This document shows positions 1-44,765 of a DNA stretch of 44,765 nucleotides, one piece after another; the stretch's first letter is position 1, and the number at the start of each line of letters is the position of its first letter. The notes under the pieces were generated by a model. It was not told where the DNA came from. It was given only the letters and a program-made list of their open reading frames with translations, and searched no databases. The position numbers were made by a program, and so were the translations under genes. Origin of the DNA: a virus. The stretch spans positions 1 to 44,765 of IMG/VR virus record IMGVR_UViG_3300046413_001055, one strand, 5' to 3'.

Positions 1-1239
1 AGTTCTTCAAACTTTGTCAGCTATTCACCAGTAAAAGATGCTGTTGTTATTACTCCTGAATCAGAGCTATACACAATACGAGAAGCTCCAAATGGGTTTT
101 ATGAAGTTAATTTTGGTGATGGCATTTCTTTTGGTAAATCACCAGATCCTGGAAATAAAATCGTTTTAAAGTATCTTTCTGTCAGTGGTCCTACTGCAAA
201 TGAAGGTACCGTCTTTTCGTCTACAAGCAATATTACAGTAAATGGTCAATCATATCCGGTTTCAGTAGTAACTGCGGCTGAGTCAACCGGTGGTGCAGAA
301 AAACAATCAATAGATTCTATTAAGAACTTGGCTCCATTTGCATATGCTACACAACAGAGATTGGTTACATCACTCGATTATAAAGCTACGATACAAAGTA
401 ATTATACCGTGATTGAAGATGTGACAGTCTGGTCAGGTGATGAGAATGTACCAATTGATTATGGAAGAGCATATGTCTCTATTCTATATAAAACTGGTAC
501 TGCAACAAATACAAAAACAGAAACAGAGTCAAGCATCGTAAACAACTTTACCAAGAATCTATCTGTGATGTCAATTGCAACAAAGTTTGTAGATCCAATT
601 ACAGTGTTTATTGAATTGAATACAGTTTTTAATTTTGATCCTGCTCTTACTGGTAATACTCTAGCTTCTGTAGAAACAGATGTATTTAATTTTAAGAAAA
701 ACTTTTTTGCAAATAACCTTGAAAGATTTGAATCAGTATTTCGTAGATCGAATCTTTTGACCGAGGTAGATGCCTTAAGTCCAGCTATCTTATCATCAAG
801 AACTGAAGTAAAATGTCAATTAAGATTTACTCCATCTGTTGGTGTTGCAACTTCACATAAGCTTGCATTCCCTATGAGAATTGCAGATCCAGATGATATT
901 AACCATACTGTCATTTCAGATACATTCCAATTCCGTGGAGTTGTGGCACAATTAAGAAATAAACTTTCTGGTACTAAATTGCAAATATACGATTTGGCAG
1001 GAAATGTTTTACAAGATAACGTTGGTGAATATGATGCACCATCAGGAGTAGTAGATATAACTGGAATTAATCCAGAAGCTCTTATATTAGGTAGCACATA
1101 CCTACGACTTTCTGTTGTACCAGAAAATCAAAGCTTTGTTAAACCTCTACGAAATTATGTATTGAAACTTGATTCAACCAACTCATCAACTTCAGCACTG
1201 ATTGATAGACAGACCACTACATTGGAAGTCGATAACTAA
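1..1239 (+). CDS. gp6: Baseplate wedge protein gp6, C-terminal part (5' truncated)
   Basis: The frame is open from base 1, so the gene begins upstream of the window; 412 residues remain. An internal ATG at 328 would falsely shorten it, because the preceding 109 codons continue the same fold. The stretch around residues 95-125, including IDSIKNLAPFAYATQQRLVT and the following SLDYKATI, is typical of T4 gp6 and the related baseplate J family. In T4, gp6 dimers form the ring of the baseplate wedge that holds the wedges together. The stop codon overlaps the next start in TAATG, so translation is probably coupled. Identification rests on recognised family motifs and on gp8 lying downstream. Confidence 0.88.
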   Translation, partial: SSSNFVSYSPVKDAVVITPESELYTIREAPNGFYEVNFGDGISFGKSPDPGNKIVLKYLSVSGPTANEGTVFSSTSNITVNGQSYPVSVVTAAESTGGAEKQSIDSIKNLAPFAYATQQRLVTSLDYKATIQSNYTVIEDVTVWSGDENVPIDYGRAYVSILYKTGTATNTKTETESSIVNNFTKNLSVMSIATKFVDPITVFIELNTVFNFDPALTGNTLASVETDVFNFKKNFFANNLERFESVFRRSNLLTEVDALSPAILSSRTEVKCQLRFTPSVGVATSHKLAFPMRIADPDDINHTVISDTFQFRGVVAQLRNKLSGTKLQIYDLAGNVLQDNVGEYDAPSGVVDITGINPEALILGSTYLRLSVVPENQSFVKPLRNYVLKLDSTNSSTSALIDRQTTTLEVDN

Positions 1240-2321
1240 TGGCTAAAGAAGAAACCCTCAAACATTTTGATAGAATCGATATCAATTTTAGAAGAAGCTT
1301 GATAGAAGAGATCTTGCCTGAATATTTCAGGGAAGACTATCCTAATTTAATTGCATTTCTTGAGGGTTACTATGAATTCCAAGATTCTGATACTAATTTT
1401 GATGGAATGATTCATGAATTAAATACTATTCGAGAAACAGAAGATGCAAGTTTAGAAAGACTCGATCAGTTATTTGAAACTCTGGCACTTGGTGTATCTG
1501 GTGGTAATTTTTCATTTCCACGAGAAGCCATTCGAAACTTTGGAAATTTCTTTCGTGTAAAAGGTTCTCTTTTTTCTGGTGAAGGATTTTTCCGCGGATT
1601 CTTTGACGAAGAAGTTGAGATCATTTATCCAAAGAAATTTCTTTTTAATGTTGGAGAATCAGAACTTGGTGCAGAATATGGTAAGGTTATTCAAGATGGC
1701 GGTAAGTTCCAAGTATTCTCAATTTTAATTAAGTCACCGCTTTCGATTGGTGTATGGGAACAACTGTGGAGAAGATTTGTACATCCGACTGGTTTTTATC
1801 TTGCTAACGAAGTTGCAATCGAAGGTACTGACACAATTAATATTATTACAGATGAGTCTGTTCCAGATCCATTTAAAAATATTTTCTTTGTTATTGATAG
1901 CGCAGATGCAATTAGTAGTATCAATCCGCCACAAGCACAAGGTGATATATCACACCTAAATAATTACACCGCGCATGGAGCTAAATCTAATTTTGGCGCC
2001 AAGTTCCATATGAATGAACCGCAGTTTAGAACTAGTCCATATCGACTGACTGGATATTGGGCTGATTCAGCAATGGCTGCAACAGTTGGTGGAAAACAAT
2101 ACGCAACAATTAATGATGTTATGTTGCTTTATAAAGATCTGAAAGAATGGGCAGATTATGGACTCACATTTGATAACCTAGATTCTGCTGGAACAGGGAT
2201 TAGGTATGATAATGCATTTGAAACATTCGATATGAGGTCCTACCCAACATATGATGCTGACTATGTAAGTCCTCAGAATTATGTAGCAATAGGTTATTTA
2301 ACCTCAAATAAGCAGTATTAA
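1239..2321 (+). CDS. Virion structural protein in the gp7 position (putative baseplate component)
   Basis: This 360-residue protein starts at the ATG inside the gp6 stop (TAATG). Residues about 20-50 (LIEEILPEYFREDYPNLIAF and the following LEGYYEF) match an N-terminal segment I associate with baseplate proteins of marine T4-like phages. A middle part is rich in Phe and Gly (SLFSGEGFFRGFFDEE). The C-terminal third has low-complexity DSA and tyrosine-rich sequence. T4 gp7 occupies this position but is about 1030 residues long, so this is not a full-length gp7. It could be a short lineage-specific wedge protein or a fibre attachment protein. The role is inferred mainly from position between gp6 and gp8. 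Confidence 0.6.
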   Translation: MAKEETLKHFDRIDINFRRSLIEEILPEYFREDYPNLIAFLEGYYEFQDSDTNFDGMIHELNTIRETEDASLERLDQLFETLALGVSGGNFSFPREAIRNFGNFFRVKGSLFSGEGFFRGFFDEEVEIIYPKKFLFNVGESELGAEYGKVIQDGGKFQVFSILIKSPLSIGVWEQLWRRFVHPTGFYLANEVAIEGTDTINIITDESVPDPFKNIFFVIDSADAISSINPPQAQGDISHLNNYTAHGAKSNFGAKFHMNEPQFRTSPYRLTGYWADSAMAATVGGKQYATINDVMLLYKDLKEWADYGLTFDNLDSAGTGIRYDNAFETFDMRSYPTYDADYVSPQNYVAIGYLTSNKQY

Positions 2322-2325
2322 CATA

Positions 2326-2333
2326 TATAAATA
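2326..2333 (+). promoter_or_regulatory. T4-type late promoter octamer TATAAATA
   Basis: An exact TATAAATA lies in the 38-bp gap between the gene ending at 2321 and the start at 2360. T4-like phages transcribe late genes from this octamer with a phage sigma factor (gp55 type) and sliding-clamp activation. AGGATA, 8-10 bases before the ATG at 2360, is the likely ribosome binding site. Confidence 0.75.
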
Positions 2334-2359
2334 AGATTAATATTATTGCAGGATAGAAA

Positions 2360-4177
2360 ATGGCAAGACAAAACATATTTACTGGAACAGTAGGCAACGA
2401 TGGTACCGGAGATGATCTACGTACTGGCGCTACCAAAATTAATGCCAACTTTACTGAACTATATTCAAACATAACGGCTCTTTCACTGCAGCTTAATTTG
2501 CAAAGTGTTAATAGCAATGGTATTGGATTTGGTTTTGATGGCATTCTCTTTGATGGTGCTACTAAAGATTCGATGACAACTGTCACTCGATTAATTCCTG
2601 CTGATCCTTCTGGTATTAATAATATTACATTACAAGATAGCACAGGCACATTAGCCTTTATAACAGATATTAAGAAAGAAGCCGATCGCGATTATATTCT
2701 TGGAATTCGTGGAGGTACTACAAAGCTTCTCGACTCAGCTTCTGCAATTGATGCATTATTTGGTGCAGGTTTCTTAGATTCTGCTAGAGCAAATAGATTA
2801 AGTCTTGACTCTACTGATGTTACAGCATATATTGATTCTGCATATATACAATTTAGACAAAGCGGTGGCTTAGATTCAGCTCGTGCACTTGGTATGACAC
2901 TACAAACATCGGTGCAAGTTGATTCTTCAATTGATTCAGCTGTTACACAATTTAAATTAGACAATGATATTGGAGTAAATCCAGTTGATACTACACTAGC
3001 TGCCTTAACAGCTCTATTGACTGGTGCAACAACAGATGTTACACCCGAAGATTCTGCTGGTGCAAACGGTGGTTCAGGTCCTGGTAATCTATACTTTACA
3101 ACAGCAAGAGCCAACTCAGCAATTGATACTCGAGTAAATAAAACTTTTGTTGATGCACTTAATGTAGATGCTGATACTTTAGATGGAGTACAATATTCAA
3201 CTATAGCATCAGCAATTTCGGCTTTACCAGATTCTGCTCAAGTAACAGGAATTGTTACTGCTATTAATGCATCGATTCCATACGATCTTGTACCTGACCA
3301 AAATGAAGTTCGTGATCTTGGTACATCAGCTAAAAAATGGAAAGACCTGCATCTTAGCGGAAGCACTATACATCTTGGATCATTAAGATTAACAGATAAT
3401 AGTGGTAAGCTAAGTATTCCTGGAACTACATTCGGTATGGATTCAGGTCAACCGCTTTCCTTTGATTCTGCCGCCACTAGAACTATCAAATCTGGTAGTG
3501 ATAGTAAAATAATTGTCAATGCAAATCAAATACACATGGCTGCATCATCAAATGCTGCTCATAATGGATGGAGAGTAACCACAAACACACCAGCTGGTGG
3601 AGCATTTACAGATTTAGGAAATAAAGGTTTACTTTTTGTACCACAAAATACTACGACAGAAAGAAATAATTATAAAAATAATGCTTTCTATAGTTCGCAT
3701 TACAGAAAAGGTGCGATGCACTATAACTCAGTAACTAATGGATTTGAATTAGCCGATAGTGATGGATGGTTTTCAATTAATAGATCTGCTGTAAGTTCAG
3801 GTGCTGTACAATATCTTACTTTTGCCATTGATGGCGCGGTAAGTGGGGCTAGTAATCAAGATTTATTTACAACTAATGGAGCTTCTCCTCCAAACGGAAT
3901 GTTAATGCCAGTTGCTGGCACAACTACTCATATTACGGCCAACTTTACATCATCATCATACGGTGGTAGCTCATCAACTTTCTTATTAGATATTGATATT
4001 AATGGCGTTACACAAACTTCAAAATCAATTGAAGTTACAGGAAATGGAACTCAAACTTTGAATCAAACAGCAGCTGTTTCATATAATGCAGGAGATAGAA
4101 TTTCAGTAGCTTTAACCCAAGACGCAGGTCATACTTCAACAAACCTTCACGTATTACTTAGAATTCAGGAATCTTAA
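2360..4177 (+). CDS. Tail-fibre-like protein with DSA motifs
   Basis: A 605-residue protein in the middle of the baseplate genes. The N-terminus (residues 1-36, including GNDGTGDDLRTGATKINANF) is a segment common at the start of tail-associated fibres in marine myoviruses. Residues about 115-200 carry repeated DSA/DSS motifs such as LDSARA and IDSAYIQFRQ. A NLYFTTARA motif follows near 245-255. A DLGTSAKKWKDLHLSGSTIH segment near 325-345 recurs in the giant fibre at 24180. The last 120 residues look like a beta-sandwich tip (DIDINGVTQT, GDRISVALTQ) and resemble the end of the protein at 40634. It has its own late promoter. It is probably a short fibre attached to the baseplate; the receptor is unknown. 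Confidence 0.7.
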   Translation: MARQNIFTGTVGNDGTGDDLRTGATKINANFTELYSNITALSLQLNLQSVNSNGIGFGFDGILFDGATKDSMTTVTRLIPADPSGINNITLQDSTGTLAFITDIKKEADRDYILGIRGGTTKLLDSASAIDALFGAGFLDSARANRLSLDSTDVTAYIDSAYIQFRQSGGLDSARALGMTLQTSVQVDSSIDSAVTQFKLDNDIGVNPVDTTLAALTALLTGATTDVTPEDSAGANGGSGPGNLYFTTARANSAIDTRVNKTFVDALNVDADTLDGVQYSTIASAISALPDSAQVTGIVTAINASIPYDLVPDQNEVRDLGTSAKKWKDLHLSGSTIHLGSLRLTDNSGKLSIPGTTFGMDSGQPLSFDSAATRTIKSGSDSKIIVNANQIHMAASSNAAHNGWRVTTNTPAGGAFTDLGNKGLLFVPQNTTTERNNYKNNAFYSSHYRKGAMHYNSVTNGFELADSDGWFSINRSAVSSGAVQYLTFAIDGAVSGASNQDLFTTNGASPPNGMLMPVAGTTTHITANFTSSSYGGSSSTFLLDIDINGVTQTSKSIEVTGNGTQTLNQTAAVSYNAGDRISVALTQDAGHTSTNLHVLLRIQES

Positions 4178-4179
4178 TC

Positions 4180-5523
4180 ATGCCAGCAATTGTAACCGAT
4201 GCTCTTAGAACTCTTTTAGCTAGACAATTTTTTGATCAGTTTGCCCAAAATACTGCGAGATATTATATTGGTATTGGCAGATCAGAAATTTGGGATAGCG
4301 CTGATACAGTACCAACTCCGATTAACAGAGCGAGTGATGTTACTGGCGCAAGAAACCAAATGCAATCTGTCAAGAAAGTTCAAGCAACATCTCTTGTAGT
4401 TCCACGATATAATTGGTCAAACGGCACAATATATTCACAATTCGATAGTCAAGTTTCTGGCTATCCTGCTAATCCATATTATGTAATGAATGGTAATAAC
4501 AATGTGTATATTTGTTTAGAAACTGGTAGAGATAATAGTGGAGTGGCAGTTGGATCTACTGTAGAACCAACAAGTGCAAACAATGATTCATTTAGATTAT
4601 CAGATGGTTATGTTTGGAAATTTCTATTTACTGTTAGTGCATCAAGAGCAAACTCATTTATGTCATCTAACTTTTTACCAGTTAAAAAACAATTGCAAAC
4701 TGATTCATCATCAACCGGTATTCAATTAAAACAAGAAGAAATACAAGATACTGCCAAAGTTGGTGCAGTAACATCAGTTATTATTACTTCAGTTGGTAGT
4801 GCATATACATCAAATCCAACAGTTAATATTCTTGGTTCTGGTACTGGAGCTCAAGCTATAGCTAGAATTGATTCAGCAACTGGCACACTAGCATGGATTA
4901 AAATGGCTGATAGCGGTACTACTCAAAAGTTAGGATTAGGTTATACTCGAGTTGAAGTTGAAATTACTGGTGGTGGAGGCGGTGGTGCTACTGCCCGCGC
5001 GGTTCTTGGTCCAGATTCCGGAATTGGTGCAGACTGTCGAGTTGATTTAAAATCTGCTGCTATTATGTTCCATTCTCGTATTGAAGGAACAGATAGTAAC
5101 TTCATCACAGATCAAGACTTTAGACAAGTGACATTGGTCAAAGATATTAAAGATGATGCAGGTTCAGTATTTACAGCAACAACTGGTAATACTCTAAAAA
5201 GAATGAAGTTATCAAGCGTAGTACAAGCTTTTACTAAAGACAAAATTATCAGAGGTCAAATTACTTTGGCTGAAGCATACATTGATGATATAGATTCATC
5301 AGACATTTATTATCATCAAACTACAACAACTGGTTTTTCTGATTTCCAAGATGGGGAAGTTGTTAATGAAACAAATGGTGTAGGTACTGGAATTATTGAT
5401 TCTGCTAAGATCAATCCAGAAGTTAATCCTAACACCGGTGATATATTATACATAGATAATAGAGCAGCTATCTTACGGTCGAATGTGCAAGCAGAAGACG
5501 TAAAAGTTATTTTACAGTTCTAA
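4180..5523 (+). CDS. gp8: Baseplate wedge protein gp8
   Basis: A 447-residue protein that begins with an RxLLARQFFDQFAQN-type helix followed by YYIGIGRSEIWDS, which aligns by eye with the FITFGRSEPW segment of T4 gp8. Further shared points are the VVPRYNWSNGTIY region, the YVWKFLFTVS segment near residue 150, and the end (ILYIDNRAAILRS, then EDVKVILQF), which parallels the T4 end IYMENRPPI and EINILFTF. It is longer than T4 gp8 (334 residues), with an insert including a Gly run EITGGGGGGATARAV near residue 265. In T4, gp8 is a dimeric wedge protein that contacts gp6, gp7 and gp10. It contains about eight Asp-Ser pairs, many in inserted loops. Confidence 0.85.
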   Translation: MPAIVTDALRTLLARQFFDQFAQNTARYYIGIGRSEIWDSADTVPTPINRASDVTGARNQMQSVKKVQATSLVVPRYNWSNGTIYSQFDSQVSGYPANPYYVMNGNNNVYICLETGRDNSGVAVGSTVEPTSANNDSFRLSDGYVWKFLFTVSASRANSFMSSNFLPVKKQLQTDSSSTGIQLKQEEIQDTAKVGAVTSVIITSVGSAYTSNPTVNILGSGTGAQAIARIDSATGTLAWIKMADSGTTQKLGLGYTRVEVEITGGGGGGATARAVLGPDSGIGADCRVDLKSAAIMFHSRIEGTDSNFITDQDFRQVTLVKDIKDDAGSVFTATTGNTLKRMKLSSVVQAFTKDKIIRGQITLAEAYIDDIDSSDIYYHQTTTTGFSDFQDGEVVNETNGVGTGIIDSAKINPEVNPNTGDILYIDNRAAILRSNVQAEDVKVILQF

Positions 5524-5533
5524 AGGATGAGCG

Positions 5534-8500
5534 ATGCCTAATAATTTTACTAAAAATCTATTTGCAACAACATATAGAGATGACTTTAGAGATAGCGATC
5601 ATTATCATCGCATACTTTTTAATAGCGGTAAGCAATTGCAAGCTCGTGAGCTTACGCAAATGCAAACTATTATCCAAAAAGAAGTTGAAAGATTCGGAAG
5701 AAATATATTTAAAGAAGGTGCTTCTGTTGTACCAGGAGGCATGTTTGTAAATAATAAATATGAATATGTAAAAATTGATGCAACTACTAGTCTGCCTTCT
5801 AGTACTACTTCAATGATTGACGATACATTTGTTGGTCAAACTTCAAATGTTAGTGTAAAAGTAATAGAAATTTTACCTGTTGATGCATTGACTAGTGATC
5901 CTGCTACTCTTTATATTCAATATATTAATCAAAGTTCAGGCACTATTGGCACTGCGCCAATACGATTGACTCCAGGAGAAAATATTGTTGGAACTAGTAG
6001 TGGTGTTACACTAAAAGTTCAAACCACAAATACGTCATCAAATAAAGCTGTAGGTAGAGGTACGCGGGCTTCGATGCAACGTGGTACGTTCTTTACTCAA
6101 GGACATTTTGTTCAAGCTGATGAACAATCAATCTTAGTTTCAAAATATGATTCTGCTCCAACAGAAAACGTAGGTTTTGTAGTCACACAAGATATTGTAA
6201 CGGTTAGTGATACTTTAGCTCTTTATGATAATCAAACAGCTAATCCAAATCTAACTGCTCCAGGCGCGGATCGTTATAGAATTAGGTTAACATTGAAAAA
6301 TGAGTCTGATAAAGATTCAGCTGATACATTTGTTTTCTTTGGAAAGATCCGTGATGGAGAATTAATTGAAGCAGTTAGTGGTACAAACGATTATAACAAA
6401 ATCGCTGAATTTGATGCTCTTCGTGTAAAAGAAATTAATGGAGATTTTGTAAAAAAACCATTTAGAATTAATTATGATTCTTCGTCATATTCTAACTTTA
6501 ATTTAAATGTTTCTCCAGGCACTGCTTATGTTGCTGGCTATAGAGCACACAGAGCGGATCCTACAGTAATTGAAGTACCGAAAGCTACTACATCTATTAC
6601 TATAAATGCTGAACCTGTTGGTGCAGGTTTTGGCAACTTTGTTTTAGTTGATTCTATAAATGGATTACCAAATATAGAAACTTTTGATTTGCAAAATTTA
6701 AGAAGTGTTAGGTCGTATGGTGGTTCAACAATTGGTACTGCACGTGTTAAATCGGTAGAAGAAGACGGAGCTTTAACTCGCTTCTATCTGATGGACATTA
6801 AGATGAATGCAAGTCAAAACTTTAGAGACGTAGCATCAATTGGTACAGCCGCAAATTCATTTGCTAACTTACAACTTGAAAATACCATAGCAGTTATCAA
6901 AGATGCTGCTAATAATGATTTACTGTTTGACTTTCCAGAAAATAGAGTTAAGGCAACTTCTGATGTTACACTTACAACACAAAGAAGATTAACTGCAACT
7001 ACTGATGGTAATGGTGATACTACTTTCCCTGCTCTAGCTAGTGGCGAAGTTTTTGCAAATGCAAATCAATGGGTATTTTCTGCAGTTGCTGGTGTTGCAT
7101 TCACTCCAACTACTGTCACAGGTTCTGGAACACAATCAGCGTCAATAACTGGTGGACCTGCTAGTACAGCTATAGAAGCAATTGTGCAAGTACAAAAAGA
7201 TGGTGTTACAAGAACCAAATCTCTTGCTACTCAAACAATGGCTGCAAGTATTACAAATCCTGGCGGTGGAGGACAACCATACATTAATTTAGGTAAAGCT
7301 GATATTTTTGAAGTACAAAGAATTCGTACAGTAGATTCTGATGGTAGTGATTTAAGAGCAGACTTTCTTGTTGATAATGGTCAAAGAGATAACTTCTATG
7401 AAACTGGTAAATTACTTTTAAAGACTACAGCAAAAACACCAGTTGGCAACGTGTACGTAAGATTTACATATTTTAATCACGGTGCTACTGGAGACTATTT
7501 TGATGCATCATCTTATACTGGTCAAGTCACATATGGTCAAATTCCTGATCACACAAAAGCTGATGGATCTGTAGTTTCATTAACAGATGTTTTAGATTTT
7601 AGATCTCGTAAAGATGATAACAATACTGGATTTGCTGCAGCAACTGCAAGAGTCAATGAAATTCCAGTAAATACTAGTCTAGTCACATTAGATACAGAAT
7701 ATTATTTGCCTAGATATGATAAATTAGTAATTGACCAACAAGGAATTATATCTGTAGTTCAAGGTACGCCTTCTTTAACACCAAAATTTGCAAATACTCC
7801 AGAACAAACTTTGGAATTATACCGTATCGAATTGAATGCTGGTTCAAAAAATGTAGATGATATGACAATGCGTAACATTGAAGCTAAAGGCTTTACAATG
7901 CGCGATATCCAAAAACTTGAAGATAGAGTTGATGATCTTGAAGAAGCTACTGCATTGAGTTTATTAGAAGTTGATGTACAAAACTTTTCAGTCTTTGATT
8001 CTTCAGGTACCGATAGAACAAAATCAGGATTTGTAGTTGATAATTTTTTAGATCACTCAGTATCATTTACAGCAAATTCAGAATATAAAGCATCAATTGA
8101 TCCATCAGATAGAATTATGAGACCTACATTTAATGAAGAAAATGCTCGTCTAATTTATGATTCAGATTTATCAACAAATACAGTATTAAAAGGCGATAAT
8201 GTTTATATTAAATACACAGAACAAAGTTATATTAATCAACCTGTAGTGTCACAAACTATTAACGTTAATCCATTCGCCGTTATTACTCACAGAGGTAATA
8301 TGTTCCTTTCTCCTTCATCTGATGAATGGAAAGAAACTGTTTATATTGCACCAAGAATTATTCAAGGTGGAACAAGAATTGATAGAAGTCAAGCATTTAA
8401 TTTCAACAACTGGAATTGGAATTGGGCTGGCAACCAAAGAGGCAGAGTGGTTGCACGAAGGCAAATGGGAAATATGGTTCATACTAATAGAGTAGTACGG

Positions 8501-10558
8501 GACGAAACTATTAGAGAGGTTATTGGAGATAGAGTAGTTAATGTTGCTATTATTCCATTTATGCGCTCGCGAATGGTTTTCTTCCAAGCTCAAGGATTGG
8601 GTCCTAATGTGCAAATGTGGCCATGGTTTGATGGTGTACCAGTAAACGATTGGGTTAAATCAGAAGCATTCCAAAGATTTGCTACTACATCAGATGAATA
8701 TGGAAATAGATTAAATACTGCAACACAGCATCCTAATGGTCCATCAACACTTACTACTACTCCACAAGGTTTAGTAGAAGGATCTTTCTTTATCCCATCT
8801 ACTCCAAATCTCAGATTTAGAACAGGTGAAAGAGAATTTAAACTATTAGATATTACAGCTAATAATGAAAAAGATGCTCTTTCTATTGCTAAGACAACAT
8901 TTAGTGCAGCAGGTCTTATTGAAACTCGGCAGCGAGATATTCTCTCAACCCGATTTATTACAGTTCGTGGCCAACGAGCTATGATCGATGATGGGCCAAG
9001 CGATCCACTAGCACAAACCTTTTATGTTGATAAAGTCGATGGAATATATGTTACAAGAATTAGGTTGTATTTTGCATCAAAATCTAATTCAATACCAGTA
9101 CAAGTAGAATTAAGACCAGTAGAAAATGGTCATCCGTCATCGACTACTACTATTCCTGGTTCAGTTGTTTTTGTTAATCCAGGAAATGTGACAGTTAGTA
9201 ATGATGCATCTGCTCCTACAGATTTTAGATTTGAAGAGCCTATTTTCTTAAATCCATATACTGAATATGCATTTATTGTTAAAGCAGAAACTACAGATTA
9301 TAATGTGTATATTGCAGAAACCGAACAGTTTGTTTTGAATTCTACAGAAAAGAAAGTTACAAAGCAACCAACTCTTGGTTCTTTATTCTTATCACAGAAT
9401 TCATCAACATGGGAACCTGCACAAACCAAAGATATGATGTTCCAAATCCATCAAGCACAATTTGATTTAGCTGGTGGTACGGCAGTACTAGAAAATGCTC
9501 CTATCTCTCGCAAATTAATGGATGAAAATCCACTTACATTTGATTCGGCAAGTAGCACTCTCATTGTAAATCAAAAGAATCATGGATTTATATCAGGTGA
9601 TAATGTAAAAATTTATGGACTTGATTCAGGTACTGCATATGGTGGTGGATTAGTTGGTTCAGATATTCTTGGTTCTCGCACAGTAGTTGCAGTTGATGAA
9701 GATAACTTTACAATCACATTATCAAAAACAAATCCTAGTAGCGCATTTAACTTTGGTGGCACAGCAGTAATGTCAACTCGGAATATGATGTTTGAAACAG
9801 TAGTGCCATTCGTTGAGCCACTATTGCCAATTAGCACTGGAATGACAATAAGAGGTAAATTTACTTCTGGCAAATCGCTCGCTGGAACAGAAACGCCATA
9901 TGCAAAGGATGTTGTATTTACTGATCTTGATGTTAGAGAGAATAATGTCTTTAATACACCAGCAATGATTGCAAATGCTGATTTAGAAACAAGTAACATA
10001 GGAGCTGGCGTAAAATCAGCTACTATAGAATTAGGTTTGACGACTGGCAATCCAGACGTTTCTCCTTTAATTGATATGCAAAGAGCGTCTATGTTCTTAA
10101 TTCATAATCATGTTGATATGCAAGACTCAGCTAATGCACCAGTCAATGCACCGCAACATAATACACCAATTAACTTTGTTGATGAAACTGCTGCAATCGG
10201 TGGATCACATATTGGTAAGCATATTGTAAGGCCAGTAACTCTTGAAGAAGATGCTATTGGCTTGAAGATATTACTTTCTGCTCATCGTCCATCAACAGCA
10301 GATTTTGATGTTTATTATAAAGTTGCTAATGATGGAGAAAACTTTGATGACACTCCATGGATCGAAGTTGCAAAAGAAACAGAACTACCATCAGATGAAA
10401 ATCCAACTGTGTTTAGAGATTATAGATATTTGGTAGGAGGTCAAAATGGTCTATCAACTTCTTTCTCTCGCTTCGTGATTAAAATTGTAATGAAATCTAC
10501 TAATTCTGCAAAGCCTCCAATTTTCAGAGACTTAAGAGTAATTGCATTGGCTGTATAA
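5534..10558 (+). CDS. Large DUF4815-type virion structural protein
   Basis: A 1674-residue protein preceded by AGGATGAGCG as ribosome binding site. The N-terminus (HRILFNSGKQLQARELTQMQ, residues about 25-45) is the hallmark of DUF4815 proteins of phage tails. A coiled-coil-like segment near residues 790-815 (RDIQKLEDRVDDLEEATALS) and the following TKSGFVVDNFLDHS also fit that family. The C-terminal half is beta-rich and includes QTFYVDKVDGIYVTRIRLYF and ends IFRDLRVIALAV. Its place after gp8 suggests it replaces some of the T4 gp9-gp12 baseplate-periphery proteins, none of which I recognise in this window. That functional equivalence is an inference. At least eleven DS pairs occur along its length. 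Confidence 0.82.
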   Translation: MPNNFTKNLFATTYRDDFRDSDHYHRILFNSGKQLQARELTQMQTIIQKEVERFGRNIFKEGASVVPGGMFVNNKYEYVKIDATTSLPSSTTSMIDDTFVGQTSNVSVKVIEILPVDALTSDPATLYIQYINQSSGTIGTAPIRLTPGENIVGTSSGVTLKVQTTNTSSNKAVGRGTRASMQRGTFFTQGHFVQADEQSILVSKYDSAPTENVGFVVTQDIVTVSDTLALYDNQTANPNLTAPGADRYRIRLTLKNESDKDSADTFVFFGKIRDGELIEAVSGTNDYNKIAEFDALRVKEINGDFVKKPFRINYDSSSYSNFNLNVSPGTAYVAGYRAHRADPTVIEVPKATTSITINAEPVGAGFGNFVLVDSINGLPNIETFDLQNLRSVRSYGGSTIGTARVKSVEEDGALTRFYLMDIKMNASQNFRDVASIGTAANSFANLQLENTIAVIKDAANNDLLFDFPENRVKATSDVTLTTQRRLTATTDGNGDTTFPALASGEVFANANQWVFSAVAGVAFTPTTVTGSGTQSASITGGPASTAIEAIVQVQKDGVTRTKSLATQTMAASITNPGGGGQPYINLGKADIFEVQRIRTVDSDGSDLRADFLVDNGQRDNFYETGKLLLKTTAKTPVGNVYVRFTYFNHGATGDYFDASSYTGQVTYGQIPDHTKADGSVVSLTDVLDFRSRKDDNNTGFAAATARVNEIPVNTSLVTLDTEYYLPRYDKLVIDQQGIISVVQGTPSLTPKFANTPEQTLELYRIELNAGSKNVDDMTMRNIEAKGFTMRDIQKLEDRVDDLEEATALSLLEVDVQNFSVFDSSGTDRTKSGFVVDNFLDHSVSFTANSEYKASIDPSDRIMRPTFNEENARLIYDSDLSTNTVLKGDNVYIKYTEQSYINQPVVSQTINVNPFAVITHRGNMFLSPSSDEWKETVYIAPRIIQGGTRIDRSQAFNFNNWNWNWAGNQRGRVVARRQMGNMVHTNRVVRDETIREVIGDRVVNVAIIPFMRSRMVFFQAQGLGPNVQMWPWFDGVPVNDWVKSEAFQRFATTSDEYGNRLNTATQHPNGPSTLTTTPQGLVEGSFFIPSTPNLRFRTGEREFKLLDITANNEKDALSIAKTTFSAAGLIETRQRDILSTRFITVRGQRAMIDDGPSDPLAQTFYVDKVDGIYVTRIRLYFASKSNSIPVQVELRPVENGHPSSTTTIPGSVVFVNPGNVTVSNDASAPTDFRFEEPIFLNPYTEYAFIVKAETTDYNVYIAETEQFVLNSTEKKVTKQPTLGSLFLSQNSSTWEPAQTKDMMFQIHQAQFDLAGGTAVLENAPISRKLMDENPLTFDSASSTLIVNQKNHGFISGDNVKIYGLDSGTAYGGGLVGSDILGSRTVVAVDEDNFTITLSKTNPSSAFNFGGTAVMSTRNMMFETVVPFVEPLLPISTGMTIRGKFTSGKSLAGTETPYAKDVVFTDLDVRENNVFNTPAMIANADLETSNIGAGVKSATIELGLTTGNPDVSPLIDMQRASMFLIHNHVDMQDSANAPVNAPQHNTPINFVDETAAIGGSHIGKHIVRPVTLEEDAIGLKILLSAHRPSTADFDVYYKVANDGENFDDTPWIEVAKETELPSDENPTVFRDYRYLVGGQNGLSTSFSRFVIKIVMKSTNSAKPPIFRDLRVIALAV

Positions 10559-10764
10559 TGAGGAAATATATAAAGGTCGAAGGATCACAAACATTAGTTA
10601 GAGATATAAACTCGAACGCTATATTAAATACAGATACGGCTACTATTAATGCTGCACGTGAAGCTAAGAGATTAAGGCAATCTCGAAATAACGAAGTGGT
10701 TGAGTTACGAAACGAAGTAAGAGAAATGAAAGACTTAATTAACAAACTGATAGAGAAACTGTAA
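10558..10764 (+). CDS. Small coiled-coil protein
   Basis: A 68-residue protein whose start overlaps the previous stop (TAATG) and whose stop overlaps the next start in the same way, arguing for coupled translation with the neighbouring tail genes. The N-terminal part reads MRKYIKVEGSQTLVRDINSN. The C-terminal 35 residues are highly charged with heptad-like hydrophobic spacing (VVELRNEVREMKDLINKLIE), consistent with a coiled coil. Small proteins like this are frequent next to DUF4815-type genes in marine T4-like phages, to my knowledge without an assigned function. It could be a structural clip or an assembly factor. Confidence 0.65.
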   Translation: MRKYIKVEGSQTLVRDINSNAILNTDTATINAAREAKRLRQSRNNEVVELRNEVREMKDLINKLIEKL

Positions 10765-11327
10765 TGCCAAGATTTATACAAGTAAGCTTAACTAATCCTA
10801 TCGGAACTTGGGTGCAAAAGACAAATGCACTTCAAGGATATGTCGGTGATCTTGACGATCTTAATCCGAATATATTGACTCATATTCCAAATGCAGACTC
10901 TAGTGTAGTGTCTGTATTGAACTTCCTTGATTCTTCTGTCTCGCAAATGCAAGATAGTGTGAATATGCAATATATGAAACTAGACTCGGGAGACTTTGGT
11001 TTAATTCGAGTTGATAGCGCTATAATTAAACACCTACAAGTTGATAGCGGTTACTTTGGGTATTTACAAGCCAATAGTGCAGATATTACTCATCTAAATT
11101 TTGATAGTGGTACGGGACACCATCTTAAACTTAGAACACTTATAGTTACCGGAGATTCTACTGGCTTTGACTCTAACATGGCAGTTAGATTGCCGTATGG
11201 AGCAATCGATAGTGCCGAAATACACGATAGCTCTATTGCTTCCAGACATTTACAAAACTTAACAACTACTTTGATTTTAGATTCAGCTAGCGTAGTATTG
11301 AAAACATTATTCACACCAGGAAGATAG
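10764..11327 (+). CDS. Tail protein with decapeptide DS-repeat solenoid
   Basis: A 187-residue protein. Residues 73-122 form five exact 10-residue repeats of pattern x-(D/N)-S-(G/A)-x-(F/I)-x-x-(L/I)-x, for example VDSAIIKHLQ and VDSGYFGYLQ; the fifth copy is the most divergent. Asp or Asn and Ser recur at residues 74, 84, 94, 104 and 114. The whole protein has twelve Asp-Ser pairs, about 6% of positions. The N-terminus (MPRFIQVSLTNPIGTWVQKT) is conserved-looking. A short beta-solenoid, similar in principle to pentapeptide-repeat folds, is plausible. It starts in TAATG with the coiled-coil gene and is followed after 3 bp by the next tail gene. The function is unknown; a slender spike or fibre adaptor is a guess. 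Confidence 0.65.
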   Translation: MPRFIQVSLTNPIGTWVQKTNALQGYVGDLDDLNPNILTHIPNADSSVVSVLNFLDSSVSQMQDSVNMQYMKLDSGDFGLIRVDSAIIKHLQVDSGYFGYLQANSADITHLNFDSGTGHHLKLRTLIVTGDSTGFDSNMAVRLPYGAIDSAEIHDSSIASRHLQNLTTTLILDSASVVLKTLFTPGR

Positions 11328-11330
11328 ATT

Positions 11331-12656
11331 ATGGCCGTACGTAGCCCTTTATATTATACAGATTCTGGGAATCTGAAAGAATTTAACCTTGTAGAATTGA
11401 ATGACATCTATGCGGCAGCAAAAAAATCTTTTTTGCAAAGCCCTGCTGTTCAACTTACGGTTCAAGGAAGTGGCGGAAATTTAGGCAACTTATCTGAAAC
11501 CCATGTTATAGCTTCAGCCGTAACAAATAATAGTAGAAGATTTTCTAATAATAATGGTAGCTTAGGTAATATTTCTACAACTACAGTTAATTATTCTCGT
11601 ATAGAACAAACTGTTACAAATCCTACACCTGGTCAAGGCGCAAATCCGTTTGACTTGACATTTTTGAAGAATCAGTTAGGTTCGAATTGGCCAGTATATC
11701 ATAGATTTTCAAATCCAGGTGGTGGTCATAGAGCAGGTGGAGATAGCCAAGATAGTTCAGAGTTTATACCATTTACTGATCAAGATTTCTTAGACACATT
11801 TGCTAAACCAGTTTTACAACAAGTTGCTGGTCAAAACATGACTACATTTGAACCACTTTATATAATCCATGATGCATTGACAATTGGCAATCCTCGATAT
11901 TCAATAGTAAGTAATACACCAGTTTATACTGATAATACTGCCAATATTGCCGCTTTTAATGCAGGAAATTTGCCAGAAGCTCGAACTCAAAATGTTGTAG
12001 TTAATAATTACTATTTGTATAAATTAAACACTAATAGATTGGGTCAACAATTTGTATTTGATTCAAGTGGACAAGCTAGTCCTACTGGATATAGAGATTC
12101 TGCATACAATAGAACAGTTGCAGGAACTGGATTTAAATTGAATGTTGAAAAAATAGCTGGATCTCAATATGCGACTTCTGTTAATACAGCAGGTAGCGGA
12201 TATGTAGTATCAGATAATTTTATTGTAACAGGTGAAAAATTAGGCGGTAAAAGCCCACAAAATGATTGCGCAGTTTATGTTGATGCTATTGATTCTTTTG
12301 GTGGAGTCACTTCTTTACTCGCAAACCCAACGAAAATGGGTATAGGTAATCAGTATAGACAACCTCTAACTCATACTGCGAATGGTGATTTGCAAACAAT
12401 GACTAAAACTAATTTCGAAACATTAGTTAATTATGCTATGAAAGCTCTTGCTTTTAATACTCAAGGATTTCAAGTTAGATTCCAATATAACTCTGGTACA
12501 CAATGTGGTTCATCGATGCTAGATACTCGTTTGACGGGCGCATCACAAGTAAGACGAGATCAACAGTTGCAAGATAACTATAGATCTCAAAGAGTGCCGA
12601 CTGGAGGAACAGCAACACACGTGAAGACGCACTATTTAGGAGTGAAAATAACATGA
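11331..12656 (+). CDS. Virion structural protein of unknown function
   Basis: A 441-residue protein beginning MAVRSPLYYTDSGNLKEFNL. The N-terminal 25-40 residues look helical (EFNLVELNDIYAAAKKSFLQ), and the rest is rich in Asn, Gly, Ser and Thr, as in beta-structured tail proteins. Segments such as VYHRFSNPGGGHRAGGDSQD (about residue 121) and a Gly-rich VNTAGSGYVVSDNFIVTGEK have no motif I can assign. The order (DUF4815 protein, coiled-coil protein, DS-repeat protein, this protein, then a small protein) suggests it is a virion component. The stop overlaps the next start by 4 nt (ATGA). I do not recognise a specific family. Confidence 0.6.
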   Translation: MAVRSPLYYTDSGNLKEFNLVELNDIYAAAKKSFLQSPAVQLTVQGSGGNLGNLSETHVIASAVTNNSRRFSNNNGSLGNISTTTVNYSRIEQTVTNPTPGQGANPFDLTFLKNQLGSNWPVYHRFSNPGGGHRAGGDSQDSSEFIPFTDQDFLDTFAKPVLQQVAGQNMTTFEPLYIIHDALTIGNPRYSIVSNTPVYTDNTANIAAFNAGNLPEARTQNVVVNNYYLYKLNTNRLGQQFVFDSSGQASPTGYRDSAYNRTVAGTGFKLNVEKIAGSQYATSVNTAGSGYVVSDNFIVTGEKLGGKSPQNDCAVYVDAIDSFGGVTSLLANPTKMGIGNQYRQPLTHTANGDLQTMTKTNFETLVNYAMKALAFNTQGFQVRFQYNSGTQCGSSMLDTRLTGASQVRRDQQLQDNYRSQRVPTGGTATHVKTHYLGVKIT

Positions 12657-13144
12657 TCACAGAAAATAATTTATTACAAGCCATTTTTACTAATGATGAA
12701 GGAACAAACATTCAGGCCTTTATCGAAGAAGTAGATGGCAGTATTACGAATATCAATATTCTAGTTGATGCTGATCAAGCGTTATTTCAAGAACTAATGA
12801 CTGTTTGTTCTATTGCTCAGATTGAGACTTGGACTGATAACTATTACGAAAAAATTGGTGAAGAAATTGAAGAATATCAAAGACAGTTAATTGAACAAGG
12901 AAAGATTAGTTATGTAAGAGCCACTGGGCCAGAAGATAATGCAAAAATTATGGCAGACATTGGAGCATTTTTACTTACGTATGACCCAACTAATGCTGAT
13001 CACGTAGAGAAACTATTTAATCTAAAACTGGAAATGTTTGAAATTGATGCTGTAGATTCAGCAAGCGATGTAGATAAAACTTCTCTTAGAGAATCATCAA
13101 CTCCATTTGAGGCATTAACTATTTACAATTCAATAATTACATAG
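12653..13144 (+). CDS. Unrecognised acidic protein ending the baseplate block
   Basis: A 163-residue, strongly acidic protein starting in the ATGA overlap with the upstream structural gene. It is predicted soluble, with no signal peptide or membrane segment. The centre (EKIGEEIEEYQRQLIEQGKI, about residues 65-85) is probably helical. The 3' end overlaps the convergent minus-strand gene by 8 bp, with no terminator between the two. By place and acidity it could be a small chaperone or a minor tail protein. No family was recognised. Confidence 0.5.
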   Translation: MITENNLLQAIFTNDEGTNIQAFIEEVDGSITNINILVDADQALFQELMTVCSIAQIETWTDNYYEKIGEEIEEYQRQLIEQGKISYVRATGPEDNAKIMADIGAFLLTYDPTNADHVEKLFNLKLEMFEIDAVDSASDVDKTSLRESSTPFEALTIYNSIIT

Positions 13145-13748
13145 TATAGTGTAATAGTTTGACATCAGGATTTATTTGATCTAAATAAAAATAAGAACCA
13201 GGATATTTACGATTTGCTTGAGCCAGCCATTCTTTGGTTGGCTTTTCTACCATCCGACCTACCCAAGTATCAGGCACAAATTTTAAGTCAAGTTCTTTCT
13301 TAACCATCCATTCTACAAAGTTTTCTTCTCCATTAACTGGTCCTGGTTTTGATCCTAATTCTATCCAAAAGTTTTCATAATATTCTTTATTCGACATAAA
13401 TTTTTCATAAATGTATTTAGTATCAGATGGATAAAATTTATAAAATCCTCCGTTTAATTCACAATCGCTACTATCTTCCCACCACGATCTCATACTTAAA
13501 AATTGTCCTCTTTCAATAGGATAATTTAATATGTCTTCATACTCATTTATAAGATCAATATCAATATCTAAAACTACAATTGGTTCATCGATATCAAGAT
13601 TAAAAAAATTCAATTTATTCCATTGCAGTTTTAATCCATTTTTTTCTGAATGTATTACGTGTAATCGATCTATTTTTTCTATTAGATTAATTTCATAATC
13701 AAATCCATATTTGTCGCCTATACGGCATGTATATACATCTATTGCCAT
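13137..13748 (-). CDS. GT-A-type glycosyltransferase-like protein (cassette gene 13)
   Basis: A 203-residue protein, last of the minus-strand cassette. The N-terminus (VYTCRIGDKYGFDYEINLIE) is related to those of the genes at 13739 and 16685, so the three look like paralogues. LQWNKLNFFNLD precedes VVLDIDIDLI, where D61-x-D63-x-D65 supplies a DxD-type nucleotide-sugar/metal site. NGGFYKF near residue 100 parallels the acceptor-side Asn-Gly of small GT8-like enzymes. It likely transfers a sugar from a nucleotide donor in the cytoplasm; donor and acceptor are unknown. The start overlaps the upstream gene by 10 bp. Confidence 0.65.
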   Translation of the reverse strand: MAIDVYTCRIGDKYGFDYEINLIEKIDRLHVIHSEKNGLKLQWNKLNFFNLDIDEPIVVLDIDIDLINEYEDILNYPIERGQFLSMRSWWEDSSDCELNGGFYKFYPSDTKYIYEKFMSNKEYYENFWIELGSKPGPVNGEENFVEWMVKKELDLKFVPDTWVGRMVEKPTKEWLAQANRKYPGSYFYLDQINPDVKLLHYTM

Positions 13749-14509
13749 AATTGTTTTACTTCATCATATATTTTAATTGCATCATGCAATTCGAGATTTG
13801 TGGCATCTCCAGGATCGGTGTTAAATGCACACATAATTTTATCTCTTCTAATAATATGTTTATCTAAATCATTTGGCCATTCACATCCACGATTAAACGA
13901 ATAATACATTGAAGATGGAACAAAGTCAAATAAATCTAAATGTCTTTGACTAATGAAATTATCTGTGCCACCAGTATAAATGTGATATATTTTCTCTGCA
14001 TTTTTTAAACAGTCATTCCATATATTTTCAAGTTGATTATCTTTCCACATATAAAATCCACCATTTGTGTATGCGCCATTTCTACGTTTCCAATCTGGTC
14101 TAGCCTCGTGATTTCTATTATGCCACCATGATCTACCAACTATTGGTCTATTAAACATATTGATAAGTGGTGTCATATCATTGTGTATAATCATATCAAG
14201 ATCTAAAGCTATTCTCAATCCATCCAATCCCCAACCATTTGGTTTGAAATAGTTTAGTTTTGGCCTATCCCACAAACGAGGTTTATTATTTAACCAGTTA
14301 TCTGATGCAAACATCTCGTCTGGCGTTGATTCTGGTAGGTCTCGTAGGAATGGGAGTATAGATATACGCTCATCTATTCCCTGTGCGTCCTGGGTCTGAC
14401 AATGAAATATAAATTCAAATGGCATATGTTTTTTAACCATATTGAAAAGCCGGTTGACGTATATAGGTCCATATGTTTCACCCCAACGGCTACAAAGCAC
14501 ATGGATCAT
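13739..14509 (-). CDS. GT-A-type glycosyltransferase-like protein (cassette gene 12)
   Basis: A 256-residue protein starting VLCSRWGETYGPIYVNRLFN, similar to its paralogues at 13137 and 16685. RPKLNYFKP leads into ALDLDMIIHND, giving a D103-x-D105 metal/donor motif. TNGGFYMW (about residues 148-155) and GTDNFISQ (D183) fit the acceptor and catalytic loops of GT8-like folds. It is longer than the other two, with an added C-terminal helix region ending IKIYDEVKQLWQ. The start lies in an ATGA overlap with the methyltransferase gene. Substrates are unknown; context suggests decoration of a virion or host-surface target. Confidence 0.68.
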   Translation of the reverse strand: MIHVLCSRWGETYGPIYVNRLFNMVKKHMPFEFIFHCQTQDAQGIDERISILPFLRDLPESTPDEMFASDNWLNNKPRLWDRPKLNYFKPNGWGLDGLRIALDLDMIIHNDMTPLINMFNRPIVGRSWWHNRNHEARPDWKRRNGAYTNGGFYMWKDNQLENIWNDCLKNAEKIYHIYTGGTDNFISQRHLDLFDFVPSSMYYSFNRGCEWPNDLDKHIIRRDKIMCAFNTDPGDATNLELHDAIKIYDEVKQLWQ

Positions 14510-15120
14510 TGTTTACCTATTAACATGAATCTTTTATTGTCATGATAGTCGTCAAAAGGTATTTCACCTTCATAATCTATTTTTTGAAGGCCAGTTTGGT
14601 GTACAAAGTCTTCAAGGCTGTGTACACAGTTTATGTGCGAAGTTTCTTGTAAGAAATTATTACTCTGCAGGGCACACAAACCGTTCAACTTTATATCTTT
14701 CATATGCCACATATGTTCGCATGAAGTATTGATAATAATATCAGATTCTATTTCTTCGCAATCAAAACTAACATCAGATTTTTGGGTTGTGACATCATTG
14801 CCAAACATAAACCTCGCTATAGCAAGAGCTTCTTCGTCATAATCTATAAGTCTTATTGTTTTAATGTTTGAGTAGTAATTCAATAATAAAGGTACAATAA
14901 CTGTGCCATACCATGATCCAAGTATTGTAATATTGTTTGCTGTACCAGTAACCATATATAAATGTTCTACTAGCCAAGATTTTGCCATTACTTGGTTTTT
15001 GGAAAATGATTTCGCGAAGTCATTTACACGATGAGGATATTCTTCGTTAACATGCATAATCATTGTAGAATAACGCCAGAAAGGTATCGGACATTTAGAC
15101 ATTGTTCTTGTAATATTCAA
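14506..15120 (-). CDS. Class I SAM-dependent methyltransferase-like protein (cassette gene 11)
   Basis: A 204-residue protein. ITILGSWYGT (residues 64-73) fits motif I, the glycine-rich SAM loop, although the loop is shorter in Gly than the classical GxGxG. LIDYDEEALAIA (about 91-102) has the acidic residue D93 expected to bind the SAM ribose. DIIINTSCEHM (about 127-137) takes the motif IV position. No acceptor-recognition domain is visible, so the target is open: sugar, protein side chain or small molecule. It sits between the radical SAM gene and a glycosyltransferase with overlaps of 26 and 4 bp, suggesting one pathway. Confidence 0.65.
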   Translation of the reverse strand: MNITRTMSKCPIPFWRYSTMIMHVNEEYPHRVNDFAKSFSKNQVMAKSWLVEHLYMVTGTANNITILGSWYGTVIVPLLLNYYSNIKTIRLIDYDEEALAIARFMFGNDVTTQKSDVSFDCEEIESDIIINTSCEHMWHMKDIKLNGLCALQSNNFLQETSHINCVHSLEDFVHQTGLQKIDYEGEIPFDDYHDNKRFMLIGKQ

Positions 15121-15868
15121 AACTTTCCTTTCCTAATATTTGGCCGTTTACATTGCATTTTATACATGGATTAAGTGCACGTTTGTTTTTCATTAAATTA
15201 TTTCTATACACTTTGAATTTTTCTGATTCCCATATTTTATGTATTGGTGTTTCTTGTACATAACCAAATACTTTATATTGTGACCAATCGTTACTACATA
15301 AGCCAACAGCTCCATTCCAATTAATAAACATTTTGTAAAAAGGTAAATAGCATGCTCTATTAATACTAAGCTCTTCTGATTTCTGCCAAATGTCAGTACG
15401 ATTTACTTCGACTTCTTCTGGTAAACCATCATAGTAATGCTTGTATATTCTTTCTACATGACTATACTGAGATAAGAAGGCTTCATATCTTTCACTATCA
15501 TCTACATCATACATTGATATTTTAATACAGTTGACACCAGCATCAATTAATTGAAATGCAGTTTTTTGAGTTAAAAAATCTCCGTTAGTTATTAGTTTTA
15601 TCTGTTTTAATTGTACATTATTTGAAAGCAATTGTACATGCTTTTTTAAATTTTTTTGCAATAAAGGTTCACCGAAACCTGCAAAGGTTACAGTGCCTCT
15701 ATAATCTATATCTTGTAAAGATTTATTAATTGCAATGATTGTATCATCTACCATCATTGCCTTCGTATTTTTAAATCCATGACCACGTGGACAAAATCCG
15801 CATGTTCTATTACATATATCAACAGGATTTATTTCAATCGAAGAAAGGGTGTTCTTTGTCAAGAGCAT
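15095..15868 (-). CDS. Radical SAM/SPASM protein (cassette gene 10)
   Basis: A 257-residue protein. C19, C23 and C26 (CNRTCGFC) form the Cx3Cx2C site for the SAM-binding 4Fe-4S cluster. GFGEP (about 64-68) is the usual SAM-binding segment. The C-terminal part has C173 (ACYLPF), C191 (VGLCSNDW) and C235/C238 (CIKC), in keeping with a SPASM-type auxiliary cluster domain. SPASM proteins act on peptides, proteins or small molecules. The nearest gene-order partners are an aminotransferase and a methyltransferase. The start overlaps the aminotransferase gene by 35 bp. The substrate is unknown; peptide modification of a fibre is one possibility, a sugar or nucleotide substrate another. Confidence 0.85.
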   Translation of the reverse strand: MLLTKNTLSSIEINPVDICNRTCGFCPRGHGFKNTKAMMVDDTIIAINKSLQDIDYRGTVTFAGFGEPLLQKNLKKHVQLLSNNVQLKQIKLITNGDFLTQKTAFQLIDAGVNCIKISMYDVDDSERYEAFLSQYSHVERIYKHYYDGLPEEVEVNRTDIWQKSEELSINRACYLPFYKMFINWNGAVGLCSNDWSQYKVFGYVQETPIHKIWESEKFKVYRNNLMKNKRALNPCIKCNVNGQILGKESFEYYKNNV

Positions 15869-16709
15869 TCTTAGTTACCATATTGCGGTTGATCAATGCC
15901 ATACGACAATGACCATCAAGTTCTTTTACATGAAAATGACGAGCAAATTTTTCATAATTTTTAATCAACACATAATTGGCATGTGAAGGTATACAGTCAT
16001 AATTCTTTTCTATATATGCCTTAGTAGCATTCATTCTTTTTACGTGATTCGGTATTTCATCAAGAATCGATATTAGATTGCTTTCTATTCCTGGTAATGA
16101 CACTTGTGCAGGTCTTAAATTCTGTATTTCGTTAATCAAAACTTCGTGGCCAAACGCATACCCAAACCTTGATCCTGGTAATGCTAAAGACTTACTTAAA
16201 GTTTTTAATACTAAAACATTTGGAGAACCATATTTAGCCTTTGGCATTTGCTCACAAAAATCTGCATAAGCTTCATCGATAATTACCAATTTATGTTTAG
16301 AAATTAGTTCATCGTAATCTTCTATAATTGTTCCGTTTGTGCCATGAGGATTCGCAATATAACAAACGTCGTTTCCAGTGGGTATTTGGTATAGTCTTCT
16401 ACACATTTCAACTGGAGCCCATGTATTTGGACCAGATGCAAAGCTAAATCCTTTTTCTTTTATTATAAGCATTATTCTCATGATCAGTTCGCTTAAGCCT
16501 AAACCAATAGCAATCTGACGAGCATACAAATCATAATAATCTGATAATATTTTATATGACTTACTTGTGTCTGAATATCGATTTAAATCAAACTCATATG
16601 TAGGCAGCGCTGCATCAAAACAAACGTTATTTGATAAATCTATTTTGTGTCCTGTTGGATATTGCGGCTGAGTCCAATCAGGCCTTAATTCCAATGTTTT
16701 TGTATCCAT
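15834..16709 (-). CDS. HisC-like PLP-dependent aminotransferase (cassette gene 9)
   Basis: A 291-residue fold-type I aminotransferase that resembles histidinol-phosphate aminotransferases but is shorter than the usual 350 or so. Visible landmarks are N120 (YIANPHGTNG), D145 and Y148 (IIDEAYADF), the Schiff-base lysine K173 (TLSKSLALPG) and R181 (SRFGYAFG). SHANYVLIK and a C-terminal HCRMALI with the substrate-carboxylate or phosphate arginine follow. The deletions fall in the N-terminal arm and the middle, not in catalytic residues, so it may be active. It probably moves an amino group onto a small keto substrate. A histidine biosynthesis role is unlikely because no other his gene is present. 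Confidence 0.78.
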   Translation of the reverse strand: MDTKTLELRPDWTQPQYPTGHKIDLSNNVCFDAALPTYEFDLNRYSDTSKSYKILSDYYDLYARQIAIGLGLSELIMRIMLIIKEKGFSFASGPNTWAPVEMCRRLYQIPTGNDVCYIANPHGTNGTIIEDYDELISKHKLVIIDEAYADFCEQMPKAKYGSPNVLVLKTLSKSLALPGSRFGYAFGHEVLINEIQNLRPAQVSLPGIESNLISILDEIPNHVKRMNATKAYIEKNYDCIPSHANYVLIKNYEKFARHFHVKELDGHCRMALINRNMVTKNALDKEHPFFD

Positions 16710-17293
16710 GGATCTTCCCCTAATTCATCTTGCTTTTTGTCAAGTAGAATATGTACTGATTCTGGCCTTTGTATAAGTTCATAATCATTTGGAAAACGAT
16801 GCTCAATAAAAGAATCAATACCTGTAAATATATCCATAATTTTATTTTTGTTTTTAATAAAATACTCCCAAATATGGTGTCTTTTTGTTATTTGGTTCCA
16901 CATCAAAATAGACGAATTTATGGAACAATATCTTTGTTTATTACCAATTGTGTCCATATCTAATTGTTTTAAATCTATCCAATCAGTATGAATAAATTTA
17001 GGCATTTTACCTGGATTCCATAAGTTTGTTATGTCACCAGTAATTACAGTATCAAGGTCAAAGAAACAACCTTCTTCAATAAAAGTCTCATCGAATAAAA
17101 CCATTTTGGCCCACCATTTCTCTAATCCGAAATCAGGTATTTGTATTGTATGAATATGTGAGGGTAAGGTTTTATCGTCTGTAATGCATGAGAACTTGAA
17201 ATCTCCATGGTAGTTTTTAGCTATCATGTTTTCAAGCTTGATTACAAATGTAGAGTCGTATCGAGTTCCTACTTTAACGCAATAAAAGTTCAT
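16685..17293 (-). CDS. GT-A-type glycosyltransferase-like protein (cassette gene 8)
   Basis: A 202-residue protein beginning MNFYCVKVGTRYDSTFVIKL, a paralogue of the genes at 13137 and 13739. KWWAKMVLFDE (59-69) precedes FFDLDTVITGDI with D79-x-D81 as DxD motif. INSSILMW (about 125-132) and GIDSFIEH (D160) fit the later GT8-like landmarks. It overlaps both neighbours by 20-25 bp. Soluble, without membrane segment. Donor sugar and acceptor cannot be told from the sequence. Confidence 0.7.
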   Translation of the reverse strand: MNFYCVKVGTRYDSTFVIKLENMIAKNYHGDFKFSCITDDKTLPSHIHTIQIPDFGLEKWWAKMVLFDETFIEEGCFFDLDTVITGDITNLWNPGKMPKFIHTDWIDLKQLDMDTIGNKQRYCSINSSILMWNQITKRHHIWEYFIKNKNKIMDIFTGIDSFIEHRFPNDYELIQRPESVHILLDKKQDELGEDPWIQKHWN

Positions 17294-17897
17294 GCCTATC
17301 TAACCATAGTTTGGCATGAGGTGTGTTTTTGTATTTATCAAATAAAGGTACCCCATCTGTGTAGTGTATAGCCTTTGCATCATCACATTCGTAATAACCT
17401 TCAAGACAATTCCATTCTAAAGGTATTTCACCAATCTCTTCATCCTTCAACCACTTAAACTGATGCAGCCATAATGGATTACAGTCCGCAATAAATGGAG
17501 GTCGAAGCAATCTATTAGACGGGTGACCACAGTTCCATAACATTAAAGAAGACCAATTCTTTCTTTTATATGAAGTTTGTTGTTTGCCATCCATTTTTAA
17601 ATCAGATTTTGGTTCATACTCAGGATGTTTACACACTACAACTGCATATTTAGAATCTGCGTAATGTAATAATTTTCGAACATCATCTAAAAAATAAAAA
17701 TCACTATCACAAAATAAATGCCATCCATGATATTGCATCATTTCTGGTACTAAAAATCGTGACATCGTAAAGGCTGTTGATCCATCTCTAAAAGGTAAAA
17801 ACATATTTTGAGTAGGTAATGTATCAACTGATAAAGTCGATTTGCAAACTTTATACTGAGCTTTTAATTTTTCATCCCAACCAATTATGCATTTCAT
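17274..17897 (-). CDS. Glycosyltransferase-like protein with DSD motif (cassette gene 7)
   Basis: A 207-residue protein. The first third (TAFTMSRFLVPEMMQYHGWH) leads into LFCDSDFYFLDD, where D64-x-D66 is the probable metal/nucleotide-sugar site. SSLMLWNCGH near residue 120 and AIHYTDGVPLFDKY near 180 match later segments of small phage glycosyltransferase-like proteins. The N-terminus differs from the three paralogous GTs in this cassette, so it belongs to a separate subfamily. It overlaps its upstream neighbour by 26 bp. Activity is not proven; the fold assignment comes from motif order only. Confidence 0.65.
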   Translation of the reverse strand: MKCIIGWDEKLKAQYKVCKSTLSVDTLPTQNMFLPFRDGSTAFTMSRFLVPEMMQYHGWHLFCDSDFYFLDDVRKLLHYADSKYAVVVCKHPEYEPKSDLKMDGKQQTSYKRKNWSSLMLWNCGHPSNRLLRPPFIADCNPLWLHQFKWLKDEEIGEIPLEWNCLEGYYECDDAKAIHYTDGVPLFDKYKNTPHAKLWLDRHELLLR

Positions 17898-18720
17898 CTT
17901 TTACAATCCTATCCAAATTATCATTTTGATCAACATTAAAAAATGGCACTGTCATATAACTTTGTGTGATATATTTATCGTAGTGGTCTACGTTCCATGT
18001 CATACCTAAATTTCCATTACCAAATAACACAGGTCTTTCTTGGCCATCAAGATATATCTTATGAGCTGGTGCAGATAACATAAATGTCGGAGTGTTTGTA
18101 AAAAGGGCAAGTGCTAAAAGTGTAGATCTTTCGCTAATAACATATTTACAATGAATCATATCGTTTACTAGATCTGACCACTTAGTTTTATAATCAAACA
18201 TTTTAACTTCAAGACCATTATCTTTTGCATGTTTAAATGCTTTTTCTAAAGATATTCCTCGAGTTTTTACGTGGTAACTATCAAAGCCTAATGGAAATGG
18301 CTCTTTAATCATTACATAATCACCATCTCCAATCCATTGTTTTTCGAATGGCCATAAAGATGTAAATATTTCGGTATCTTTGAATGGTATGTGTGATACA
18401 GTAGAGATTGTAAATCCTACTTCAAATTCTGGCTTTTTAAATGATTGCGTAAGAAATTTTAATCTGTCAAGATTTGTTTCAAAATCTTCTTCTTTAAATT
18501 TACCACACGCATCTTCAGATACTAAGATGAGTATATTCCATCCCATAATAAAAGTTTCATTATCTGTAAATGAATATTTTAAAGATTCATAAATTCTTTG
18601 AGCTTTTGCAAGAGACATTGCAATCTGAGAGCCTGATACTCCCAAATCCCACATATCTTTTATAAGTAGTGTATCGTCGTGATGATATGCTAGTGTTCTA
18701 TTCGAGTAAATTACATTCAT
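17872..18720 (-). CDS. Unrecognised cassette protein, possibly GT-B-like (cassette gene 6)
   Basis: A 282-residue soluble protein that I cannot place with confidence. The C-terminal half contains CKYVISERSTLLALALFTNT followed by PTFMLSAPAHKIY. This pattern, a strand, a conserved polar turn and then a helix over a shielded site, recalls the donor-binding half of GT-B glycosyltransferases or polysaccharide pyruvyltransferases. The N-terminal half has no clear nucleotide-binding motif. It lies between the glycosyltransferases and the P-loop gene, with overlaps of 23-26 bp. A sugar-transfer or sugar-modifying role is inferred from context alone. Confidence 0.45.
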   Translation of the reverse strand: MNVIYSNRTLAYHHDDTLLIKDMWDLGVSGSQIAMSLAKAQRIYESLKYSFTDNETFIMGWNILILVSEDACGKFKEEDFETNLDRLKFLTQSFKKPEFEVGFTISTVSHIPFKDTEIFTSLWPFEKQWIGDGDYVMIKEPFPLGFDSYHVKTRGISLEKAFKHAKDNGLEVKMFDYKTKWSDLVNDMIHCKYVISERSTLLALALFTNTPTFMLSAPAHKIYLDGQERPVLFGNGNLGMTWNVDHYDKYITQSYMTVPFFNVDQNDNLDRIVKDEMHNWLG

Positions 18721-19279
18721 TTAATACTATATCAATCGCTGCATTATATTGTTCAAGGGTACCATCATTATTCATATGGTAATCTGCATTAGATTCTAAC
18801 CAACTTACGTCAGCTGCATGTGATTCTATTTCTTTTATATATTCTGGTTTTACTAACTGATAAGAATTAGATTTTCCAATTAATCGAGGATCACGTATTT
18901 TTTCTCTAGCAAATAGACGTTCGCACTGTGTATCAATTGGTGCAGATACAATAAGTACATTATGATTATCACTAGATTTATTTTCTACTATCCATCTGCC
19001 AAATTCTGGTGTGCATTGAGTCCACACAGGCCGATCAATAAGAAATTTCATCAAATAATCATATAACGCAGGAAACTGTGATTCTAATTCTTCGATCATG
19101 CTATCAATATTTGTTTCACTAAAGAACGGCCCAGAAATAGGATCATAAGTTGATTTCATTGTACGACGATGAGTAATATAAATTTTATATAAATTATCAC
19201 TTGCAATGTTGTGGTAATCGCATCGTTGTTCGAACGTATTTACGCCAGATCCTTGTGTACCGCAAATAATAAGTGCCAT
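18698..19279 (-). CDS. P-loop kinase-like protein with altered Walker A (cassette gene 5)
   Basis: A 193-residue protein with an N-terminal strand-loop LIICGTQGSGVNTFE where a Walker A motif belongs. The expected lysine of GxxxxGK(S/T) is valine (V13 by count) and the next position is Asn. The rest resembles dephospho-CoA or dNMP kinases: VLIVSAPIDTQCERLFAR with an arginine-rich lid, and the late NADYHMNNDGTLEQYNAAID that closes these folds. Either it binds a nucleotide unusually or it is a non-catalytic relative. The start is supported by the P-loop immediately after it and by a one-base overlap with the upstream gene. Confidence 0.6.
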   Translation of the reverse strand: MALIICGTQGSGVNTFEQRCDYHNIASDNLYKIYITHRRTMKSTYDPISGPFFSETNIDSMIEELESQFPALYDYLMKFLIDRPVWTQCTPEFGRWIVENKSSDNHNVLIVSAPIDTQCERLFAREKIRDPRLIGKSNSYQLVKPEYIKEIESHAADVSWLESNADYHMNNDGTLEQYNAAIDIVLNECNLLE

Positions 19280-20004
19280 TAAAGTCTCCTATCCATCATC
19301 GTATCATATGCATCGATTGTTAAACCAATAAAGAATTGGTATACATTATCACCTGTTGCAAATGCTTCGTGTATTAATGATGAATCAAATATGTAAATCT
19401 TTCCAGGTTTGATACTATTTATAACCTTTCCATCCATTTTTAACTGCATATTTGCTGATGTTGTTCCCCACAATCTTAAGTTTGGAGAAGGAACTTTAAC
19501 ATCGACATGGGCTTTGAAATGCCCCATAGTATCCCATTTTAATATTGCGCTTCTACACAAATAATCACCAAACACGTCTATTAGCGGCGATAGAGAAGGC
19601 ATATTGCATACTTCAGTTTTTTCTAATATATCATGGTCAAATAATATTTTATCGATATTTTGATGTAACATAAAATGTTCATCGAGTGGCATACGAGATG
19701 GATCATTTATTTCATCTAGTTTACCAGTTAAATTAACAAGAGGTATTCCAAATCTTGGATAAGATGTGTGAGTATTTCCCCATTGAGTAAACTCGTGGCT
19801 ATATTTTTCGATGTCTTTATCGAATTGATTTAAATCGATATCGATATCGGTTTCTACGATTGGACTAGTATGTAACTCTTCATACCTTTCTTCTTCCACA
19901 GCTGGCAAAGAAATATATTTAAATATCATAGCCATTAATTTATCTTCAGGTTGACCTTCAAGATGTGGATGTGTTTTAAATAGTTGATCTAATGCTTCTT
20001 TCAT
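19279..20004 (-). CDS. 2-oxoglutarate/Fe(II) hydroxylase-like protein (cassette gene 4)
   Basis: A 241-residue protein with an Asp/Asn beta-hydroxylase-like core in the C-terminal half. H166-x-D168 (GHFKAHVDVK) and H212 (FDSSLIHEAFA) are the likely iron ligands, and KPGKIYIFDSS is the strand before the distal His. The distal basic residue for 2-oxoglutarate is not obvious after H212, unlike in the next two genes. The N-terminal 100 residues carry no recognised domain. The start overlaps the upstream 2OG gene by 4 bp. Substrate is unknown; protein side-chain hydroxylation is favoured by family resemblance. Confidence 0.62.
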   Translation of the reverse strand: MKEALDQLFKTHPHLEGQPEDKLMAMIFKYISLPAVEEERYEELHTSPIVETDIDIDLNQFDKDIEKYSHEFTQWGNTHTSYPRFGIPLVNLTGKLDEINDPSRMPLDEHFMLHQNIDKILFDHDILEKTEVCNMPSLSPLIDVFGDYLCRSAILKWDTMGHFKAHVDVKVPSPNLRLWGTTSANMQLKMDGKVINSIKPGKIYIFDSSLIHEAFATGDNVYQFFIGLTIDAYDTMMDRRL

Positions 20005-20522
20005 TGCGTCATCCTTGCATAGTATTGTCGCATTACAGCACTAGCTTTTAAGCAAACTGTAAAATGAATTCGAGGAGTTTTGCCTAAATTCATAGCTGTG
20101 TGTTTATTTGTAGTGTGCAGTTGATATGTATTACCAACTTCTGGCATTTTAAATATTTTATCATTTACAATAAACAACGCGTCCTCGTTTGTGGTCAATG
20201 GGATATGAATTCTATCAGTTATATCGTAATGATATGAATATCCTCTAAAACTTTCATCGAGAGTCATATATCTACCTCGACAAATATCGTACTTTTCGTT
20301 TAGATCGTTATAAACTTCTTCAGCATAGGTATTTTTAAAAAAATCATTTATAACAGTAAAATCATTTTGGTCTAGTTTATATTTTGTAAGATCTCCAGAA
20401 TTGAATGAATATCTTTTACCATCTATAGAACTAACATGAATTTGTTGGCCGAGTTCTTCTAGTCCGACAATACAATCTAATAATTTTTTAGAATCGTATC
20501 TATCTTTTAATTCTGTAAGCAT
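20001..20522 (-). CDS. 2-oxoglutarate/Fe(II) hydroxylase, Asp/Asn hydroxylase-like (cassette gene 3)
   Basis: A 173-residue protein whose C-terminal half contains YSYHYDITDRIHIPLTTNED, with H98-x-D100 as the iron facial pair. H141 (TNKHTAMNLG) is the third ligand and R151 (TPRIHFTV) the 2-oxoglutarate anchor. The strand pattern RIHIPL ... FIVNDKIFKMPEVGNTYQL is typical of aspartyl/asparaginyl beta-hydroxylase-like enzymes. All key residues are present, so activity is plausible. It overlaps its neighbours by 4 and 16 bp. Likely substrates are Asp or Asn in a protein, but small molecules cannot be excluded. Confidence 0.75.
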   Translation of the reverse strand: MLTELKDRYDSKKLLDCIVGLEELGQQIHVSSIDGKRYSFNSGDLTKYKLDQNDFTVINDFFKNTYAEEVYNDLNEKYDICRGRYMTLDESFRGYSYHYDITDRIHIPLTTNEDALFIVNDKIFKMPEVGNTYQLHTTNKHTAMNLGKTPRIHFTVCLKASAVMRQYYARMTQ

Positions 20523-20968
20523 TTAATAATCTCTTCGTATGTAGTTTCAAAATATGAAATCTTGAATAGGTATCTATCTTTTTTACCTAAGTTGTTAACA
20601 CCATGCATTTTTGTTGTATCAAGTACTGCAGTATTATATGTAAATTCTCCGTATTCGTTAAAGGTAACTGGTGCAGCTTCGTCATTTAAAATGTGGTTTA
20701 TTGAGCATGTGGTGTTGTAGTCAATATGAGGCAGTAATACTGAATTTGCATCAAGGTGATAATATCTCGGAGAACCATATGGTAATTTAAATTGATTGCA
20801 AAAGAATTGCATTTCTCTTTCAGCCCATCTGACAGTTTGATTTATGATTTTCCAATTATCATATGATCCATGTTTTTCGTCAGCATAAACTGTAGGATCT
20901 TGACTTTTCAATTCTTCTAATAATCTTACGTCGTCAAAATTATGTTGTATTTCGTAAACTGGCTTCAT
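20507..20968 (-). CDS. 2-oxoglutarate/Fe(II) hydroxylase-like protein (cassette gene 2)
   Basis: A compact 153-residue protein. LLPHIDYNTTCSINHIL gives H81-x-D83, TKMHGVNNLG gives H122, and KKDRYLFKISYF gives R132, in the order and spacing expected of a minimal double-stranded beta-helix oxygenase. A YHLDANS segment precedes the HxD. It is distinct in sequence from the two following genes, so the three are not a recent tandem duplication. It overlaps both neighbours (16 and 29 bp). The substrate is unknown. Confidence 0.7.
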   Translation of the reverse strand: MKPVYEIQHNFDDVRLLEELKSQDPTVYADEKHGSYDNWKIINQTVRWAEREMQFFCNQFKLPYGSPRYYHLDANSVLLPHIDYNTTCSINHILNDEAAPVTFNEYGEFTYNTAVLDTTKMHGVNNLGKKDRYLFKISYFETTYEEIIKCLQN

Positions 20969-21581
20969 AATTCATCCTTAGTGCGTGTTCATCATATGAC
21001 ATTACCTTTGGATTCCAATCTTTAAATTGAAATTCTTTATATGTTATATAGATGATATTTTGATAACAAGAGGCCAGATTACCCTCATGAACTTGTACTA
21101 ATCCATTATCATAGCTTTTCCAACGTTTATTCAATGAATGTATCATAGTAGTAAACGCTTTCCACCATAATTGTCTCCCGGCTTTTTTAGAATTTCTCTG
21201 TTGCATACTAATAAAATATAATTTATAATTTAATTTAAAAAGTTCCCTCATAGATCCATTCATAAATCGTAAAGCAGATATTAATTCTTCACGCTTCGAC
21301 CATGGTCCACGAGATTTTGGAAAAAGATACCATCTATTAAATATGCGACATACATTAGGGGTGTATTCTTTTACTCCAGCCATGGCAATAGGTTCATTGT
21401 CAAATCCGTATTGAATAGCAAAAAATACGTGGTCAGAAATTTTTAATTTTTCTTTTGTATAATTTTCTCTTAGTTTATTATTTGTATCAGTTAAACATAA
21501 AGTTCGAACTCTTTCAAATTCTTCATTATCATAGTCAAAGACCCAAAGATACCCAGCATCATTTTCTATTTTTTTATTCAC
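20940..21581 (-). CDS. Possible GNAT-type acyltransferase, first gene of the cassette (cassette gene 1)
   Basis: A 213-residue protein starting with GTG. The start is supported by a strong Shine-Dalgarno, AAGGAGGG on the minus strand, 12 bases upstream of it. The segment ISDHVFFAIQYGFDNEPIAM followed by AGVKEYTPNVCRIFNRWYLF resembles the central strands of GNAT acyltransferases, and RELFKLNYKLYFISMQQRN could follow as the next helix-strand. I see no clear acetyl-CoA Q/RxxGxG/A loop, so the call is weak. As the promoter-proximal gene it would be the most strongly translated of the cassette. Confidence 0.45.
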   Translation of the reverse strand: MNKKIENDAGYLWVFDYDNEEFERVRTLCLTDTNNKLRENYTKEKLKISDHVFFAIQYGFDNEPIAMAGVKEYTPNVCRIFNRWYLFPKSRGPWSKREELISALRFMNGSMRELFKLNYKLYFISMQQRNSKKAGRQLWWKAFTTMIHSLNKRWKSYDNGLVQVHEGNLASCYQNIIYITYKEFQFKDWNPKVMSYDEHALRMNYEASLRNTT

Positions 21582-21645
21582 GGGTACTTCTTCCCTCCTT
21601 AACTAATACTACTTATTATACCATAAAATGAGCTCTTTGTACATG

Positions 21646-21653
21646 TATAAATA
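21646..21653 (+). promoter_or_regulatory. T4-type late promoter octamer TATAAATA
   Basis: Exact octamer 62 bases before the ATG at 21715. With the copy at 21680 it makes a tandem pair pointing toward the fibre genes. Confidence 0.65.
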
Positions 21654-21675
21654 GAGTAATATGCACAATTAGTTT

Positions 21676-21687
21676 TATTTATAAATA
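21676..21687. promoter_or_regulatory. Palindromic bidirectional late promoter TATTTATAAATA
   Basis: The 12 bases are a perfect inverted repeat. Read on the plus strand, TATAAATA occupies 21680-21687 and faces the fibre genes; on the minus strand, TATAAATA occupies 21683-21676 and faces the thirteen-gene cassette. Both copies share four bases, so the two directions probably compete for one initiation complex. The plus copy continues as TATAAATAGATCAAG, identical over 15 bases to the promoter at 24126. Confidence 0.7.
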
Positions 21688-21714
21688 GATCAAGAAACAT
21701 TTTGCGGGTGGAAC

Positions 21715-22065
21715 ATGGCACAGTACGAACATTTTAGGTTTGATCAAGGCTCAGATATAGCGGTAGAGCTACACCTTGTCGATCCCTCAGGTAATAAGAA
21801 AAATTTAACAAATTATTCGAGTGCAGCTACAATGAAGCGCAATTTCAATAGTGATAGCGCTGATACTCAAGCTTTTGCTGTAGCTATTAATACTCCAACT
21901 ACTGATGGCATTATCACAATGTCACTCACAAATGTTGAAACCAGTGCCCTTAAAAAGGGAAATTATGTTTATGATGTAGAAATTACCTATGTTGATTCTA
22001 ATCAAGCAACAATTACCGAGAGAATTTTAGAAGGTAAAATTGTGGTTGCGCCATCAGTAACGTAA
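21715..22065 (+). CDS. Small beta-sandwich virion protein (baseplate-upper-protein-like)
   Basis: A 116-residue protein led by two late promoters and GGGTGGAAC as ribosome binding site. It starts with YEHFRFDQGSDIAVELHLVD, and the end (GNYVYDVEITYVDSNQATIT then ERILEGKIVVAPSVT) matches the Ig-like domain found at the N-terminus of BppU-type baseplate proteins and in short structural proteins of marine T4-like phages. One DSADTQAF motif is present. It is probably an adaptor or decoration protein that starts the fibre gene block. Confidence 0.6.
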   Translation: MAQYEHFRFDQGSDIAVELHLVDPSGNKKNLTNYSSAATMKRNFNSDSADTQAFAVAINTPTTDGIITMSLTNVETSALKKGNYVYDVEITYVDSNQATITERILEGKIVVAPSVT

Positions 22066-22077
22066 GGGACAACAATA

Positions 22078-22299
22078 ATGTCAGCAGATCCAACCGAACA
22101 GACCTTCGTTAAGAAGATTATTATTGGTACTCCTGTAAGAAAAGTTACAGGAGCACAGGCACAAACTTTATGTGATTTGACAGATGTATTATGCGCAGAA
22201 CATGAAGATGGAGATTTATTAGAATATGATTTAGCAACACAAAAATTTCATCTAGTTCGTAATCCTAGACGGTTGATAATTCAAGGAGCATCGTTCTAA
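22078..22299 (+). CDS. Small virion-associated protein
   Basis: A 73-residue protein preceded by AAGGGACAAC as ribosome binding site and coupled to the next fibre gene by TAATG. It ends RNPRRLIIQGASF. The middle (LEYDLATQKFHLVRNP) has the look of short connector segments that sit before T4-like marine phage fibres (LLyd.at.kW), which suggests a fibre attachment or trimer-adaptor role. No catalytic motif is seen. Confidence 0.55.
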   Translation: MSADPTEQTFVKKIIIGTPVRKVTGAQAQTLCDLTDVLCAEHEDGDLLEYDLATQKFHLVRNPRRLIIQGASF

Positions 22300-24122
22300 T
22301 GCCAACATATAATAATAGAATTCTCCATAGAATTAGTGGTACTACTTCTAATGTAACTCCGGCTATGAAAGTTTTAATGGTCGGAGAGTTGGGTTATACC
22401 TATGCGGCTGGTGATTCTAGTGGTGGTGATAGACTTTTTATTGGTGTTGGACCATATAACGATAGTCAAAATGCTGCTACTGTAGTCCACACAATTGGCG
22501 GTAAATATTATACGGACATGATGGACCATCCTAAAGGCACACTAACTGCAGGTAGTGCCATCATTACGGATGCCAATAATAAGATCGACAAACTAAAAGT
22601 TGATAATTTTGTTATTGATAATAATAAAATCACAAATACAAATACAGATATTACCCTTGATGCTCAAGGCGATATTATTCTTACAACAAACGGTGCTGGT
22701 GTCGTTAACGTTAGTAATAATAAGATTACCAATGTTGCTGATCCAACCGCACTAACAGATGCTGTAAATATTCAATACATGCGTGCAACAGCAGGCATGA
22801 TTAAAGGTAATACAGGCGAGAAGCCTTGGCGATCAAATCATCAACCAGATTATTATCTTAGTATTTTAGGTAGCACAACTGGTAGTAATATTACTACTAC
22901 AGTTTCAAATCCTTTAAATGTAAATGGCATTGCCCAAGTTAATATTGATTTATCTGATAATCCATCAATTACATCAGCTACAATAGGTGGAATCACTCTT
23001 AATAATTCTATATTGACAGCTGTTGGTAATATTATACTCGATCCAAACAGTGACACCGGTCCAGCTGGTAAAGTTGTAATCCAAGGCGATTTGCAAGTTG
23101 ATGGTACAACTACTACAATTAATTCAACAGAATTAACAATTAATGATAAATTAATTACTCTTGCTGATAACTCTCCTGATTCAGCCACTTCAAATGGTGG
23201 TGGTATATTCTTAGCTGGCGCTAATGCGTCAATGACTTATAATTCTACTACAGATAAATGGGTATTTAATAAAGACATATCTGCACCAAATTTAGATGTA
23301 GCTGGAGATTTTGTTTCTGGCACGCTTACTGGTAAATATCTTGGTTTCGATTCAGATTTTAATGCAAAATCAACTACAGATTTAAGTGAAGGAACAAATC
23401 TATATTATACACAAGCTAGATTTGATGCTGCTCTTGCAGGCAAAACAACAACCGACGTAGCCGAAGGCACTAACTTATACTATACTCAAGGCAGATTTGA
23501 TACCGCTTTTACCGCTAAAAATACAGATAACTTAAGTGAAGGTTCAAGCAATCTATACTTTACTGAAGCAAGAGCTAAAAATTCTCTATCAGTAAATGAT
23601 GCTGGTGGAGATGGTTCGTTAACATACGATTCGGCATCTGGACAATTTACTTATACTGGACCAAGTTCTTCTGAGGTTAGAGCACATTTTGCTGCACAAG
23701 GAGATTTAGCATATGATTCATCGACAGGCGTATTTAGCATTGATGTCGAGAATGTGTATACTTCTACCAATTTTGATTCAGATTTAGGATCTACAAATAC
23801 TGGTGCATTACCAGAAGGAACAAATTTATATTACACAACTGCAAGATTTGATTCAGATTTTAATGATAATAATACTGATCATCTCAGTGAAGGTGCAACT
23901 AATCTTTATTTCACAAATGAAAGAGTTGACGATAGGGTTGCATCATTATTATCAGCAGCAGAAGGATTAGATGCTACTTACGATGATGCATCTGGTGTAT
24001 TAACCTTATCTACAGAATTAGCCACATCGACTAATATTGGTGGAGCATCATTTGATTCAATAGATTTTGTTGTTACAACCGGTCAGGTTGAATTAAATAT
24101 TATAGATTGCGGCACATATTAA
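22299..24122 (+). CDS. Tail fibre protein with EGTNLYYT repeats
   Basis: A 607-residue fibre starting in the TAATG overlap. The N-terminal part has MKVLMVGELGYTYAAGDSS and RLFIGVG, similar to fibre N-termini that bind the tail. The centre has beta-helical character (TNTNTDITLDAQGDIILTTN). Residues about 360-550 carry five copies of the fibre motif (L/V)xEGxxNLYxTxxR, for example SEGTNLYYTQARFD, common in phage fibres. A QVDGTTTTINSTELTINDKL segment recurs in the giant fibre at 24180. The end has DSIDFVVTTGQVELNI. Probably a trimeric fibre; the receptor is unknown. Confidence 0.78.
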   Translation: MPTYNNRILHRISGTTSNVTPAMKVLMVGELGYTYAAGDSSGGDRLFIGVGPYNDSQNAATVVHTIGGKYYTDMMDHPKGTLTAGSAIITDANNKIDKLKVDNFVIDNNKITNTNTDITLDAQGDIILTTNGAGVVNVSNNKITNVADPTALTDAVNIQYMRATAGMIKGNTGEKPWRSNHQPDYYLSILGSTTGSNITTTVSNPLNVNGIAQVNIDLSDNPSITSATIGGITLNNSILTAVGNIILDPNSDTGPAGKVVIQGDLQVDGTTTTINSTELTINDKLITLADNSPDSATSNGGGIFLAGANASMTYNSTTDKWVFNKDISAPNLDVAGDFVSGTLTGKYLGFDSDFNAKSTTDLSEGTNLYYTQARFDAALAGKTTTDVAEGTNLYYTQGRFDTAFTAKNTDNLSEGSSNLYFTEARAKNSLSVNDAGGDGSLTYDSASGQFTYTGPSSSEVRAHFAAQGDLAYDSSTGVFSIDVENVYTSTNFDSDLGSTNTGALPEGTNLYYTTARFDSDFNDNNTDHLSEGATNLYFTNERVDDRVASLLSAAEGLDATYDDASGVLTLSTELATSTNIGGASFDSIDFVVTTGQVELNIIDCGTY

Positions 24123-24125
24123 TTG

Positions 24126-24133
24126 TATAAATA
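24126..24133 (+). promoter_or_regulatory. T4-type late promoter octamer TATAAATA
   Basis: Exact octamer starting four bases after the stop of the upstream fibre gene and about 50 bases before the ATG at 24180. It would give the giant fibre and the adhesin genes their own transcript. Confidence 0.75.
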
Positions 24134-24135
24134 GA

Positions 24136-24155
24136 TCAAGATTAGATAATCTTGA
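24136..24155 (+). other. Perfect 8-bp stem hairpin in the 5' leader of the giant fibre gene
   Basis: TCAAGATT and AATCTTGA flank the loop AGAT. The hairpin lies just downstream of the late octamer, so it would be at or near the very 5' end of the transcript and 20 bases before the ribosome binding site AGGAATT. No T-run follows, which argues against a terminator. A 5'-stabilising stem is possible. Confidence 0.5.
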
Positions 24156-24179
24156 AATTTATCCTTATTAGGAATTACG

Positions 24180-27100
24180 ATGGCTACACCAAAGGTTCTA
24201 CTTAAAAGATCGTCCGTTGTTGGAAGAACCCCAACCGCTAGTGATCTCGATTATGGTGAATTGGCAATTAACTTTGCTGATGGTAAAATTCACTATAAAG
24301 ATGCAAATAATAATATTAAAAGCTTTGTCGACTCTGCAATAGTAAATGATCTTATTACTAGAAGATCAACTGATTCTGCAGAAGTATTAGCTATTGTACA
24401 AGCTAACTCGCTTGATTCAGCTGAAACACTTGATCTTATATACAAAAATTCTTTGGATTCTGCTGAAGTAGGCAGACTTATTACAACACAGGCTCTCGAT
24501 TCTGCAGATGCACTTTTGCTAATTGATAGTAGCCATGTTCAACTAAAACAATCATATAATGCTACTCAATTAAATGGCCAAGCTCCTTCATATTATTTAG
24601 ATTATAGTAATTTTACAAATACACCGAATGTACTAGATTCTTCTGATATTATTTCTGTAGCTTTAGATAGCAATGAGATTAAAGGCATAATTGACAGCGC
24701 GCATGTTCAATTAAAACAATCATATAATGCATTGACTCTCGAAGGTCAAAACTTATCTTATGTTAGAAATTATAATAATTTACAAAATACACCAGTTGTC
24801 CTTGATCTAGTTGATATTTCAAATCACGTTGATTCAGCATACGTTAGACTAAGAGTAAAAACAGATCAAGATCTAAGTACAACTGATAACGTAACGTTTA
24901 ATCAAATACGTGGTCCTCAAAACTTTATTATCGATCCTGCAACTATTGGTGATAATACCGGTACTGTGCAAATTCTTGGTAACTTGCAAGTCGAAGGTAC
25001 GCAGACTACTATCAATTCTACATCAGTTTCTATTAATGATAAAAACCTTGTTCTTGCTGATAGCGCAGCAAATGCAGCTGCAGCAGACGGTGCAGGTATT
25101 ACTATTGGTGGAGCAAATGCTACATTAACTTATAATGCAGCTGGTGATAAATTCGTATTTAATAAACCAATCGATGGTGATTATAGTGGATTTGATAGTG
25201 ATTTCGATTCAGCATTAGCATTAAAAACAACTACTAATGTTACTGAAGGCACAAATCTTTACTATACAAAAGCAAGAGCAGATTCCGATATTGCTGCATC
25301 TTTGAATGATTCTGGTAACACTGTCAATATTTCAATTAATACAACAATTCTTGATAAAGTAGATTCTGCATATGTTTTAGCTCGTGTTGCTGAAGCACCT
25401 TTCTTAGATTCTGGAAATGCCACTAATCTAATAAACGCCGCATACATTGAAACGAATAGACCAGCCGAAACAATAATTAATATTGTAAGTAATGGTGGTA
25501 ACTATGATTTCACTGGTGATGGTTTTCCAACAACATCTACCAATCCAACTTTATATTTAACCCGCGGATTAACTTATAAACTTAATGTTAATGCGAGTGG
25601 TCATCCTTTTAATATTAATACCCAAAATACAACTGGAACTGGAAGTTTATATAATTCTGGTGTAACAAATAATGGCACGACAAGTGGATCTATACTATTC
25701 ACTGTACCAATGAATGCACCCAATTATTTACATTATAATTGTCAATACCACGGTGGAATGAATGGTCCAATTTATATTGTTGACCGTGAAGGTAGAATAG
25801 ATTCGGCAGATGTTGCAGCAATAGTTGATTCAAGCTATATTCAAGCTAGGCAATCTACTACAACTCCAACAATAACGATTCAAGATTCTGGTTCTACATT
25901 ATCTACTGCTGCAAGCACACTTAACTTTGTAGGTCCTGGAGTTGTAGCTTCTGGTACTGGAGCTACAAAGACTATTACTATTAATGCAACTGGGTCTGGT
26001 GGTGTTGATTCAGCATCAACAATTAATCTTATTGATTCTGCTTATATTAATGCAAGAGTTACTTTTTCAGCAACTGGTCCATTAGGTGCACTTGGATTAA
26101 CTGGTGTAACAACTGGCACAAATAACGCAAGTTGGACATTTGATACTGTTGCTTCAGCTGAATGTTTTAGACTTTTATTCAATGGCGTAACTTTCCCATT
26201 TAATTTTGGTGGCGGAATACTTGGATTTTTAGATGCTGGCGGTAAATATTATACTTCTGGCAATAGTACTTCTGTTAATTTTACAAGAACTGTAAATGCT
26301 GTTAGAAATAACCTCACAGTTACTCTTAGTTTTCAAGGAACTGGATACACTTGGACAAACGATACCGATTATTCTGGCGGATTTAGTGCGGCGATTGCAG
26401 CAAATGGTGGAACACTACCTTTAATTTCAGTATATTCAGCGCAAGTATCATCAGGTACTAAAGGATCATTTACTAATCCATTCGTTGTTGGTGATAACAC
26501 TGCTGGCACTACTGGATATGGTTCATCTTCACCAATATATGGTGCATCAACAGCAGCTAATGCTGCATACACGTCATTAGTTAGTACGATTGATTCTGCT
26601 TATATTCAAGCATTGCAAACAACAACTGGCGGTGGCACTATCACTGAGGTATCTGATAGTTCTGCACGCGAAGCAATATCATCACCATTAGAAGGTGATA
26701 TTGCTGTACAATTCCAAACAGGACCTGGTGTTTACACTGGAATAACAAATAATTATTCCGGCGGCGCCGTTATGACATATTCTGGAGGCAGTGGTACTAC
26801 TTATAATAATGGTCAACAAACATTTACAAGTTCTGTATTTGCACCTCACGCTCAAGTAGGTGATGTGATTGTTGTTGAAAATTCTTCAATCACAGCAGAT
26901 AATGGTTATACACAAAGCGGTACATTAGTTACAGCTGTTTGTGAATTAATTGATAACACATCATTTAAAGTTATGCATACATTTGGCTGGTATTGGGGAT
27001 CTCAGCCAGGCGGTACTGGCGGCCATCCAGCAGGAGGGCTTGTTAACAGAGCTCTTAAAAATTATTTCGATAATGCTTCTAATCCTCGTGGAGATATTCC

Positions 27101-30100
27101 TAATTCAGCAGTAGCAGCTGGCGCCGGTGGAGGTAATCCACATGCGTCGGGATTCTATTGGACAGGTGGAGTTGCAAAGCTTTATCGCATGTTCAGTACT
27201 GTTCAATCGGTTTTCCAAGCAAACCCATCTTCGGGTTTCACAAATGGTGCACCACACGCGTATAATGATATTACTGATGGTGTTGTAACTGTCTTAAATC
27301 AATCCAAACCTTTAATATGGTTTAGGAACGATTCAGCGTGGAAACCTTATGTTAATGATCAAATTATTGGCACTATTGATTCTGCATACATTCAAGCTAG
27401 ACAATTAACATATGATTTCTTAGATTCTGCAGAAGCTACTAATCTAATTGATTCTGCATACATTCAAGCTAGACAATCTAGCACAACACCAACAATAACA
27501 ATTCAAGATGAAGGAAGCCCGCTAAGCACAGCAGCTTCTACTTTGAATTTTGTTGGTGCATCTGTAACAGCAAGCGGAACAGGCGCAACAAAAACAATCA
27601 CTATTACTAGCCAAGGTGGAGTAGATTCTGCAGCCACTATAGCATTAATTGACGCAAGAATTGATTCTGGTAGAACACCGCTTACTCAACAAGTGTTTAC
27701 TTTTACTGCAGACTCTGCGACTAATTTTGCATTTACTGGTACAGATGATAATAATCAAACTCTGGCTTATACAGCTAATAAATTATCAGTATTTTTAAAT
27801 GGTATTTTGTTGATTGATTCGGTTGATTATACTGCACAAAACGGCACATCAATAACATTACTCGATTCTGCACAAAATGGTGATGTTATAACTGCAATGA
27901 CATTCCTTGGAAATACTGGATTAGATTCGGCAAAATTCCAAGGGATTATTGATTCTAATTTCTTACAAGTGCCAAGCCACTTAATACCAAATGTTGATAG
28001 CTTCTATAATCTTGGTTCACCAACTAAAAAATGGAAAGACCTATATTTATCAGGCAATACTATACATCTCGGCGGCCATCAAATACACACTAATTCTAGT
28101 GGCATTCGAATAATTGATAGTCTTGGTGGAGAAATTGCTTTAACAGCTAGTAATATATTAGATTCAGCAAATGTGATTAGTATTATTGGTAGTGAAACTT
28201 TAGATTCCGCTCTTATTGTAAATTTAGTTGATTCTGCTTATATTCAATTACGTGATAGATTCCAAGATTCGTCTGGTATATTGGCTATTGTCGACAGCTC
28301 GTACGTTCAAGCCCGCGCAGGCGGGGGCGGAGGCGGGGGCGGAGGTACAATTACCGAAGTAACCGATAGTTCTACACGAGAGGCAATATCATCTCCATTA
28401 GAAGGTGATGTAGCAGTACAATTCCAATCAGGACCAGGTAGAAATACTGGTGTTACTCATAACTTTGGTGGTGCTACAATAGTATCATGGTCTGTTGGAG
28501 CAAACTATACAGGTGGAGAATTAACACTTAATAATTCAACATTTGCTGCAGCTGCTCAACCAGGCGATGTTATCGTAGTTGCATCTGGTACAGTTCAAAG
28601 ATACAATAGTTATCATACGGTTAATGCTTGGCAAACGCAACAATCTGGTAACCTTATTATAGCTGTTAAATCTATTACTGATGCTAACAACCTTCAAGTT
28701 CTGCTTGCGGTTCCAGTGTATTGGTCTGGTCAAGGTACGACTGGTTATATGAATACGAATTTAAAAGCGTATTTTGATAATGCGTCAAATCCAAGAGGCG
28801 AAATACCGGGCAATGCCGTAGTTGCGTATTCAGGAGATCCTAATGTTAATGGTACAACAGGAAGTCAAAAACTTACTGGTGGAACTGCTACGCTATATAG
28901 AATGTTTGAAAAAACTATCAAGTCAACTTGGGATACTTCTGGTATTACAAGTACGCCAATTAACACATCAGACAATTACCAAGGTGAAGTTACAGCATTA
29001 ACAAATTCTAATCCTCTTATTTGGTTTAGAAATGATTCGGCTTGGAAACCTTATGTTAATGACCAAATTACTGGTACAATTGATTCTGCATACACAAGAA
29101 ATCTTATTGATTCGGCATACGTAAGTAGTCTTAAATTTATTCAAAATACAACTATTACTGAAGTTTCAGATAGTGATCAAAGAGTAGCAATTTCATCTCC
29201 TATCGAAGGTGATGTTGCTGTACAATTTAGAGATGGAACTGGAACTAAAACTAGTATTTCTCATGACTTTAGTGGCGGTCAGCTTTGGTCTAAAACAGTT
29301 TATCTAGCTAGCGGAACGAATAGTCTTTCATACACATCAGCAAATGATGTTGGTAATGGTAGGTTTAAATGGTCGCATTCAACATTCGATGATCATGTTC
29401 AAAAGGGTGACGTGATTGTAGTTGAAAATGCTACAGCAACTACAAGTCCAGGGGTTAATCCATGGGCCAGTAAATCTGGCACATTTATGTTTGCTTGTCA
29501 TACTCCTAAGGTTGGATCAACTGCACCGTGGTATAATATAGTAGCTTATTTTTATGACGTACCAAACGGTAGCGCTGGATATATGAATACCGATCTAGGT
29601 AGTTATTTCAGCGGTACTGACGGAGTAGCCACTACAACAAATCCTCGAGGATCTATACCCGCTTCAGCAGTGATGGTGCACTCATACGGCAATGTTAATA
29701 ATAGTTCTGCCACTACAACTCTCTCTGGTGGATTGGCAACTCTATATCGTATGTTTGATGGAACAACATATCAAGATGCTTATGATACATCTGGAGGTGG
29801 AGGTGGAACCGCATATACAGATCAAACAGGTACAGTAAATGCAATCGGTGGTCTAAAACCTTTAGTATATCACTATAATGATGCTGCATTTAAACCATAT
29901 GTCCAAAATAATATTTTAGGAACTGTTGATTCTGCATATATCAATGCACGAGTTGATCCGTTTGATTCTGCACATGTCTTAGGACTTGTTGATAGTGCAT
30001 ATATTCAACTGAGAGATAGATTCCAAGATTCTTCTGGCATATTGGCTATTGTTGATAGTGCATATGTACAAGCTAGAACAACTGCGGGTACAGACTCAGC

Positions 30101-31481
30101 TGCAACAATTAGTTTAATTACAAGCACAGTTGATAGCGCATACGTGGCTGCAAGAGCAGGTGGTGCGGGACTCGATTCTGCAAAAACAATTAACTTAATT
30201 GATTCTGATTATATTGGCTCGAAGGTAGACTTTACTCGTGGTGAGTTTACAACACAAAGATCTCAATATACAGCAACTTCAAATCAAACTGTATTTACTC
30301 ATACTAGCCGTGACGCAACAAACTTAGACGTTTATATAAATGGTATTTTACAAATTGTAAATGTCGATTATACTGCAACTACAACTGCAGTTACATTTAC
30401 TAGTGGTTTAACAGCAGGATTTAGTGTTACTATAGTTGAGCGGCGAGGTAGAGTCTCAACTAATACTAGTTTAGTAGACACAAAATATTATTTCACAACA
30501 TCAAATCCTATTACATCTATTACTGGCAATGATGATAATGGAAATACTCTTGACTATTCAGCTGGATTTTTAGATGTTTACTTGAATGGATTATTGTTAA
30601 AAGATTCTGATGATTATTCTACAAATGGAAGTACAACAGTTACTTTAGTATCTGCAACAGATTCAAATGATATTGTAACGCTAGTTAATCGTAAAGGTGT
30701 AGCAGTTTCACCAAATGTCAAAAATTATGAATTTATTGCAACTGCAGGCCAAACTTCATTTTCTGGTACTGACATTAATAGTAATACTTTAGCTTATGCT
30801 CCTGGGGCTATACAAGTTCATTTGAACGGCATATTACTTAGAAATACAGATTTTACTGCAGTTAATGGTACTAGTGTTTTACTTACTGATTCGGCAAATT
30901 TGAATGATGAATTAATTGTTTCAGCGTTCAGTAATCCTGGCCAAAATATGGATCTATATAAATTTACTGCAGATTCAGGTCAAACAATATTTAATGGTAA
31001 TGATACTGCTGGTGCATCATTAGCGTATTCGCCTAATAATATGCAAGTCTTTATGAATGGTTTATTACTAAATGATTCTGATGATTACATAGCTAATAAT
31101 GGTATGTCTGTTGTACTAAATACAGCAGCAGATTTGAACGATGAAGTTAAAATAGTAAGTTTCGTATCGAATAGCAATGTAATTCGAACGAATTCTTGGT
31201 CTGCTCCAAGTGGAACACCAGTTGCAGCAAGTGCAGGTGATAAACTCTTAATTGATACATCAACATCAAAGACTGTAACACTTCCTACTAACGCTACGAT
31301 GGGTGATGAAATCAGAATTATCGATGTGACTGGTAATGCATCATCTAATAATATCATTATAAATAGGAATGGCCATAAGATTCAAGGTTCAGCTACAAAC
31401 TTTATTATAAATTTAGATCGATCAGCGATTGGTTTAGTATATTATAATGTAGCCCAAGGATGGGTATTAACAGAGAACTAA
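24180..31481 (+). CDS. Giant modular tail fibre / adhesin (2433 residues)
   Basis: The N-terminus (KVLLKRSSVVGRTPTASDLD then YGELAINFADGKIHYK) is a classic tail-fibre start. DSA recurs at residues 51, 65, 79, 93 and 107, exactly every 14 residues. Other parts: an EGTNLYYTKARA motif (about 360); a cupredoxin-like domain (about 427-538) with H475, C521, H524 and M527; three related modules of roughly 240-260 residues, each starting TITEV(S/T)DS and containing IEGDVAVQF or LEGDxAVQF; a nine-glycine hinge at 28320-28346; a NLGSPTKKWKDLYLSGNTIH segment; and at the end four NGxLxxxxxDYxxxxG beta modules (30255-31160). Many DSAYIQARQ-type linkers join the modules. A late promoter and stem-loop precede it. 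It is likely a long fibre or whisker built of trimers; length suggests an extended organelle. Confidence 0.8.
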   Translation: MATPKVLLKRSSVVGRTPTASDLDYGELAINFADGKIHYKDANNNIKSFVDSAIVNDLITRRSTDSAEVLAIVQANSLDSAETLDLIYKNSLDSAEVGRLITTQALDSADALLLIDSSHVQLKQSYNATQLNGQAPSYYLDYSNFTNTPNVLDSSDIISVALDSNEIKGIIDSAHVQLKQSYNALTLEGQNLSYVRNYNNLQNTPVVLDLVDISNHVDSAYVRLRVKTDQDLSTTDNVTFNQIRGPQNFIIDPATIGDNTGTVQILGNLQVEGTQTTINSTSVSINDKNLVLADSAANAAAADGAGITIGGANATLTYNAAGDKFVFNKPIDGDYSGFDSDFDSALALKTTTNVTEGTNLYYTKARADSDIAASLNDSGNTVNISINTTILDKVDSAYVLARVAEAPFLDSGNATNLINAAYIETNRPAETIINIVSNGGNYDFTGDGFPTTSTNPTLYLTRGLTYKLNVNASGHPFNINTQNTTGTGSLYNSGVTNNGTTSGSILFTVPMNAPNYLHYNCQYHGGMNGPIYIVDREGRIDSADVAAIVDSSYIQARQSTTTPTITIQDSGSTLSTAASTLNFVGPGVVASGTGATKTITINATGSGGVDSASTINLIDSAYINARVTFSATGPLGALGLTGVTTGTNNASWTFDTVASAECFRLLFNGVTFPFNFGGGILGFLDAGGKYYTSGNSTSVNFTRTVNAVRNNLTVTLSFQGTGYTWTNDTDYSGGFSAAIAANGGTLPLISVYSAQVSSGTKGSFTNPFVVGDNTAGTTGYGSSSPIYGASTAANAAYTSLVSTIDSAYIQALQTTTGGGTITEVSDSSAREAISSPLEGDIAVQFQTGPGVYTGITNNYSGGAVMTYSGGSGTTYNNGQQTFTSSVFAPHAQVGDVIVVENSSITADNGYTQSGTLVTAVCELIDNTSFKVMHTFGWYWGSQPGGTGGHPAGGLVNRALKNYFDNASNPRGDIPNSAVAAGAGGGNPHASGFYWTGGVAKLYRMFSTVQSVFQANPSSGFTNGAPHAYNDITDGVVTVLNQSKPLIWFRNDSAWKPYVNDQIIGTIDSAYIQARQLTYDFLDSAEATNLIDSAYIQARQSSTTPTITIQDEGSPLSTAASTLNFVGASVTASGTGATKTITITSQGGVDSAATIALIDARIDSGRTPLTQQVFTFTADSATNFAFTGTDDNNQTLAYTANKLSVFLNGILLIDSVDYTAQNGTSITLLDSAQNGDVITAMTFLGNTGLDSAKFQGIIDSNFLQVPSHLIPNVDSFYNLGSPTKKWKDLYLSGNTIHLGGHQIHTNSSGIRIIDSLGGEIALTASNILDSANVISIIGSETLDSALIVNLVDSAYIQLRDRFQDSSGILAIVDSSYVQARAGGGGGGGGGTITEVTDSSTREAISSPLEGDVAVQFQSGPGRNTGVTHNFGGATIVSWSVGANYTGGELTLNNSTFAAAAQPGDVIVVASGTVQRYNSYHTVNAWQTQQSGNLIIAVKSITDANNLQVLLAVPVYWSGQGTTGYMNTNLKAYFDNASNPRGEIPGNAVVAYSGDPNVNGTTGSQKLTGGTATLYRMFEKTIKSTWDTSGITSTPINTSDNYQGEVTALTNSNPLIWFRNDSAWKPYVNDQITGTIDSAYTRNLIDSAYVSSLKFIQNTTITEVSDSDQRVAISSPIEGDVAVQFRDGTGTKTSISHDFSGGQLWSKTVYLASGTNSLSYTSANDVGNGRFKWSHSTFDDHVQKGDVIVVENATATTSPGVNPWASKSGTFMFACHTPKVGSTAPWYNIVAYFYDVPNGSAGYMNTDLGSYFSGTDGVATTTNPRGSIPASAVMVHSYGNVNNSSATTTLSGGLATLYRMFDGTTYQDAYDTSGGGGGTAYTDQTGTVNAIGGLKPLVYHYNDAAFKPYVQNNILGTVDSAYINARVDPFDSAHVLGLVDSAYIQLRDRFQDSSGILAIVDSAYVQARTTAGTDSAATISLITSTVDSAYVAARAGGAGLDSAKTINLIDSDYIGSKVDFTRGEFTTQRSQYTATSNQTVFTHTSRDATNLDVYINGILQIVNVDYTATTTAVTFTSGLTAGFSVTIVERRGRVSTNTSLVDTKYYFTTSNPITSITGNDDNGNTLDYSAGFLDVYLNGLLLKDSDDYSTNGSTTVTLVSATDSNDIVTLVNRKGVAVSPNVKNYEFIATAGQTSFSGTDINSNTLAYAPGAIQVHLNGILLRNTDFTAVNGTSVLLTDSANLNDELIVSAFSNPGQNMDLYKFTADSGQTIFNGNDTAGASLAYSPNNMQVFMNGLLLNDSDDYIANNGMSVVLNTAADLNDEVKIVSFVSNSNVIRTNSWSAPSGTPVAASAGDKLLIDTSTSKTVTLPTNATMGDEIRIIDVTGNASSNNIIINRNGHKIQGSATNFIINLDRSAIGLVYYNVAQGWVLTEN
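24330..24539 (+). repeat. Five 42-bp repeats encoding a 14-residue DSA period
   Basis: Asp-Ser-Ala codons start at 24330, 24372, 24414, 24456 and 24498, each exactly 42 bases apart. The repeats vary in codons (gactctgca, gattctgca, gattcagct), so the amino-acid period is kept while DNA identity is not, pointing to selection on protein structure. Confidence 0.8.
26637..29924 (+). repeat. Three related TEV(S/T)DS fibre modules
   Basis: Modules span about 26637-27374, 28347-29078 and 29151-29924. Each begins (T)ITEVxDS, continues ISSP(L/I)EGDxAVQF and ends near WKPYVNDQI(I/T)GT or FKPYVQNNILGT. Interior loops differ most, as expected for duplicated domains with diversified surfaces. Confidence 0.75.
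27375..27476 (+). repeat. 30-bp exact direct repeat, 72 bp apart
   Basis: Bases 27375-27404 and 27447-27476 are identical and encode IDSAYIQARQ. They lie in the linker after the first TEVSDS module. They could recombine to delete or add 24 residues in frame. Confidence 0.75.
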
Positions 31482-31482
31482 T

Positions 31483-33219
31483 ATGACAAACTTATCAGAC
31501 ATTAGAAATAGTAATAATTTTGGTGAAGCTGGGATAACAGTCTATTCAACAATAGATAATTTGCCAACAACTGGATTAACAGTGGGTGATCAAGCATATG
31601 TAACAACAACTAGTAGGTTATATATTTCTAATGGTACTGGTTGGTATAATGTTGCATTGATAAATGCCACACCAACATTAACATTAAGTCAAGACGGTTC
31701 AATTGCTCTAGCAACTGATGGTACTCCAACTGTAATTACTATGACAGCTACTGATTCTGACAATTCAAATGCAAACTTATTCCTAACACTGGAATCTGGC
31801 GGAGACTTATTTAAATTTGCTACGGTATCTCAAGATTCGTCAGTTGTAACTATTACACCAAGAACAGAAGATTCTGCTACTGCGCTAGGATTTGATGGAT
31901 CCGCCACATTAACATTTAAGGCAAGCGATGGAATAAACCAAGCCACAGTACAAAATACGTTTACGCTAGCATTCTCTTTACCTGAACCTAATTGGGCAGG
32001 ATCTGTAACAGAATATCTATATAATAGAGCTACGTTATCATTAGGTCAAAGCGGTACGTATAATGGTGAAGATTTAAGTTTTAGCTTTGATGGCAATTAT
32101 TTAATTAGTGGCCAAAATCGTGAATCAACTAGTGGAAGTGAAAGTGGAGCAGCATATATTGTAAAGAAAAATGGTGCATCGTGGGCAAACGAAGCAACGT
32201 TAAAAGCAAGCGACCCTCAAGCTTCTGCACAATTTGGTAGAGGTGTTGCATTAAACGAAGACGGTACTTATGCTGCAGTTGGCGCTTGGGCACATGATAC
32301 TAACGACGGCGCTAGCGGCGCCGCTCATGGAAAAGTTTATATCTTTACAAGATCTGGTAGTACATGGTCTCAACAAACTAGCTTTGTAAGTCAAAACGAT
32401 ACTGCAGAATTTAGGTTTGGTTGGAGAGTAAGACTCGATGCAACAGCAACACGAGTATTTATTTCATCTAGATATGATAGTTCAAATTCTGGTGGTTATG
32501 CTGAAGGTGCTGTTTATGTATATAAAAGAACTGGAAGTAGTTGGGCTTACGAAGCAAGGCTTAATGCCAGTGATGGAGCCGCATGGCACACGTTTGGCTA
32601 TGATATAGCAACTAATTCTGCTGGTGATTATTTAGTCGCTACAGCACCAAACGTAGGATCGGCTGCCGGTGCTGCTTATGTATTCACAAGATCTGGTACT
32701 ACATGGTCACAACAAGTAAAACTCACAGAACCGGGCGGAGCTACTTCTAATAATAATTTTGGCGCATCAATTGATATTAATAATGATGCAAGTTATATGG
32801 TAATTAGTGCAGATCGAGCACCATATTCTGGTAATAATTACGGTAAGATTTATGTGTATACGAGATCTGGAACTACGTGGACAAATCAAGCTGGTTTCCA
32901 ACCATCATCTGGTGCTACTGGTGGCGACCAAAATGGTTATCATGTAAGGATTAATGATAGCGGCACTCATGTGTCTGCATCTGCTAATAAGTGGACGAAC
33001 ACTAACTTTACAGGTAGAGCTATAGTTTACAAAAGAACTGGAAGTAGTTGGGCTCAGGTAAAAGTATTAAGTGGTACCAATACCAGTACCGGTGATTATT
33101 TTGGTGAAGGTTTAGCAATGGACGCGTCCGGCAGGTATGTTGCAGTTGGTGCACCACGTGATGACACTAGTCAGAATAATGTAGGTACAGTTTCAATTTT
33201 TACAGCACCTGATGCATAA
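31483..33219 (+). CDS. Tail adhesin with seven-bladed FG-GAP-like beta-propeller
   Basis: A 578-residue protein that starts 1 bp after the giant fibre stop. Residues 20-165 form the module shared with four later genes (GDQAYVTTTSRLYISNGTGW, then TATDSDNSNANLFL and a FKASDG strand as in cadherin-like domains). Residues about 185-578 contain seven repeats, each with a strand like YVFTRSGTTWSQQ and a preceding FGxxxxxxxDGxY(A/L)xxGA turn, as in FG-GAP/integrin-alpha-like propellers. Such propellers commonly bind ligands or cations. It is likely a receptor-binding protein on a fibre tip. The gene at 43941 is a partial homologue. Confidence 0.75.
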   Translation: MTNLSDIRNSNNFGEAGITVYSTIDNLPTTGLTVGDQAYVTTTSRLYISNGTGWYNVALINATPTLTLSQDGSIALATDGTPTVITMTATDSDNSNANLFLTLESGGDLFKFATVSQDSSVVTITPRTEDSATALGFDGSATLTFKASDGINQATVQNTFTLAFSLPEPNWAGSVTEYLYNRATLSLGQSGTYNGEDLSFSFDGNYLISGQNRESTSGSESGAAYIVKKNGASWANEATLKASDPQASAQFGRGVALNEDGTYAAVGAWAHDTNDGASGAAHGKVYIFTRSGSTWSQQTSFVSQNDTAEFRFGWRVRLDATATRVFISSRYDSSNSGGYAEGAVYVYKRTGSSWAYEARLNASDGAAWHTFGYDIATNSAGDYLVATAPNVGSAAGAAYVFTRSGTTWSQQVKLTEPGGATSNNNFGASIDINNDASYMVISADRAPYSGNNYGKIYVYTRSGTTWTNQAGFQPSSGATGGDQNGYHVRINDSGTHVSASANKWTNTNFTGRAIVYKRTGSSWAQVKVLSGTNTSTGDYFGEGLAMDASGRYVAVGAPRDDTSQNNVGTVSIFTAPDA

Positions 33220-33236
33220 TCTAAAGGATAATAAAG

Positions 33237-34877
33237 ATGAGTAGATCACGTGATATAGCCGCAATACTCGGTGTGACCGAAGCAAATAATTCTAATAATG
33301 CTGCTTTGTCAACTGGCGGACTAGATTCTGCACAAGTAAGCGCTATAGGAGTTACTACTTATGATTCTATAGGTGCACTGCCCCTCACAGGATTGAGTGC
33401 AGGTGATCAAGCTTTTGTATCATCAAATAATAGACTTTATTTTTCTAATGGAACTGGTTGGTATAGTCAAAGCATAGTCAATGCTGATCCACGTTGGGCC
33501 GATAGTATTGGTTCAGGTGTTGGTGAACCGGCCGGAACTTTGACAATAGCAGATTCTGCAACACCATTAATTGTAAAAGCAGTAGCTGCCGATTCAGATG
33601 GATTGCCTCTTACAAATAGCATTATTCTTGCAGATTCTGCTCAATATGTTTTTGCTATGACTCAAGATTCAAGTGTATTTACATTCACGCCTAAAACAAA
33701 AGCTCAAGCTATTGCGGCTTCAGTGGCGGGTAATATTGATTCAAATGGCGCAAGCATAGATGTAACATTTAAAGTAACTGACGGTATTTCTATTTTATCA
33801 AAACCAGCTATTGTAAAATATGACTGGATACTACAAAATATGGAATTTACTATTTCACGAAGTTCATTTTCTAGAATTGGAGAAGCTCAGTCAGCTATGA
33901 GTTCTCAGTGGAATACTATTAGAACTGCTGCAGGAACTTCTACATATGATACTTTCTTGGTTGGATCAGGAGCACAACCATTTGCATTATTTGACGGATA
34001 CTACACGATGGAATTTGCTCTCAACACTAACTTGACTGTTGAGATGGCTGGTGGATCTGGAGGTCTTGCTAATAATACAGTTGCAGGTAACAGAGGTTGG
34101 GGTAGAAGACTTGTTTACGGCTGGATGATTCCTTCTGGAACAAAGTTATTATTTGGAATAGGTTCACAAGGTCAAGATCAATTTAATAATGGATCTTGCG
34201 GTTCAGGTGCTGGTATGTCATTCATAGCTAAATATAACACAGGTCATGCAAATAGTAGTATTAATAGTTACACTCCAATGGCTATAGCTGCTGGCGGTAG
34301 TGCTCTTTCAAACTATACTTCTGTAACATCTGTATATGGTTCAGCTCCAGCAATTGCTGATACCGGTGCTATTACTACAAGAACTGTTGCGGCTGGTATA
34401 CCGAGTAGAGCCGCAGTAGAATCTGCGTCAGGTAGATTTAGTCAAGGTAGTGGTGGAGCCGGATGGAATACAGCGCCTACAAACCAGTCTGGTAGCCATA
34501 GCAATTTGCCGGGGATCATCACAAATGGCTTGTATGGACAAGACACTGGCTATGCAGACGGAGGTTTTGGTGGTGGAGGTGGAATGCATGACCTTGGTAA
34601 TAACTACGCGCCAGGCGGTGGAGGATATTGGGGAGGATTCGAAGTCGGATCAGTTGGTGCCAGCGGTGGGCACAATCAATATGGATATTACGATGGTATT
34701 GGTGCCACCGGAGGCGGTTCTGCTGTAGAAGGAGCATCTCATAGATTTGGGCCTTATTCGATGGTGGATGCAGCTGGATTTACAACATTACAGTCAGTGG
34801 TAGAAAGTACATCAGAATCTTTTACATCAGGAAATAACTATGGTGGAAAGATGAAGTTTACTTTCGCTCAAGCATAA
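33237..34877 (+). CDS. Modular adhesin with glycine-rich C-terminus
   Basis: A 546-residue protein with RBS AAGGATAATAA. Residues 1-25 (SRDIAAILGVTEANNSNNAA) are an N-terminal tag shared with the genes at 37519 and 39139. Residues about 40-195 are the shared module (GDQAFVSSNNRLYFSNGTGW, WADSIGSGVGEP, DSSVFTFTPKTKAQA, then DGISILSKPAI). The C-terminal domain is Gly-rich, with runs such as GGFGGGGGMHDLGNNYAPGG, and resembles polyglycine-type adhesin tips as in gp38-like proteins of T-even phages. The resemblance is compositional, so receptor binding is an inference. Confidence 0.72.
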   Translation: MSRSRDIAAILGVTEANNSNNAALSTGGLDSAQVSAIGVTTYDSIGALPLTGLSAGDQAFVSSNNRLYFSNGTGWYSQSIVNADPRWADSIGSGVGEPAGTLTIADSATPLIVKAVAADSDGLPLTNSIILADSAQYVFAMTQDSSVFTFTPKTKAQAIAASVAGNIDSNGASIDVTFKVTDGISILSKPAIVKYDWILQNMEFTISRSSFSRIGEAQSAMSSQWNTIRTAAGTSTYDTFLVGSGAQPFALFDGYYTMEFALNTNLTVEMAGGSGGLANNTVAGNRGWGRRLVYGWMIPSGTKLLFGIGSQGQDQFNNGSCGSGAGMSFIAKYNTGHANSSINSYTPMAIAAGGSALSNYTSVTSVYGSAPAIADTGAITTRTVAAGIPSRAAVESASGRFSQGSGGAGWNTAPTNQSGSHSNLPGIITNGLYGQDTGYADGGFGGGGGMHDLGNNYAPGGGGYWGGFEVGSVGASGGHNQYGYYDGIGATGGGSAVEGASHRFGPYSMVDAAGFTTLQSVVESTSESFTSGNNYGGKMKFTFAQA

Positions 34878-34892
34878 GGATAAATATAAGAC

Positions 34893-37328
34893 ATGGCAGA
34901 TAGAAAAGGCGCCACAGGAGAAAAAAGTTATCGCTCTAGAAATAGAGCCATATCTGCACTTGTTCAAAATACTACCAATAAAAATATTGTTACGACTGAC
35001 TTATCTGGTGGTACAGATTCTGCATCTATAATAACACTTATTCAATCTGCTAATGATTCTGATAGAACTGCAGGATCTGTAAACTCGGTTCATCGAATTA
35101 CTTCATTATCACAGCTTGATACTCTTGCTACGCATACTGGATTAGGTGTTTTAAATGGTGAAGCAAAGGTTGGTGATTTAGCAATTCAGGTAAATCCACA
35201 CCGAAATTATGTTTTAACAAACATTGCTGCAGCTGCAGTATATATTAATACTGGCTTTCATGTACAAACAAATAACGGTACAATTACAAGATTACATTTT
35301 GATGTTGTTCCAACTGGCCAACTTCCTTCCCAAAATTTTGCAGTTGGTAGCGCGATTGCTACCAATATCAATGGAGCTGATGCCAGAACTGTAACTGGAG
35401 TGTCTGATACTGGTGGCAATTATAGTAAAGGATATTTAGATTTTACACCATCTGACGGTGGTTATCCACCCGGCTGGGATAATGAAACAGTTTGGGTTTC
35501 AACTTCGGTACAAACAACCTGGCAACCATTCTCATTTGATTCAGGTGAAGTAAAAGCCTTAATTGATAGTTCATTTATAAATGCTAGAGTTAATCCATTT
35601 GATTCATCTCATGTAGTTAATCTTGTAGATTCTGCATATATTGCACTTAGAGATAGATTCCAAGATTCTTCAGGAATTATTTCGATTGTTGATAGCGCCT
35701 ACGTTACCGCAAGAGCTGGTGGTGGAGTTGACTCAGCTGCAACTTTAGCTTTAATTAACTCTCGAATTAGTGATAGCGCAGTATCAACTGCATTTACATA
35801 TACCTACACTGCTACAGCTGGACAAACGGTATTTAGCGGCAATGATAACAACAGTAATTCTTTAAGATACAATGCAGGAGCAATTCAAGCATTTCAAAAC
35901 GGAGTTCTTTTAGTAGACACAGTCGATTATGCGGCTACTAGTGGCACTAGTTTTACATTAAATAGCGGAGCCACTGTTGGAGATATAATAAGTATTACAA
36001 AGTTTACCGGAGTTGCAAATAGCGGTACTCTTTCTCATACTCAATTTAAATATATTTCAGCTACGCCAGCAACTACATTCAGTGGTGCAGATGTAAATAA
36101 TAAAACTTTATCATATAATTCAGGTGAAGTACAAGTCTATTTAAATGGCCTTTTGCTTGTAGATTCAGATGACTATGTCGCAGCAAATGGAACATCGGTT
36201 GTTTTAACTTCAGCTACAGATTCAGGAGATGTTGTTAATATAAGCAAATTTGTTCAAGGCGATGGCGGCATGGCATTTAGATCGACAAATTTTGTTTATA
36301 CAACAGGAAGTCCTACAACAACCATTGCTGGATCTGATGATAATAATCTTACATTAAGTTATATTAACGATCAAGTACAAGTATTCAGAAATGGCATTCT
36401 GCTTATTGATTCGGCTGATTATACTGCAACAAATGGAACATCAGTTATTTTAAATCAAGCTACGAATGCTGCAGATACAGTTGCAATAACAGCATTTAGA
36501 GGCGTGTTAACAGGAGGACTAGATTCTGCTAATATTACAAATCTAGTTGATGCATCCTATGTGCAAGCTAGACAGAGCGCAGCTGGAATCGATTCTTCAA
36601 AAACAATTAACTTAATTGATTCAGCATACGTTCAAGCAAGACAAACAACAGGTGGTGGATTAGATTCTGCGGCTGTTATAGCACTTAGCCCTACAAATAG
36701 CACATCTAGATCTAGTTCATCAAATCCAATTTTAACTATCGAAGCAGGTACAACATTACAGCATTCAGGTTGGACAGATTCGGCTGGTACAAACTCACCT
36801 CCTTATGTTAACGCAGCGCAAATAAGAAAAGGTGGATTAGTACAAATTGGTAGTAATTTAACCGGTAGCCAAGCAGTACAATCTTTAAGAGAACGTCAGC
36901 AATATATGTACCAAAATTGCTTTTATGTAGCTCCTTCTGCAAATACTGGCATAGACATTCTTAGATACACAATGCTTGATGTGGCTGATGATGCAGTACC
37001 AAGCAATAGCGAGGTATATGGTAGAGTGAATTGGATATGTTGGGCTGGTGGTCATACGAATGCTACAGGTAACGGATCAATACACACAATAGGCACTATC
37101 GATTATAATGGTGCATCACCATCAAATGGTACATCCCATACACATGCTGATGGCAATTCTCCTAGTTTTGCATGGAATCATAGTAACTTTGTTTCTACAT
37201 TAAATATACAAGGATCTGGTAATAGTGCAAATGTTGGTTACTTTACTGTTTTTGTACAAATATTATTTACTCATGGCGCAGGTGCTCGTGGTTCGTCAAT
37301 ATATTATAAATTAGAGGAGTTAGTCTAA
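34893..37328 (+). CDS. Tail fibre protein with DSA linkers and beta modules
   Basis: An 811-residue protein. An N-terminal basic segment ends RNRAISALVQNTTN, related to short tags on its neighbours. Residues about 220-280 and 550-600 carry DSAYVQARQ-type linkers. Residues about 300-540 hold three beta modules of the NG(L/I/V)LLxDSxDYxxxNGTSV type also found in the giant fibre. The C-terminal 200 residues have Trp and His-rich stretches (SIHTIGTIDYNG, TSHTHADGNSPSFAWNHSNF) and end FVQILFTHGAGARGSSIYYK. It is likely a fibre with its own tip domain. GATAAATA at 34879, a variant late octamer, overlaps the ribosome binding site region but is weak. Confidence 0.72.
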   Translation: MADRKGATGEKSYRSRNRAISALVQNTTNKNIVTTDLSGGTDSASIITLIQSANDSDRTAGSVNSVHRITSLSQLDTLATHTGLGVLNGEAKVGDLAIQVNPHRNYVLTNIAAAAVYINTGFHVQTNNGTITRLHFDVVPTGQLPSQNFAVGSAIATNINGADARTVTGVSDTGGNYSKGYLDFTPSDGGYPPGWDNETVWVSTSVQTTWQPFSFDSGEVKALIDSSFINARVNPFDSSHVVNLVDSAYIALRDRFQDSSGIISIVDSAYVTARAGGGVDSAATLALINSRISDSAVSTAFTYTYTATAGQTVFSGNDNNSNSLRYNAGAIQAFQNGVLLVDTVDYAATSGTSFTLNSGATVGDIISITKFTGVANSGTLSHTQFKYISATPATTFSGADVNNKTLSYNSGEVQVYLNGLLLVDSDDYVAANGTSVVLTSATDSGDVVNISKFVQGDGGMAFRSTNFVYTTGSPTTTIAGSDDNNLTLSYINDQVQVFRNGILLIDSADYTATNGTSVILNQATNAADTVAITAFRGVLTGGLDSANITNLVDASYVQARQSAAGIDSSKTINLIDSAYVQARQTTGGGLDSAAVIALSPTNSTSRSSSSNPILTIEAGTTLQHSGWTDSAGTNSPPYVNAAQIRKGGLVQIGSNLTGSQAVQSLRERQQYMYQNCFYVAPSANTGIDILRYTMLDVADDAVPSNSEVYGRVNWICWAGGHTNATGNGSIHTIGTIDYNGASPSNGTSHTHADGNSPSFAWNHSNFVSTLNIQGSGNSANVGYFTVFVQILFTHGAGARGSSIYYKLEELV

Positions 37329-37519
37329 TGTCTGATGATTATACTTTTGGCAGCACTGTTGAAGAAAAAAATCAAATTATAATTGCAAAAAGACAAGCTG
37401 CTTATATGGAACAATTAGGTAGTTGGCAAGATCAGCTTCATATGATATATGATGATGAAGCAAATTGGCGTGCAAAAGTAGCAGAAATAAAAACACAATA
37501 TCCGAAGGAAACCGAGTAA
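37328..37519 (+). CDS. Small charged protein between fibre genes
   Basis: A 63-residue protein that starts and ends in TAATG overlaps with two fibre genes. It is hydrophilic and probably helical (EKNQIIIAKRQAAYMEQLGS, then WRAKVAEIKTQYPKE). Small helical proteins coded next to fibres are often assembly chaperones or adaptor subunits; that role is a guess here. No family was recognised. Confidence 0.55.
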   Translation: MSDDYTFGSTVEEKNQIIIAKRQAAYMEQLGSWQDQLHMIYDDEANWRAKVAEIKTQYPKETE

Positions 37520-39096
37520 TGACTAGAAATGCTGATATCGCAAATATGCTTGGTAAAACTGAAGCAGATAATGCTTCGAACAATTCGTTATTTAGTTCGG
37601 GTGGAGTAACATCTTATGATTCTATTGGTGCATTACCAGGTACTCACACTATTGGAGATCAGGCTTTTGTAACATCAGTATCACGTTTATATTTTTCAAA
37701 TGGTACTGGTTGGTATAGCCAAAATATAGTTAACGCAAATCCAAGATGGGCTGATAGCGTTGGATCAGGAGTTGGGGAACCTGCTGCAACATACGATATT
37801 GTTGATTCTGCAACTCCATTAATTGTAAAAGCAATTGGAGTTGATAGTGATGCATTACCTCTTACTAATTCAATTGTCTTGCCTGATTCAGCTCAATATG
37901 TTTTTAATATGACTCAAGATTCAAGTGTATTTACATTCACACCAAAAACATTAGCACAAGCAACCGCTTCTTCTGTGGCTGGCCTTATTGATTCAGATGC
38001 TGCAGAAGTTGGTGTAACATTTAAAGTAACAGATGGTATTGCTATATTATCAAAACCATCAATTATTAAATATGCATGGAACTCTACCTTTATTGGAGCT
38101 TATACTGGATATACAACATTTACTGGCAATAATGGCCAAGTAATGCACATGACTCATCCTGCAGAACGCAATGGCACCGGTACTTATATACAAATGGGTG
38201 TATCAGCTGGTGATATAATTAGATTTGCTATGATAGCAGGTTCTGGCGGTGCAGGTATTCAGACTAGTGCGGCTTCTGGTGGTTGGGGTCTTGCTCAATA
38301 TACTGTACCCGCGGGTGTAACAGAATTAACTGCATATGCTGGTGGAGCTGGTCAACATCATATCAATGGTAATAATATTAGAGGTGAAGGTGGAACTATT
38401 GGTGGTGGTAGTTCAGGTCTTATGGCTGGAACAGTTAGCGGTAATGCAGGCAATCCAACTTATTCAGTAGGCTCAGGTGGAGGTGGTTATAGCGGATTGT
38501 TTAAAGGTTTAACTACAGCTGGTGGAACATTTGCTAATACAGTCTTGTTAGTTGGCGGTTCTGGAGGTAGTGGAAACTGGAATGGGCCGAGTGCTATAGG
38601 CGGTTATGGCGGTACTTTTAATAGTTCGGCCGGTGCTGGTGGTGGGTACAACGGCGGCGGTGGTCAAGGTGGTACTACATCTGCTGGAGGAGCACGTGGT
38701 ACAAACGTAGCATCTTACTCGCTTTTAGATGGATCAGCCGGTAGTCAATTACAAGGCGGTACAGGATCTACAAGTCAATACGATGGAGGTGGCGGTGGCG
38801 GTGCAGGTTATTATGGCGGCGGAGGAGGCTCTGGCGGTGGAGGATATAATTCTGGCGGCGGTGGAGGAGGATCTGGGTATCTAGATACTGCTAATGCTGT
38901 AGTAGATGGTGGCAACTATGGAGGAGGTAACACTACTCCAACTACCTCAGCTTTTCAAGCTTTAGTCAGAACATATAGTGGAGCATCTAATTTTATAATG
39001 CCAACAGGAAATTGGGGTGGAGGAACAGCTCATGCTATTGATAACTTTGGCGCTGACGGTTATGCAGGATTTATGGTTCTTTGGAAAACGAATTAA
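37519..39096 (+). CDS. Modular adhesin with long polyglycine C-terminus
   Basis: A 525-residue protein. I chose the ATG at 37519 rather than the upstream in-frame ATG at 37465, because it overlaps the previous stop (TAATG) and yields the N-terminal tag TRNADIANMLGKTEADNASN matching neighbours. The shared module follows (SYDSIGALPGTHTIGDQAFV through SSVFTFTPKTLAQA and KVTDGIAILSKPSI). The last 250 residues are strongly Gly-rich, with runs GGGGGGAGYYGGGGGSGGGG and SGGGGGGSGYLD. This is an extreme glycine sheet, reminiscent of polyglycine II receptor-binding domains. The end reads NFGADGYAGFMVLWKTN. Confidence 0.75.
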   Translation: MTRNADIANMLGKTEADNASNNSLFSSGGVTSYDSIGALPGTHTIGDQAFVTSVSRLYFSNGTGWYSQNIVNANPRWADSVGSGVGEPAATYDIVDSATPLIVKAIGVDSDALPLTNSIVLPDSAQYVFNMTQDSSVFTFTPKTLAQATASSVAGLIDSDAAEVGVTFKVTDGIAILSKPSIIKYAWNSTFIGAYTGYTTFTGNNGQVMHMTHPAERNGTGTYIQMGVSAGDIIRFAMIAGSGGAGIQTSAASGGWGLAQYTVPAGVTELTAYAGGAGQHHINGNNIRGEGGTIGGGSSGLMAGTVSGNAGNPTYSVGSGGGGYSGLFKGLTTAGGTFANTVLLVGGSGGSGNWNGPSAIGGYGGTFNSSAGAGGGYNGGGGQGGTTSAGGARGTNVASYSLLDGSAGSQLQGGTGSTSQYDGGGGGGAGYYGGGGGSGGGGYNSGGGGGGSGYLDTANAVVDGGNYGGGNTTPTTSAFQALVRTYSGASNFIMPTGNWGGGTAHAIDNFGADGYAGFMVLWKTN

Positions 39097-39597
39097 AATG
39101 AATATAAATAGGTAATATTATAGGAAATAAAATCAATTATGACTAGCAGAACAAGAGATATTGTAAGAATACTCGGCAAAACCGAAGCTGCAAACGCTTC
39201 GAATAATGCTTTGCTTAACACTGCGTCAGATGTTGGTAAAATTGCTACTGTTGCAACAATTAATGATTTACCAGCAACTCATTCTGTCGGCGATCAAATT
39301 TTTGTGACTGGTGTATCACGTTTATATTTTTCAAACGGTAGTGGTTGGTATAGTCAAAACATTATCAATGCTAATCCACGGTGGGCCGATAGTGTTGGAT
39401 CAGGAGTTGGTGAACCTAATGGAACACTAACAATTGTTGATTCTGCAACACCACTCATTGTAAGAGCAGTCGGTGTTGATAGTGATGCATTACCTCTTAC
39501 TACTTCAGTTACTCTTCCTGATTCAGCACAATATGTATTTACTACATCCTCAGATTCAAGTGTATTTACATTCACACCAAAAACATTAGCACAAGCA
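37917..39597 (+). repeat. 46-bp identical block shared by two paralogous adhesins
   Basis: Bases 37917-37962 and 39552-39597 are identical, starting AGATTCAAGTGTATTTACAT and encoding DSSVFTFTPKTLAQA. The flanking module sequences are also very similar. The identity at synonymous sites suggests recent duplication or gene conversion between the two adhesin genes. Confidence 0.75.
39103..39110 (+). promoter_or_regulatory. T4-type late promoter octamer TATAAATA
   Basis: Exact octamer in the 42-bp gap, seven bases after the stop of the Gly-rich adhesin and about 30 bases before the ATG at 39139. AGGAAA at 39122 is the ribosome binding site. Confidence 0.7.
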
Positions 39598-40605
39598 CAA
39601 GCTTCTTCTGTGGCTGGTCTTATTGATTCAAATAGTGCTAACATCAGTGTAACATTTAAAGTAACAGATGGTATTTCTATTTTATCAAAACCAGCAATCA
39701 TAACATATCAATGGCTATCTACTGGTTTAGGTCAAAGAAATATGTTTGGAGCATCTGGTATGCTTACTCTTGGATGGTTAGACGGTGTGACCGGTAGAGC
39801 ACCATATAGACTTTTAACTTATGATAATGCAAAAGATCCTGGTTACTTTATGTGTACCGCCGAGGGTTTAAATCCAACTCAAGGTGATGATGCTCCAGTA
39901 AGAACTTATAGAGTAAATGCAACTGGAACAGACTTTCACACAAATGCAAATTCTACTGGTGCAACCACCATGCCATGGGGTGGTAATCCAAGTGATACAC
40001 TAGTAACCACAAGACATTTGACTATAGATCCACAAGAAAATTATTTATATGGCGCGAGCTACAACGATGATGATGTTCATAGAGGATCATTTAATGGTGA
40101 TTATACGAATCCAGTAATAGGAAGCTTTTCAGTATATTTTAGCGGTACTGATGCTACGCGTCTGCATTGGGGCGGCACACTTGGTCACGATGGTAATGCT
40201 ATATTTATGCATCAGCAAAAGCAAACAGTGACTTCAGTTCAAATGACAGGAACCTCTGCTTATGGTGCGGCAAATAATTCGGCAAGGGATATTGGATTAT
40301 CAGCTACCGTCAGCAACACTTACTATGGTACTGTTATAGCATATGATCCATATTCACAATGTTATTATTACGGGGCAGGTGGTTTGTATCCATCTCAAGT
40401 TAGAGTTATGGACCAAGCTGGAACACATATTAGCGCGTTTAATACTGGTGAAAGTGTTGATAATATTAACGCAATGTGTGTTATTCGTGATGGCTTATGG
40501 GTTCAATATAATAGTAATCAAACAAAAATATTTGTAAGAGGAAACACAGCTAATCCAAATTGGGATGCTAGTCGTGAAAGCGCAATTTGGACAGCTTTTA
40601 GATAA
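39139..40605 (+). CDS. Modular adhesin with propeller-like C-terminus
   Basis: A 488-residue protein with the N-terminal tag TSRTRDIVRILGKTEAANAS and the shared module (GDQIFVTGVSRLYFSNGSGW to KVTDGISILSKPAI) over residues about 1-190. The C-terminal 300 residues have short repeated strand pairs such as LTIDPQENYLYGASYNDDDV, TLGHDGNAIFMHQQKQ and VIAYDPYSQCYYYGAGGLYP, which look like beta-propeller blades of the NHL or lactonase type, though blade count is uncertain. It has its own late promoter. Probably another receptor-binding variant. Confidence 0.7.
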   Translation: MTSRTRDIVRILGKTEAANASNNALLNTASDVGKIATVATINDLPATHSVGDQIFVTGVSRLYFSNGSGWYSQNIINANPRWADSVGSGVGEPNGTLTIVDSATPLIVRAVGVDSDALPLTTSVTLPDSAQYVFTTSSDSSVFTFTPKTLAQAQASSVAGLIDSNSANISVTFKVTDGISILSKPAIITYQWLSTGLGQRNMFGASGMLTLGWLDGVTGRAPYRLLTYDNAKDPGYFMCTAEGLNPTQGDDAPVRTYRVNATGTDFHTNANSTGATTMPWGGNPSDTLVTTRHLTIDPQENYLYGASYNDDDVHRGSFNGDYTNPVIGSFSVYFSGTDATRLHWGGTLGHDGNAIFMHQQKQTVTSVQMTGTSAYGAANNSARDIGLSATVSNTYYGTVIAYDPYSQCYYYGAGGLYPSQVRVMDQAGTHISAFNTGESVDNINAMCVIRDGLWVQYNSNQTKIFVRGNTANPNWDASRESAIWTAFR

Positions 40606-40633
40606 ATGATTAAAAAACTAGGAAAATAATAAG

Positions 40634-42178
40634 ATGAGTAGAAATCAATTATTAGCAACATTAGTTCAAGATTCGTCTGGTGATATTACACTCGATCGTC
40701 TTGATAAGCTTGTTGATAATACAATCGAACCAGAGATTTTAAATGCTGCTGTAGATGTTGATTCTGCTGGTCATCACCCTGACTGGAAATGGTCATGGAA
40801 TCCTACTACTTTACCATACGCTAGAGAAAATATTACAATGCAGGCGCAGAATGACGTGCCAATTTATAAAAGCGGTACTTATTCTCTTATTAATTTTACT
40901 GCCTTTAGAATGCGGGATTCTGCAACTCAAACACATAAAATGTATTTAAAATGGATTGAAGAGCCTGGATTGAATAACTTAGTAGATTGGGTAACATATG
41001 ATAGTGGAAATTTCACATTTGAAGGAGTAACCGGAGATTCATCAACTCGTGCACAACGATTACGATGGACTGTTCCAGCGTCTTATACTATTCCATCATT
41101 AAATACTTCTACTGTTAATTATAATGTAGGAGCAGTTTCAGGAGCGTATGTACACACTGGAGTTCAGATGGGTCAAAACACCGCGATTGGACCATTACGC
41201 AGAGGCAATACATACAATTTTGTTTTAGATGCAACTACAGCTGGTCATCCATTTTATTTATCAACAGATGATGGTACAGGTTATATATCTAATAACTATG
41301 TTGGTGAATATCTCCATGGTGTTACAAATTCAAGAGGTACTAATGGAACTGTAACCTTTGTAGTTCCAGATTCTGCGCCTAGCACAATGACTTATCAATG
41401 TGGTGTACATTCTGCGATGCGCGGTAATATTACTATTAAAGATTTAAAAACAGATAGTAATGGCTCAGGTCAAGATACAATATATTTTCAACATAGCCAA
41501 GAAGGCCACGCTACTCCTTCACCGGTAAAAGCTGTACCATCTATTGTTGGTCAAATGTGTTTAACGTATGACGCAGCTAAAACAAAGTATGTTCCTCAAG
41601 ATTTGCGGGAGTATATGGAAAAAACAGCTTCATTCACTTCAAAAATTAGAGAAGAAATAAAAGCACAATCGGTAGATTCTTCTAAAACATTAGGTTTATT
41701 AAGAACAAAAAATATTCTTAATAGTTCTAATGTATTTACTGCTGCAGGACTTGATTCTGCAAAAGTTACTAATTTAGTACAAACATCAGTTATAGACTCA
41801 GATTATGTTGCTACTAAGTTAGGATTTACAGATGCTGCTTCATCATCTGTTCAAAAAGAACAAAATACAACTCTTGTTCAAGATGGAGCATTAAGTGTAC
41901 TCACTGGTACTGCTCGATGGTATTCTCCTCGAAATGTACAAATTACAAAAATAAGATCACATGTTACTGTTGCACCGGCAGGAGCAAATTTAAATTTAGA
42001 TCTGAAGAAAAACGGTGTAAGCATTCAAACTTTTAATATAACTGCAGGATCAACAACATCAGTTAACACTGGGTTGACACATAACATTAGCGAAGGCGAT
42101 TATTTGACAGTAGATATTACTCAAATTGGATCATCTACTGCAGGTAGCAATTTAAATATCGTCATATCGTACAAATAA
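40634..42178 (+). CDS. Fibre protein with cupredoxin-like domain
   Basis: A 514-residue protein with AGGAAAATAAT before the ATG. It begins MSRNQLLATLVQDSSGDITL, then a domain with NMxL-type strands to about residue 155. Residues about 158-270 form a cupredoxin-like domain: H205 (AGHPFYLST), C256, H259 and M262 (QCGVHSAMRG), preceded by TFVVPDSAPSTMTY. A DSSKTLGLL and LDSAKVTNLV linker region follows. The last 90 residues are a beta-sandwich (NLDLKKNGVSIQTFNI, SEGDYLTVDITQIG) like the tip of the protein at 2360. Copper binding is a prediction from ligand spacing only. Confidence 0.68.
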   Translation: MSRNQLLATLVQDSSGDITLDRLDKLVDNTIEPEILNAAVDVDSAGHHPDWKWSWNPTTLPYARENITMQAQNDVPIYKSGTYSLINFTAFRMRDSATQTHKMYLKWIEEPGLNNLVDWVTYDSGNFTFEGVTGDSSTRAQRLRWTVPASYTIPSLNTSTVNYNVGAVSGAYVHTGVQMGQNTAIGPLRRGNTYNFVLDATTAGHPFYLSTDDGTGYISNNYVGEYLHGVTNSRGTNGTVTFVVPDSAPSTMTYQCGVHSAMRGNITIKDLKTDSNGSGQDTIYFQHSQEGHATPSPVKAVPSIVGQMCLTYDAAKTKYVPQDLREYMEKTASFTSKIREEIKAQSVDSSKTLGLLRTKNILNSSNVFTAAGLDSAKVTNLVQTSVIDSDYVATKLGFTDAASSSVQKEQNTTLVQDGALSVLTGTARWYSPRNVQITKIRSHVTVAPAGANLNLDLKKNGVSIQTFNITAGSTTSVNTGLTHNISEGDYLTVDITQIGSSTAGSNLNIVISYK

Positions 42179-42190
42179 GGAGAAAAAATT

Positions 42191-42466
42191 ATGGCATGGG
42201 ATTCAGATGCTAAACAATCTGCATTAACGACTTTTAATCTTGTAGATTCCGTCGGAGCTCCGATGTTAGCATCGGGTATCAATTGGGATTCTGCACACTG
42301 GTATCGCATCGAAGGTGTAACTGACGATGAATTACCATATTTAATTACAAATCACAAAATGGGCACAGAAGAAATTGGACGGCAATCTGGTGGAATAACA
42401 AATATATTGGTTTTAGGTGGCCATGATCATGATTCATCAAACAGCGATCTAGAGGAGCTACACTAA
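42191..42466 (+). CDS. Small unrecognised virion-linked protein
   Basis: A 91-residue protein with AAGGAGAAAAAATT as strong ribosome binding site and TAATG coupling to the next gene. It contains DSDAKQS, VDSVGAP and WDSAHWY motifs and a His/Asp-rich tail (GGHDHDSSNSDLEELH). It may be an adaptor for the larger protein that follows. No family recognised. Confidence 0.55.
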   Translation: MAWDSDAKQSALTTFNLVDSVGAPMLASGINWDSAHWYRIEGVTDDELPYLITNHKMGTEEIGRQSGGITNILVLGGHDHDSSNSDLEELH

Positions 42467-43659
42467 TGGCATATTTAAAACTAGTTATGAACCATACACA
42501 ATGGGGCGGCTCAACTAATATGTCTAATGCCGCGCATCGATGGTATGTTATGCACGAGATTCAAGAATTCTTGAATGGTAACCATACAGCAACAAGTGAT
42601 ATGAATTCAACATATATTAATACTGCTGCTTCAGTAATTATTAATGACACTGCTGATAGACCATCTGCAAACATTTATAGAAGCATTGCGGGTAATAATT
42701 CGAGTGCAGCATCTTATAATAATCAATATATTCAATTCAAAAAATATCATTATGGTAACCAAGAAACTGGTAGCACTGATACAAATTTTGGATCGTATAA
42801 TTATATTTTTATTCGGTGGTATGATACATACGGTTTGATGTGTCGTACTATGGATAAAGCCCTTTCTCAATCATTTCCTTATAGTACCGGAAATACAGCT
42901 GGTACTTGGACTGGAGATACAGGCACATCTCAGTGGAGATTTCCTATGTATCCGGGACAATGTTATGCTATTCATGTTATTATGACTAATAAAATGTTTG
43001 GTATGTGGGTTGAACATTCTAATGTAACAACTGATAAATTTTACACTCATGTACTTACTGATCTTGAGTTTAATCCTGATCTTATGAGACATACGTGGTC
43101 CGGTAATAATTTTTATTGTCCGCAATATACAATTAACGCGGCAGATAATAGACTTAGAGTAGATGCAGATTCGTCGGCTTCGAATACTAGTACTACTAGT
43201 AATTCAAAGCGTTTAACTGTGGGTATGAAACATAGAGTAGGAGCAAACGGTATTGTTAATCCGAATCCTTCTCCAGGTTCTTATTATCATTGGGGTTATC
43301 CAAGCACGACAGCCGCATATTACTATTATCCTTCGTATTTTCCGGCTCCATGGTATGATATGCCAACACAAATACCTGTAGCAAATGGTGATACTGGATA
43401 TTTGATGCAACCATTAACAGCATGGCCAAATACTGGCTATGTGAATAGAAACGGCAATCATTATGATTATCATGGTTATCCAAGAATGATGAATATTTGG
43501 AGAACAAATGATGAGGCATTTGGTTACGGTGAAAGAGTATCAAAAGATGGTAAATACTATAGAGCCTTCAGAATTCATCGCTGTGGTGGAGGATATGGAA
43601 ATCATGATGGCTTATATAGAAATGCATGTTATTTAGTCCCAGAGGGAAGAGGCGACTAG
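42466..43659 (+). CDS. Aromatic- and histidine-rich putative adhesin
   Basis: A 397-residue protein that starts MAYLKLVMNHTQWGGSTNMS and continues with a helix-like AAHRWYVMHEIQEFLNG. Residues about 260-330 are packed with Tyr, Pro and His (PGSYYHWGYPSTTAAYYYYP). The end (FRIHRCGGGYGNHDGLYRNA then CYLVPEGRGD) has two Cys that might bridge. High aromatic content fits carbohydrate or surface binding. It is probably part of a tail tip; no defined family was recognised. Confidence 0.58.
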   Translation: MAYLKLVMNHTQWGGSTNMSNAAHRWYVMHEIQEFLNGNHTATSDMNSTYINTAASVIINDTADRPSANIYRSIAGNNSSAASYNNQYIQFKKYHYGNQETGSTDTNFGSYNYIFIRWYDTYGLMCRTMDKALSQSFPYSTGNTAGTWTGDTGTSQWRFPMYPGQCYAIHVIMTNKMFGMWVEHSNVTTDKFYTHVLTDLEFNPDLMRHTWSGNNFYCPQYTINAADNRLRVDADSSASNTSTTSNSKRLTVGMKHRVGANGIVNPNPSPGSYYHWGYPSTTAAYYYYPSYFPAPWYDMPTQIPVANGDTGYLMQPLTAWPNTGYVNRNGNHYDYHGYPRMMNIWRTNDEAFGYGERVSKDGKYYRAFRIHRCGGGYGNHDGLYRNACYLVPEGRGD

Positions 43660-43662
43660 TAA

Positions 43663-43944
43663 TTGGCTGATGTTCTCTTAAGTAGGCCTTTAGATTCTGC
43701 AGGCCACGATATTATATTAAATACAGCACGCGAACTGTTAATGTGGGATAGTGTGTCTGGAGTAGATATAATTCTTGGTTTTCAGGATTCTGATAATTTA
43801 TTAATAACATCGGTAGCTGCAGGAGGTGCAAGTCAATCATCTCTTGACTCAGCAAACGCTTTAATAGTTACTTTACGTGCTTCACTAGATTCTGCAGAAA
43901 ATGCAAGTGGAGGTAGCACAAATGCCCAGAGGTGGATAGCATGA
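43663..43944 (+). CDS. Small DS-motif protein with TTG start
   Basis: A 93-residue protein read from a TTG start, with GAGGGAAGAGG upstream as ribosome binding site; there is no in-frame ATG near the start. It contains LDSAGHDI, WDSVSGVD, LDSANALI and LDSAENAS. The stop overlaps the next gene's start in ATGA. It may be a linker or adaptor subunit for fibre assembly. The start is the least certain part. Confidence 0.5.
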   Translation: MADVLLSRPLDSAGHDIILNTARELLMWDSVSGVDIILGFQDSDNLLITSVAAGGASQSSLDSANALIVTLRASLDSAENASGGSTNAQRWIA

Positions 43945-44765
43945 GTATAAATCGTTCAATAGCCAACTTAGTAGATGGCAGTGGAAATTTAGTTGATGTA
44001 GGCTTAAGCGTTTATCCAACTATTAATGATTTGCCTACGACCAGTCTGAATTCAGGCGATCAAGCATTTGTATCTTCTACAAGTAGAATGTATATTTCAA
44101 ATGGTAGTGGGTGGTACAATGTAGCACTCATTAATGCTACTCCTACTTTAACTATTAGTCCTAGCGGAGCAATAGCCTTAGAAATTGATGGATCTACTCC
44201 TACTGTAATTACATTAACTGGTACAGATAGTGATAATGCAGATGCTAATTTAACATACACTGTAGAATCTGATGGTTCATTTGCTAATATTGCAACATTA
44301 AGTCAAGATTCTAGTGTGTTTACTATTACACCATTGGCGGAAGGTTCAGCGACACCAGGATCATCTACTCTTACGTTTAAGGTTTCGGATGGCATTTCAT
44401 TTGGTTCTGGCACAACTGCACTTAGTCTAGCATTTACTACTGATTGGGCTACAGTCACACCCACTGAAACTCACATTGTGAATGCTGCTGTTGGGAATGG
44501 TGATAAATTTGGTTTGAATCATTTCGGTCTTAGTACTGATGGAACATATGCTATCTTTGGTTCATCGTCCGAGGATACAGATTATACGAATAGAGGAAAA
44601 GCTTATATTTATTATTATAGCGGCGGCAGTTGGGCTGAGCAAACAACATTAGAACCTCCAACCAGTGATAAAAAAGCAAGTCTTGAGTTTGGACTAACAT
44701 GTGATATTAGCGGTGATGGAAGTATAGCAGTTGTTGGTGCATTAAATTACGGTACATATGCTGGC
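43941..44765 (+). CDS. Modular adhesin with FG-GAP-like propeller (3' truncated)
   Basis: A 275-codon open frame that runs off the right edge. It starts in the ATGA overlap with MSINRSIANLVDGSGNLVDV. The shared module follows (LPTTSLNSGDQAFVSSTSRM, TLTGTDSDNADANL, FKVSDGISFG). From about residue 185 a propeller begins (FGLNHFGLSTDGTYAIFGSS, then KAYIYYYSGGSWAEQTTL and FGLTCDISGDGSIAVVGALN). It is a clear paralogue of the protein at 31483; the remaining blades lie beyond the window. Confidence 0.78.
   Translation, partial: MSINRSIANLVDGSGNLVDVGLSVYPTINDLPTTSLNSGDQAFVSSTSRMYISNGSGWYNVALINATPTLTISPSGAIALEIDGSTPTVITLTGTDSDNADANLTYTVESDGSFANIATLSQDSSVFTITPLAEGSATPGSSTLTFKVSDGISFGSGTTALSLAFTTDWATVTPTETHIVNAAVGNGDKFGLNHFGLSTDGTYAIFGSSSEDTDYTNRGKAYIYYYSGGSWAEQTTLEPPTSDKKASLEFGLTCDISGDGSIAVVGALNYGTYAG

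Follow-up and report, generated by a model that had tools for sequence, protein, structure and literature searches.

The thirteen minus-strand genes at 13137-21581 of a 44,765-nucleotide stretch of marine phage DNA (the window) form a cassette between the baseplate/VrlC genes and the tail-fibre genes. The evidence supports a dedicated, conserved set of sugar-type enzymes adjoining tail genes, not scattered singletons. In our judgement the chances are evenly balanced that this set is an early operon for a cytoplasmic pathway that builds and tailors a glycan, most likely on the host envelope. Its key module would be a radical SAM dehydrogenase paired with an aminotransferase.

Organization and conservation of the cassette

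The cassette proteins are 153-291 amino acids long, neighbouring genes overlap by 1-35 nt, and the 3' end of gene 13 shares 8 nt with the convergent plus-strand gene 12653-13144. Counting open frames of 150 codons or more, the minus strand of this interval has 13 and the plus strand 0, against a mean of 0.005 under a Markov-1 null. Gene 1 begins at a GTG that an AGGAGG precedes by 12 nt. The earlier note on this DNA had described thirteen overlapping genes opposing the virion genes, a strong Shine-Dalgarno sequence at their start and an 8-bp overlap with a tail gene, all of which are borne out. It had also proposed a search for co-occurrence in marine phage genomes, and all 13 genes are indeed kept together, in identical order and at the same site, in four further viral contigs (L003, L005, L012 and L013), with identities of 40-79% in the three divergent ones. 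Compared with L005, most cassette genes are 60-79% identical, while the flanking s_441 and s_163 are 58 and 48% identical, which counts in favour of the glycan pathway. The dN/dS ratios are 0.00-0.29 across all 13 genes; every cassette gene is under purifying selection. Family assignments could be shown for about nine of the 13.

The BtrN-like/HisC-like pair

Gene 10 (15095..15868, minus strand) matches BtrN, the 2-deoxy-scyllo-inosamine dehydrogenase of butirosin biosynthesis, over its full length (4m7s/4m7t; 1e-23 with a single sequence, 6e-32 with a profile). The cysteines of its CX3CX2C radical SAM motif (C19, C23 and C26) are invariant in 12 sequences, as are those for an auxiliary [4Fe-4S] cluster (C173, C191, C235 and C238), which align with the BtrN cysteines. 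The auxiliary cluster of MoaA has three cysteines, in contrast to the four of the BtrN type (PMC9012708); the full-length match together with the 3+4 invariant cysteines points to sugar chemistry. The radical SAM/SPASM protein recognized earlier can thus be refined to a BtrN-like radical SAM/twitch protein, a predicted sugar-alcohol dehydrogenase that would carry out a two-electron oxidation of a ring alcohol.

Gene 9 (15834..16709, minus strand), already read as a HisC-like aminotransferase, is a fold-I enzyme shortened to 291 amino acids, with matches to PF00155 (1e-13) and to HisC-like proteins in the PDB (2e-9). Its set of PLP residues is complete, with Asp145, Tyr148, Lys173, Arg181 and Arg269 invariant in 11 phage sequences. 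It falls below the curated HisC equivalog cut-off (87.6 vs 276.6 bits) and is therefore called HisC-like, not HisC. The usual substrates of HisC-type aminotransferases are small phosphorylated compounds or amino acids and not sugars, which speaks against a glycan substrate. Together, genes 10 and 9 predict the sequence C-OH to C=O to C-NH2 on a sugar. The BtrN pathway likewise includes aminotransferase steps, but gene 10 is a distant homologue and its partner is HisC-like, not the butirosin aminotransferase.

The pair recurs widely. Among the best 80 viral radical SAM loci, the two genes are adjacent in 19 of the 24 clusters that have both. A comparison of distance matrices shows a correlation between them (r=0.69, 0/5000 permutations). 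Nine phage clusters also carry a PIG-L deacetylase, a DegT aminotransferase, an epimerase and a StrB1-type homologue of inosamine-phosphate amidinotransferase. The amidinotransferase and PIG-L of these nine sister modules, like the BtrN homology itself, would suit a free aminoglycoside- or aminocyclitol-like molecule for warfare or signalling. We nevertheless regard such a product as very improbable: the window's cassette lacks genes for a sugar cyclase, a transporter or resistance, four glycosyltransferase-like genes better suit a polymer, and a lytic phage would probably gain little from secretion.

The closest bacterial counterparts of the pair lie inside nucleotide-sugar clusters of SAR11 chromosomes. 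In one (L137) the pair stands alongside genes of the GDP-mannose 4,6-dehydratase type, NTP transferase, CTP_transf_3 and DHQ-synthase type; in another (L145) it is found with genes for CDP-glucose 4,6-dehydratase, a glucose-1-phosphate cytidylyltransferase-like protein and a LegC aminotransferase. A deoxy-inosose synthase was considered for SAR11 and rejected, the DHQ-synthase-like gene being closer to true DHQ synthases.

Accompanying enzymes

Two of the four GT-A-like glycosyltransferases proposed earlier stand and the other two are plausible; all four lie on the minus strand and have an invariant DxD. Gene 8 (16685..17293) matches the glycosyltransferase family phrog_1962 (4e-12), and the profile of gene 12 (13739..14509) matches that of gene 8 (hhalign 94%, E 1e-7). 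Gene 7 (17274..17897) is putatively GT8-like (E=0.023, under the cut-off) and matches phrog_28018, whose function is not annotated, at 7e-44; gene 13 (13137..13748), also putative, has weak similarity to gene 8. A PDB profile search with gene 7 gave nothing convincing, but this gene is a recurrent partner of the radical SAM-aminotransferase pair, sharing the locus in 20 of 42 radical SAM clusters (best 80 loci). Gene 6 (17872..18720, minus strand), which was assigned to no family, is possibly glycosyltransferase-like, with a sub-threshold GT61 match in one distant relative; its own PDB profile search gave no match and its structure prediction was poor (pLDDT 44). Gene 11 (14506..15120, minus strand) resembles class I SAM methyltransferases by its motif LGSWYGT...IDYD and belongs to a widespread viral family, members of which occur in at least 529 viral stretches; a relative in the phage Mosig is annotated as a methyltransferase. 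Gene 11 had no match in Pfam or in a PDB profile search, and no family emerged when remote relatives of genes 8, 11, 12 and 13 were scanned against Pfam.

Gene 1 (20940..21581, minus strand), left without a name in the first reading, is a GNAT-fold acyltransferase: its AF2 model (pLDDT 62) gives 174 PDB matches at E<1e-3, and acetyltransferases account for 50 of the 50 matches listed. The motifs agree with the three 2OG hydroxylases proposed earlier, genes 2 (20507..20968), 3 (20001..20522) and 4 (19279..20004), all on the minus strand. Their HxD...H is conserved, with H81, D83 and H122 of gene 2 invariant across the three and retained in distant relatives. Gene 2 (HxD...H, R) has no Pfam match, whereas genes 3 and 4 are Asp_Arg_Hydrox-like by PF05118 (E=4.5e-4, slightly under the curated cut-off, and a weak E=0.026, respectively). 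Gene 5 (18698..19279, minus strand), the former 'P-loop protein', is kinase-like and does have a Walker A motif, but a degenerate one (GTQGSGVNT) that has lost its lysine. For the window copy an active kinase is rejected on this ground, and the PDB profile search gave at most sub-threshold matches to dephospho-CoA kinase. Gene 5 is the fastest-evolving gene in the cassette (dN/dS 0.24-0.29).

Such a mix of hydroxylase, glycosyltransferase, radical SAM, PLP, kinase-like and acyltransferase proteins resembles the neighbourhoods of base-hypermodification genes, and related cassettes contain QueC-like proteins (L026 and L028). The enzymes might accordingly act on a base of the phage DNA, yet we consider this improbable. 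TET/JBP-type systems combine a dioxygenase or base hydroxymethylase with a target methylase, whereas none of the 13 proteins has a Pfam match to TET/JBP, a C5-methyltransferase or a hydroxymethylase. Against it also stand the missing Walker lysine of gene 5, the resemblance of the 2OG genes to Asp/Arg hydroxylases, the nucleotide-sugar loci in which the pair's bacterial relatives reside, and the reported want of evidence for glycosylated DNA in marine cyanomyoviruses (PMC2984593). A defence system found no support in PADLOC, which gave no match for the ten cassette proteins tried.

Promoters, timing and target

A predicted extended -10 sigma-70-type promoter (TGTACA-17-TATAAT with TG; 21615..21643, minus strand) would drive the cassette. 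It is the one strict match in the window, where 0.07 are expected, and L003, L005, L012, L013 and L030 all have it immediately ahead of their first cassette gene. Virion genes, in contrast, have T4-type late motifs. One of these, within the palindrome TATTTATAAATA (21676..21687), faces the tail-fibre assembly gene 21715-22065 and is kept in L003, L005, L012 and L013. Taken by itself, the motif TATAAATA is about as frequent in the window as expected (9 vs 8.1), but its placement is unusual, with 4/6 plus-strand matches within range upstream of virion genes as against 2.2% of positions. In cyanomyoviruses early genes have sigma-70-like promoters and late genes NATAAATA (PMC2984593). These predicted motifs favour an early, host-sigma-70-driven cassette.

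The same glycan chemistry could instead be applied to the phage's own tail-fibre or baseplate proteins, tuning adsorption or masking them, which the earlier note had preferred. The cassette enzymes are soluble, and the module recurs beside tail genes: between baseplate hub and tail protein in the Campylobacter phage WX1, before the long tail fibre in S-SCSM2R, directly upstream of fibre genes in L016-L018 and beside tail-collar genes in L177 and L210. This recurrent adjacency in unrelated phages keeps virion modification alive and counts against a purely host-directed role, which predicts none. However, a general insertion hotspot at this region (PMC7029224) is enough by itself to account for the adjacency; in L016-L018 a late motif stands between the enzyme genes and the fibres; and some copies lie away from tail genes (L175, near ligase/helicase). 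Because of the promoter contrast and the SAR11 nucleotide-sugar context, we favour tailoring of a host-envelope glycan and rate virion modification as rather unlikely.

For the host envelope, the glycosyltransferases (genes 7, 8, 12 and 13) would extend a glycan from host nucleotide sugars, gene 10 would oxidize a ring hydroxyl to a ketone, gene 9 would convert the ketone to an amine, the GNAT protein may acylate the new amine, and the methyltransferase and 2OG enzymes may methylate and hydroxylate the product. The acceptor, the least certain step, would most likely be an envelope polysaccharide (LPS/O-chain), and its early remodelling could prevent competing or progeny phages from adsorbing. 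No nucleotide-sugar synthesis gene is present in the cassette. A gtr-type seroconversion system has a membrane flippase and a bactoprenol glucosyltransferase, whereas 19-residue hydropathy reveals no clear membrane protein, flippase or polymerase among the 13 proteins (highest mean 1.83, in gene 9 at residues 65-83, from a family of soluble enzymes). Host machinery must therefore be borrowed; this and the lack of nucleotide-sugar synthesis genes weigh against the host-envelope reading. That the host of this phage is itself a prediction also counts against that reading.

Comparison with known systems

The type of island is already known. The 'host recognition cluster' (HRC) of pelagimyophages lies between VrlC and gp14, contains glycosyltransferases, radical SAM cassettes and tail fibres, and has been given a host-surface role (PMC7029224); a similar suggestion was made for the LPS genes of P-SSM2 (PMC2984593). 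In the window, the phrog_358 gene 5534-10558 occupies the slot that VrlC has beside gp8 in HTVC008M, and fibre-type genes follow the cassette as in the HRC. The HRC is, however, described as non-syntenic and hypervariable (PMC7029224), whereas the cassette keeps its 13 genes in order at 40-79% identity, includes a specific OH-to-NH2 pair and carries a sigma-70-type promoter of its own. The Mosig island (Pelagibacter phage EXVC030M, MT647606, 54.7-71.3 kb) has the same baseplate-adjacent site, GNAT and Asp_Arg_Hydrox proteins, and methyltransferase and glycosyltransferase homologues of genes 11 and 13, but a DegT/ArnB-type aminotransferase, MoaA-like radical SAMs and a carbamoyltransferase in place of the BtrN/HisC pair. 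The interchangeable radical SAM and amidinotransferase module of Campylobacter phages CP220, CPt10 and WX1 was interpreted on publication as serving metabolism at low oxygen rather than glycan tailoring (PMC2853527). It shares a BtrN-like radical SAM, a gene 9 homologue of aminotransferase class I/II and a tail-gene neighbourhood, and differs in having several radical SAM genes and the amidinotransferase. The earlier suggestion that the set may be undescribed appears to hold, in the literature searched, for these 13 genes but not for the island type or the host-surface idea. What is new is the conserved 13-gene set, its BtrN/aminotransferase chemistry and the promoter contrast.

A broader reading, which we put forward tentatively and at somewhat short of an even chance, is that a mobile and reshufflable pathway for amino-/guanidino-sugars is common to unrelated phages, brings aminoglycoside-like chemistry into lytic infection and decorates either their own adhesins or host envelopes. 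This pathway would comprise glycosyltransferase, BtrN-like dehydrogenase and HisC-like aminotransferase, often with PIG-L, DegT, epimerase and inosamine-phosphate-type amidinotransferase, and its most stable marine representative would be the 13-gene cassette. For years the sugar-type genes in the tail regions of marine phages have been catalogued with no chemical hypothesis behind them; the pair, an alcohol-to-amine step resembling antibiotic biosynthesis, offers a single product that can be tested for, a ring amine derived from an alcohol. As the pair is common to SAR11-type chromosomes and phages, host-surface and virion roles can be told apart in cultures (Mosig/HTCC1062 and S-SCSM2R/WH7803). 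If true, lytic phages would be running antibiotic-like sugar chemistry at oceanic scale.

The cassette is composed of real genes under selection

The thirteen overlapping minus-strand genes described in the earlier note, numbered here 1-13 from 21581 downward, are borne out by several lines of evidence. The stretch 13137-21581 is filled by 13 minus-strand open reading frames, in which neighbours overlap by 1-35 nt and the final one shares 8 nt with the convergent tail-region gene (12653-13144). At a minimum length of 150 aa, the minus strand has 13 open frames where 0.005 would be expected, and the plus strand has none. When the window is compared with its nearest relatives, all 13 genes exhibit dN/dS values of 0.00-0.29. 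These reading frames are real genes under selection. The G+C content of the cassette (window 13001-21000) is 0.30-0.35, and that of the genes bordering it upstream is about 0.35-0.36. The record itself, complete at 44,765 bases, is probably a genome fragment.

A stable module within a hotspot

Checking the co-occurrence of the thirteen families in related viruses, as the earlier note had suggested, retrieved the full set in unchanged order and at the same site in four further viral contigs. One of these (L003) is near-identical to the window, while the other three (L005, L012 and L013) show per-gene identities of 40-79%; three more contigs (L002, L004 and L006) carry the portion of the cassette that fits on the contig. 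In more distant viral contigs (L026 and L028-L031), the downstream block of genes 8, 11, 12 and 13 is retained next to the convergent gene and the remainder is swapped. The pair formed by the HisC-like aminotransferase (gene 9) and the BtrN-like radical SAM protein (gene 10) is retained in L028; it is absent from L026, L029 and L030, which instead encode QueC-like proteins, ketoacyl synthases or radical SAM proteins of other kinds. Viral contigs at a still greater distance keep only homologues of gene 11, gene 13 and the 2OG hydroxylase genes, at a similar site. Since the set is kept whole in relatives and its contents are swapped in distant contigs, the site is a hotspot that holds the 13-gene set as a stable module.

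Two features of the sister cassettes were also observed. The one in L030 opens with a FabF-like ketoacyl synthase gene (L030:1057-2193), suggesting an acyl-type modification. QueC-like ATP pyrophosphatase genes (L026:7139-7741 and L028:2190-2729) are found in place of, or beside, the aminotransferase-radical SAM pair.

Assignment of the cassette genes

The match of gene 10 to BtrN is full-length (1e-23; 6e-32 by profile), and neither the three cysteines of the radical-SAM cluster nor the four of the auxiliary cluster vary. Gene 9 encodes a short HisC-like protein that keeps the PLP catalytic set and scores far beneath the HisC cut-off. Gene 1 was assigned by fold as a GNAT protein; genes 2-4 have in common the HxD...H iron motif, and gene 3 scores near the Asp/Arg hydroxylase cut-off. 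Gene 8 is a glycosyltransferase (PHROG) to which gene 12 is related, and the putative assignment of genes 7 and 13 to this enzyme class is based mainly on an invariant DxD. Gene 5, previously read as a P-loop protein, has lost the Walker lysine, for which reason the window copy was not taken to be an active kinase. Gene 6 received no family assignment. The methyltransferase-like family of gene 11 (14506-15120) carries the motif IINTSCEH and has at least 529 viral relatives; searches of Pfam and PDB gave no match to it.

The radical SAM-aminotransferase pair in phages and SAR11

The two genes are adjacent, in either order, in 19 of the 24 sequence clusters of viral contigs having both, and their distances correlate, a correlation to which common phage ancestry contributes. 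Nine clusters also have PIG-L, DegT and an epimerase, as well as an amidinotransferase that is structurally closest to inosamine-phosphate amidinotransferase (1.7e-59). Together with the pair and a glycosyltransferase, these genes form an aminoglycoside-like phage module of shuffled order (L017:39-10942; also L180, L184, L185, L192, L197, L201, L210 and L227). Among isolated phages, S-SCSM2R carries the aminotransferase and then the radical SAM gene ahead of a long tail fibre, and Campylobacter phage WX1 has BtrN, aminotransferase and amidinotransferase genes. The annotated start (16031) of the S-SCSM2R SPASM gene (L010:15866-16606, PQ898602) omits the radical SAM motif; the frame is open from 15866.

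The majority of the bacterial relatives found for the pair lie on SAR11 chromosomes. One such locus (L137) is a cluster with GDP-mannose 4,6-dehydratase-type, NTP-transferase, CTP_transf_3 and DHQ-synthase genes, and another (L145) encodes a CDP-glucose 4,6-dehydratase, a glucose-1-phosphate cytidylyltransferase-like protein and a LegC aminotransferase. It is mainly because the SAR11 counterparts sit in these clusters that we read the chemistry of the pair as sugar chemistry. In these and other SAR11 loci, the BtrN-like gene adjoins the HisC-like gene and a recurring protein of about 450 aa, for which no Pfam match was found.

Promoters, novelty and the target of modification

A strict extended -10/-35 match occurs once in the window (0.07 expected), upstream of gene 1 and on its strand, and this site is also kept in L003, L005, L012, L013 and L030. 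Six TATAAATA motifs occur on the plus strand, and four of them closely precede virion genes (at 2360, 21715, 24180 and 39139), the motif starting 34-54 bp ahead of the start codon. Applying the promoter rules of T4-like cyanophages (PMC2984593) to these motifs predicts that the cassette would be early and the virion genes late.

The class of island to which the cassette belongs is already known. In the open-licence papers searched we did not find the 13-gene set as a conserved unit, the reading of the BtrN/HisC-like pair as carrying out an OH-to-NH2 step, the link of the pair to SAR11 loci and amidinotransferase modules, or the promoter contrast between cassette and virion genes.

As to what the cassette modifies, the virion is a possible but rather doubtful target, for which the solubility of the cassette enzymes and the adjacency to tail genes, repeated in unrelated phages, can be cited. 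A smaller share of the probability falls to a target that is neither the virion nor the host envelope. To modification of the host envelope we assign about an even chance; the motif-based early promoter and the nucleotide-sugar relatives in SAR11 would point to it. A host-surface role has already been proposed for the same type of island (PMC7029224), and the LPS genes of P-SSM2 led to a similar suggestion of action on the host envelope (PMC2984593).
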